A stretch of DNA of 64,000 bases from Gymnopus androsaceus JB14 (Eukaryota; Basidiomycota; Agaricomycetes; Agaricales; Omphalotaceae), in contig ML769420.1 of NCBI GenBank assembly GCA_009733575.1, positions 186,001 to 250,000 of the forward strand, given 5' to 3'. The position numbers were made by a program, and so were the translations under genes. Shown piece after piece: positions 1 through 64,000 of this stretch. Below the pieces are notes generated by a model that saw only the letters and a program-made list of their open reading frames with translations, had not been told where the DNA came from and did no database searches. The stretch's first letter is position 1. Every line of letters starts with the position of its first letter.

Positions 1-363
1 TGTCACCGCACAGATGTCTTTGACCTCCTCCTAACGCGGGATCTATCCCGAGCTCATATTGTCGACTTTAACCCGTATGCCCCGCATACAGATCCTCTGC
101 TATTTTCATACGAAGAGCTCAAAGATCTTTTGGACATCAATGCGGCTTCCGACGAAACAGTATCCCCTCGCTCCCCGTTGCCCGAGTTACGCGTCATACA
201 CTCTCCCTCGCACCCCGCTGCAAGCAGCAAGGCTCCCGCTAACCAACACAACATGGTTCCTTTCGAGGCGCTGAGCTTGAGCAATGGCCGGGATATTGAA
301 GAGTTTAAAAAAATTTGGCAGGAGAGTATCAAGGAGAGTCTGCAGCCTGAAGAAGAAGAGTAA
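1..363 (+). CDS. CDC123: CDC123/D123-family protein, 3' end (partial)
   Basis: The reading frame is open from base 1 and ends at TAA 361-363. The opening part encodes a stretch with V-D-F-N-P-Y-A-P followed by T-D-P-L-L-F-S-Y-E-E-L, which is the conserved C-terminal ATP-grasp segment of the Cdc123/D123 family. Family members are cytoplasmic assembly factors for the eIF2 translation initiation complex; that role is established knowledge, not visible here. The last ~60 residues are a low-complexity, Ser/Pro-rich then acidic tail ending in a run of Glu, usual for fungal members. The N-terminal two thirds, including the start, lie outside the window. No intron is needed in the visible part. Confidence 0.85.
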   Translation, partial: CHRTDVFDLLLTRDLSRAHIVDFNPYAPHTDPLLFSYEELKDLLDINAASDETVSPRSPLPELRVIHSPSHPAASSKAPANQHNMVPFEALSLSNGRDIEEFKKIWQESIKESLQPEEEE

Positions 364-1057
364 GTAGCAGTAGCGGAGAAGTATCAGTAATCGAAGCCGT
401 TGATCCCAGGTCTCCGACCAGCCCCCAGCTGTTTCTATCCACTTCCGGTCAGTCTGTCTCGATATTAGACAGCTGGAGCTTTCGATCTATTGGGATCATT
501 CAGGTTTACAAGTTTGACAGAACGTTCAACCTTTCGAAAGATTTTCAACAACGCGGCTTCTAGTATCTTTGCGGATCGATCCTTAATACGGTTTAGCAAG
601 TACGGTATAATAGTATACCGACGGACGGCGAGTACCTGATACGCATCGACAAGCGGTGTTTCTTTTGGGTTTTAGACTGCGGTCGGACTGCGGGACCGTG
701 CGACCGGTTAGTAGATCCCTAGCCAGCAAGTCCAATGACGCCCAATTCAGAACTGTATGTGTATATTCATTGGCAATCATGCGATGTTTTTCATTTTCAA
801 ATAACATTGACAAAAATAAGTCTAAGTCTCTTGCCGCCGGAAGTTTATCCGTACACAGCTCCGCCGTATATAAGATGGACTATTTCGAAGCGCGAAGCTC
901 ATCCTCGTACGGTTGATCCCTCAGGTCCTCGGTTTTTCGAGCTTTTCTTTTTGGCTGGACCTTATCCTTGGCTGGACCATTTCCCTGGCAGGACCAGACA
1001 TTTCGAGACGACTCACGACTTCTAATTCCTCTAACGTTCAAGAAATTTTAGGAAATA
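364..1057. other. intergenic, tandem (CDC123 3' / chitinase 5')
   Basis: No coding frame with recognisable homology was seen. The stretch lies between the CDC123 stop and the chitinase start and must hold the CDC123 terminator and the chitinase promoter. A TATA-like GTATATAAG is present at about 863-871, roughly 190 bp before the chitinase ATG. Confidence 0.5.
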
Positions 1058-3683
1058 ATGTTTGCTCTAAAGTTAAATTCTGCAATCTTCACATTGTTCC
1101 TTTTGGGACTTCTTTGTTTGAATGGAGTTTTGTCCGCGCCTGTTCCCTGTTTGTCATTTCTTTTTCCTTATCGGATCGACATTGACTCCCCCCTCCGTTC
1201 ATCCCCCGTAATCAGTTAGAAAGTCAAGGCCATACGTTCCAAGGTCCTCCTGGTCATCGAGTTCGTCCTCTTCAAGCTCATCGAGCTCATCAAGTTCGTC
1301 AAGTTCTTCGTCAAGCTCTTCAAGTTCATCGGAAGGTTCCTCGACCAGCTCCTCATCCTCGTCTTCTTCCAGCAGTTCATCCAATAGCTCTTCGAGTAGT
1401 AGCAGCAGCAGTACTTCTAGCAGTACCCTTTCACCCCCAGTTCGTTTTTCCATTAATTCATCGAACGTTATAATTTAACCCCTCCCTCTTCTAAATCCAG
1501 TATTTTGTTGTTTACAATGATGATGGTTCTACGCCTGCGCCTGCAGTTTCTGATATTCAAGGCTTCAATGTTGTGTGAGTTTTTACAGCCTCCTGACACC
1601 TTGAGTCCAATGTCAATCTGCTACTTTTTTACAGCATCTTGTCGTTCTTGCTTACTACTGGAGCTGCTGATGTGGCGGCTGAGTGGGCAGCGCTTTCTTC
1701 CACTGAGAGGTCCACTATCAAGGCGGAGTATGAGGCATCTGGGATTAAGCTTTTAGTTTCAGCATTTGGATCCACTGAAACGCCTACTACGAGCGGTGCT
1801 GATGCCACTACAGTAGCGCAAACCATGGCTGCTTGGGTGAAGGCGTATGGTGTCGACGGGATCGGTGAGTAAAGTTACGAATTCCATATCCACAGGATGA
1901 TCTCAAAGGACCAAAGATGTCAGATTATGAGGATACCACGGCCATGAACCTTGCTGATGGATCGGCGGAGACGTGGATTATAGACTTTACCACTGCTCTT
2001 CGCGCCGAGCTGCCTCAGGGTGAATACATCCTTACTCATGCTCGTGAGTTGCTCTGCACTTTAGATGTTACTGTGCGTTGATAGGGTTAGCTATGGCACC
2101 CTGGATGGGAGTTGACACAGAATGGACGAGTGGCGCCTATGTTAAAGTCAACGATGAAGTCGGCAGTTCAATTGACTGGGTGAGCTACGATTATTCCGCA
2201 CAATCCAAAGAAGCTAAACCGTGTCGATGTCCAGTACAATATTCAATTCTACAACCGTGAGTTGTCATGATTTCCGTCAATCCATCTTGGCATAACCAAA
2301 TCCTGCAGAGGGTGCTGATGAGTACACAACATGCGACGGCCTTTTGACTTCGTCCACCTCCAACAATCCCAATTCAGCGCTCTTCGAAATCGAGGCCAAC
2401 GGGTTTTCTCTGAACAAGCTGTGAATTGTTTCATTTACCTCTCCTTCTCTTAAAACTTGTTGAACGGTCTTCCACCTAGTGTAATCGGCAAGCCTGGTAC
2501 TTCAGGTAGAATTCTCCCTTTCTTAATTGACTTTTTTTCATCTCAATGTCTTCTCGCCAGACGCTGCTTCGAATGGATACATGGATACCTCCACCCTCGC
2601 GGGTTGCCTTGCAGAGGCAAAAGAAAAGGGATGGGGTGCGTCGTTTCACAGCAGTCTATTAATGCTCTGAATTTTTAATAACTAGAGGGTGGTGCCATGG
2701 CCTGGGAGTACCCCGGTGCTGATGCAACATGGGTTGCAGCTGTGAGAGGGACAGGTAAGTTCTTTCTTTTTATTACTCGAAATATTCTAACGTAGATTTA
2801 AGCGTTCGCCGACGATTCATCGAGTAATTCAACCACCACAAGCTCAATTTCCAGCTCTAGTAGTACCGCCTCTTCATCTACGACATCAACTGAGACGTCC
2901 AGCACATCCTCAGCGACAGCGTCTTCTCCGACTGCTTCCACTGGAGATACCGCATCCAACTCGACTTTGACCGGCACGGGCACCTCTGGCTCTGGGGCAG
3001 ATTCGGCGCCTGGATCGAGCTCCACAAATACCGCCTCGAATGCAGCTTCCAGCTCCAATTCGACTTCGACCGCGGGCACGGGCACCTCTGGCTCTGGGGC
3101 AGATTCGGCGCCTGGATCGAGTTCCACAGATACCGTCTCAAATGCAGCTTCCACTTCAGGCTCTGGTACCGGCTCCAATAGTACAGGCTCAGGAACTAGC
3201 ACAACTGGCTCCAGTACAGATTCAGCTTCGGGATCGAGCAGCACAGATACCGCCCCCAGCACAGCTTCCGCCACGGGCTCAGGTTCTAGCACCAATGCAG
3301 CCTCTGGATCTGGTAGCGTAGACTCTGGGTTCAACTCAACTTCCGGCTCTGGATCCAGTAGTACTGGGACTGGTTGCGCGTGCAGTGGCTCAGACACGGC
3401 TACGGCGGTAGAAATTTTAGCCACTACAGTGGTTGGTGCAGCAAGTACGTCGTTTTTTTTTTTTTTTTTTGCTCATTTTATCGCTTGCTTTGACTGATTT
3501 TCTCCATCAGCAACATCAACCACACATCGGACAAGTGGCAAAGGTCGAATGTGGAGGAAGAGGCGCGATTACGATGACAAGCTAGAAGAGTGGGAGAAAC
3601 TCGAGAGGAGAGGCCCGAATGACCATTCCGACGTGAAGAATATAATGGAGTCAGTCCCACGAAGAACAAGTGCAGAGGAGTAA
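1058..3683 (+). CDS. secreted glycoside hydrolase family 18 chitinase-like protein with Ser/Thr-rich linkers
   Basis: Spliced gene of about 11 exons. The start at 1058 gives a signal peptide (MFALKLNSAIFTLFLLGLLC...) followed by an almost pure Ser linker (about 1213-1455). The GH18 barrel then follows in order: YFVVYNDDGS, LLVSAFGS, the catalytic-strand region V-D-G-I-(intron)-DYED (about 1850-1935), THAPMAPWM, YNIQFYNQG, LNKLVIGKPG, and GGAMAWEYPGAD near 2693-2725. The canonical motif is DxxDxDxE; here it is interrupted by an intron whose acceptor I cannot fix, but Asp and the Glu of DYED are present. From about 2800 comes a long Ser/Thr/Gly repeat region, then a basic tail ending EEF-less at TAA 3681-3683. 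An 18-T run at 3452-3469 lies inside the last intron. The predicted role is hydrolysis of chitin in the wall or of other fungi, outside the cell. Exon borders were inferred from GT/AG plus frame. Confidence 0.8.
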
Positions 3684-4534
3684 TTTATTTTTGTGTACAT
3701 AGTCAATCTATCTATTATCGAACATGCACCAGTACGTCTGAGCGGACTGGGCATGCTATAATTTTACTTTGGGATGTGAATCTAAACATCTCTCTACGCC
3801 AACATGGGAGAAGGAGAACGCGTTAGCTTAGTTCAACCGGGATGTGTATCCCCGCATATAGCTAAACCTATTCTAGGGTTAGAACAGCGAATTGGCAAAA
3901 GAAAAGAGCCCAACCAGCCAGAGTGGCCGATGTGGGACAGGAAAATATTGAGACGGTGCATAAGCCTGAGCCTATACAAGCCGCAGACACCCTTTGTATG
4001 GACAAGGTCGCCGTGCTATGAAGGATCTCCACAGCCCACAAACCCGGGTACGATGAAGGGGCTTGTGCCATCAAGGTAAGTATGAGGTTTGTTAATGAAG
4101 GAGTAGGGTTTTTATACTGAAAAAAGTGTGCACGGACCATTGCATGCTGTCCGATCGTTCACGCGCTGAGAACTTGGGCGCTACCTCGTATCTCCCGACT
4201 TTAGAGTAAAATCCAGCTTTCCGTTCATGCTAGATCCTATATCCTAAGCAGTTATATGTGCAAGAGAAGCACTCATGCCCAACGTGCAGGAACAAACTTC
4301 AACCAAGACCTCCATGACCCGTTCGAGCTCGTTGGCACTTCGAGTTTAGGAACAACGTGAATAGATTGAATTGTGTAAGTCAAGCCGAGCTTCAAGAATT
4401 AGTACATCCCACTGATTTCGCGGAATGCTTGTTGAGAGTGTATCGTACAAAGTTGAGCGTGGTTACTAGTACAATGTATGTACAGTTTAGTTATTGAAAT
4501 ACTATCTTTTTCCAAAAGCGTCTATTAAAAAAAT
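3684..4534. other. intergenic, convergent 3' ends
   Basis: The stretch lies between the convergent chitinase and pyruvate decarboxylase genes. A 91-codon open frame at 3804-4079 has no recognisable motif and is not supported. No repeat or RNA gene was seen. Confidence 0.5.
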
Positions 4535-6995
<2,461 letters not shown>

Positions 6996-7858
6996 CACAT
7001 GTTGAATCGAGCTCAGCTGACTCTGAGATCTTGTACGAGTGTAGTGGATAAGAGAAACAAGTGGGAAATGTTAGGAGATAACAAAGATTAACAGTCTTTT
7101 TATAATCCAAAGTAAGCGCTAGCGTAGCGGCCATTAACGGATAACACATGAACACAGGAAAGGTCTGGACCGTTCTATTAATTCAGGAGTTCAAGTACCT
7201 GGGTTCATTCTACTAGGTCGAGGCTGGAACAGTCGAAAGTTCGAAGATTCTATCAAAACAAAGATATCGTCGCTATAATCTAGTATCATCCTCGAAAGAA
7301 CCATCTAGAACCGTGCATGCACTGAGGTCTGAGCCTAAGCCAATGAGCTGGAAAGATCAAGTATCAGCGAGATTGTACTAGTACAGGAGAACAAGAATGA
7401 ACGAAGATTTTCAGCTGGGGTTGTAGTTTTCGAACCAGGACTTGAGGTCCTCTCACAGACCGCAAAGTCTTTCAAAATCGCGAATGAAATGTGTATCGTC
7501 ATAACATGCATAGATGAAAGAAAAGAAATATGCAAGGAAAGAAAACGAACCTGCAGCTGGGTCCACAATCCAGCAAGCACCTCGACAACTTTTTGAAGCA
7601 TAGAAAAAAATTTCATGACAAGGTGGGAACGGCGGGGGGCGCTTGAATCATTGATGGACACGTGCAACGCGTTGGAAAAACGCGTCCTGTTCAACGATCG
7701 GTTCTGTTCCAAATTCTTGCCTTTTAACGCCCTGATGATCTCTGGGACGGTAAGTCGACCTCATCGTGCCCAGAACTCCCTAATCATAGCCAAATCTAAC
7801 TCTGCAGAGATCTTGATCTATTCTACATCTATTTCACGCAACTTTATTCCACAATCGA
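6996..7858. other. divergent intergenic region
   Basis: Shared upstream region of pyruvate decarboxylase (minus) and the CK1-like kinase (plus). Open frames inside it (for example 7335-7712) lack motifs and overlap on both strands. Nothing else was recognised. Confidence 0.45.
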
Positions 7859-9804
7859 ATGTCTGGCAAGTACGACGACATACCCCGGCAGCTGGGAAAC
7901 TATTGGCTGGGAGAACTTCTTGGCTCTGGATATTCAGGTGATTAAGCTTGTAGCTGCCAGTGCGCCGCTTATTTCTTACCTGCATTCAAGGCTCCATTTT
8001 CAAAGCGCAGAATATCCACACAAACCAGATTGTAGCGTTAGTATAAAGACATTTCCAAGGCAAGTGCTTGGAACTGAACACATTTTGCAGTCTCAAAGTT
8101 CAACGCGTGGATCACGAATGTCCAACCAATAAATATGAACGAGGTTTCTATCCCGCACTCCAAGGCGGCATGGGTATGCCAACTCTGTGGGCCTCTGGAC
8201 AGCAAGGAGCATGGGATTATCTTGCGATTGATCTTTTGGGAGCGAGTCTCGACAGTTTGTATAGGAAAAGTGGTAAAGAGACCATGGATCTGAGAAGTGT
8301 TTGCTGTATTGCGATGCAAATGGTGAGGCGCATGTTTCAATGCATTCGGTCCTCTTTCTAATGAACAAGTTTCACACAGATATCAAGATTAGAGACTATG
8401 CATGCGAGAGGAATTCTACATCGCGATATTCAGTTGGGAAATGCTACCATTGGACTGCCTCCCCTCGAGAAGACCATTTACATGATCGACTTTGGGTTCT
8501 CCAAACGATATATTGATCCATACACACATCGACATATTCCAAATAGCAAAGAGAAGCGCGACTTTATTGGGAATTACTGGTTTAGCTCCGTAGGCGTCCA
8601 CTGTCGAGGAAGGGTGAGTATAGTATGCCTCTTTTCATCATCATCTTCTAACCCTTCTCTAGTCCCCTCTCGACGAGACGATCTTGAGGCCGTCGCGCTT
8701 ATGCTAATTCATCTCCTCACTCCTCGTGGCCTCTCATGGACACGAAACGGTGTCCCAAAGACAGACGCTGCACACGAGATACTAAAACGAGAGAAACGTC
8801 TTGCACGACCGGAAGATATCTGCCGAGGTCTACCAAACGAGTTTGAAGAGCTTTTGAGATACTGCAGAACATTGAAATTCCAGCAATGTCCCGATTATCA
8901 AGAATGGATTGAAGAGTTTAGAGCGTTGGCGGTCTCGCATGGGTTTCCTCCAAGTGATGATTTCATTTGGCCTCCTCCTAAACCGGTAAACAACATAGAT
9001 TCTCTTACGATTTTATCCGTGCTGATACTTATTTTAGGTGTCCACCAAACCAAAGAGCACCGTAACTGCAGCTGAAGATCTGGCGCGCGTTATCAACGAT
9101 CTGGGTCGACTGAACCTCGTCGAGACACAAACCTTGGCTGACCGCACGAATGTTGCTCAAGCTGTCCGTAAAGCCAAGGCTGACACTGGAAAAGATTCAG
9201 ATAAACGCATTATCAGCGTCAGCAGTGGTTCGGGAAGCGAAAATGACACTGTCCCGCCCGCGTTCATATCGCCCAAGGCATATAAACTATCAAAGTTGAC
9301 GGCCAAGGCTTCAGACGCAACCGATAACGCTGCTCTCTCGAATCTGGTACAGGAGTTTATCAATGTCATGAAATCAAACACTTCTCGTACTCTAACCAAA
9401 GATGGATTCGCTTTCCTCGATGCGCTTAATAAACAGTTGGAAGACCCTTCGGTCTTCCTTGCTCCAATGCGGTAAGTAGCTTACGTTCCGAGTTGTCTGT
9501 CTCAACGTGTTTTTCCGTCAGGTCAAAGGAAGATCTGGGGATACAGCGCGAGCCATCTAATGCAAAGCTAGGCGTTGTCGCTCGACTGCGGAAACAAGTC
9601 TCGAATGCGAAAAGTAACAGGGAGTTGGCTGAGATGGTACAAGATTTTGGTAGAGTGACCAATCGAAGTAGTGGGCGGACGATTACCAAGGTGAGGGAAT
9701 ATATTCCTTCTTGGGTTGGGAACTCGTATTGACCAACCTCCGTATTGAAGGATGGATTTGCATTCTTGGACGGCCTTGCACGACAGTTGATAGTTTTGGA
9801 GTAG
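7859..9804 (+). CDS. CK1-family protein kinase-like protein with a duplicated C-terminal module
   Basis: Spliced gene starting MSGKYDDIPRQLGNYWLGEL with a Gly-rich loop (GSGYSGSIF; exons 7859-7937, 7991-8036). Exon 3 from 8091 has the ATP-binding Lys in VALKVQRVDHE. Further on come AWDYLAIDLLGASL, the catalytic loop HRDIQLGNAT, DFGFSKRY, and RRDDLEAVALMLIHLL, all CK1 landmarks. CK1 normally has HRDIKPDN, so the catalytic-loop Lys is Gln here; Asp and Asn remain. After the kinase domain (from about 9040) lies a ~240-residue tail containing two related ~58-residue modules, each ending TKDGFAFLDxLxxQL (near 9400-9440 and across the last intron at about 9690-9800). Such kinases are expanded in Agaricomycetes. 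Activity is uncertain given the Lys-to-Gln change. Substrates are unknown. Confidence 0.75.
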
Positions 9805-10086
9805 CAAATGTATATACATATTGTATCGGTGGTTGTTCGGGGCTGGAATTCAGATGATTCTGGGCTAGCTCGCGACTGTATATAGTGTTGCCGCGACCAC
9901 CCCAACTAGTACGGAAGAGTTGAGTTGCGGTCCCCAAGAAAACGGAGCCCGGCAGGTGCCGACCCCATACTACAAAGCGATCAAAATTTACGCCCCTGGA
10001 TTCTGCCAGTTGTCCTTAGACTTTTTAGAGCCCCCCAACCAACCTAGAAGGCCAATTCGCTCTTTCTCCCCCTCGTCGAAATCATT

Positions 10087-11881
10087 ATGGGTACCGGCAG
10101 AGAACTCGTCGTTGAGCAGGAGCCGGTCGTTATCCCTGACTTTACAGTCAAGGATTTGTTGAGTGTAATTCCGTACGTCCTTTTGCTGCTGCAAACTCGC
10201 TGTGCTATTCGGCTCATTGTTTTTTCTTCTTCTTTAGTGCACATTGTCATAAACGTTCTGCTTTCAGGTCGTCGCTATACATGTGAGGATAAAAGCTCAT
10301 TCCCTTGCTCGCTCTGTACTGATAGTTTTGTTTTGCCAGCTTTATGGATGTTGCGGTTATCACGGCTAGTCTACAATATTGCAGCCATTGCAGATTCGTT
10401 CCTCAATCCCGAGTCCATCTCTCTGCCTCATCCTCTGCTTTACCCTTTCGCTCGTTTCGCCGTCTGGGCTTTGTACACCTTCTGGACAGGTCTCTTTGCT
10501 ACAGGTCTTTGGGTCGTAGCACATGAATGTGGTCATCAAGCCTTCTCGGAATCCAAAATGGTTAACAACGTTGTTGGTTGGATCCTTCATTCCGCGTACT
10601 GTCGTCTAGCTTTTTTTTCTTCTTTTCTCTTCGCGTCCTCACATGTGATTGTCGCGCTCCTGTTTATAGCCTTGGAGTCCCATACCATTCATGGCGTATC
10701 ACTCATGGCCAGCACCATGCTGCTACCGGTCATATGACAAAGGACCAGGTCTTCGTGCCTCCAACCCGCTCCGAGATGGGATTGAAGCCTATGGATCCTG
10801 AACAAGAAAATTTGCTTGGTTCTCGAGTCACTGAAGAGGTCAGCAAGGAACTTTGGGAAGCCCTCGGTGATTCGCCCATTGGTGCCATGATTGGCTCAGC
10901 CACGTACTTGGTACGTATCGATTGTTATGGGTTAATTACTTTCAGCTAAACATTCATTTTATAGCTTGGAGGATGGCATGCGTACCTGCTCATCAATGCA
11001 TCCGGCCAAAGGAACTACCCCAAAGGCACCAACCGTATGTTATGTTTTGCCAAGGTCCCCTGTTTCTTGCATATGTTAAAAACCTTGATACAGACTTCCA
11101 TCCCCGCGCGGTCATGTTCAAGGAGAGGGAATACGGTCAAATCATCGCATCTGATCTTGGTATCATTCTCTGGTTGGCCGGTGTCATTGGAAGTATCTAT
11201 GTGTACGGTTTGAAGAACGTGTTCGTCCTCTACCTTGTGCCTTATCTTTGGTATGTGCCTTGTAAATTCTTCCATTAATTGTCTCGAGCTGAGCTTCATG
11301 CACGTTTATCTAGGGTTAACCACTGGCTTGTGTTGATCACGTTCCTTCAACACACTGACCCTCTCCTTCCCCACTACCGTGCCCCTGAGCACACCTTCCC
11401 CCGTGGAGCTCTTGCGACCCTTGACCGACAGCTTTTGGGTGACCTGGGCAGCGTTATGGGGTGGATCGGAGCACTAGCGACGCATGGTATCTCTGAGACT
11501 CACATCTGCCATCACGTCGCTAGCAAGATCCCTCATTACCATGCGTGAGTTTATTTATCATGGGCTTTCGGAAACTCAATCTTACTTATTTTTTCAGCTG
11601 GGAGGCTGGTAAACACCTTAAAGCTAAACTCGAAGCCATTGGCATGCGCACGGAAGGAGCGCCTGGTGGTTGGGCTGAAGTGTACCGTGTTTTCAAAGAA
11701 TGCAAGGCATGTTTGGAACTCTCGTCTCGGTTAAACTGGGTGCTAACCTTTTTTTTTCTTTTAGTTTGTCGAGGACGAAGGCGATGTTGTCTTTTTCAAG
11801 AATGCCCGCGGTCTCGCCAAGGCTCGTCCTGTATACAACACCGAGTGTCCCAGTGACTCTGGTATCGAACTCGACAAGTAG
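10087..11881 (+). CDS. delta-12 (oleate) fatty acid desaturase
   Basis: Membrane fatty acid desaturase of the ER that introduces the delta-12 double bond into oleoyl chains to give linoleate (family knowledge). Start MGTGRELVVEQE at 10087. The three His boxes are visible: HECGHQAF (near 10523), HSWRITHGQHH (near 10695) and HICHH (near 11500) within ISETHICHHVASKIPHYHAWEA. Hydrophobic pairs flank the boxes (FARFAVWALYTFWTGLFATG; SDLGIILWLAGVIGSIYVYG). The end is GIELDK plus TAG at 11879-11881. About eight exons were inferred from GT/AG borders. Near 10366-10376 the frame must shift by one base to pass from FMDVAVITAS to YNIAAIADSFLNPE. That is either an error or a real lesion; an alternative splice could also be involved. 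Apart from that the protein is full length (about 430 residues). Confidence 0.88.
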
Positions 11882-12039
11882 TCAACTGGGATTTCAAAAA
11901 ATCGTTGACGGGCTTCGGCACTAGATTGTTACTGTCACCGTTTCTTCTCGTTGCATTCCTTGTATCACCGTATCCGCGTAAAAGTCTTAGTAGATGTCGA
12001 TTCTTATAATCCATTAAAACAACATAAATAAGAAGATTG

Positions 12040-13918
12040 TTATTCGTTCGTTAATGATGATGATCGTGGATCTGAAAATATCTCTCCCCAAGCTGCTTCG
12101 CAGCTGTTCAGTATGGAAAGTTCAGTCATGACTATTAGGAGCGCAAGCTTCGTCTTGGTTTGGGAGGCATCCAATTCCTGTCGGAGGAGTGTCAATATTG
12201 AATGAAAAAGTAAACAGTGAGAGACTAGACTAACGTCGATCATATCTCCAAGATTCTCCTGGTCTCTACCATCCCCGATACAAGCCTTCCGTTGTCGACA
12301 GAGCTCTACAACCACAGAGGCAGTTGTTTTCACAAGCAGCAATATTGTATTATTCTCGGGCGCATCGTCGTCGTTGTCGTCAGTCGCCTCCTGTGCGATC
12401 TGATACCGTGCTACTTGCAATAAGAGGGCTAAAATATCATCTGCCGGTATAGACTGAGCACAATTGTGGGAAGTTATCAAGAGCCATAGTTGCCAGGATG
12501 TCTTCCCTTCGCAGTTGATGCAAAAGGTGGTGGCTGAGTCGTTGTTGGGGTTTCCAGGATGGAAGAAGATGAGCTCTGAATTGGAGAAGATCGCTGGGTT
12601 GAATGATTCGACTAGGGTGTTCCATGGTAATCCGAGGGGTGTGTTTTGGACGGGAATCGATGTTCCCGGATGAAGCGCGGTGAGAGCCTGTATCAGATCG
12701 TCGAATTGCCAGTTGATACGGTCATTCTCGTTCACGTCTAATACGAATCCGTATTGAGTGAGAAGCTGCGCGTTGGTTAGGGTTTCGCCGTATGTGTTGA
12801 ATATCTCGGAATGAGGTGGGATTTCGGTGTTGGAAACCATGTCGTAGGATTCATCGTCGTCGTCTTCATCATGACCAGACTCGGGAGCGCCTGCGTTTTG
12901 CATGTCAAGGTCCCGATCGTGTGGGCATTGTTTTAAAGAGCCACATTCTGGACAGACTTGGTATTCAGTCTGTTAGGGGACTAAGTATATGGTGTAACGG
13001 CGTGTAGGAGAACTGAAAGCTGACCTCCAAGTGGACGTGATTCTCATATGTATGGTTGAATCTGCTGAATGTTCATTCGAGTCAGAGGGCTCAAAGGAGG
13101 AGCACTTACGCATCAGCAATCGGAACCATGGAAAGCCCATGATACGCATCGACAAGGAAAGCTCTTGAAGATACAAGGGAATAAGCACGAAAGAATTGGC
13201 GTTGTAAGGATGGATATGGTTTCATCGCGACAGTCGTATTTTCTTCAGCCCAGATTCGGGTCAAAGTGGGGACTACAGTTTCGTTGAAGTATTGGTGTAG
13301 GTGATCCTACTTTGTAGTTCAATCGTGAGTTCAAGAAAGGCTGAAAGGGAAAAGGATGGTGCTCACTATGAGAGGTATGCCTCCGGGCCCAAGAAGTAAA
13401 CGCTCCGCCTCTGTTCCTTTGAGCAATTCAAGAGCCTCGGGACCGTCGTCCGAGGTCCCAGAGTTCCAGAAACTAGGAAGATCGACCAAAGCAGCTGGAA
13501 GGGATTGTAGATATCCATACCATCTCGATCTTGCTCCTCGTTCTCTAAAGTTATCGGAACTAAGAAAATGAAGAAGAAGCAGGCTTGTAAGCCTCACAGT
13601 TCCACAAGTAATCCCAAAGACAATGCGAGCTGGGCTTCTAATCCATAGCTGCTGCTTTCGATGAATCGAGCTGCAGAGCAGGATTTCACAGAAAGTACAG
13701 ATGCTTTTGGGATTTTGACTACTGTAGTATCTGCGGATTAGACTAGATGAGAAAGTTGGAATGGATGGATTCATACGTGTTTCTGAAGGTCCAATCGATA
13801 TTGAGCCAGAATAAACCGCAAGGCCAATATCGTCTGGCACTATTTGAAGTCTTTTGTCGATTTCAATGTTGTTAATTGAACACCAGTTTAGTAGACTGTT
13901 TATCCGAGCAGGGTCCAT
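12040..13918 (-). CDS. SET-domain protein (lysine methyltransferase of the Rkm/SETD6-like type)
   Basis: Minus-strand gene starting MDPARINSLLNWC at 13918. Exons join as SIGPSET|LVKIPKASVLSVKSC ... SLGLLVEL|SDNFRERGARSRWYGYLQSLP, giving the split SET N-terminal core and the I-SET start. Further exons give FLVDAYHGLSMVPIADAFNHTYENHVHLE, the NHxxxxN-type AdoMet-binding segment. The last large exon (12903 downwards) holds FNTYGE-LTNAQLLTQYGFV, the conserved YGE catalytic strand, then a helical Rubisco-LSMT-like C-terminal domain ending SSSLTNE. Between the two SET halves is a small Cys/His insertion (CPECGSLKQCPHDRD) followed by an acidic DEDDDDES stretch. Known relatives methylate ribosomal or nuclear proteins using AdoMet; the substrate here is not predictable. 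No frameshift is needed. Confidence 0.8.
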
Positions 13919-14001
13919 AATAAGTGCGAGCAGTTTTTTTGAAATGAAAAAAAAAAAACAAAAACAAAAAGTTGGGAGGATATATCTGAAGACACCGAAC
14001 G

Positions 14002-14093
14002 CTCCCTGGCTGGGAGTCGAACCCAGCTTTCGCGCGATCAGATTGCAAGATGCTGATGACAGGCGCGTGTACTAACCGATATACTACCAGGGA
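14002..14093 (-). tRNA. tRNA-Asp(GTC) with intron
   Basis: On the minus strand the acceptor arms TCCCTGG (14093-14087) and CCAGGGA (14009-14003) pair perfectly, with discriminator G at 14002. The T arm is CTGGG-TTCGACT-CCCAG. The anticodon stem CGCGC/GCGCG encloses a loop reading CTGTCA, giving anticodon GTC (Asp). About 19-20 extra bases just 3' of the anticodon (about 14034-14054) are a canonical-position tRNA intron. The D arm contains GGTTAGTA, an A-box-like sequence. It lies 84 bp upstream of the SET gene start and on the same strand. Confidence 0.9.
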
Positions 14094-14404
14094 GATGATA
14101 TTAGATTTTACTTCTCAAATTCAATTTGACGATCTGGAGACCGTGCTGCAGATCTCAAAAATCTTTGAGTCGAGACCAACTTACGTCTGATGTTTATTCA
14201 AGTCAAGTTCAAGTTGTTTCCAAACTAGTGCATGCTTTCCAACACATCACCAGCCCGTACCTTATCGCAGAATACCTACTTTCATCGCAGTGGCATATAC
14301 GGTATCGTGTCTCCAGTTTAGCATTTCTACAACGTAAAAAAGTATACATCACCTCTATAGATCGCTACCCAATAACTCGTCAGGATTCGTTAGTCTTCTG
14401 TGGC

Positions 14405-16287
14405 TCATGTATGTATCGTCTCCGATTCGTTAGCCGTTACCTGAAGGCTAGCATTAGTATCCTCCACGTCCTTTTCCTTTTCTGGAATCTGTGATTCCAG
14501 ATCGACATCCAAACCCTGCTTCTCCTTCTCCTTCTGCTCGCCTCCACCTTGCGTCTTTCCTCCACCACAGCTCTCTTCGACTCCCAACCACCCTCGAAGC
14601 CAAACCACGTATACCGACTACAGTGTGGTCCGCGGAGCATTAGGATTAATAATGCCCATGCAGTAAATCCTAGTGTCATGGCGGCGGTTGCACGCCATCC
14701 GTAGGTTAAGAAAACTTTGGTGCCTGCGGAAGAACCCATGACTTGGCCGATGAATAGCTGAAAGGGGAAAAATCAGTGTTTATCGAGGCATGAGCGATAA
14801 GGTACTCACAGAGAGAATGTATACAGCGTTTAACCGTGCTCGAGCATGAGGCGCAATACTGGAATTATAAAATTCACCGACAATCCGAACCGACGGATGA
14901 AAATGGGGGACAAACCTGAAAATACTAATCGCAAGCGACGTCTCGAGCATCTGTCGGAATACGTCCAATCCGACCGTAGCCAAAATCACTGGTGCCACGT
15001 TAAGCCCGTTTCCTACTATCTGAACGACTTGGAATATTAATAGTGCAAGACATGCAACCAGAGAAGCGTGCCAGGGTACTAAAAAGTCGATGAATCGTCC
15101 TACGATCGGAGCCATTGCGACGCCAACCATTCCTATGAGTCCGAAAAGACCAATGACCAACCTATATGCACGAAGCGATTAGCGGAAGCAAGGGAAGCGA
15201 AGCTGAAAAGAAGAAGAAAAAGACCTACGTCGAGTAATGATACGGCTCTCCGCCCAAGAGGAAAGTAAGAGTAACCCAGAAACTGCTAAATGCAGCAGCC
15301 GAGCCCATATTAGAGAGACAACCCTGGATTAACACGGGCTCCGTAACGGAAAACTTGGCCATCGTCCACATAATGTTCGCATAGGTCAAATCCCGGTTCT
15401 TGGGTGGATAATCCGGTACTTGGAGAAATAGAACGGCGACTAGTAGGCCTTGTATACCAATAGCCATGTAATACGTGATTCTCCATGAAGCGAATTCGCC
15501 AATGATACCGGATAAGACACGGGCGATGAGGATACCGAACATGAGCCCAGAGAAGACGATGGACATGGCGGTTGCGCGGCGTTCTGGGGGAGCAAGATCT
15601 GCTGCAAGGGGAAGGAGAACTTGCGGAGTAACAGAGGCAGCTCCGACTAGGAATGATAGTACTTGGAATGCGTGTAGATTGTTCGTGATAGAGAGACCAA
15701 TGGTTAAGCAAGCTGCGACGATGACGAGGATGAGGAGAAGTTGTCGGCGGCGGACGAGATCTCCGAGTGGTGATATGAAGATTAGTCCAATTGCATATCT
15801 TTAAGATGAGATTAAAATCACAACCTCATGAAGGAAGTGAGATTCTGAACGTACCCAGCTTGGATCAACGTCGGAAGTCTGCGGTTTGAGACGACGGTCA
15901 GTAAAAGAATAAAGTACTATGAGAGATAGCATCGATAGCAACCCACTTGGAGATTTCATCATAAGACACGTCAAAGGAACTAGCAAGCTCGACTATTCCT
16001 CAGATCAACTTCAAACTATACAAACAACGCGAGAAATCTCACTCAGAATTGGTTGACACCAATACAGATTAGCAACACCTGCAATCCGCAACCCGTAAGT
16101 TCAGATAAGACAATAGGCCGAACCAAGGCTTACTAAATGTGCTCGTTAATCCGAAAAGAATATTGAGAAAGAGTCCAAAATGAAAAGGTTTGTCGGGGTC
16201 ATAACGAAGACGTTTCGGTATTGGTAGAAATCCAAAATCCTTGTGGTTTGTGTAGGGAGCCGGTATGTTGTTGGAAGGAGGGCTCAT
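14405..16287 (-). CDS. major facilitator superfamily transporter (DHA-like)
   Basis: Minus-strand spliced gene starting MSPPSNNIPAPYTNHKD at 16287. Transmembrane segments are read across exons: ANLYWCQPILIELASSFDVSY, YAIGLIFISPLGDLVRRRQL (the motif-A-like loop GDLVRRR), FQVLSFLVGAASVTPQVLLPLAADLAPPERRATAM, WRITYYMAIGIQGLLVAVLFLQVP, VIGLFGLIGMVGVAMAPIVGRFID, and GWRATAAMTLGFTAWALLILML. The spacing gives about 12 segments and a total of roughly 450 residues, matching single-domain MFS exporters. The extreme C-terminus is ambiguous. A purine-rich GAAGGAGAA run near 14519-14540 separates a basic tail in one frame (stop 14437) from an acidic tail in another (stop 14405), so a frameshift there is possible. 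The substrate is unknown. The gene shares a 415-bp divergent promoter with the kinase-like gene at 16703. Confidence 0.8.
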
Positions 16288-16702
16288 TCCGGACTCGCTG
16301 AGACGGTGGAAGCTCAGGAAAGAACGGCATTTTACCCCACAGTGAGAAGAATAAGTTGAGAAACGTTTTTCCGGGGAAGAAGCTTTCCGACGGGAGCGGG
16401 TTCTGGGCCGAAAGGCGCCACATCGATGTCTACACTAAGGTAGGGGACAGGCAAACAACGCCTAACTCGATAACGAATTAGGCGATTTGTCCAAGTTTTG
16501 ATATACGTCTATAGGTGTGTATCTACACCTAGTCCTCCCTTTATCTCGCTACTGGTCGACATCGTTCGCTGTGGGAACGTTGTCACCTTCTCTTCACAGG
16601 CAGACGTCGAGCTCTTCAGCCCGACTGATTTACCTCGTTCTATCTTAGAACATCTCATTCTTCCACAGCGCCTACAAGCGCCGGACCTTGCCACCAACCA
16701 CC
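16288..16702. promoter_or_regulatory. divergent promoter region, MFS transporter / kinase-like gene
   Basis: 415 bp between two head-to-head starts. CT-rich stretches lie just upstream of the kinase-like ATG (about 16570-16660), as is usual for fungal core promoters. No specific site is claimed. Confidence 0.4.
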
Positions 16703-18637
16703 ATGTCCGAGCTCACCGTATGGGTCTTCGTCGACCATTTCAACGTCGCGAGAAAGCTCACATTATCATCAAATCAATTTGTCTCGGATTTGGAGGATTA
16801 CATCCTCAAGCATTACACTTCAGGCGAACAGTGTTCACTGCAGACTATCGAGATTTGGAAGGTGAGTTTCTACAGGCATCGAACCTCTTATCGTCGTTAA
16901 ACCTATTGTTGCAGCTTGCGGGCTCAGTAAAGCTCCTTCCCATTGACGACTGTAGGGAAAGAGTCCTCGCGGACAAGAAAAATAGACTCTTTCCACAAAT
17001 GTCCATTTCGACTGTGTTATCATCAATAATTGATGCTTTCCAAGTTTTCGTGACCTGGAAGCCTTCTTGTCAGCTTCTTTTGTCTTGTCAGATTATATCC
17101 TATCTTGGGCTTACTTGCATTCATAGTGAAACGTTCCTTGTCGGAATGGGATGAGAGAGATTCTAAACGTTTTCATTCCGGTTTGTACCAATACGCGAGG
17201 CCTGGAAAAGCGTCTTCTAATTGAATTTCTCAGCGGAAGAGGAATCTTATAAGCAAGCGGTGGCTAATGGGAAAGCAGCCAAGTCTCCGTCTAATGCCAT
17301 CAAGTTACCTGATCTTCGAGAACAACAACGAGATTACCCTGTCCTCAACGGGCGACCTGACGGTGGCCCACCTATTGCGATATATCATGAAGTCTTTGGG
17401 AGATTCCAGGATTCCCTCTCTGATGATTCTTCGATTCCTTCGCCGGATATTTACCGCCTTGTTCACATGCTGTTTGCTTTCTCCGCTCAAATTTATGATG
17501 ATGATGATGCGAGGTATAAGGCAGTCATGCCGATCCTATCGAAACTTCTCCAAAGCCCTTTCCAGAAATTTGTACATAAGGATAAAGCTGCAGCGGATGG
17601 GTCTGTTGTGGTCACTTTTTGCTTCGGAGATGTCAAAATTGGATGCGGACTCTGCATTGTGGAATTGAAAAATGAAATTGGTACTGGTGACGGCGACCCT
17701 TCTTTGCAGGCCGGATTCACCTGTCGAAAAGCGTGGATTGAAGAAAGCGTGTGTATGTCTTTGCTGTAATAAAACCTGTATTAATGTCCTTGATTTCTTT
17801 TAGCTCCAGAAGCTTCGGGATCAATGCTGTTGTCCTACCTTCCTGGTTGCCATAGCAGGACCTCATATCATGGTTTCTGGCTCAGTATTTTCAGACAAAT
17901 TTATCGTCCAGCCTTTGACCCCTTTCCTACCCCTCTATGCGCAACGTCTCGAGGAGTATCACCAAGTACACCTGGTTGCAAAGGTGTTCTTTGCTCTTCG
18001 CACAGGTTTGGCAAATTTAACCGAATATTATCTAACCCTTCCTTATGCACCATTGACGTTGCCTCTGCCTTCACGATACTTTCCCTACATTCCGAAACTG
18101 GTCAATGTTCAAGGTTTTAAATTTGACCATCGCTTAATATCCCAGGACCCAACGCGCGCGATCTTTGCTGCACGGGATGCCAATGGCCGTGAGCTCATTG
18201 TTAAATATGTCAAAAGTTATGGTGAAGAAGCTCATAGGCTTCTTGCCCCCAAGGGGCTTGCTCCTGAGCTCTTGCAATGCTGCGACATTCCTGGGGGGCT
18301 CAAGATGGTTATAATGGATTGTATCCAAGGACAGGATGTTGCGGAAATGTATCCTGGTAAAATTCCTCGTACTATTGTCGCTGAGATTGGAACAGCGATC
18401 GAAATTCTGCATCGTGAAGGCTATGTCTTCGGTGACTTGCGGAGAGTGAACGTGGTAGTTTGTGACGGGCATGCCATGCTTATCGATTTCGATGGGTGCG
18501 ACAAAGAGGGTCAAGCTCGGTATTCCCTTCTCAATCCCGACGTTAAAGAATGGCATACGGATGCCAGTGCTGGCCAGTTGATTCAAAAAGAGCATGATAT
18601 TCACATGCTGGCGCTGTTGGAAAAGGATTCTGAATAG
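16703..18637 (+). CDS. kinase-like protein with ubiquitin-like, Crinkler-like N-terminus
   Basis: Start MSELTVWVFVDHFNVARKL at 16703, first exon to about 16861. The ~60-residue N-terminal block ends with a W-K-(intron)-L-A-G-S-V-K-L-L-P-I-D-D step, which resembles the ubiquitin-like header of Crinkler (CRN)-type proteins; this is inference. The middle part contains PSPDIYRLVHMLFAFSAQIYDDDDARYKAV. The C-terminal part (17870-18637) is kinase-like, with FAARDANGRELIVKYVKSYGEEAHRLL (candidate Lys), GYVFGDLRRVNVVV (degenerate catalytic loop in which D and N are kept but HRD is FGD), and MLIDFDGCDKEG (DFD in place of DFG). Around 17150-17225 the frame needs an intron or carries a lesion; the diverged duplicate at 36007-37950 reads through there. 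The gene may therefore be mis-spliced or damaged. Function unknown. Confidence 0.6.
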
Positions 18638-18751
18638 TTTCTTACATTTATCTATGTGACTCTCCAATTACTTTATAGCCTTTCTCTCATCTTAACTCTA
18701 CTGTGTAAATCTCAAATACAATGTGAGAAAGCCAGTCAATTGTGCTTTTGT

Positions 18752-18777
18752 CACACCGCCAATAATTATGCTTCAGC
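18752..18777 (+). repeat. MITE left terminal inverted repeat
   Basis: 26 bp; pairs with 19371-19396 with two mismatches. Confidence 0.8.
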
Positions 18778-19370
18778 TTGGCTGAAGCATAATGGGAAAT
18801 AAATTATTTCAATCCCTATATGAAGTGCACTTTTTCAGAAAAATGTAGAAGTCATATATTTCAATAGAGCGATGAATAAATTGAATTCCGATATTCTGAA
18901 TTGAGAACTTTATATAGATGTGTGAAAGAGAAGCTTTCAATCGGACTCTGGAAATAATAGATTCAATGTGGACTTGAAAGCCCTGCTTTCACAATAAGAG
19001 CAAAAGTAATTGTTTCAAAGAACAATTCAATTTTCCACTGAAATATTGCCTTTCGCTGTGCGGTTTGGCAGCGGCCCGGATCGGCCCGAGAATCGAAGTA
19101 TTGTCTTTCGGGAACCAGCTGAAAGGTTCTTCGAAATAGTTGCTTTCACTCTTATTGTGAAGTAAAAGTATTCAGTCCGCATTGAAACTATTGTTTTTAG
19201 AGCTCAATTGAAAAGCACTCTTTCGGAAATCTGTTTAAAATTCAAAATTCAGAGGGTCTAAATGTAATTCCTTCATAAGTTCATTGAAATACTTATTTGA
19301 TATACTTGTATGAAAAAGTACATTTAGCTTATATACTGAAATAATTCATTTCTCACAGTACTCCAGCCTG

Positions 19371-19396
19371 GCTGAAGTATAATCATTGGCGGTGTG
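19371..19396 (-). repeat. MITE right terminal inverted repeat
   Basis: 26 bp, inverse complement of 18752-18777 with two mismatches. Confidence 0.8.
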
Positions 19397-19804
19397 TGTG
19401 TATTGAGCATGCCAAGAATGACCAAGTCAGCAGACAGTGCGGCCAAGTCTACAGCAGGGTCCACTTAAACGTATACCGACTTCGACTTAGCCGCTTCCTC
19501 CAAATCCTTGATTTAGTTATCTTAACTCTTCCCCTCCATCCCGTATCAACAAAACTGACGACGTGACGACATACAAAACTCTCAACATCCGGGATGTCCA
19601 TGTACCGGGTAGAATAGTGCTAATATCACTGAGGATAAGTATATCCGTAACGAAACGAGAAATTGATTTGAGGAGCCGGAACCCACTACACAATTGCTTA
19701 GCCTTCTTAAGCAACAGTCAAGTACACTGCAGGATTGCATAAGATGTTATTCATTCGTAACCAATTTATGTACATCGAGTACTCTTCTCTTTTGCACCGA
19801 AAAA
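19397..19804. other. intergenic between MITE and glyoxal oxidase 3' end
   Basis: No supported gene. It holds the 3' flank of the glyoxal oxidase on the minus strand. Confidence 0.4.
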
Positions 19805-22004
19805 CTAAGCTGCGAGTGGGACACCCTGGTCTTCAACAGGAGGATTTGCTCCATTACCCATCATCACCTGAGCTCCTACACTCGTAACGTCGTCTACGGT
19901 CACAAATACGTACCCTAAATAGCGATAATCCCGATGTCAGGATGAGCTTCCATTTCACAACAAAGTTATACGCACCTATACCAGGAGGGAAAACACGGTT
20001 ATTCGGGGGAGCCGTAAATGTAAGTGACTTTTTGTTGCTAGAAAGCTCTGCGTCCATAAACACCAAACGAGAACTGGAATGGAACGCATGGGAAGAGAAG
20101 CCCATATCCATTAACGCCACTATACAAACAAGAAAGGTCAGTTAAATGTGCAAAAAATGTCTCGTCTAGATGTCGCACCTTGAAGATTACTGGTGTCCAA
20201 GTCTGTAGGTATATCAACGTCAACAGTGACATTCTGGTTGAATGCAAGCTGCTTTGGAACCCCGCTAACAGTCGGCGAGAGCGTGCTGTGAAAGGAGGGT
20301 TGAGGAATTGGACTCGGAATTCACTAGGTCAAAGTTAGTATAAATGAAAAATGCTGTGTATTAGACAGACTAACGTGTTGAAGGTAGCGTTCTCAACTAC
20401 ACCTGGGTTCGGATTGGAACCAGCAAGGAAGATGCTCCTGAAAGTGAGAAACAATCTCAGTTATCAGAATGAACCAGTAGGCAAACACGTACCCGCTCGG
20501 AGTCAGTGTAATACCGGAGTGATACATGCGCGCAATTTCAGCATTAGGAAGACCTTCGCTCGAGAAACGGTCCCCGAGAGCGGCATTGGGGTCATAAAGG
20601 ACCGGCGTGAGACTATGAATCCAACATCGGTTAGTTTGAAACTCGAACGAGTGCCATAGACTTACACTGGGTGGTCAGCGTTCGAGTTGCCTATGGTGTC
20701 GCCAACTGAGTCAAGAGCAGCGTAACCTTACACTGGGTGGTCAGTGTTCGGATTTCTTATAGCGAAGAAAGCAGCTCACCCGTTCCAGCACCGTCGGTGA
20801 TGAGAATCTGACCATTGGGCATCAAGATCATTTCAGGCATCATACGTCCCTCAGGCATCCTCTCGACGATCCATCCTTGCTCGATACCTTCGGGAGTGAG
20901 TGTGATTCTCGTGCACTGATCAGATGCTGGGTCTTGAGAGGAAAGGTTCGCAGAGGGGATACTGTCGCTCGTATTGCTTCCGCCACAAACTAGAACCTCT
21001 GGAATATAGTCTGGTGGTGATAGCGGAAGAAGAGTCGCCGTTCCGTCCTTGGGATTCGTGACATGAACTCCATTGGGGAGTGAAGGAAGGATAGTCTCGG
21101 TCTTTGCTTCTACGTCGTATATGATGGACTGATTGTTGGCGACGATGAAGACTTTCCCATCAGGAAGAGCAAATCCACTGGAGCCAATGAGAGTTTGGTA
21201 TTAAGCACCGTGGATTTCGCTTAGAATGTAAAGAAGCTTACCGAGGGAACAAGTTCGAGGGGACTGTCCTCTCTAAAAATGGTGAGGGCCTGACTTGGCC
21301 GTTATCCTTCTTGGGGAAGAATTCGAATGAGTTCTCTGGGAACATGTTGTAGAATGGAGTAGCGTTGTTTGTGCCTCCAATGATCATCTACGTATTGTCA
21401 ATAAACACACACATTATTCGAAAACAAAAAACATACCAGAGAGCCGTCGAAGATACGAAGACTTGATGGGTACCAACGATTCACAGCAAGGTGTAGCGTA
21501 GCTGGATCTTCGAAAAGAGTGCAGCCTTCTCCGACTCCATCGGGCGCATCGCAGGGCCCAAACAGTCTGAGACCCTGTCGACCATCACCATCTGGAGGAT
21601 AGGTTCGTTTGGGGAAGTTCAGGGCTGACCGCCGATGCTGACCTAGGCACATTCCAATCTCCAGCTTCAGCTTCAACAAAATAGTATCTACCACATACCA
21701 TTGTACCATTGCTAAGAATTGCACCAGAAGCACAGAAAGTATCTGTAATAGCGTTGAGAGCGAAACCAGTGTTGGTTTCGAGGTTCCAGAGTTCAACCCA
21801 AGCTTGATGACCGTCGATTTGGAGAGGATCACCGAGAACTCTGTCCATCATTAATATGAGAGTCGGAGAGACTAGAATCACTTCAAGAGCAGTGATGCCC
21901 GTAGTGCCATTCTGCACAATAGTCCACTCTCCGGTTGATGCTGCTAGAACGAACAGAGATGAAATTGAGAGCAAGAGGAATGTCAAGAAAGTGAAAGACC
22001 GCAT
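19805..22004 (-). CDS. glyoxal oxidase (secreted copper radical oxidase)
   Basis: Minus-strand spliced gene. Start [20 protein letters not shown] at 22004 is a signal peptide. Landmarks in order: [39 protein letters not shown] (Cys of the Cys-Tyr radical cofactor region), [14 protein letters not shown] (the conserved RWY), [70 protein letters not shown] (the copper-ligand YH region), and a C-terminal immunoglobulin-like domain with [18 protein letters not shown], stop at 19805-19807. Copper radical oxidases oxidise small aldehydes and release H2O2 for extracellular peroxidases in lignocellulose decay (family knowledge). About seven introns. One intron ends in a copy of the next exon's 3' border (20661-20684 and 20727-20750). 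Confidence 0.9.
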
Positions 22005-23389
22005 CTTAGAAGAGAGCCACTCGATCGAAAATTTTGGGACTTGAGTTTTCCTTCTTTATATGGTCTGGGAGTGTCATCACCGAAGATACTTCTTCAAAGT
22101 ATAAGCGGTTTGTTCTCAGAATCCGATTGAGCACTGTTAAAATTGGTGGTAAAGATTGTCAATATTTGGTATTTTGTTGGTTTTGAAATCCACATCCTTG
22201 AGAGATTCAACAGCACATTTGGAGTATATTTCCTGGAACCGTGAGTTCAAGTTAGCGAAAAGGTTGTCTGCTGATAAAGAAGAGAAATAAACGCACACTT
22301 TCTCGTTCCCATCGGGTCTACTAACCTCTCACCTCAGAAATTGTACCTTCGGGAACGACTCCGATTGAGGGAGGGTAAGAGTAAGGCTGATGGAGATAAA
22401 GACTCGGAGACCCGTTTTCCGGGCCTCCAGAAAGCGTTTGTTGTTCAGCAGAGAAGCCTTTAGATGGATTGAGAACTTTCTACCTAGCTTCTACATGCCT
22501 TGCCGAGGTGAGAAGTGCCGGATACTAATCCTGGAAGGACCAGAGCCTTCCGTTGTAGTACGCATTCGCGTAAAGTACTTGTGCCCGATCCGATTCACTA
22601 TATTGTTGCTAGCAAAGAAAAAAAACTTGGAAGTTATCAAGTATTCTGCGTTCTCAGTCTGCAGTGAATCGACGACAAGGTTCGGAACCGTTACGAAGCG
22701 CAGCTGGGCGCTTATTACTCCAATGACTCCATACCATGCGTTGCTTTCAAGATCTGTTTAACATTGAATCTGAGTAACTGCGCAGTTGGATATCTGGCAG
22801 GTCCTCGTCTTCATCTGCCGTTTTATTCTTTCTTGTGACATTCTTTCACATATCTTTAAGCCGAGAGGAATTCATTTAGGTAAGTTTTTTTTTCTAGTAT
22901 ACGGAATGATTCAATGGATGTTGATAGGTTCCTGCCAGCCTGAGCTATCTCTATTTCTACTTCGGAGCCTCAGTGTACAAGTGACATGTTGCACCAGTTG
23001 ATACAGATTTTCGCTGCGCGCTGCGCCGCACAAGCCATCTTCTGTATTCCAAGGACCTACTGAATGTTCCTGCTACCCCGTTTCAGGATAAAATGGCCCG
23101 CATTTTCAACGCTGCCTCGAGTTTTATAGCCCCGTCGATAATAGGTCAAGCCCAATCATGTCGACCTCTAAACCATCACCTCCGTGGCGACTGAACCAAA
23201 AACTTTCTCGAAGTAGGCATATCGATCCTTCATCTATCCCACCAAAATCTTCTTCCGAATCCTACCCATCGTTCACCTTTTCACTACCCCACATCATCCC
23301 CTTCCCCACGGCACATCCGAAAACTTGGTCCCTTGGATTGCTCAGTGGAGCCTCCGGCTTCGACTCAAGCGACCTTTAGTTGCCTGGAA
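22005..23389. other. divergent intergenic region
   Basis: Upstream of glyoxal oxidase. Short open frames at 22390-22761 and 23158-23379 have no motifs; the latter (MSTSKPSPPWRLNQKL...) might be a 5' exon of the following orphan gene. No RNA gene or repeat was seen. Confidence 0.4.
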
Positions 23390-24172
23390 ATGGGATGGAG
23401 CTTCCGGAAGCAGCTGGAGGAACTAGACCGGCTGGGGAAGGAAGAAACAGACGAGGAGTCTCTAATGTCGGAAGATGAACCCTCATCCGTTTCTCCCCCT
23501 AGTAGATCCCGGGCCCACACGTCAAGACGCTCGTCAACTGTCCCCGCCGGTGCGTCCTCATCGAAACAACCGCTCCTGCATTCATCGCGCTCCTCCCCGC
23601 GTTTACGAATGGGGGAGTCTCGTTCTCGTCCGCAGCTTGATGCCAGTAGAGAGGGTAGTCAGAGCCCTAGTTACTACGCTTCTACTGTGCGACGCAGATC
23701 TATGATTACGGTCTCTCCCCACTCTTGTGCTGAAATACGAAGAGGTTCCTCGAGATCTCCGAGTGGAGATAGCGATATCAGTAGCTCTCCGGCGCAGGTT
23801 GTCGACGCAGACTTTGCCGCAGTGAATCAGATGGAAAATTTTGATTCATTCAGACGACCATCCTCGAGTGCCTCTGTTCCTAAAACAGTCCTGGCAGAGA
23901 AAGCAAGTCCTTTTCGTGATTCTTCACCGACATCATCCAAAACATCACTCTCCAGCATCTTGAATCCTGTTCCCTTTGCGCCTAGTGCTGAATTTCGCAG
24001 CCAGACGTCACCTAGAAAGACATTGATGATTTCGAACTCAGGTCGGAGCCCGAGGCGGTCTGCCCCGTATCCTTCACGATTGAAACACCAGAAGTTGAAT
24101 TCATCTTATCATGGCCACTGTCCACCGTGCCAGTCGCTGAGGGAGCACTATCGAGTTGGTATTTGTTATTAA
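23390..24172 (+). CDS. hypothetical Ser/Arg/Pro-rich protein
   Basis: Single open frame from ATG 23390 (MGWSFRKQLEELDRLGKEE) of about 260 codons. The first ~30 residues could form an amphipathic helix. The remainder is low-complexity, rich in Ser, Arg and Pro with several RRSS and SP clusters (SPRLRMGESR, RRRSMITVSP, SSRSPSGDSDISS, SGRSPRRSAPYPSR), i.e. many potential phosphorylation sites. I do not recognise a domain. The reading frame is open further upstream, and an alternative start or an upstream exon near 23158 is possible. Composition (Ser-rich, few Ile or Trp) makes a spurious frame conceivable, but its length and the sharp stop support a gene. Confidence 0.4.
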   Translation: MGWSFRKQLEELDRLGKEETDEESLMSEDEPSSVSPPSRSRAHTSRRSSTVPAGASSSKQPLLHSSRSSPRLRMGESRSRPQLDASREGSQSPSYYASTVRRRSMITVSPHSCAEIRRGSSRSPSGDSDISSSPAQVVDADFAAVNQMENFDSFRRPSSSASVPKTVLAEKASPFRDSSPTSSKTSLSSILNPVPFAPSAEFRSQTSPRKTLMISNSGRSPRRSAPYPSRLKHQKLNSSYHGHCPPCQSLREHYRVGICY

Positions 24173-25171
24173 CTGGCCAACATAGATGTATACTAAAGTC
24201 ATGGTCGCCAGATGTTGTAGACTGAGGGGTGGATTTTGACGCACGCATTGTATATTTTGTACCGATCATAAAGTCTGAGATTGTAACTTAAAATATATCT
24301 ATTTTTTCTCAATTCGTCTTCTCTTACCGCAAAATACCCTGTTAACAATATTATATACAGGTGGTAAACGAGCCGGCTTGCATCAGATTTCCGAGCCTCG
24401 ACGCGCGCAGGACGCGCCTCACGACTGTGATGTACAGCACGATTTTCAGCTCTCCCGGAATTCGGAGGCAATAGCAGGGAGGCATCGGTTAAGAAGAGAT
24501 AAGAAGATGATCTCATCGGGCTGGGGAGGAATTGGTCTGGGACCTGTGGTACCTCGTCATCCTCACTCAGACCTCTATTCTATGACTTGACCACTGCCAT
24601 ACGTTCCATCGTCCATCTCTTTTCTTAACGACACCGATGCGAAATAAGACGGCACGTAGTCTGCGGAATCCATACTCCGCCCTTGACCCATCTTGTACCG
24701 GTCTGGTCTGGCCCGTCCTCACCACTCGGTATTGTTAATACTCAACGCATCATCCTTAGGCCTTTTTGGCGCGCATTCGATGTGCAGACTCTCTTCCTAA
24801 TTTTTTCCACCTTGTCTATCCCTTATGGATGAAGGCTCTATAGCGCAGATTTACAGCAGAGTCATGCACTTACACAAACGAGCAGCTCTTTGTTGGTAGC
24901 AATTGACTCCGACTCTGAGCCCACTTTACAGCTTGTTCCGATTATACGGGCACGTTCTAACGATTCGATGGTGCATATGAATATGAATGTATGTCCAACA
25001 ACACCCATATATGTACACCGAATTACACTTTGACCTTAGTCTGAGCCTGTATCAACAAAATATTGGGTCAAGCAGCCTCTCTAGCCGCCTCCTCGACCTG
25101 GGAAAATCCAGATGGTTAGTTGCTCGACGGTTGGAAGATCTGATCTCCAAGTTACGTAGTGGTCGGTGCGG
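24173..25171. other. intergenic
   Basis: About 1 kb, AT-rich in 24240-24360, with no coding frame or repeat that I can support. It separates convergent 3' ends. Confidence 0.45.
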
Positions 25172-25891
25172 TCAGAGGCCCATTGATGGCGCGTTCCCGC
25201 CGTGGCGTTTGCCCGAAGATGTGCTTGCATGACGTGCGCCACAGTTGCAAACAGACGCCATCCTCCCTACTTTTATTGCTTGGGATATATCAACCGATGA
25301 TTTGGAATCTTCCAAATCATGTCGGCAGAGCTCAACGAATGCATGGTGGGCCCATGTGTAGGGTAGATCAAACTCCAAGCGGAATGCAAGCTGCTTCCAG
25401 GGATCCCAGTCGAATTTTTTCATTTCATTCAAGCAGTGTTGCTCGAGATTGTCAAACCCCCACTTGTTGGAAAACCTGAAGAGTGCCTCCCATTCTTCTT
25501 GTGTGTGATCGGGAAGCTTACTGGTACGGTGCATCAGACTAGGACGACATGGTTGTAAAAGCTAACACACTCTTGGAACACCCACTGCATAGCGTGCCTA
25601 AACACCGCAGCTTTTTCCTGTGGAATAATAATCGGTTTCTCGTCCGTATCACCCTCTCCAACTTCCCCAATAGGAATTTCCAACATGTTCTTGAATCCAG
25701 TTGAATGTTGGGCCAGTTTCCGCGAAGGTATTCTGAAAAGACACCCTTCTACCTATACATTGTTTGCGATGAGAGACGGATGCGTTCTAATCAGGGGATG
25801 TTACATTGAATATGATGTATCGGCCCTCAAAGTAGTATTCTGGGTCTCTGGCTGGTACTGAAATATCAGGTATCGATGTGGGCGCAGCCAT
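25172..25891 (-). CDS. BTB/POZ-domain protein
   Basis: Minus-strand three-exon model. Exon 1 from ATG 25891 encodes MAAPTSIPDISVPAR then DPEYYFEGRYIIFNV. Exon 2 continues VEGCLFRIPSRKLAQHSTGF ... PIIIPQEKAAVFRHAMQWVFQE, the core BTB strand-helix pattern (V-x-L/F-F-x-I/V-P then a D/E-x-P-I dip and an F-x-x-x-L/M core). Exon 3 encodes KLPDHTQEEWEALFRFSNKWGFDNLEQHC, the post-BTB helical part. This is the usual architecture of the greatly expanded Agaricomycete BTB family, thought to act in protein-protein interaction or as cullin-3 adaptors (family knowledge). The C-terminus after VELCRHDLEDSKSSVDISQAI is less certain and may be spliced differently. An in-frame upstream ATG exists at 25978. Confidence 0.65.
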
Positions 25892-26136
25892 TGGGGCAGC
25901 AAGCGACAAGGAAGATGATCGATGATTGTGGTAGAGCGAAGCTCGACGTATAATCAAGTCATACGAAAGAAAGTTCAAACGTCACAATTCGACCATCTGA
26001 CGAGCTGCGTACTTAAAACGTTGGCCTTGAAAGTTGAGAATTACATCCCGTCCGCATTGGTCTTTACCCTCCGTTTAAGTATCAATACAACATAATTCTA
26101 CATAATTATACTTTACATGCTTGAGCACCGAATCGC

Positions 26137-27653
26137 TCAATACGCCACCCCATGCAGAGGCATCCCATCCGGAAACAACTGCTTGAATAAATCAGGATAA
26201 TGTCGCTCAGCGACGTCTGGGTGACTCCTAGTGAACAGCCAATAAGAATGTTGTATAAAGCATGGAAACGACGATTACAACTTACTTGGCTCTCCCAACC
26301 AAGTACACTTTCCCTGCAACGTCATGCGCGTATTCCGAAAAGTTGATAGCTGAATGGGTTGAGTTCAGAGTTCAAAAGCAGGAAGTTAAAGTTTGCAAGG
26401 TAAGACTAACATTCAGTAACCGGTAATGGCCCTCTCTCATCCCGCAACTTGAGGATCTCTGCGGGCACTAATAAGGTCGGAACGATAAGCATGAGTATCA
26501 GAAGTGAGACCATTGAAAGATTGTATACTCACTCGTTAAAACGTTCTCGTCTACCCTAGTCTCCTAAATTCATGCCGCTGAAGAAAAACGGAACGGAGTA
26601 CCGGGGTGTCTTTGAGTCTAACGAAGGTGCTAGGACTCGATGCGAGGTTGCTCGCACGACACCTTGGGTGACAAATTCGAGCGCTGGTAGTAGTTGGACA
26701 ATCAGCCCACGCATATAGGGAAATAGGAAGACTGGGACTGACATCGTCCAAAGTTGATCTATCGAATGAGACTGTTAGTGCCGGGTCTCGTTCGATCATG
26801 GAGGCGGATACTTACAACGAAGGTATCAGGTTTTGGAGGTACGTCAATCCAATCACCGCGGAAGTTTTGAGCCTGCAGCCCACGATGTTCTTCAGAGGCT
26901 TGAAGAAGCTGTAGAAGAGAGGTAAGGTACATAGTTTCAATTGTGAATTCTAGGAAAAGATACTTGCAAATGTGACCATGGCACTGTCGTAATGAGCACC
27001 GACACCCTGCTGAGAATTCGGTTGCACAGGGTACTGTACGATTTTGCTTAGATGCATTCGATTGTCAGAGGAATAAAACTGGTCCAACGTGTCAGGTAGT
27101 AGCCCGAGTGCCTCTGAAATCAGTCGAAGGAAGTCCGAAGCAAGTGCCTGTAGCTGAGTGAGATACGTCTCCATGAGACTTCTGAAACCAGGTAGTAGTT
27201 CTTCGCTAGGGTACTAAAAAGAATGATTTCAGCACGAGAAGTCTCTCAATAAAAGGAAATAGCGTTACACACTTGCGAAGGGCCGTATATATTCCAATAC
27301 TCGGGATCTCCTAGCTTGAATGTTGATTCACAAGGAGTGCCAAAATCGAATTGTTCTCGATGATCCACAGTACCCTTGGTCAACTCTGCACCCAGCCTCG
27401 AATAACCAAGGAAGTGTGGAGAGTTCGCCATTCGTAGCTTATCCTTCTCCTTCTGCGGTAACGCAAATAGATGAGGAATCTGAGCTTTGAGCTTTGAGAC
27501 GATGTCCTTGTCGATAGGAGTATTTTCTAGATATAGAAAGCCAATATTAACGATAACGTCTTGAAGCTGAGCCACGAATTTCGCTCTAGAATCGGGATGA
27601 GCAGCAAGTGAATAGTCGAGAGTTGGGATAGACTGGAAGTTGGCGTTCGTCAT
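26137..27653 (-). CDS. 2-oxoglutarate/Fe(II)-dependent dioxygenase (isopenicillin-N-synthase-like), with an apparent frameshift
   Basis: Minus strand from ATG 27653 (MTNANFQSIPTLDYSLAAHP). The N-terminal DIOX_N-type region includes GFLYLENTPID, then FLGYSRLGAELTKGTVDHREQFDFG. The double-stranded beta-helix core shows VGAHYDSAMVTF (Fe ligands H and D), then VTQGVVRATSHRVL (distal His) and TPRYSVPFFF (2OG-binding R-x-S). The last exon ends ERHYPDLFKQLFPDGMPLHGVAY with TGA at 26137-26139. Two residues after SGMNL the frame meets a stop; removal of one base in CTCCT near 26563 restores LETRVDENVLT joining correctly to MPAEILKLRDERG. A 45-bp fragment homologous to this exact spot, without the extra base, lies in a Dicer intron at 28972-29020. 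The substrate is unknown. The gene is divergent from Dicer. Confidence 0.75.
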
Positions 27654-28546
27654 GTTGATTGGATTGGGTAGAATCTCCAGTGCTATTTGTCTTATGAAGC
27701 GTTCCAAAATCCAAATGATGTTATATGACGCGATCTCGACGAACGCACCTGACAAACGCAGGAGAATTCAGCAATTGTGAGCTGTCAAGATGAAAAGAGG
27801 CCCGTATTACGTTTTGGAGCCAACCAACTTGCGACGAAGAAAATTCCATAAGTCTGATTCCAAAGACTAGCCCCGGGATTGAAAGCTGCGCAATGCAATC
27901 AAGAGTTCTTATCCGGATAGTCCTAATCTTTTTCAGTCCAGGTGACACTTTGTGACAGCAGTGGATCGGAGCCCACAGTTGTTTCTGTTTCTGGGAAAGA
28001 GGAAGTGGCACAGAAGAATGCTGCGCCAAATGAATGCAGAAGGAACGCGGTTACAGAGAACCAACGCGTACTCAGTTGATGATAGTAGAATCAAAGAGAT
28101 ACTAGAATGAGCGCTTGTTGAGCAGCGCTTAGGCGCCCATACTTATCCGATTCGTGTGGCGCGTAGCTTGCTTTGTCTCGACCACCACCTTCAGAGCTTT
28201 TCTGCCTTTCAACTTTATTTATCTCTGGTAAGCTCCAAGAGAACGGGAACTATATGCGTAAGTTTAATACTAGGTATCTTACAGCCATCAACAATCTATA
28301 TCCAACAAAGTTCATCCGCAGCAACCCTCTGCGTATTCAAGAGCTATTCGTACCTTTCTACATCGATCTTTAATGTTGATAAACTTGGACTGTTAGGCGC
28401 TCTATCTGGTTTATAACCTGTGGACTCTTCACAAAAGTTTGTCTCGTACATCTGACTCCGAGTCCATCCTCAGTCTTCGTTCGTTTTAGCGTGTAGCTAA
28501 GACTTCGAGTATAGCTGCCACAGAATTCGAGACCTGATCTTGCTTA
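27654..28546. other. divergent intergenic region, dioxygenase / Dicer
   Basis: Shared upstream region of two head-to-head genes. Small open frames on both strands have no motifs. No repeats were noticed. Confidence 0.45.
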
Positions 28547-31500
28547 ATGGCCAATAAAAATATGTCAACCCAGGATCATGGATCCAGGGCTACTATCGAG
28601 ACCAGAGGGTATCAACAGGAAATGCTGGACGAGAGCTTGCGACAAAACATCGTTCTGGCAATGGATACAGGTTCAGGAAAAACCCATATCGCTGTTCTAC
28701 GTTTGAAACACGAAAGTGAACGCGAAATGACCAAGGTATGTTCCTCTGCAAACCCGGTTTATCATCGCATGATTTTGCTTTTCGATAGCTTTCCTGGTTC
28801 CTGGCACCTACCGTTGCGCTCTGCGAACAACAATGCAACGTCATAAAAGAAGCTCTTCCTGTCTCAGTCGGTCTTATATCTGGTGCTCTTGCCCCAGAAC
28901 AATGGAAAGACGCTAATCTCTGGAAAAGCGTACTTTCGACTCATCGTGTCATGGTTTCGACCCCTCAGGTCCGTTAAACGTTCTAGTCTACCGTAGTCTC
29001 CAAGTTCATGCCGCTGAAGAGCCTCAGGTCCTTTTGGATGCCTTGAGACACGGGTACATCGTCATGGGCGTCCACATCGGCCTGATCATCTTCGACGAAG
29101 CTCACCATGCTGTCGACAACGATCCGTATAACCGGATCATGCAAGAATTCTACCACAAAATTCCCCCGAGGGATCCAAGTCTGGTTAATGTCGCTTCTAG
29201 ACATGTTCGCGCAGAACGTCCAATGATTTTAGGATTGACCGCCTCACCTATTTTCGGCGGAAATGTGGACAAAGCATTTCAGTATGTAATTTACTTGCAA
29301 TCTAGTGATAATTTACTTTTCCTAAAATTCAATGTAGGACAATTGAGCGAAATCTGGACAGTAGGATCGTATCTCCTCGGCAACATCGTTCTGAGCTCGA
29401 AGAGTTTGTTCACCGTCCCATCTTCAAACACATCATGTACAATCCAGTAGATATCATGAACCCTCCTTTCTCCGCCAACTTCGCTGCTCTCCAGGACGTC
29501 CAGAGCAAACTTGAGATCGAAAACGACCCTTACATCAAATCCCTCCGTAATCAGCTCTCGAAAATTACACCCGGTACGCCAGAGTACTATCGTCTCGACC
29601 AGAAGCTATCCAAGACCATTGCGAACGAAGGAACTTTTACACATAAAGGTCTTCGAGACTTCGTCCGAACTGCTTCGGAGATTCTCTACGACGTCGGGGT
29701 TTGGGCAGCTGAATGGTATATCTGGGAAGTCATCCAACAGGCGAAGAAAGCTGGATCAGACCGTGTCATGCCTTCCTGGGGGAACGAGGAAAAGGCGTAT
29801 TTGCTCAGTGTTATAAACCAGATTAACCTCAAACCGGTATCTTACGATGATATCGTCGATAATCAATCAGACAAGGTGACTGCGCTTCTGGAGTGTCTCT
29901 TCGGCGAGAAGGAAGATGCTGAAGCTGAGAATGAGAGTTTCAGCGGGCTAGTTTTCGTTCAACGAAGGGACGTCGTACTTGCTTTGGCGGAGCTTTTGAA
30001 GCACCATCCTGTCACGCAAGGGAACTTTCAGGTCGGGCCTCTTCTCGGCGCGTCTGATAGTAGTCAGCGACATGCTTTCTTGGACATCACACGGGGGTTC
30101 ATCAAGCAGTCGCAGGAAAAAACTATCATGGATTTCAAGCTCGGGGATCTGAATCTTCTTATTTCTACTTCCGTCGCCGAAGAAGGGATTGATGTACAGG
30201 CTTGTGGTTGTGTCATTCGATTCGATTTACCACAGAATATGGCGTCGTGGGCGCAGAGTCGTGGTCGCGCGCGAAAGAAGCGAAGTACGTTCATCATGAT
30301 GTTCCAGAACGGAAGTCTTAATCACGAGGATGTTATGAAGTGGGAAAAGTTGGAGGCTGAGATGGTGGCGAGGTATATGGACCCTTCGAGGAATCCTAGT
30401 CGAGTTGAGAATGATATTGAAGTAGACGATATCACCGATGATGATGTACCGCCGCTTCAAGTTGAATCGACTGGGTAAGCCGAATTTATTATCTTCTCAC
30501 ACACTATATTCATTAATTTTCTAGCGCATCCGTTTCTCTACAATCTGCGATTCCTCATCTTAACCATTTTTGCGCTGTTATGCCTCATCGGGGCCACTTC
30601 GTCTACCAACCACTTTATGATCTCGACCCTCCCGATTACCCTATTGGGTGGCATTCTTTCGATAATCGCGCTGCAAATCCATACACTGGTCCTTGGTCAG
30701 CGACGGTGACACTCCCCCGTGTCCTCCCTCAGCACCTCCGAGTGTTCTCTACTCAGCGAATCTACCCCACCAAAGACTCCGCATATCGACACGCTGCATT
30801 TGAGACGTACAAAGCACTCTACAATGCCAACCTTCTCAATGATAACCTCCTTCCGCTTGTCGATGAGGATGACCCGGAGATTGAGGAGCTGAAGAAGGAG
30901 ATAGAGAAACGTACTGGTATGGCCAGCGTTTCGTTACAAATGGACCCATGGGCGCCTGACACAGTCGAAGAGGAGGGGTCGGAAGTTTGGTTCATTTCGG
31001 AATTGATGATTGGGGATCTGCCGCCGATACATGTGCTTACTCGAAGGCAGGCTCCGCTGTGGACTCGTTCCGACGAGATCAAACTATATCATCCTTCCTT
31101 GAATACTCTCGAGCTGCGGATGGAACCTGTAGGAAAGCTTGAAGGTTCTGATGAACGGATCGCGGAGGCTCGAGAATATACCCGGATGATTTTCTGGAGT
31201 CTCAATGGATCTCGTATGAAGTGGGATGATGTTGACTTTCCCTACCTCTTTTTCTGTCCTATGGAATCGTCCTCTCCCCAATGGAACACTCGTCGAGCGT
31301 GGGGGCGGGGTCAGTCCGCCGTCAAAGATTCTGCCGGCTCACAGGTTGATTTCATAGTTCCTGCTTCACAATTCGGCAAGGAGTTCCACTATCCAGATGA
31401 TATTAGCATGGTATATAAGGGGTTCAAGGCGTATGAGTTCGTTCGGTGGAGATGGGACCCGCTTAGTGAGGAGGAGGAAGTGAAACTACTTGAACAGCAT

Positions 31501-33743
31501 TCACAAGGGACGGCCTCCCCTGAAATACATTATCCACTCCTTGAAGTTCGTCCCTTTCACCCTCGGACAAACTTCCTCATACCACGTAGGCCGGAACCTC
31601 CTTCTCCGCCTTCTTCTCTATTTTTTCTTCCCCAACATTCCAGTGTTGCCCTCATCTCCAAATCTGAAACCAATTACGCATTTCTCTTACCCTCTATCCT
31701 GCGAGCCCTCACACTTCATCTCACCATGGACTCACTCCGTTCGAATCTCTTTACCGATCGCTCCCCTTTATCGATGATACCAAATTCCCTCCTTATCACA
31801 GCGTTATGTGCTCCAGTGTCCGGAGAGCCAAAGAACTATCAGCGATTGGAAACCCTGGGGGATACGGTATTGAAATTTGTCGTGTCTTTGCAGCTTTTGG
31901 CTGAGTATCCTCTGTGGCTTGAGGGTTATCTATCTCGAAAGAAGGACCACGCGGTTTCGAATGTGAGATTGGCGAAGGAAAACGTGACAAGGGAGCTGTA
32001 TAAGTGGATTATTCGTGGTAAGTGGTCCTTTGAGTTTCGCCTTTGGATTTACTGAAGATTTTTCACACTTATAGATCGTATGTTGGGAAGGAAATGGAAA
32101 CCTTTGTATATATCGAATTTGCAGACTGATGCTTCCAAGGAATCCTCCCCGAAACCTAGGATACAGAGTGAGACTGATGCGATGGATATAGAACCGCAGT
32201 CCAACCCCCATTCTGAACGTCCACCAAAACGGGACGAACAAGAGGATATTATTATGGCATCCGCTGACAATCCGACGAGTTCTGAGGACGCCTTGAAAGA
32301 CGATATGGAGATTCGACGGAAGAAAAAGAAGGAGGAGAGGAAGGAGAAGAAGAAGAATTCACAAGAACTTTCAACGAAAGGTACGCTTTCATCATTCAAT
32401 CTGCCAGCAACGACTAAGGAACCTTTTCAGTCCTCGCAGATGTAGTTGAATCTCTTATCGGCGCTGCTTATATCTACGGCGGCTTCTCCTTCGGCTACGA
32501 ATGCACCAAGTTCTTCCAACTCAACCTCAATTCATGGCAACCTCTTCCCGATCGTATATCCTCCATCCTCGAACGCTCGGATGAATCCTTCACAACACTT
32601 CTCTCCAACTCACCTTTCCTCGAAGAAGTCCAATTCCCTGCGCAACTCTCCAATGTAGAGAAGCTCATTGGATACACCTTCCTTCGCCCGATTTTACTTT
32701 TGGAGGCTCTGACGCATCCATCATGTCAAGATGATCACGGTGGAACAATTTCGTCGATCTCCTATGAGCGAATGGAGTTCTTGGGAGATGCGGTTTTGGA
32801 TATGGTGGTAAGCGATTTCTTATTCCATGCTCAGGGAAAAGATGGTACGCCAAAGGAATACTCTCCCGGTCATATGTTCCTACGCAAAAGTGCGTTGGTG
32901 AATTCGCATATCTTGGCGTTCGTATGTTTGAAATCCAAGATGGAGGTTTGGGCCAAGATGCCGAAGGCGTATGCGTTGAACGACAGCGGTGATGATATTG
33001 GCAATAGCAAAAAGCAGAGGTACCGCGGAGAACAAAAGATCGTTTTGGAGGAAGAACAACACACAGTTCATTTGTACAAATGTCTCCTACACTCGAGTCC
33101 TCGTATCCTCGAAGACCAACACCTCACATACGGCCGGTTCGTCAAACGTGAATCCGAAATCGTACATGCGTTGGAAGAAGAGCGAATGTTCCCCTGGGCT
33201 GCACTAACCCGAATGCAAGCGCCAAAATTCTTCAGTGATATGGTTGAAAGTATACTCGGTGCCGTGTATCTAGACTCTGAAGGAAACTTGGATGTGGTGA
33301 AAGAGGTTATGCGGAGTTTGGGGTTGTATCAGATTTTAGAACGGGTGGTAAGAGAGGATGTGGATGTGTTGCATCCGGTGTCACGGTTGTCACTGTGGGC
33401 ATCGAAGCAAAAACCGGAAGCGAAAAAGATCACGTATGATTACAGGAAGGAGAAAGGGAGGGTTAGTTGTGGGATTCTCTTGGATGGGGTCGAATTGGAG
33501 GGATCGAGAGTGGATGATATAGAGCGAGGGAAGGCAAGTCAGGAGGAGGTAAGACTAGCGGCGGCAGAGGAGGCAATTAGGAAATTGAAGTTGAGGGATG
33601 TAGGAGTTGAGTATGAGTTGTTGAAACGGAAGACGAAGAAAAAGAGTAAAACCAAAGGGAAGGGGAGGGACACAGAGAAACAGATGGATGCGTCGGAGTC
33701 GATGCATGATAATAATACAGTTCCGAAGCTGAGAAGACACTAA
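28547..33743 (+). CDS. Dicer-like ribonuclease
   Basis: Dicer-like enzyme that cuts double-stranded RNA into small RNAs for quelling-type silencing (family role). Start [12 protein letters not shown] at 28547. Domains in order: DExD/H helicase with motif [14 protein letters not shown] and motif [12 protein letters not shown] motif, helicase C with [16 protein letters not shown] and motif [11 protein letters not shown] (near 30255); Dicer-dimerisation domain [16 protein letters not shown]; a middle region up to about 31600; RNase IIIa with [14 protein letters not shown] (E-to-Q at the first signature position) interrupted by a ~100-residue charged, Lys-rich insert before [19 protein letters not shown]; RNase IIIb with [16 protein letters not shown] and [15 protein letters not shown]; and a C-terminal dsRNA-binding-like segment ending in a basic tail. 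No PAZ domain is obvious. Few introns (for example 28969-29027 and about 29282-29338). The frame is intact over 5.2 kb. Confidence 0.92.
28969..29027 (+). repeat. Dicer intron flanked by 10-bp direct repeats, with sequence homologous to the neighbouring dioxygenase
   Basis: 59-bp GT...AG intron between STPQ and [19 protein letters not shown] occurs at both borders (28963-28972 and 29022-29031). The interior 28972-29020 matches plus-strand 26533-26583 of the dioxygenase gene with only a handful of differences. Confidence 0.75.
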
Positions 33744-33967
33744 TCATAATGGTCTCATAATGTAAATGCATCTGCACATTTTGGTGGATCAGCAATCTGT
33801 ACGATCTACCGCTACCATAGACACATTCACGCTCGAATACATACTACAGTTTCAAATACAACCGTATTCTTTTGGAAAAAGATATGTTTCACTTTAATCG
33901 TTTGCTTCGGCAAGAAGTTGGCACCCCCCCTTTGGGTGCCACTAAGATGCCATCTCCATTCATTACA

Positions 33968-34864
33968 TCACTTGGATTCAATATGACCGGGCCAAAACGC
34001 AGAAGTGCCTTTATGCTCCTTGTACCATGGCTCGTCGTGCGCTATAATGACCCTGGTACGAGGTAACTTCCAAAACTCCTGAATACGCTGGATGTTTAAT
34101 TTTGCTGCTTTCTTATCAAGATGAGCGCAACCTCCAGCGAATCCTGGGCGACCTTCAGCGATCTGTGACTCTCCAGTAATCAAATTCCAATGGTGTGCGC
34201 TGTCTCCACCCAAAAGTATCCAGGCGTCCGGTGCAGTGCGAGCAATGACAAGGACATGACCAGGTAGATGGCCAGCAGCATTAACGATATAGAGACTGCC
34301 ATCGCCATAGAAATCAAGTGCATGAGGGAAAGGACCAAGCGACACTGACTGCTCGTCGAACTCGAGAAACCGAGTTCGTCCTGCAGGAAGTAAATCGCTG
34401 GCAAATTCAGAGTCTGGATCCTCCGGATATCCAGGCTGGAAAAGAGTCGCTGATGCAGCGCCGACTACAAACTCGGCGTTTATGAAGGGTCTAGTATCTC
34501 CGACATGGTCCCAGTGGCAATGAGATATGCAGACAGTGTCTATATCTGCTGGTCTGAGTCCTCCCCTGGCGAGAGATTCAGAAACATCCTGGGGAACGGT
34601 CGGAGGGGAAATCCTCTTGACCAAGTTCTGGACAGAAAGCGGAGAGTTCTCGAGATCTTTTCGAATACCAAGATCGAATACGAACTTCTTGTCACTCTTG
34701 GAATGTCGTAGAAGGAAGCTAAGAGAGGGAGCTGAAATGCTAGACCCTGGAGCTGCGTTATCAAGGAAGATAGGAAGCGGAAGGTTCAGATCATGTCCAG
34801 ATTCCAGGGCAGAAACAGTGCAATATGCTTGATTCTCAGTTGGTGGAGGTAATCCTGCTGTCAT
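33968..34864 (-). CDS. metallo-beta-lactamase-fold hydrolase (lactonase-like)
   Basis: Uninterrupted minus-strand frame of about 298 codons from ATG 34864 (MTAGLPPPTENQAYCTVSAL). Zinc ligands are clear: ISHCHWDHVGD (HxHxDH; here H-C-H-W-D-H), NAAGHLPGHVLV (third His), LLGGDSAHHWN (bridging Asp) and VIIAHDEPWY (last His). The spacing is that of the N-acyl-homoserine-lactone lactonase/quinolone-type MBL group rather than beta-lactamases, and no signal peptide is evident, so a cytoplasmic hydrolase of lactones or esters is likely; the substrate is inference. It is convergent with the Dicer gene. An upstream in-frame ATG (34897) would add 11 residues, and 34864 is preferred because the family N-terminus is short. 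Confidence 0.85.
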   Translation of the reverse strand: MTAGLPPPTENQAYCTVSALESGHDLNLPLPIFLDNAAPGSSISAPSLSFLLRHSKSDKKFVFDLGIRKDLENSPLSVQNLVKRISPPTVPQDVSESLARGGLRPADIDTVCISHCHWDHVGDTRPFINAEFVVGAASATLFQPGYPEDPDSEFASDLLPAGRTRFLEFDEQSVSLGPFPHALDFYGDGSLYIVNAAGHLPGHVLVIARTAPDAWILLGGDSAHHWNLITGESQIAEGRPGFAGGCAHLDKKAAKLNIQRIQEFWKLPRTRVIIAHDEPWYKEHKGTSAFWPGHIESK

Positions 34865-36006
34865 ACTACGTAGGATGAGAGCAATAAAAACGCACAATGA
34901 AGAGGACCTACTTCGAGGGAAAAGGTGAGAGTTTGGATGCGCTCTGCCACGCTTCAGTGACGGAGTTATGAAAAGCGTGAGCGCAAAAGGTAAGCTTTCA
35001 ATGAGCGGGTAAGCTGAGATCAGGCCAGAAATGACTACGGTATGTCGTGTAATTGGGAAAAGCTTTCCCTAATCTACGTACAAGCTCTGGTTTAAATAGT
35101 AGATTAGGGTATTGAATAGAGAACAGCGATCGTACGATAAAATAGCGACTGAGTAAGGACGGGGAAGAGTAAATGAATAACTAGAGTAATCATCCGATTG
35201 GAGAGTAGGGAAGTGGCATGGTGAGTACGGGAATATAGCCCGCCGCTACACGCTCAGTCCAACTATAAGTACATAAGTCAAGGCATTGCCTAACCAATTT
35301 CACACACTCCCAGTTATTCGCGTTCTCCGTGAGAAAAGTATTGCATTTCACAGTTGCAACCATGGGTAGCACTAGCTAAAAGGTGTCAAGCGGCTTGCAA
35401 GCGGCCAAGAGGAGTCTGAATCCAAGTTTGACCAGTTTGTGGTCATCAGAGCTGGCGAGGTGACGCCAAATTCTGGACTGAGATGGTACACTGTAGTACG
35501 AAAATTAGCTTTACAAACATACCAAACACGTCTTCAGCGCAACATCAGCGAAGCTTTGAGATCCACCGTCCTCTCCCTCCTCAGACTCTCTTCTGCCATT
35601 AGCTCACCAATTATCTCAGCAAATATGCCTGTTGCACCTTGATCAGCAAGAAGATGAGGGTGTAGATCTTTTCTTTGGAATCGGGATAAGTAAAGAAGGT
35701 ATCAGACGAAATTGATGAGCGGTGGTCCATTGAGTGCGAGAGTTGTTAACTAGTCCTGCTGCAGGTCTCTCTGTACTATTGGTAGTTGGTTTGGTTGCAG
35801 TTATTCTTGGTATTTATTAGCAGTCGGGGATGCTCAATAAACATTAAATAGTACTTTTCACAATTGACTTGCCTCTCGACTTAGTTTGTCTTGGTGTTTG
35901 AGATTTACATATATATATATAGTACTTAGAGGCAAAGCAGAAGCGATATAAATTAAATATGAGGCGCGGATCCAGATCACAAATACATGACAGTGAGTCA
36001 AAGAAA
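34865..36006. other. intergenic, border of the repeat island
   Basis: No supported gene. A short (TA)n run at about 35911-35922 lies between GCCTCT (35872) and AGAGGC (35929), which are inverted. Composition becomes AT-rich and CpG-poor to the right. Confidence 0.45.
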
Positions 36007-37950
36007 CTATTCAGAATCTTTGTCCAACAGTGCCAGCATATAGCTATCATGCTCTTTTTTAATCAACTGACCAGGACCAACATCCCTATGCCAAGCAAGG
36101 TCAGGATTAAGAAGAGGATACCGAGCCTGACCCTCTTTGTCGCACCAATCAAAATCGATAAGCATGGCATGCTGAGCACAAACTACCACATTGACTTTCC
36201 GTAAGTCACCAAAGACATAGCCTCCACAATGCAAAGTTTCAATGGCTTCTCGAATGTCAGTGACAATAGTACGAGGAATTTATTGGGAAACATTTCTGCA
36301 ATATTCCTGTCTTTGAATACAGGCCATTATAACCATCTTCAGCCCCCCAGGTATGTCACAACAATGCAAGAGCTCGGGAGCAAGCCCCTTGGTGGCAAGA
36401 AGCCTGTGAGCTTCTTCACCATAAGTTTTGGCATATTTGACAATAAGCTCACGGCCATTGGCATCCCATGCAGCAAAGATCGCACGCAATGGGTCCTGGG
36501 GTATTAAGCAATGGTTAAATTTAAGACCAGGAACATCAACCGCTTTTGGAATGTAGGGGAAATATCGTGAAGGGAGAGGCAATGATGATTGTGTATAAGG
36601 AAGGGTTTGATAATATTGGGTAAAATCAGCCAGACCTGTGCAAAGAGCAAAGAACATTTTTGCACTAGCTGCACTTGGTGATACTCCTGGAGTATTTGCA
36701 CATAGAGGGATAGGAAAGGGGTCAAATGCTGGACAATAAATTTGTCTGAAAACACCGAGCCAGACACCATGATATGAGGACCTGCTACAGTGATCAGGAA
36801 GGTAGGACAACAGCTAGTGATCCTGAAGCTTCTGGAGCTGAAAAAAAATAATAATCAAAGACATTAAAACGGCTTTATATTCAGCAAAATAAAAACATAC
36901 TTTTTCTTCAGCCCATGCTTTTCGACAGGTGAATCCAAAGAAGGGTCACCGTGGCCAATATCAATTTCATTTTTGATATCGACAAAGGCAATTTTGACAT
37001 CTTCAAAATGGGAAGTGACCACAACAGCTGTGGTTTTATCTTCACGTACAATCTTGAGGAAAGGTTTTGGAGAAGTTGCTGTAGGATTGGTGTGACTGCC
37101 TTACACCTTGCATCTTCTTCATCATAAATTTGAGCAGAGAGAGCAAATAGCATGTGAACATGGTGGTACATATCCGGTGGAGGAATTGAGGAGTTATCGG
37201 AGAGGGAATCCTTGAATCTCTCAAAGACTTCATGATATATAGCAAGAGGCAGGCCACTGTAAGTATAATCAGGTTGCCCATTGAAGCCAGGGAAATTTCA
37301 TTGTTGATCTTTGAGATCAGGCAGCTTGATGGCATTATATGGAGACTTGGCTGCCTGCCCATGAGACACTGCTTGCTTATAAGATTCCTCTTCTTCTGAT
37401 AGATAAATTGAATCAGAAGATGTTCTCCATGCCTCTTGCGTTGGTAAAGACTGAAATGAAAACATTTAGAATATCTACCATCCCGTTCCGGAGACAAAGA
37501 ACATTTCAGGGTCCCTGTGAATCCAAGTAAGCCCAAAGATAGTATAGCCTAACAAAAAAAGCTGATGAGGATGAGGCCTCCAAGCCACAAAGACTTGGAA
37601 TCCATCATTTATTGATGACAGCACTGTTGAAATGGTGTCTGTCAAAATTGAGTGTCTTTTCCTTGCTTGCGAGGACTCTTTCCCTACAGTCGTCAATGGG
37701 TAGGAGCTTCACTGGGCTTGCAAGCTGTGGATGACAAGTGTAACAACAATAGGAGATTCCACACCTGTAGAAACTTACCTTCCAAAGCTCCACAGTCATC
37801 TTTGAATATTGCTTGCCTAAGCTGTAATGATTGAAGATTTTATCCTGCAACTTGGAAACAGATTGATTTGGTGATATGTTGTATTTTTTTGCAATGTCGA
37901 ATTGGTCGATGAAGACCCATATGGTGAACTGAGACTCAGGACAATGACAT
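36007..37950 (-). pseudogene. decayed duplicate of the kinase-like gene at 16703-18637
   Basis: The minus strand reproduces the same gene end to end. It has F-T-I-W-V-F-I-D-Q-F-D at the N-terminus (about 37920), LASPVKLLPIDDCRERVLA, the middle region with MYHHVHMLFALSAQIYDEEDAR, VSGSVFSDKFIVQHLTPF, ANGRELIVKYAKTYGEEAHRLL, GYVFGDLRKVNVVV, and MLIDFDWCDKEGQARYPLLNPD, stopping at TAG 36009-36007. The start codon position is out of frame, and at least two one-base shifts occur (near 36285 and near 36645). CpG sites of the other copy are mostly TpG or CpA here. It keeps the intron pattern, so it arose by DNA duplication, not by retroposition. Coding similarity remains high enough that it may have diverged under selection before decay. 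Confidence 0.75.
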
Positions 37951-38109
37951 GTTGGCTGGTGGCAAGTGGCAAATTATTCCTTGTAATCCATGTTACCCAA
38001 TTCACCTCTTAGGCACCCATCACCCATTGCCCTTTAAATTGCATTAGGTTCTAGAGGTTGCTGATTTTTTTCCACTTTGTTTGGTGGACTGAAAATACCA
38101 GTAACTGCT

Positions 38110-38383
38110 ACTTTTAATGAATGAGGTTTCACAGGAAGTGACAGCTATTTTGGGATTTTTACCATTGCGGTATCCATGGACCATTTAGCTGCATTAGTTG
38201 AAGAAGCTGTAAATGCATATGGGTGAAAGGGTATCTTTCTGAAGGTCCAATTAATGTTGAGCCATAAAAAACAACAAGGCCTGTGTCATTTGGCTTTTGT
38301 TGATACCAAACAAGGATCGAACCCTACTTTTGTAAGAAATTGGAGTGAAAAAAAAAACCAAATAGGAATCAGAAATCCTCTAT
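38110..38383 (+). repeat. degenerate copy of the SET-gene 5' region (13640-13990)
   Basis: Direct-orientation similarity: TTCACAGGAAGTGACAGC vs TTCACAGAAAGTACAGAT, TTTTGGGATTTT shared, and TTTCTGAAGGTCCAAT shared (38237-38252 vs 13781-13796), then TATTGAGCCA/TGTTGAGCCA. The first-exon coding part is deleted. It is followed by the tRNA relic. CpGs are largely lost. Confidence 0.65.
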
Positions 38384-38468
38384 CTCCCTGGCTGGGAGTC
38401 AAACCTAGCTTTTGCGTTCAACTTCATGTCATGAAAATGATGACAAGCATGTGTACCAACTGCAGGGA
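38384..38468 (-). pseudogene. tRNA-Asp(GTC) relic
   Basis: Minus-strand copy of the tRNA at 14002-14093. The acceptor CCAGGGAG side and T-stem remain (CTAGGTTTGACTCCCAG, TTCGA changed to TTTGA), anticodon GTC is still visible, but the D arm is partly deleted, the 5' acceptor strand reads TCCCTGC, and the anticodon stem is mispaired. Not expected to fold. Confidence 0.8.
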
Positions 38469-39501
38469 CTTTGTCTAATCTTGTTATACCCTTGTGACAG
38501 CGTATCCGTATCCGGCTTCATGATGGATGAAGTGTAGTATGAGTGCAATGAGGTATGAGCTGCATGCATAGGTTGTCTACAGCTGATGTATGTGGGGAGC
38601 GTATCTTGCTTCTCACTCTCATGAAGAGCTGCTCCCTGCATTTGTGCGAGCACTGCCAGTAAACAGTCACCTCTTGCACTTCATTTCTCTTTGTTTTCAC
38701 CCTCCCACCACTCTCTTTATTGCAGATCACCTTCATCCCTTATCCAGTACAATCAAGACAAGTCCAGAGAGGCCACTGGCCATGCAGGGTAAAACCTGTA
38801 TACTGGAATCTGCCATTTGCAGATCTTGTCGAGCTCACTGCCTTGATAAGAGGATCTTTGGATCCTGGGTTCCAGACTCCTTGTTACATGGTATGGGTTC
38901 TATTACTTAGCTGTCCTGGAAGACAGGGATTTATAGGTGGCTGTAAAGAACCATGGCCATCTCCCACAGGGTTTTAACTGTTGTTGTTCCTGCCTTGGAT
39001 AGCCTGGGACATTGTATGTAGTTTGTTGCTTACCCACCCACCCTCATTGTTCATCACGGACACCATGTTTTGGAGTCTGTTGAGCTGGAGTCGGTCTGTA
39101 GTCAGTCTATGGATCAACTCAGCCCAAAACCTTGCTGCATACCTATGTAATCCTTAGCGCCGCTGCAGCGGCAGGTCCCCAGCTCCCCAGCTAAGACCAG
39201 CAAATTGAATTTTGCTTTCCATGTACTACTACAAGTTCTCATTATACTATGCTTAACAAGCAATTGGTTGCCTGCCCACTACTTACTGCACACAGAAGTG
39301 TCATTCAATGCCAATCCTTACCATGTGATCAGTTGCCCACTCATTACTTGTTGCGTACCAGTGCTACATCCCAACTACATCCTGTCAATACCAACACTTC
39401 CAAAGACTAATCTGTTCTAGACAAGGATAATGGCATGTATTTTTGCAGTAGTGGTAACAGAACATCAGCAAAACCTGGGTAATGGTCATAGCAGCTATAG
39501 C

Positions 39502-39531
39502 AAGCCATAGTGCTCTACAGCACTATGGCTT
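39502..39531. repeat. 30-bp palindrome
   Basis: Arms AAGCCATAGTGCT and AGCACTATGGCTT are perfect inverse complements around a 4-base centre (CTAC). Confidence 0.8.
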
Positions 39532-39973
39532 ACTATGAGCTCCTGTGCAATTTCTGAGTGTTCGAACCAACTGTCAAGCATTTGACAGCTGTCATTCTCT
39601 CCCACCAACCATATATAAGAGTCAACACATCTAGGATGCATTCTTCGCAACTTCCCCAATTTTTTTCCAAGTCAATATTGAGTTGTGACTTTGGTTTGGA
39701 TATTCTCAGTTCATTTGACATCTCCAATATTTTGGTGAGGGCTACTGCTTACTGTAGTATATATAAGAACTAGTACTTTAGTTATACTAGTTTTGCCACA
39801 CTATTGTACTATGTGTACTACCATGAACATGCCAATATAATATTATAAGATTATGATTATTTAAATTTTGGTTCAGCAAGTGTCGCCACCGCTGAGTGAG
39901 GGAAGTGATTTTGAAACAAGGACATATTTAGTTTTGAATTGAATGGCTGACAGACAACATGCCATGAAATATA

Positions 39974-40033
39974 CAATCCATAGTGATCCATAGCAGTCCA
40001 TAGCAATCCATAGCAGTCCATAGCAATCCATAG
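39974..40033. repeat. 10-bp minisatellite, six units
   Basis: Units are CAATCCATAG, TGATCCATAG, CAGTCCATAG, CAATCCATAG, CAGTCCATAG and CAATCCATAG. A second short 10-bp series (TGCTATGGG type) follows at about 40055-40082. Confidence 0.9.
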
Positions 40034-40947
40034 CTCTGGACAGATGGGGACCTTGCTATGGGTGCTATGGGTGCTATGAGTGCTGCACAGAGCTGTCCAG
40101 CTCTGTCCAGCTCAACCAGGTTTTGCTGATGAAGTATTAATATTAAGTACACAACTTGTAGAGTAAGGATGGAAAATAGGCTAGAGGTAAACAGTGAATA
40201 CCCGGAAATGTGTGAAGAGAATGGCAGCACAAGGGTTAACAATGTCCTCAAATCACCTACCAAGGATACTTCTTTCCATGGTACCCATTTAACCCATCAA
40301 ACGGACATTGACTGTACATACACACTCCACACAGATTCCACCTAGCAGACAGCTCCATTTGAGAAGGACAGTTGTCACTCCCTGGACTACCCCAATGGGT
40401 TCCAGGTTGCACTGTCCATGAAAGACAACATCTTTTATTATGAGCTATACTGCTTGGTTTGAGTCCCCAATGGAGATGCCGCACTTAGGAAGGAAGCAGC
40501 GATGGCATAAAGTAAGGTGACCAATGGACATTGAGATAGGTCAAGTGAAGCACTATGGCATGTGCAGTGAATCACTTGTCAGTATGTTTAGCAAAGCAAC
40601 ATTGGAAAATCGCTGCACAAAATAGATAGCTGAATCAGATTTACTGAGCAAAATCCTAATGCACTATCTCTGTCCGCATGTATCAGAAAAAATTCTACAG
40701 CATAGCCAAGTAGATGTATTCTTACCTTGAAGGTGCCATATGCCATATATCCTCCACAGTAATCCTCAAAGACAGGCAGAACTTCCTTAGATTCCAGTAG
40801 CTAACTCTCTGCCACAACATTAGAGTGCCAAGCATCCTGCAATCAAAAGTGGACAGTTGGAATTGGGAACCAAATTCAGAAAAGATAATACAGGTGAGCC
40901 AATGATGAATGAGTTTGAGGCAATCTCAGATTATTAGCATAGAAAGA

Positions 40948-41203
40948 TGTTAAATGTTGACGGGCGTTTAGTGTGGCGCTGTATGTTTGGTTTGGTTTTC
41001 CTTTTTTGATTCTATGTTCTTATTTGGTGATTATTTATTTGTTTACTGATGTGACCATTTTCCCGTACTATATAAACCTTGGCTCGTCAATTCCCCGCTT
41101 CCCTCAGTTCCATTATCACAACTGAGGGTAAGTGTCCTACCTACCATTTCTCATATGTTACTGACTTTACCTATAGCCCTCGTTGTACTCATATAGTCTA
41201 TAG
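40948..41203 (+). repeat. Copia LTR (256 bp), 5' copy
   Basis: Begins TGTTAAATGTTGAC and ends TATAGTCTATAG. The same sequence recurs at 49507-49758 and 54405-54660. It contains a TATA-like ACTATATAAACC. The 54405 copy is directly preceded by the purine tract AGGGGGAG, which fixes the start. The end does not show the usual CA. Confidence 0.8.
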
Positions 41204-41341
41204 GAAAATGACAGATTCGCAGTCAGAATCTGCAGTTCAGAATCTTGCCAAATAGACTTTAGGTTTACCTTCACTGCCTCGCCATTGTTGAATTTTATCC
41301 TACTGCTACGTTGTCAAAAGTTATTGATTATCCTGTCTATC

Positions 41342-42552
41342 ATGAGCTCCACACTGTCCAGTCAACATCCTTCCCTTATCTCATTCCCCGAGGAAAAGCA
41401 ACTCAAAGGTGCTTCGAACTGGGCTGCTTTCCGTGATCACGTCAAGAGCGTTGCCTGTTCGTATGGAATGACTGGCTATCTCCTCGGATCCATCATCTGT
41501 CCTGCGCAAAATGCTGCTCCCACTGTCCTCGCTGCTGGTGCCACTCAAGCTGCTACTGTTGTTCCTGTAGCTACTCCTGTCAACTCGCAAAATCTGTCCA
41601 ATCAGGAATGGGAGCTTTGCAATGGTTGTCTTGCTGGAATTATCTACCAGAATATCTGCAATCCCCATTCAATTAATCTAGGTGCTGAGCTTATCGGCAA
41701 ACCAGATGTGGGTCAAATTGACTGGCGAGTATAACAAGCAAAGTGCAGCCAACTGGACTCTCACTATGGAACATCTTTGCCAGCTCAAGTACGTCAAAGG
41801 TACTGCCTTCAAGAAGCATTTTGGTGCTTTAGAAGCGCTACGTCAGGATGCTTCGGATGCTGGATGCACAGTCACCAATGACAAGCTCCGTGGTTATTTC
41901 CTTAGTTCCTTGCCAATCCCTTCCCACCTTTGGATCATTCAGAACCATGGCTCTTGCATGTACAAGGAGATCAAGCAATTTCTTGAGGAATACAATGTCC
42001 AATTGCGCCTTGCTGGAGGCTTCAAGTCTGACGGATTGTCCACTCTCACTACAGTCACGAACACTACTTATGCGCAAAGCCTTTCGTTTGCGAGAACTGC
42101 AAGCATTCTGGCCACAGTCAAAAGCAATGCTGGTTGCCTGGTGGTAGTACCGAGCATCGCACTCCTGCCTGGTGGAAACGAGGTGTCGAATCGGACAGAC
42201 CTGCTGCCGCTGCAGTCACTGCAGGTCCTTCCATTGCTAATCAGGTTGTCGCTGCTGCTACATTCAATTTCGGATGCAGTGGTGCGTTTTGTACTCCAGT
42301 TCATGCTGCGGTAGCTGACTCCAAACCTCTTTAGATGCAGAGGGGAAAGCATTGCCATGGTAAATGATGAATTGTTGTATGATACGCTACCTACTGTCCT
42401 AATGTCTACTTTGTCTTCACCATCGTGTTCACAAATTGAACAAGTTCCTATGTATATTGACAGTGCCGCTTCTGAGTGGTGTATTCGTGAAAAGTCATGG
42501 TTCGTCGAATACACGCCTGTTCTGGCGTGTCATGGGTTGTATGGCTACAGAA
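41342..42552 (+). pseudogene. Copia retrotransposon gag and protease start (frameshifted)
   Basis: Gag-like polyprotein from MSSTLSSQHPSLISFPEE. It continues in a second frame (WVKLTGEYNKQSAANWTLTMEHL, LEALRQDASDAGCTVTNDKL), then a CCHC zinc knuckle C-E-N-C-K-H-S-G-H-S-Q-K-Q-C (about 42072-42115) in a third. The protease signature YIDSAASEWCI is near 42455. At least three frame changes are needed, so it is not functional as read. Interrupted at 42553 by an LTR element; continues at 45621-45810 (GGQFIIEGRGIVELHVQT...). Confidence 0.8.
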
Positions 42553-43360
42553 TGTTAAGTCCGTGCAACCCGGAGTGGAGCGGCCGAGATATCGGACAGA
42601 AATGGTCCGGAAAGATTCCGGGTTGGACCTTGCGAGTTATGGGACTCGGTGAAGCTATTGGCAACACCCTTGACACGCCGTAAGGTGTCCCGAGAGGAAA
42701 ATAGTAAGGCAAAGTCTAAGCTAAGTTAAGACAGTAGGACCGAAGGCGTAGCCGAGGTTTGACCGAGATCACGTGGCTGTGTCGGCTTAGTAACTGGAAT
42801 CTCGGTCAATTGGTCAAGGAAGGACTCGGAATGAGTACAAGGCCAGACTAAGTTGATTTTGGAGCTAAGGTTACTATACAAGTTTGTACTACTTAAATAC
42901 TGCCAATGGGGCCGATGTTCCGGGGCCGGACCGGTCCCTTGGTAAGTAAAACAATAAAGTAATTCAGTACCAAAAGATAATAGTGAAGCGAAAGACAATA
43001 AAACAATAACAGGCATAAAACAATAGTGTGGGAATAGTTCCTGAGACTGGACCGGAGTTATACCGAGGTTATGCCGAGATGATCGACCGAGATATGCCGA
43101 GATAATCGGTCATAATACACCGGAAACCTCGGCCGAGTGTCCGGAGTACTGGAAATGGTGTAGATTGACCAATATTGGTGAAATGGTCAAAAGTCCGGAG
43201 TAACCGAACCGATGCAATGGCCGGAGTTGCCAAGCCGATGTGATGGCCGGACTAGCCGAGCCGATACGGTGGCCGGAGTTGCCGAGTCGGTAACCGGTTG
43301 GTTAGATATAGAATAGGGTCTGAGGGCTCGGTCGGTAATTCGGTAGGCATGGCTGTAACA
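42553..43360 (-). repeat. LTR of nested element (3' LTR in element polarity)
   Basis: 808 bp; paired with 44813-45620. Confidence 0.9.
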
Positions 43361-44105
43361 GTATCCCCCCTTTAGGCTTGAGCCCTCAAAAGCCCTAGAC
43401 CGGAAGGGAAACATCAAGGAGTGAGTGTGAAAAGAAGGTATTGGTGAGTCCGGGGCATGGCAATGAAGTCATAAAAAAAAATCAGGAGAAAAAAATCAAG
43501 TAGCCAAAAATTAACTTGGTAAAAATAAAACAAAAACCAAGGCCCAAAAAAATCTCGGCCAAGGCAACCCAAAATTACCGAAAAAAAATGGCTGAACCGG
43601 CCCGGGGTAGAATCCGGATACTACCGAAATAGCCCAAAGGAATCCTAGCAAGTGCAGGTGCAAACCGGAAAGGTAAGCCAACATAGTATAGTGTACAAAA
43701 ATGTAACACTAATTGGAACGAGGGTCCAATGAAGGAGACTCAAAAAAGTGCTTTGGAAAAAACAAAAACAACAAAAGTCGGAGAGAGTGTTTCGGCCTGC
43801 TCGGCACATCAACGGATGTAAGTGAGGGTTGAAACGATATCCTAAAAAGTGATGTATGTAGAATCCACAGAAAGGGAAATGCAACTTGCCAAAATAGGAA
43901 ACAAGATGAGTATGGGAACTCAAAATTGGAAATTGGGTGAGAAAGGGTAGAATACAAAAAAATAAAAAATTGAAAACAAAGTTTCGGAGCTGACTGGTAG
44001 AAACCGGTCAAAAATTTACAAGGATAACAAAAGAAAGTAAATATCAGTAAAAATAAACAGTAGAATGAATAAAAATGAAGAGATTAAATAAAACAATGTT
44101 CAAAC

Positions 44106-44753
44106 CTAATAAACTGATTCTTCCGAGCCGTTATCCGAGCCATCGGACCCGTGGGAACCGACCGATGAGTCAGACTCGGCTGGGGAATTACCGGAACGGC
44201 GCTCCTTAGCCTTCAACTCTTCACAATCTACTCGGAAATGATCACCACCACAGTAAAAACAAAGCCGGAGTTGCCGGCGGCGATTGCGCTCGGACTCGGT
44301 GAGCCTGCCGTCAGGTCCAAAAATATTGTCAGCAGAGGTAGAGGAAGCTTCGGAAGCTTCAGACTCGAACTCCTGCTCGTAAAATGGAGGGTAGAGGTGG
44401 TTATTGGCATAGTACCAGTCCCAATTGAGAGGACCAGGGCAATCTGAATCATACTCGGACTCGGAAACCTCGGTCTCGGCGGACCGGACCGATCCATCGG
44501 ACTCGTTTTCCGAACCAGAGGGTGAGTGGAAGAGATGTGGATTGGCATAATAGAATTCCCAGTTAAGAGGTCCGGGACAGTCGGAGTCATATTCTGAAGT
44601 GGAATTGGAACCGTCGGTGTTTTCCTGGGCATCATAGTACTCGGATTCACCGGACTCGGAACTAGAGTCAGGTGCCTCGGAGTCAGAGCCGGAGTCAGAA
44701 GGGAGGTGCCGGGCATAGTTGTAAAAGGATTGGACATTGGAATCGAAAGGCAT
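44106..44753 (-). CDS. gag-like zinc-knuckle protein of the nested LTR element
   Basis: Uninterrupted 215-codon frame from MPFDSNVQSFYNYARHLPSD. Ser/Asp/Glu-rich and acidic, with two copies of an EYDSDCPGPLNW-E/D-x-YYAN module (about residues 54-75 and 101-122). Near the C-terminus lies the CCHC knuckle C-F-Y-C-G-G-D-H-F-R-V-D-C, then an acidic Ser tail. The knuckle and the element context suggest a nucleocapsid-like role in packaging; no polymerase is encoded. The frame is intact, in contrast to the surrounding Copia. An in-frame upstream ATG (44828) would lie within the LTR, so 44753 is preferred. Confidence 0.75.
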   Translation of the reverse strand: MPFDSNVQSFYNYARHLPSDSGSDSEAPDSSSESGESEYYDAQENTDGSNSTSEYDSDCPGPLNWEFYYANPHLFHSPSGSENESDGSVRSAETEVSESEYDSDCPGPLNWDWYYANNHLYPPFYEQEFESEASEASSTSADNIFGPDGRLTESERNRRRQLRLCFYCGGDHFRVDCEELKAKERRSGNSPAESDSSVGSHGSDGSDNGSEESVY

Positions 44754-44812
44754 GGTGAATAAAAGATTAAAGGAAGTGAATAACAACGCGCCAAGTAGTA
44801 GCTCCAAAATAC

Positions 44813-45620
44813 TGTTAAGTCCGTGCAACCCGGAGTGGAGCGGCCGAGATATCGGACAGAAATGGTCCGGAAAGATTCCGGGTTAGACCTTGCGAGTTAT
44901 GGGACTCGGTGAAGCTATTGGCAACACCCTTGACATGCCGTAAGGTGTCCCGAGAGGAAAATAGTAAGGCAAAGTCTAAGCTAAGTTAAGACAGTAGGAC
45001 CGAAGGCGTAGCCGAGGTTCGACCGAGATCACGTGGCTGTGTCGGCTTAGTAACTGGAATCTCGGTCAATTGGTCAAGGAAGGACTCGGAATGAGTACAA
45101 GGCCAGACTAAGTTGATTTTGGAGCTAAGGTTACTATACAAGTTTGTACTACTTAAATACTGCCAATGGGGCCGATGTTCCGGGGCCGGACCGGTCCCTT
45201 GGTAAGTAAAACAATAAAGTAATTCAGTACCAAAAGATAATAGTGAAGCGAAAGATAATAAAACAATAACAGGCATAAAACAATAGTGTGGGAATAGTTC
45301 CTGAGACTGGACCGGAGTTATACCGAGGTTATGCCGAGATGATCGACCGAGATATGCCGAGATAATCGGTCATAATACACCGGAAACCTCGGCCGAGTGT
45401 ATGGAGTACCGGAAATGGTGTAGATTGACCAATATTGGTGAAGTGGTCAAAAGTCCGGAGTAACCAAACCGATGCAATGGCCGGAGTTGCCAAGCCGATG
45501 TGATGGCCGGACTAGCCGAGCCGATACGGTGGCCGGAGTTGCCGAGTCGGTAACCGGTTGGTTAGATATAGAATAGGGTCTGAGGGCTCGGCCGGTAATC
45601 CGGTAGGCATGGCTGTAACA
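44813..45620 (-). repeat. LTR of nested element (5' LTR in element polarity)
   Basis: 808 bp; paired with 42553-43360. A 3'-part fragment of the same LTR recurs at 51094-51215. Confidence 0.9.
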
Positions 45621-45810
45621 CAGAAGGAGAAGGCGGTCAGTTCATTATTGAAGGAAGAGGTATCGTTGAGCTGCATGTACAAACCTCTAATGGAACGGTG
45701 AACAAGTTACGTTTTCCCGCATCACATACTCCTTCGTTCTCGATGAACTTGCTGTCACTTCCTGCAATGGACATTCTGGGTTATAGAGGGACATGGGGGA
45801 GGTGGTATGT
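45621..45810 (+). pseudogene. Copia protease fragment resuming after the nested element
   Basis: Continues the protease region (GGQFIIEGRGIVEL, MNLLSLPAMDILGYRGTWG) and stops abruptly at about 45810, where minus-strand transposase-like sequence begins. Confidence 0.7.
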
Positions 45811-48598
45811 GTGTCCTGGCCTCTTCCTTTGCTAGGTTCATCTCCACCACCTTCTTGTGAAAGGCAACCTGCGCTGCACGCTGTTTTGCTTCCAGGCCAC
45901 TACTATCAATTTCACGGGCCATTTTCCAGATATATTGATGATCATTCTCATTGAACAGTGCATCCATGAACGCCAAGGTGTCATTTCGTTGGTACATGAC
46001 CAATGCATTGAACTGGTGCAGCATTAAGGTAGGCTTCCCCTGCATCGTAACTCGGTAGCACCCTAGAAGTCCTTCATTCACATCGTTTGTGGCAGGCATC
46101 CAAGCTAGGTATTTCTCTTCAGCGGTTGCAAGATCTATCAACCCTGCAGGGGCAAACTCGGATGAGAAACGCGTCCATGTGGATAGAGAACCCCGGAAAA
46201 AGGCAACTGTGATATCCCTGAGATGTAGGAGCACGGGTGCAAGCTTGAAGACTGCTCCCATGGCCTCTGGGTCTTCCCATTCCTTTCCATCCAAACTTGC
46301 TGACTCGTATGACATCTCCTCACCGAAAAGAATATCTGGGTCATCGAGAATCTTCTGGATATGGACTTGAACTTCACTGTGGAGAGGACCAAGGTCAAGA
46401 CCGTTCATGTCCTGACCTCAAACAACGCGAAGATACATTGGTATATAGGACCATCGCACATAATTCGGTGATAGTTGGATCATCATCGAGCACATGCGCC
46501 AGGTTTTCCTCGATGTTAGTACGACTGGGTTGGTTTTTGCCATATGTAATGTCCTTTTTTGATAAAGTCTTTGTAGAGCTCCAAGTGCTTAATGACTTCA
46601 GCAGCTGCAAGACCGTGACTTCCAAACCGAGTGTTGCTCGTATCTGGAAAGCGATGGTGGTTCTCGCCAAGTTCTTCTTTGAAGAAATTGCAGTAAGCGT
46701 CACCCTGACCCTTCTTGTCGTCCTTGTTATTGAACACAGATCCCGCTAGGTCCATGGATTTGACACCCCCTCGTGTTGAAGTGACAAAAGCCTGCTTTTG
46801 GTCTTCGGTCAACTTATCAAAGTTGGCGCCTGGATCAACAACTCGGTGAAGGATAGATGCATTTGCCTTGTTCGTGAGAAGGCATGGAGGCTCAACACCG
46901 AGTTTTTCCCATTCTGCCATCATCTCGGTATTACCGCCCTTGGAAGCTATTAAGGTCCTTGTGCATGCAGCACCCAGACCAGATAAAAAGGTCAAGCTCC
47001 TTTCGTTCCTCAGGGCAGAGAGAGTCGTACTCTTCCTCGCCCAGCTCTGTAACAATACGTCTCATGATCTCGGAATCCTTCTTTGCCTGCTCTGTTGGAC
47101 TGAGTTGATTCCAGGCCTCAATACCTCTGACTTCTTCAAGTTTTTTCTTGTTCCAAGCCGCCAAACAGAGAATAACATCAGCAGGAGCCTTTCCTTGCAT
47201 GTTCTTCTCGCTAAGCTCCTGGATACACTCCTCCTTTTTCCATCCCGTTATCACCTTTGCCGTCGCTTTCTCATTATTCGCATGGTCACCCTTCATCCCT
47301 TTCAATGCGGCTTAGGAAATCTCGGACCGAAAACTTCCATTGGAGTTGTTTGGCGAGTGGTGAATTGTTGAAGATACTAGCGACTCCACCCATGCCATCT
47401 TTCCAGGCATTGACAGATCCTTGAGAGCTGTGATCCAGGGTCGCGTCAAGAGAGAAGAAACGATTGGCGGGTTTCAAGATAGTTTTGCGCTGCTTCCAGC
47501 TTCATTCAAACACTTAACCTCGGCGTAATCAGGGACTTTCATGCAGACATGGTGAGATTCGAAGTTCTGTTTGCGATGAGAAGTACTGTCTTGGCTGATT
47601 GTCAAGCCTAATCAGTAATGGTCAGTGAATTAGCCAGAATATCAATGATCTTGTATCGTACCTTCAGTATTCCTTATTTCTACAGCAGCCTGTAGCTTTG
47701 CTGCAATACCTGCTTCAAGAACTGTCCGTGATACGGTGCGTTGACTCATAGCCCCTTCGATTTTGATGCCCAGCGAATGACCAACAAGTTTGATCAGTTT
47801 ACCGACTTTCGCCCGTGAACAACCAGCAGAGACCATCAAACGAGATATTTCGCGAGCCTTGGAACAGTAAACACCACCGCGCCCTTTGCGGCGAAACTGA
47901 GAGAGTCAGGAATTTTGTTCATTTTCGCGTTTCAAGGCAAGCGCATTTGCATGCTCAAGTCTGTCAACTTTTTGCTGTAATGCAAGCATCTGTTCCCGTA
48001 AGTCGCATCAATCCTCGCTCTGAATGTAACCCTTCTTCTTTATCTCCATAGAATGCTCCCAGAACTTTTGCCTCTCCACCTTCCTATCCCTCAACAATCC
48101 CTGAGCTTGACATTCAAGCCATATGCTTTGTTTCTGGTAAGCCTTTGCCTCGTTCCACACCTTCACCAGTTCTGACTGTAACTCTTTGTTTCTAGACTTC
48201 AAGCGGCGAATCTGTCTTTGTGCACTGGCTAGCTTGCGAAGTGCCTTTTCAAGACTGGGAGATTTGACTGTAACCTTTTGAGGCTGAATGGTCATGGAAG
48301 GTGAAATATTGTTGGATTTTGGTTGAGAAAGATGGGTAGAAGTCTTTTCCGTATGTGGCAGCTCATTCTCTTTGGCTGAATTGATATTTCGTCGCGCTTT
48401 TGAGCCCATCTGACGCGTCTGGCGCATCTGAGATGTGTCTGGCTGATTTTGATTCATACGGTGACTAGATGTGAGGGCAGCATTTCGGCTTCGAGAAGCT
48501 GTGGCAGCAGCTGTAGCAGCATGTCGACTTTCTTCCTGCTTTTCGGATGGCTTGCGTTTCGATTTTTGTCGAGTTTTGGTCAAATATTTATTCCCCAT
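45811..48598 (-). pseudogene. transposase-like gene, copy A (C-terminus missing)
   Basis: Same gene as 55235-58399, reading from MGNKYLTKTRQKSKRKP (ATG 48598) to ...KKVVEMNLAKEEARTH at the 45811 junction, so about the last 120 residues are absent. It has the same two in-frame TGA stops in the coiled-coil region as copy B, plus its own one-base insertions (for example GGCTTAGG near 47310). It retains CGA (Arg) in the L-H-R-V-V-D-P segment (about 46846-46855) where copy B has TGA. The part 47607-48707 appears identical to 57408-58508; the rest differs at scattered sites. Confidence 0.8.
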
Positions 48599-48707
48599 CA
48601 CCCTGAAAAAGTAAGTTGAATTAGATCCAATCACAGCGCGTTCAATAAAGGATCTACCTTTGCTAGCTGCAAGCTTTTCAGAGTCCGATGCTGAGTGGAT
48701 TTGGTGT

Positions 48708-49506
48708 AAAATATTTTGTAATCTCGAAGATCTTCAACCACTTTACACTCCATTTACTCCCAAGCTACTCCATTCCTGTGAGAGGAAAGTGTTTGAAGAA
48801 AAGATGCTTCATGAGCAACAAACCTTACCAAGGATTGCTGGGCTGCTGCCAAATGGGGTGGATGCAGCAGACTGGAACATTAGCTTCGCATGCTCAAAGC
48901 CTTTGCAACAGTTCAAAACAAACTGTTTCCTGAAGATTGGGACTCCTCATCAAACTATGTCTACATTCTAATGGACAGTGCATTAGGGAGTAAAATACAA
49001 GCCTTGCGTGGATAGGAAATCATGACGGTGGGCTACTCAGATGCAGATTGGGCTAGCTGTAAGGCTACATGTCGCTCAACTTCTGGATATATCTTCTTGA
49101 TGAATAGTTGCCCTGTAGCAATGGGCCTCAAAGAAGCAGAACTGGTATCTTTATCATCCCATGGGAATCGGAGTACATCGGCATTAGCGAAGTGGCGTTC
49201 AGCAGGCTATCTGGATGCAAGTTGGTTAAGAAGTGGATTTGGTATGGAGGTGTGATGGGCTTGCTGGTTGATAACCCTAGGAGCAATTGCATTGTTGGAA
49301 GACAATGAAGGGGCACCAATTTGGCTAAACACATCGACATCCGTACTTTCTTTATTTGGGATGCTGTCAAGGAGACAGGTATCCATATACCGCGGTGGCA
49401 ATCTCTTAAATCTTGCTGATATTATTGACCAAATCCCTTTCAAGGGAGAAGCATCGCCATATCGTGTCCGCTTTGGATTGATTGGTGGTATAACGATGCC
49501 AGGGAG
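48708..49506 (+). pseudogene. Copia reverse transcriptase C-terminus / RNase H fragment
   Basis: Corresponds to 53600-54404. Contains GYSDADWASCKATCRSTSGYIFLM (RNase H), with many one-base insertions relative to the other copy. Joined at 48707 to transposase-like DNA. Confidence 0.75.
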
Positions 49507-49758
49507 GTTAAATGTTGACAGGCATTTAGTGTGGCACCGTATGTTTGGTTTGGTTTTCTTTTCCGGTTCTATTGTTCTTATTTGGTATTGTTTATTTGTT
49601 TACTGACTGACCATTTCCCCGTACTATATAAACTGGCTTGTCCGATTCCCTGCTTCCCCCAGTTCCATCATCACGACTGAGGGTAAGCATCCTAACCTAC
49701 CATTTCTCATACATTACTGACTTTACCTATAGCCCTCGTTGACTCATTATATCTATAG
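49507..49758 (+). repeat. Copia LTR, second copy
   Basis: Matches 54405-54660 and 40948-41203 with small indels. Followed by the same ~340-bp flank as at 54661-55005. Confidence 0.8.
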
Positions 49759-50103
49759 AAAAATTACAAAAGACAATTGAGTAGATAATTGATACAATAG
49801 TAAGATTGACAAAAATCCTTGAATGATTCAAAGGTACTGGAGACTGCGCAAAAGAATATCTGGCTTGTAAAGTCTAGGATGATGCACCGTTGTTTCGGGA
49901 GTGAAGATTACAATTCAATATGTTGCCATTCAAGTATTACCACAAAAGCACTATTTATGTATGTCAGCTTCCAGTTACCAGAAAAACAACGGAGAATGCC
50001 TTTCCGCGAGCAATAATTTGATGGAAGGCAATCACATACCGGTTTGCATAATTGATATGCGGAAAAAGAGTCCCGGAAGATAAAGGGGAGAGAATGTTGT
50101 ATG

Positions 50104-51093
50104 TGGAGGGGCATATATACTAACGGGCGCCTAACTTACTAATCGCACTGCCCTTCAGACTTGTCAATAAAGTCTGGAGACGTGGAGATGGATTTGTCGC
50201 GTCGAAATCCATTCTGGCATTAGATGGTTCACTGTACTATACTAATTTGCTTTTTTGAAAGTTTGAGAGTGAAAACAAAGTATGAATAAATGATAAAGAA
50301 GTGAATATGGTGCCCGGAAACTAATTATTCTACTTCAATCTCGTTTTGATCCGTGCTTCTTCAACCATCTGAATCCCAACACTCTCCACAATGTTCTCCT
50401 CAAGCGACTGAGGCCATTCCCGCCCTAATTCCTGCAACTTTTCATATACAGCTTGAAAGCGGTATCCAGCACTTCGCTTGTCTGCAACGCGAGTAAGATC
50501 CTTCACTTTGGGAAGAGGAACTTTTCGGAAACGCAAAGCCTGTAATTGGAGATCAAGGTTATGTCCGGTCCACTTCCTGCTGCCCTTCGGGTCGAACTTG
50601 GCATCAGGATCATCAAGCAACAATGATATGTCACGAATTATTGGAATTTTAGAGTGCCATTCCGTGTTTCCCTTGCCTTTGTGTCCTGGCCTCTTCCTTT
50701 GCTAGGTTCATCTCCACCACCTTCTTGTGAAAGGCAACCTGCACTGCACGCCGTTTTGCTTCCAGGCCACTACTATCAATTTCACGGCCATTTTCCAGAG
50801 TATTATTTGATTCATTCTCATTGAACAGTGCATCCATGAACGCCAAGGTGTCATTTCGTTGGTACATGACCAATGCATTGAACTGGTGCAGCATTAAGGT
50901 AGGCTTCCCCTGCATCGTAACTCGGGTAGCACCCTAGAAGTCCTTCATTCACATCGTTTGTGGCAGGCATCCAAGCTAGGTATTTCTCTTCAGCGGTTGC
51001 AAGATCTATCAACCCTGCAGGGGCAAACTCGGATGAGAAACGCGTCCATGTGGATAGAGAACCCCGGAAAAAGGCAACTGTGATATCCCTGGA
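50104..51093 (-). pseudogene. left end of the TIR transposon, copy C (TIR plus transposase-like C-terminus)
   Basis: TTGTATG (50097-50103) and the left TIR (50104 onward, one base shorter than in the full element) are followed by the C-terminal coding part 50330-51093. That part includes LDLQLQALRFRKVPLPKVKD, MQGKPTLMLHQFNALVMYQR, and ATNDVNEGLLGCY. Interrupted by frameshifts and cut at about 51093 by an LTR fragment. Confidence 0.75.
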
Positions 51094-51215
51094 GGATGTG
51101 ATGGCCGGACTAGCCGAGCCGATACGGTGGCCGGAGTTGCCGAGTCGGTAACCGTTGGTTAGATATAGAATAGGTCTGAGGCTCGGCCGGTAATCCGGTA
51201 GGCATGGCTGTAACA
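51094..51215 (-). repeat. fragment of the nested-element LTR
   Basis: Last ~120 bp of the LTR (GATGTGATGGCCGGACTAGC ... GCTGTAACA), followed by CAGAAGGAGAAGG exactly as at 45620/45621, so it derives from the same insertion event. Confidence 0.85.
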
Positions 51216-54200
51216 CAGAAGGAGAAGGCGGTCAGTTCATTATTGAAGGAAGAGGTATCGTTGAGCTGCATGTACAAACCTCTAATGGAACGGTGAACAA
51301 GTTACGTTTTCCCGCGATCACATACTCCTTCGATTCTCGATGAACTTGCTGTCACTTCCTGCAATGGACATTCTGGGTTATAGAGGGACATGGGGAGGTG
51401 GTATGTTAACGGTTGCCAATAAGGATAGCAGAGTGGTGGTTGATGGAAGGTTAGCCTTTGAGAAGGCACGGCACCACCTATATGAGGTGGACATTGTTGA
51501 TGTTAATCCACCTGTGGTGGCAGTTAGCATGAAGTCTCGGTCAATGAATGTGCCGTGCTCACTGGAGATGTCTGATGTGGCATGTCTGTTTTGGACACGC
51601 AGATATTAATATTGTCCGTATGATGGCAAAGAAGGCCTTGGTTGGTGGGTTGAATATTTCCAATATGGGAGTGTGCGGAAAGTGTGAAGTTTGCCTGCTG
51701 ATGAAGGCTACAAGAAGGCCGTTCAATGCTGTGGTTATACCGTTGATGGAACCTTTGGATCGGGTTAGCCTCGAACTTGTGGGGGAGAGCAAGAACTACC
51801 AGTCTCGGTAGTGCTGTCTACATGATGCTTGCATGTGATGACAGTACTGGAATCCCTTTTCCCTATTTCTCCGCTACGAAAGATGCTCCGAAGATCCTGT
51901 TGTTGGTGAAGATCTTTGTCGCTATGGCTGAGAACCAAACCAGGGAGGAAAGTGCGTGTTTTTTGTATCAACCTTGGCCGGGAATTCGACAACAAGTGGA
52001 TTGAGGAGTTTTGCAATGAGAAGGGGATTGTCATCGAGCGTGTTCCTAAGGACTCATCAGCAGCAAACGGACAAGTTGAACGAGCGAACTGTACCATTAT
52101 CAAAGGTACTCGTGCCATGCTGGAGGATTCCAAGCTGGACAAGAGGTTCTGGGCAGAGGCTGCTGCAGCTCAATGTTACATTAGAGGTTTTATTCCTACC
52201 ATGCGGCATCCTGGTCAAATTCCTTGGCAAAAGTGGAAATGTTCCAATATTCTTGATGTCTTGCATTTACAAAAGTGGGGGTTAAAAGTTTGGGTAAAGG
52301 ATCTTGCAATCGTAAAGAAGGAAAGCTAGGTTGTCAAGCTTGGGAAGGATTTATGGTTGGTTACCTCGGTGCACAAGGATACAGAGTCTATGATCCAGAG
52401 AGAAAGAGCGTGTATTTAGTAAGGGACGTGGTTTTTGAGGAAGGGACACCAAGGAGGACTCAACAAGTGGAAACGGCATCCGCAGAGGATGAGGAGGCTT
52501 CTGAGGATGAGCTAGGTGGTTGGGATCCTATTGAGGATGTTGAAGAATGTCCGTGGTCTCCACACATGCGTTGCACAAGCTCCTGAAGCACCTCTAGAAA
52601 CTCCTCAATGTTTGAGTCAAGTATCCATCCCGTCACCTGTACTTCTATGGTCTATCGACTACTTGAGGGACAAGGAGGTGCCAAAGCCAATGAGCTCGAG
52701 TGGGCAAATATCACTGTCCTAGCGGTGAACGTCATGGAGGATGAGCAGAGGCAGAGAGAAAATGAAGACACCATTTTGGCCCTGGCTAGCACTGTGAAAG
52801 GGGGTGGTGATATCATTATTTCATCTTCATACAGGGAGGCCATGTGTGAGCCTGAGAAGTGGGGACCAGCCATGGAGGCAGAGATAAAGGGTCTCCGGGA
52901 CCAAGAAGTTTGGAAACTGGTCAACGCTCCAGAAGGTATGTGGATTCTAGAGGGAATGTGGATTTATGACTTGAAGCTTGATGGAGATAGAAAGGTGTTG
53001 AAGATGAAGGCTCGGTATGTTGCTAGAGGCAACATGCAGATTGCGGGTGTAGATTACAAGAAGAGTTGGTCAATGGTTGTGCATGTAGAGTCCGTTTGGA
53101 TGCTTATGGTGGTCGCAGTCGGTCTAGGTCTAGAGACAAGTCAATGGGATTTCTCTTTGGCTTACTTGAACGGGACTTTACCAAAGGATCCGCCAGTGTA
53201 CATGTGTCAGCCAACCGGTTTTGCTCAGACGGGGGAGGAGGCAAAAGTCTGTCTGATGCAAAGACCTTTATATGGGATGGTACAGGCAGGCCATATCTGG
53301 TACAACAAATTAGAGGATCAGTTCAAGAAGCTGGGCTTCAAGTCCGCGCATGCTGACCCATGCATTCGTTCTCGATACAACCCTGCATCTGAATACAGGA
53401 CCATTGCATCTGTGCATACTGACAATATTTTTGCAGCTTCGATGGATAGACAGGAAGCGGAGGATGCAATCCATGGGTTCAGGATCTGGGACTTGAAGGA
53501 CGTGAAGGATAAGAACATGCTCCTTGGTTTGACAATCGACTACTTACCAGATGGCTCAATTGGCATTACACAAGCCCCATTCTTCCTCAAGGCTTTCAAA
53601 TATTTCAGTATTCTCGAAGATCTTCAACCGCTCTACACTCCATTTCCTCCCAGCTACTCCATTCCTGTGAGAGGAAAGCGTTTGAAGAAAGATGATGCCT
53701 TCATGAGCGACAAGCCTTACCAAGGATTGCTGGGCTGCTGCCAATGGGGGGGTGGATGCAGCAGACTGGACATTAGCTTTGCATGCTCAAGCCTTGCAAC
53801 AGTTCAAAACAAACTGTTTCCTGAAGATTGGGACCTCCTCATCAAACTATGTCGTTACATTCTAATGACAGTGCATTATGGAGTAAAATACAAGCCTTGC
53901 GTGGATAGGAAAGTCACGACGGTGGGCTACTCAGATGCAGATTGGGCTGGCTGTAAGGCTACATGTCGGTCAACTTCTGGATATATCTTCTTGATGAATA
54001 GTTGCCCTGTAGCATGAGCCTCAAAGAAGCAGAACCTGGTATCTTTATCATCCATGGAATCGGAGTACATTGCATTAGCGAAGTGCATTTCAGCAGGCTA
54101 TCTGGATAGCGAGTTGGTTACAAGAAGTGGATTTGGATATGGGAGGTGTGATGGGCTTGCTGGTTGATAACCTAGGAGCGATTGCATTGTTGGAGACAAC

Positions 54201-54404
54201 GAAGGGGCATGATTTGGCTAAACACATCAACATCCGTTACTTCTTTATTCAGGATGCTGTCAAGGAGGGACAGGTATCCATATACCCGGTGGCATCTTCT
54301 TAAAATCTTGCTGATATTATGACCAAATCCCTTTCAAGGGAGAAGCATCGCCATATCGTGTCCGCTTTGGGATTGGATTGGTGGTATAACGATGCCAGGG
54401 GGAG
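51216..54404 (+). pseudogene. Copia pol: protease end, integrase, reverse transcriptase, RNase H (inactivated)
   Basis: In order: GAG-pre-integrase zinc finger (HADINIVRMM ... CGKCEVCLLMK), integrase core (CINLGREFDNKWIEEFC and ANGQVERANCTI), then reverse transcriptase in a long open stretch 52608-54017 (EPEKWGPAMEAEIKGL, KARYVARGNMQIAGVDY, SQWDFSLAYLNG, RPLYGMVQAGHIWY), and RNase H (GYSDADWAGC). Several frame changes lie in the integrase. Key residues look mutated: the integrase D-x-G-x-EF is N-L-G-R-EF, and the expected D-D of the polymerase box reads H-T-D-N (near 53425). Both are single G-to-A-type changes. Not autonomous. Confidence 0.85.
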
Positions 54405-54660
54405 TGTTAAATGTTGACAGGCATTTAGTGTGGCACCGTATGTTTGGTTTGGTTTTCCTTTTCCGGTTCTATGTTCTTATTTGGTAATTGTTTATCTGTT
54501 TACTGACGTGACCATTTCCCCGTACTATATAAACCTTGGCTTGTCAATTCCCTGCTTCCCTCAGTTCCATCATCATGACTGAGGGTAAGCGTCCTACCTA
54601 CCATTTCTCATACGTTACTGACTTTACCTATAGCCCTCGTTGTACTCATATAGTCTATAG
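54405..54660 (+). repeat. Copia LTR, third copy (3')
   Basis: 256 bp, preceded by the purine tract AGGGGGAG. Confidence 0.85.
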
Positions 54661-55005
54661 AAAATTACAAAAGACAATTGAGTAGATAATTGAATACAAT
54701 AGTAAGATTGAACAAAATCCTTGAATGATTTCAAGGTACTGGAGAGTGCGCAAAGAATATCTGGCTTGTAAAGGTCGAGGATGATGCACCCGGTTGTTTC
54801 GGGAGTGAGATTACAATTCAATATTGTTGCCATTCAAAGTATTACCACCAAAAGCACTATTTATGTATGTCAGCTCCAGTTACCAGAAACAACGGAGAAT
54901 GCCTTTCCGCGAGCAATAATTTGATGGAGGCCATCAGTACCGGTTTGCATATTGATATTGCGGAAAAAGAGTCCCGGAAGATAAAGGGGAGAGAGATGTT
55001 GTATG

Positions 55006-55046
55006 TGGAGGTGGGCATATATACTAACGGGCGCCTAACTTACTAA
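55006..55046 (+). repeat. left TIR of the 6-kb transposon
   Basis: 41 bp; three mismatches to the inverse complement of 60991-61031. Confidence 0.9.
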
Positions 55047-55234
55047 TCGGCACTGCCACCTTCAGACTTGTCCAATAAAGTCTGGAGACGTGGAGATGGA
55101 TTTTGTCGCGTCGAAATCATTCTGGCATAGATGTTCACTGTACTATACAATAACTAATTGCTTTTTTGAAAGTTTGAGAATGAAAACAAAGTATGAATAA
55201 ATGATAAAGAAGTGAATATGTGCCCGAAAACTAA

Positions 55235-58200
55235 TTATTCTACTTCAATCTCGTTTTGATCCTGTGCTTCTTCAACAATCTGAATCCCAACACTCTCCAC
55301 AATGTTCTCCTCAAGCGACTGAGGCCATTCCCGCCCTAATTCCTGCAACTTTTCCATATACAGCTTGAAAGCGGTATCCAATGCACTTCGCTTGTCTGCA
55401 ACGCGAGTAAGATCCTTCACTTTGGGAAGAGGAACTTTTCGGAAACGCAAAGCCTGTAATTGGAGATCAAGGTTATGTCTGGTCCACTTCCTGCTGCCCT
55501 TCGGGTCGAACTTGGCATCAGGATCATCAAGCAACAATGATATGTCACGAATTATTGGAATTTTAGAGTGCCGATTCCACGTGTTCCCTTGCCTTTTGTG
55601 TCCTGGCCTCTTCCTTTGCTAGGTTCATCTCCACCACCTTCTTGTGAAAGGCAACCTGCGCTGCACGCTGTTTTGCTTCCAGGCCACTACTATCAATTTC
55701 ACGGGCCATTTTCCAGATATATTGATGATCATTCTCATTGAACAGTGCATCCATGAACGCCAAGGTGTCATTTCGTTGGTACATGACCAATGCATTGAAC
55801 TGGTGCAGCATTAAGGTAGGCTTCCCCTGCATTGTAACTCGGTAGCACCCTAGAAGTCCTTCATTCACATCATTTGTGGCAGGCATCCAAGCTAGGTATT
55901 TCTCTTCAGCGGTTGCGAGATCTATCAACCCTGCAGGGGCAAACTCGGATGAGAAACGCGTCCATATGGATAGAGAACCCCGGAAAAAGGCAACTGTGAT
56001 ATCCCTGAGATGTAGGAGCACGGGCGCAAGCTTGAAGACTGCTCCCATGGCCTCTGGGTCTTCCCATTCCTTTCCATCCAAACTTGCTGACTCGTCATGA
56101 CATCTCCTCACCGAAAAGAATATCCTGGGTCATCGAGAATCTTCTGGATATGGACTTGAACTTCACTGTGGAGAGGACCAAGGTCAAGACCGTTCATGTC
56201 CTGACCTCGAACAACGCGAAGATACGTTGGAAATGACATTGGTATATAGGACCATCGCACATAATTCGGTGATAGTTGGATCATTGTCGAGCACACTGCG
56301 CCAGGTTTTCCTCGATGTTAGTACGACTGGGTTGGTTTTTGCCATATGTAATGTCCTTTTTGATAAAGTCTTTGTAGAGCTCCAAGTGCTTAATGACTTC
56401 AGCAGCTGCAAGACCGTGACTTCCAAACCGAGTGTTGCTCGTATCTGGAAAGCGATGGTGGTTCTCGCCAAGTTCTTCTTTGAAGAAATCGCAGTAAGTG
56501 TCACCCTGACCCTTCTTGTTGTCCTTGTTATTGAACACAGATCCTGCTAGGTCCATGGATTTGACACCCCCTTCGTGTTGAAGTGACGAAAGCCTGCTTT
56601 TGGTCTTCAGTCAACTTATCAAAGTTGGCGCCTGGATCAACGACTCAGTGAAGGATAGATGCATTTGCCTTGTTTGCGAGAAGGCATGGAGGCTCAACAC
56701 CGAGTTTTTCCCATTCCGCCATCATCTTGGTATTACTGCCCTTGAAGCTATTAAGGTCCTTGTGCATGCAGCACCCAGACCAGATAAAAAGGTCAAGCTC
56801 CTTTCGTTCCTCAGGGCAGAGAGAGTCGTACTCTTCCTCGCCCAGCTCTGTAATGATACGTCTCATGATCTCGGAATCCTTCTTTGCCTGCTCTGTTGGA
56901 CTGAGTTGATTCCAGGCCTCGATACCTCCGACTTCTTCAAGTTTTTTCTCGTTCCAAGCCGCCAAACAGAGAATAACATTGGCAGAAGCTTTTCCTTGCA
57001 TGTTCTTCTCGCCAAGCTCCTGGATACACTCCTCCTTTTTCCATCCCGTTATCACCTTTGCCATTGCTTTCTCATTATTCGCATGGTCACCCTTCATCCC
57101 TTTCAACGCGGCTAGGAAATCTCGGACTGAAAACTTCCATTGGAGTCGTTTGGCGAGTGGTGAATTGTTGAAGATACTAGCGACTCCACCCATGCCATCT
57201 TTCCAGGCATTGACAGATCCTTGAGAGCTGTGATCCAGGGTCGCATCAAGAGAGAAGAAACAATTGGTGGGTTTCAAGATAGGTTTCGTGCTGCTTCCAG
57301 CTTCATTCAAACGCTTAACCTCGGCGTAATCAGGGACTTTCATGCAGACATGGTGAGATTCAAAGTTCTGTTTGCGATGAGAAGTACTGTCTTGGCTGAT
57401 TGTCAAGCCTAATCAGTAATGGTCAGTGAATTAGCCAGAATATCAATGATCTTGTATCGTACCTTCAGTATTCCTTATTTCTACAGCAGCCTGTAGCTTT
57501 GCTGCAATACCTGCTTCAAGAACTGTCCGTGATACGGTGCGTTGACTCATAGCCCCTTCGATTTTGATGCCCAGCGAATGACCAACAAGTTTGATCAGTT
57601 TACCGACTTTCGCCCGTGAACAACCAGCAGAGACCATCAAACGAGATATTTCGCGAGCCTTGGAACAGTAAACACCACCGCGCCCTTTGCGGCGAAACTG
57701 AGAGAGTCAGGAATTTTGTTCATTTTCGCGTTTCAAGGCAAGCGCATTTGCATGCTCAAGTCTGTCAACTTTTTGCTGTAATGCAAGCATCTGTTCCCGT
57801 AAGTCGCATCAATCCTCGCTCTGAATGTAACCCTTCTTCTTTATCTCCATAGAATGCTCCCAGAACTTTTGCCTCTCCACCTTCCTATCCCTCAACAATC
57901 CCTGAGCTTGACATTCAAGCCATATGCTTTGTTTCTGGTAAGCCTTTGCCTCGTTCCACACCTTCACCAGTTCTGACTGTAACTCTTTGTTTCTAGACTT
58001 CAAGCGGCGAATCTGTCTTTGTGCACTGGCTAGCTTGCGAAGTGCCTTTTCAAGACTGGGAGATTTGACTGTAACCTTTTGAGGCTGAATGGTCATGGAA
58101 GGTGAAATATTGTTGGATTTTGGTTGAGAAAGATGGGTAGAAGTCTTTTCCGTATGTGGCAGCTCATTCTCTTTGGCTGAATTGATATTTCGTCGCGCTT

Positions 58201-58399
58201 TTGAGCCCATCTGACGCGTCTGGCGCATCTGAGATGTGTCTGGCTGATTTTGATTCATACGGTGACTAGATGTGAGGGCAGCATTTCGGCTTCGAGAAGC
58301 TGTGGCAGCAGCTGTAGCAGCATGTCGACTTTCTTCCTGCTTTTCGGATGGCTTGCGTTTCGATTTTTGTCGAGTTTTGGTCAAATATTTATTCCCCAT
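55235..58399 (-). pseudogene. transposase-like protein of an uncharacterised multicopy Agaricomycete family, copy B (stop codons)
   Basis: Reads minus from MGNKYLTKTRQKSKRKP. Layout: basic Ala/Ser-rich N-terminus; coiled coil (LRKLASAQRQIRRLKSRNKEL, LREQMLALQQKVDRLEHAN); a helical DNA-binding-like stretch (SKAREISRLMVSAGCSRAKV, MSQRTVSRTVLEAGIAAKL); then a core with candidate acidic residues (LTISQDSTSHRKQNFESHH, FFSLDATLDHSSQG), the Cys-His step DLFIWSGCCMHKDLNSF reminiscent of the C-x-x-H motif of hAT-type transposases, and RFPDTSNTRFGSHGLAA; then a conserved C-terminal half (LDLGPLHSEVQVHIQKIL, MPATNDVNEGLLGCY, AREIDSSGLEAKQRAAQVA, LDLQLQALRFRKVPLPKVKD). Introns are visible (for example near 57411-57463). 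Three in-frame TGA codons sit where CGA is expected. Transposase function is inferred from layout and TIR context. Confidence 0.7.
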
Positions 58400-58681
58400 C
58401 ACCCTGAAAAAGTAAGTTGAATTAGATCCAATCACAGCGCGTTCAATAAAGGATCTACCTTTGCTAGCTGCAAGCTTTTCAGAGTCCGATGCTGAGTGGA
58501 TTTGGTGTACAATGCAAAAGAAATGGAGTTTTACGACTATTATTTACTTCCGCCCACATTCTCGTAACGACTTTAACGAGCATCTAGGTTTAACGCCCAC
58601 TACAATAATTCTTATTTATTATACTCTTTTCGGCTACTTTTGGGCATTTTTGATACAAAAATGGATATATTTGGGTCATGT

Positions 58682-58776
58682 GCATCTATTGGCAGGTGCT
58701 TTTCTTGCTTGAGTACCTACTTCTGTATTTTGGCCCAGAGGGCAAATTTGAATAAATGCACCTGCCAATAGATGCG
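58682..58776. repeat. hairpin inverted repeat
   Basis: GCATCTATTGGCAGGTGC at 58682-58699 and its exact inverse complement at 58759-58776, separated by about 59 bases. Directly abuts the left end of the nested TIR element. Confidence 0.85.
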
Positions 58777-58778
58777 TA

Positions 58779-60872
58779 CACTGCTGCACCGTAGTCCGAT
58801 GATATTTCGCATATTTTTTCTACGCAAAATATCACTGTTTTCGCTCATATTTTTCTAATACTGAGCAGGCACACTTTCACGCGAAATTTCTCAAAGACAC
58901 TGCTTCGCATATTTGCAGCGATCTCTTCGCGAATTATCTTCGCACAATCCTCAAATATTTCTAACCACCAATGTCGTCAGCGCCTCCGGCATTCAGCTTA
59001 TTGCGGTTTTCCCCGCTTCTCCACCTTATTCTGTTTGTACCCGATAGTACTAATCAATGCATACGAAAACGTTCAAAAGATGTATATATTGTATAAATTT
59101 AACACTATAGATATGTGTTGACACCAGTTATACAGTTGTATACTAATTTGGACCTTGAAAGCCATTCTAAACATGCAGCAGACCACGAATTCAGCACTTG
59201 GGTAACAATACTCATGCGCTCACATACCTGTAAGAGACCCTGCAGTCCTGCGGGAGCGCAAGTGTGTTGTCTGGTCCACTGGTGGGAAGTATCTTGACGG
59301 GCACCTAAAGCTCAATCAGAAATGAACGCATTGAGCATCTCAAATACGTACCACTTGTCTCTTGAGGTTCAAACCGAGTTTGCGAATGAGATCCAGCGAT
59401 CAAGCCAAAGTTCTGATTAGCATACGACATCCCTGCATGGTTCAACTGGGAGCCACCAGCAGTTGCGAATAGCGGGCCTGCATAATCAAAACAATCAGTT
59501 AAGTGCTTCAACTGCAGAATGGGACAATTCGCACCGAGAGGTGAGTCTGAACGAAAGCCCAAAGGTGTCGGCGGAGTCCCTGTACATAGCCAAACCAAAA
59601 TAATCAGCCAAACGGTACATCCACAAGTGAGGGACACTCTTACCCGTGCGCGAATGAGATCCCAAAGACATCTGCGGCATTCCTGAAAAGTAAACTTTGA
59701 GCCTCAGTACAATCTTCATAATGTAGACCATACCGTTTCCGTTCGATCCGAGTTGTGCGACATAAGACCTAGCTGCCGGAGTACTGAACATTGCACTCGG
59801 TTCAGGGTTAACGGGGCGCAATTCAGGGGCAGTCTGGCGAGGAATAAGTGGAATTGTATCATCGGGAAAGAGTGTCAACTCGTTGGTCACTAAATCCATA
59901 TAATACCTGCCAGATATTCATCAACACCCATACAAAAAGATCGCAATAAAACTCACTTAGACCACTCCGGGGTTTTGAATGAATTCCCGAGGCCGGAAAT
60001 ACTTTTCCCACCATGCTTGGCCTTCTTCCCTTCCATCTTCACGTTCAACCACGAATTGAGGTCTGTCCAAAAGGCTTGAACATCCTCCGACTCTTCTTCT
60101 ACCTCCTCGTTCTCATCAGCACGGTCTTTGGGGGCACTATCGAAGTTGTCCTTCATGCGCTTTCGCTTGTTGGAGGTGTTACTGTCCTGGTCTTTCTGGT
60201 TTTTCTTGGGCTTGCTGGTCGTCAACTGCTTGGGTTTTGCTGGTTGCGAGCGACGCTCATCATGTTCGCGCAACCAGGCCCGCTACAAAATTCATGTTAG
60301 TATAAGATGTAAAGCTGAAGAATGACATACCACCAAGAGCATGCGTGAGATTTGCTGAACGCCAACGGTATCACTGTTCCCAATCATAATGTTTGCAACT
60401 GTCTTGGTGGCCAGCGTCGTACCAACGGCAGTGTGAGGGTTGAGTGTCGTGCTGACCCACTAGACAATATGCGCCTTTTTTTGATTGTCTGAATCACCTG
60501 AGACGGTTCGTAAGCGTCTGAATCATCCGACATCGCTCCCGAAGATGCCTGATAATTGCGCTTAAAGATTTTGTTCAACTTTTTGTGGTTCATGGTGCAG
60601 TGCCAAGTTGAAGGACTCGATGGTTTTTTGTTTGATCATATGCTCAGTGAGACGCATAAATTTTGCAAAATAAGGCTCACAGATATTATGCAAAGCTCTT
60701 TGAGAATTTTCGCGAACGGTTCAATTATGTCAGGAATTGGTACGAGAAATTTCTCAGAATCAGTGGTGCTATGAAAATTCGCACAAAATATGAGAAAATA
60801 CTCGAATTTTTGGTTTGAGAAATTTCTCGTATCCATCTTCTCATAAAATGTGAGAGGATCGGTGCAGCAGTG
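58779..60872. mobile_element. nested TIR element flanked by TA, 2,094 bp, with passenger gene
   Basis: Ends are CACTGCTGCACCG (58779-58791) and its inverse complement (60860-60872), each flanked by TA (58777-58778, 60873-60874). Beyond 13 bp the ends diverge but are rich in short palindromes (GAGAAATTTCTC near 60749 and 60820; GATATTTCGC/GCGxAAATATC near 58800-58833). The only gene inside is at 60593-59105 and does not look like a transposase, so the element is probably non-autonomous. Confidence 0.6.
59105..60593 (-). CDS. hypothetical multi-exon passenger protein
   Basis: A continuous spliced reading frame can be built on the minus strand: MNHKKLNKIFKRNYQ...EPSQ | WVSTTLNPHTAVGTTLATKT ... 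QQISRMLLV | RAWLREHDERRSQPAKPK, a Lys-rich and acidic linker (KRKRMKDNFDSAPKDRADEN, EEVEEESEDVQAFW), LNVKMEGKKAKHGG ... FKTPEWSK | YYMDLVTNELTLFPDDTIPL, ARSYVAQLGSNGN, MPQMSLGSHSRTG, TPPTPLGFRSDSPLGANCP, GPLFATAGGSQLNHAGMSYA and VPVKILPTSGPDNTLALPQD, possibly ending at TAG 59107-59105. All junctions have GT/AG introns of normal size and no stop interrupts it, unlike the neighbouring transposase-like gene. I do not recognise a domain. The basic plus acidic middle suggests a nuclear protein. The 3' exons are least certain. Confidence 0.5.
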
Positions 60873-60990
60873 TATGTAGGTTCTCCTCAATCCCGCACAA
60901 AAAAAAATTGAAAATGTCTATGTTAAGTGGGGGTAAACTATGCTCGAAAGCGGGGACATTTTCTTAGAGGGCGGCCAAATGCTGTGCTGC

Positions 60991-61031
60991 TTATTAAGTT
61001 AGGCGCCCGTTAGCGTATATGCCCACCTCCA
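60991..61031 (-). repeat. right TIR of the 6-kb transposon
   Basis: 41 bp; partner of 55006-55046. Confidence 0.9.
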
Positions 61032-61038
61032 TTGTATG

Positions 61039-62878
61039 GGATGTTGCCAAGACCAAAAGGTTCTTTATTCAGAGTATGCAAGAAATCATTGAGAGGTTCC
61101 ATTGTTTAAAAAAAAATATAGGTCTATACTACCAGCAGCTGTGGGCCAGAGGTGCTTTGCAACAACGACGCATCTACTGAGACGGACCGGATGACCAAGA
61201 ATGTATTACAAGAAATGGTATTCGGACCGGGAAAACACAGTCAGATAAACCATATAAGGACAGAAATGTCATCAAAATGACATTTCTTCTTAGAAATTGT
61301 ACGGATAAGAGACTTGATTAGCCTAATGTGGATTTTTCTACTGTGGGAAGACCAATCGCAGCAGACAAGGCCCTTTCTCTGCACTTCATTTGAGAGTCGG
61401 GGATCACATTTACATACACTCATATACTCTGTCAAGAGCGAGGAAGCCATAGACACAATAGGAGGAGTTCGCCTAAGTATATGAAAGCGCATGGAGGACG
61501 GAAGTACTTACGAGGCCTATGTCCCATGTTCAGACGGGGTTTCAAGTTTGAAAAAGGGAAGAAAAAAAGGAAAGAAAGATAACTGACCAGTATATTACTC
61601 AGAGGACTTGCGCGTATAGTTGATTCTGTTTCCATTTTTTGATAGCTGAATACATTTGTGTAGCAAAGGATTTTCTGTAGTGCCTGTAGCTCCGTCGCTC
61701 GAACTTGGGAAAGGATAAAAAAGAAATGGATGAAACAGCCAACGCTTATGATACCACCAAGCACTGTTTCCAACCTCAAGGAGCATCGCGGTTTTTGGCG
61801 GTACCGCAAAGGATTCGAGTCAAAGTCTGATGTAGATAGTTTATATACTCAATACGGAGGTAAAGATAATGTAGGTGCTTGCCGCGAAATGAATGTCCAT
61901 CTCTTCGAAGCTTATATTCCAAACTGGGGAGTAAACTACTTATAGTTACTGTGAATAATTAGTGTGTGAGAGAGGATATCTAGTCAGCGTGTCTCTCGAG
62001 AATTAAAGACCGAGCGCTCAACGGGAAGAAATCGACGTCTTTACCGATATAGCTGGCTGGGGTGATTGTCAAGTAGATCAACGAAGAAAAAACTTTGTTT
62101 TCCGTTGTCGACTCGAAAGCAGAAAGAGTGAGAGATACGCATATCTCATTTCTCTTTTCCTCGGAATTTTTGATCCTCGTCCTGACGAAGGGTACTCGCA
62201 AGAGCGTAAGCTGAAAAAACAATATTATCATTGCTGCTAAGGCATGTATGTCTCGTATACTACTCCAGAATCCAGCACTATCCTTGCAGTGGAAGGAGTC
62301 CTTGTAGAGACTGAAAAGGTCAGTTCTAACCTTTGGTTGGTTACTATTGCCTTCAAGATTGAGCAGGAGGTCAAGATGGCTTGGAAACGCATCCGTCATC
62401 CCTTTCTGCTCTTCACTGACCAAACAGAGGTAGATGATGCCCTTTCGAGCGACTCTGCGGGAGGTGAAAGAGGCTGTAACAATTAATGCAGGATGGACAT
62501 GTATGATATATCAGTCTAAATGAAGAAGCTAACAGGATACATGAGCTCGTCGAAGACTCGATGCGGTTTCATAGAGGATGTTTTTAAAAAGACTCGATGC
62601 CAACTCGATGTGGTTCGGAGCGGAACAATGGAGGCAGAGCCACGTGAGCTCGGATGTACAAATCAATGTAAATTTCGGTAATTTCGGCTGTAGTTTCGGC
62701 CCATTGTTTGAACCAATATTGGAATTTCAAGTAGCTTGACCTCATACTGCGACCATTGTTTCCGCTTCCCTCTTGTCTCTCATCTTATAAACGCAGCTTC
62801 TACGAACTGGAGCCCAGATACATCGACAGAAGCCCAATACGACCTCGAAAGAGAAATAGAATACAGTAAAGTTACACA
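61039..62878. other. intergenic region right of the transposon
   Basis: Open frames (for example 61432-61809 and 61980-62423, minus) have no recognisable motifs and conflict with each other; none is supported. Near 62556-62620 the motif AAGACTCGATGC recurs. It must contain the promoter of the gene at 62879. Confidence 0.45.
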
Positions 62879-64000
62879 ATGGTATGTTCAACTAACATTC
62901 AAGTCCTTTCCTGATCCTTTCTTTAGAGTACTCGCTCTCGCGACTCTATGCGAGACATTCGCGAAACCCTTGAAGAAATTATTAGCACAAATGAGCACTC
63001 GGAGCTGAATGCGGTAGGTGTGAGCTGTGTCCCAGTCAGGTTCATTCCGGATATTTTCAGGAAGCTCGAGGAGGAAATCGGTAAGCATGCAAACAATAAG
63101 GCTCTCCATAAATCTAACATTCTATTAGGATATTCAATCATTTCTCTCGGCGAAAAAGACTCCTTAAAGGCTGAGCTTGATCATGTCGAATCTGTTGACC
63201 CTTCTGTAACGGTTACATCGGAAATGCTCATACAACTCATAGAGCACCTTCCCAAGCCTCCTGCAGATGATGACCAAATAAGAGGGCGTCCGAGAGCTTT
63301 GTCTGACTCGTCCGACTCTTCTTCCGGCTCGAACGGCACAAGCAGGAATTCCTCTCGTCCTTCATCTCGTTCTGCTCACCCTCCTCCGACGCCCACTCAT
63401 CCTCAGACACCCCTCGACAAACGCCAGCGTTCCACACCTCTAACTGCCAATCCTCCCTCATCATATCAAAGGCAACGGCCTCCAGGCAGACGAAAGAGTG
63501 ACGCGTCTCCTGGTAGAGGTTATTCGAGCGGAGGTGCAACTGGAGATTCGGATGGGGCTTCTGGACCAGGAAGGAGGCCGAGATCTCGTGCAGGGTCTCA
63601 GTCTGTTTCTACTCCTTCGTCCTCATCTACGGCCTTTCCGTCGTCTGGGCCTTTTTCACCAGGAGTTTTATCACCTACTAGAGATCGTTTCTTGGCCGAG
63701 AGCGGTGGTAGTTCCCCCGAGGAAAGCACCACTCGTTTGCCGAGACAAGACTATGATTTCTCTGATTCTATCTCGAGGATTCCTATGCCTCACTCATCCG
63801 ACTCGGATTCGTCTGATGATGAGCATGACGGAAGGGGAAGTCCTGCCTCTCTTTACACTCATCTTGTCTTTGACCCAGAGCACGGAGCTCGATCTACGAC
63901 GTCTTCAACGGCTTCGCTTCTTCCTGGGGAGAGACTAGAAGCTCTTCGCGCGCCAATACAGAGTTGGCCAAGAGGTTACAAGACGCAGAGCGTACGTTGC
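62879..64000 (+). CDS. Ser-rich, coiled-coil protein, 5' part (runs off the window)
   Basis: The model begins with an ATG at 62879-62881 that is immediately followed by a GTATGT donor, so the first coding exon is only the start codon. It joins at 62928 to give M|STRSRDSMRDIRETLEEIIS. The frame continues FIPDIFRKLEEEIG, intron 63081-63128, YSIISLGEKDSLKAELDHVE, IQLIEHLPKPPADDD, then a long Ser/Pro/Arg-rich disordered region with many SP sites (SGPFSPGVLSPTRDRF, SSDSDSSDDEHDGRGSP). At about 63950 the frame changes from LLPGERLEALR into ANTELAKRLQDAER, a typical heptad coiled coil; a missing base is likely. The family is not recognised. Architecture is that of a cytoskeletal or spindle-pole scaffold, which is only a guess. 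Confidence 0.55.

Follow-up and report, generated by a model that had tools for sequence, protein, structure and literature searches.

A family of "hypothetical" mushroom proteins most likely consists of cut-and-paste transposases with a shape distantly like that of housefly Hermes

The window analysed here is a stretch of 64,000 nucleotides from Gymnopus androsaceus JB14 (assembly GCA_009733575.1, contig ML769420.1, positions 186,001 to 250,000 of the forward strand), in which a transposon-like element occupies positions 55006-61031 (Table 1). Its terminal inverted repeats (TIRs) are complementary at 45 of 51 positions, and at 38 of 41 over the shorter length for which an earlier note, made from the sequence alone, had reported the same 38 matches. 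The 7-bp target duplication TTGTATG described there was likewise recovered as exact copies on both sides. Since none of 132 cross-locus control combinations gave a TIR of at least 13/15 plus an exact 7-bp duplication, the ends of the window element are beyond chance. The same ends were found again at contig C307 with a different, exact duplication.

Table 1. Features of the window (positions in the 64,000-nucleotide stretch)
Feature	Position	Strand	Remarks
Second partial gene copy	45810..48712	-	97.8% identical to 55597-58513; frame changes placed differently
Second copy of left end	50097..51091	+	Segmental duplication that includes the host flank and TTGTATG; 93% identical, numerous small gaps
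Left 7-bp target duplication TTGTATG	54999..55005	.	Exact copy at right side
Left TIR, starting TGGAGGTGGGCA	55006..55056	+	45/51 complementary to right TIR
Transposase-family gene, broken copy	55235..58400	-	Between TIR arms; start at about 58400
Core reading frame, 255 aa	56648..57412	-	First D motif, G-D-H-A and GCCMHKDLN
Likely intron, GT...AG	57409..57462	-	Directly before first D motif; inferred from position
Nested element, inverted ends CACTGCTGCACCG	58779..60871	.	Probable TA duplication; not part of parent transposon
Right TIR	60981..61031	-	Pairs with 55006-55056
Right 7-bp target duplication TTGTATG	61032..61038	.	Exact copy of 54999-55005

The element had been taken for a complete 6-kb transposon, which holds for its ends and duplication but not for its intactness, as it carries a nested element and its gene is broken. 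In four related copies (L017, L018, L019 and L020, the last two being probably one insertion represented on two contigs) the position matching 58778 is followed directly by that matching 60872, with no sequence between, indicating that 58779-60871 is a later nested insertion. The parent unit is therefore about 3.9 kb, close to the length of the family member L058 (3,919 bp). The left end of the nested element gave seven more match rows, spread over six other contigs, and its gene (59305-60635, scanned as four pieces) gave no Pfam match at E 0.1. Two of the four copies are internal-deletion derivatives with the ends of the window element: L018 (894 bp), which carries its own exact 7-bp duplication CTATAAA, and L017 (2,155 bp), which has about 1.1 kb of foreign DNA inside and at whose ends a 7-bp duplication was not found.

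Comparison with relatives placed in-frame stops in the window gene at 57811 and 57709 and showed the frame to shift at least twice, near 56640 and 56297; the C-terminal tail (55618-55235), judged by eye, is in a further frame. The proposed gene of about 950 residues was thus present between the TIRs but not intact; its proposed length agrees with that of many listed homologs (775-980 aa, within a range of 402-1166 among the matches listed). Loci L058 to L062 have an intron at the place corresponding to the likely intron of the window gene, and the 255-aa core gave 33 match rows in its own genome, four of them inside the window. The duplicated stretches of the window differ by 64 mismatches and 79 gap openings in a 2,445-column alignment, and because so many of these differences are small gaps, mutations and assembly errors are not separable as the source of the defects in the window gene.

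The family itself is large. With exon 2 of L059 as the query, 346 of 7,996 scored proteins passed E 1e-3, and with alignment A1 as the query, 415 of 7,992; in each case 120 were listed. None of the 120 homologs listed for L059 exon 2 carried a domain known to Pfam, and where a source gave a name, it was hypothetical or uncharacterised, which bears out the earlier description of a family annotated only as hypothetical. Apart from Gymnopus androsaceus, the listed genera are ones that we take to be Agaricomycetes. The family protein from contig C593 was identical over the whole query to BT96DRAFT_840599 of strain JB14. No transposase family was found in Pfam scans of nine pieces and six further proteins, nor among the 25 of 57 families listed for alignment A2 (56 members), each of the 25 being matched by one member only. 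Searches of an open-access library, Repbase not included, listed no paper that gives the family a name in its title or at the beginning of its abstract. Viral relatives were rejected, since all 57 pattern matches in viral_contigs were unrelated to the family and BFVD gave no match at E 0.001.

In a distant subfamily the order of motifs is kept, with T-D-G-T-T in L040 and L057, D-H-x-x-D-G-K-K-K in L040, L041 and L057, and G-C-G-x-H-K-x-L-N, N-H-L/M-E and T-N-D-x-N-E-G in L040, L041 and L054. The first exons resemble coiled coils in the Pfam scan of pieces, and a full-length model has a long N-terminal helix of low to middling confidence.

To the window (L021) were added loci L052 to L062 from the 83-Mb assembly (934 contigs), and these 12 loci were scanned for pairs of ends bracketing the gene. 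A TIR of at least 14/15 with an exact 7-bp duplication was found in five of them (the window, L058, L059, L061 and L062), and no bracketing TIR pair with a duplication in L052, L054, L055, L056, L057 or L060. Five of the six close-family loci, all fetched at length, accordingly had both features (the exception being L060), as against none of the six distant-subfamily loci with an exact duplication. The family thus often, but not always, lies between TIRs and duplications, and the duplications, for which 7-8 bp had been proposed, are exactly 7 bp. L053, of the distant subfamily, had 14/15 ends and a 6/7 duplication, which alone is weak evidence, because 10 control pairs reached at least 14/15 when 6/7 was allowed; three control pairs reached at least 12/15 with an exact duplication. 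Shorter pieces of L027, L028, L031, L033 and L040 gave no exact TIR and duplication pair. A lower-stringency search of 17 loci returned, beyond four known members, the L053 pair (14/15 with 6/7) and three pairs at chance level (12/15 with 6/7 in L031 and L033, 12/15 with 7/7 in L053).

Both ends were found in eight elements, six of which had an exact 7-bp duplication (the window, L018, L058, L059, L061 and L062), while L053 had 6/7 and L017 none. In the seven elements compared, all 14 ends fit TGRNNRKGNSCA over their first 12 bases; among the seven, the window and L018 count as one family and L053 as a weak case. The TIRs vary between subfamilies together with the gene. Right ends at C488 and C409 share a common flank and so represent one insertion, the left end being found at neither.

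Empty target sites were sought in the same genome with the flanks joined through one copy of the duplication. In a first search, the only one to include L053, the best 40 candidates were scored. L058 had 24 places there that matched across the join at 91-96%, 20 of them as long as the query stretch, and this locus best shows the exactness at the join. L018 had 15 such places (91-94%) and L061 one (82%, 12 bases longer). In a further search the window join was crossed by three matches (68-81%, lengths off by 5 to 8 bases), that of L062 by two (82-85%), with two more going past it by only about 10 bases, and that of L059 by none. These matches back the boundaries of the element. TIRs and duplications of fixed length at independent insertions, the marks of a class II TIR element, were found together with empty target sites, and they support the proposed link between the family and a mobile element.

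When predicted models of the protein core were compared with known structures, as had been proposed, the hAT transposase Hermes was by far the strongest match, at low Foldseek TM-scores; the absence of others, such as RAG1, Transib or piggyBac, from these fold lists does not amount to exclusion. The models show the Hermes-like arrangement in which a helical insertion domain splits the RNase H core. This fits the suggestion that GCCMHKDLN is like the C-x-x-H of hAT transposases. The C-x-x-H and three acidic residues are conserved in the family, their placement relative to Hermes following from alignment end points only.

The TIRs, exact duplications, matches to empty sites, deletion derivatives sharing the ends, conservation of the family and predicted Hermes-like fold form the basis in the data for our main reading, to which we give a probability of roughly 0.87: the window holds a decayed copy of a cut-and-paste (class II) transposon whose Hermes-like transposase would be the family protein of about 900 residues. 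The protein would consist of a helical N-terminal part followed by an RNase H-like core with a putative catalytic triad of D6, D85 and E487 (L059 exon-2 numbering), the large helical insertion domain probably beginning at the C-x-x-H that comes directly behind strand 5 of the core. If it acts like Hermes, the transposase may bind the TIRs, whose common start is TGRNNRKGNSCA, make double-strand breaks at the element ends, perhaps with the same hairpin chemistry, and join them to the target with a 7-bp stagger, and repair of the gaps would then produce the 7-bp duplications.

Whether the family is a very divergent hAT branch, comparable to the 7-bp hAT7 group, is a question of classification and not of mechanism, and we consider this placement a serious possibility at somewhat less than even odds. 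Besides the strength of the Hermes match, the order D-D-[C-x-x-H]-insertion-E is as in hAT. The 8-bp duplication that, with a C-terminal hAT domain, marks hAT (PMC4763223) was not found, the family having 7 bp; duplication length alone cannot exclude hAT, however, because hAT groups with 5-, 6- and 7-bp duplications are reported (PMC12730594). Against the placement, no hAT, hAT-dimerisation (PF05699/IPR008906) or BED match was found in the nine pieces, the six further proteins or the 25 of 57 families listed for 56 members, and specifically no zf-BED finger in three first-exon pieces and the full-length protein P0002. The PF05699 matches listed for the genome included none on C220:107603, C593:5578, C49:220751, C61:177240, C215:46616 or the window. 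A PDB sequence search with one family protein found nothing, and one with the profile of the family, allowing E values as high as 10, returned no Hermes, only two keratin coiled coils (E 0.08 and 0.15). Two positions past the first D, 49 of 51 alignment rows carry T, whereas Hermes has W182 there (PMC4763223), and about 105 residues separate D85 from C190, against about 17 from D248 to the C of C-x-x-H in Hermes, reckoned from H268. As far as the Pfam scans and the KDZ profile comparison below go, the remark that the protein lacks other hAT or KDZ hallmarks holds.

Alternatively, the family protein might be a passenger, a host or selfish gene inside TIR elements that another transposase moves. 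Its role as a transposase is a predicted one, and fungal transposons carry passengers such as TET/JBP (PMC12730594). In L058, L059, L061 and L062, however, the family frames are the longest between the ends, and the other frames of at least 120 aa overlap them or are short. The TIRs also change between subfamilies in step with the gene. These points, and the fact that a transposase fold is predicted, make a passenger improbable. Membership in the Dada superfamily, rejected here, is no likelier. Dada elements have 6-7-bp duplications and a C/DxxH motif comparable to that of the family, but many of them insert into multicopy RNA genes (PMC8869645), and Rfam at the gathering score gave 0 matches in the six loci holding insertions; Dada was compared by description.

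The idea that the family is a KDZ element, in particular Kyakuja, is less probable still. Such elements are plentiful in this genome, but among the KDZ matches listed none falls on a family locus, and hhalign against 37 KDZ proteins (taken from the 120 listed of the 582 matches that a KDZ frame from the assembly obtained) gave a probability of 0.2% and E 0.36, on which we rejected membership. In that alignment the conserved D522 and E561/564, which we take to be the catalytic residues, are about 40 residues apart, whereas about 400 separate D85 from E487 in the family. The KDZ profile (PF18758) had no match in the nine pieces or among the 25 of 57 families listed for 56 members. Kyakuja does make 7-bp duplications in Agaricomycotina, but the two families described have CA..TG termini without TIRs (PMC12730594). 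Finally, chance or an assembly artefact as the source of the window TIRs and duplication, which the numerous small gaps between the duplicated stretches might suggest through a noisy assembly, is scarcely credible given the same ends at C307 with another exact duplication, the comparable ends flanking other subfamilies and the independent insertions with other duplications.

With odds not far short of even, the family may form a superfamily-level DDE cut-and-paste lineage unnamed in the literature searched. Its marks would be a Hermes-fold transposase that has a coiled-coil-like N terminus instead of the BED finger and an extra helical module after the second D, ahead of the C-x-x-H; TIRs with starts of the TG...CA type; a stagger of 7 bp; and hundreds of members hidden among the hypothetical proteins of mushroom genomes. 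The transposase assignment would turn hundreds of "hypothetical proteins" of Agaricomycetes into transposon proteins and put gene counts and repeat annotation right. It would also give Hermes a structural relative with a 7-bp stagger and with neither the BED finger nor the dimerisation signature of hAT, against which one could compare how the stagger is set, and the ends captured, by the insertion domain and the multimer. L059, L061 and L058 have open exon-2 frames and clean ends; such members may be active today, and their activity is directly testable.

Compared with known systems, the enzyme seems to be a distant, Hermes-like cousin of hAT, unannotated in everything searched, in an element of otherwise ordinary class II life-style. 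P element and ISCth4 (IS256) also have an RNase H core with a helical insertion domain (PMC7780238). Kyakuja is alike in being an agaricomycete transposon with 7-bp duplications but differs in its CA..TG ends without TIRs, its short D-E spacing and the lack of profile similarity, and Dada, described from animals, targets RNA genes (PMC8869645), of which the family had none at its insertions. The likeness to hAT (Hermes, Kat1 and the fungal hAT7, whose 7-bp duplications are reported from rust fungi; PMC12730594) comprises the fold predicted for the catalytic core and the insertion domain, the D-D-C/DxxH-insertion-E order, the TIRs, the cut-and-paste anatomy and MITE-like deletion derivatives. 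The family differs from hAT in its 7-bp rather than 8-bp duplications (a length shared with hAT7), in giving neither a hAT dimerisation nor a BED Pfam match and no detected sequence similarity to Hermes, in lacking the W two residues after the first D, and in having a longer stretch before the C-x-x-H and a coiled-coil-like N-terminal part.

Within the transposon lies a nested 2.1-kb element whose inverted ends are accompanied, close to either end, by additional inverted repeats around GAAATTTCTC. Minus-strand reading frames were observed in it at 59305-60635, none of which gave a Pfam match, and the element had seven other match rows, spread over six contigs.

The region of the window from 42553 to 58513 was found to be a series of segmental duplications with junctions falling within the transposon, a chain that may be genuine or may reflect misassembly. 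Elsewhere in the window, the 1.9-kb stretches at 16710-18643 and 36001-37930 form an inverted pair of 79% identity, perhaps another mobile element, and an imperfect palindrome of ~650 bp (18752-19396) shares 69% identity with its own reverse complement.

Nested element and duplicated pairs, in window positions
Feature	Position	Partner	Detail
Nested element, 2.1 kb	58779-60871		inverted ends CACTGCTGCACCG
Duplicated pair	42553-43360	44813-45620	part of chain
Duplicated pair	45497-45810	51095-51406	part of chain
Duplicated pair	45810-48712	55597-58513	part of chain
Duplicated pair	48709-51091	53598-56007	part of chain

Five loci (L040, L041, L053, L054, and L057) carry members of a distant subfamily within the transposase-like protein family. 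At L053, the ends TGGTAAGGTGCAAT matched at 14 of 15 positions with 7.3 kb between them, and the duplication at 6 of 7. The whole genome assembly yielded at least 161 KDZ and at least 145 hAT dimerisation-domain match rows, and therefore both known transposon groups are plentiful in this genome.
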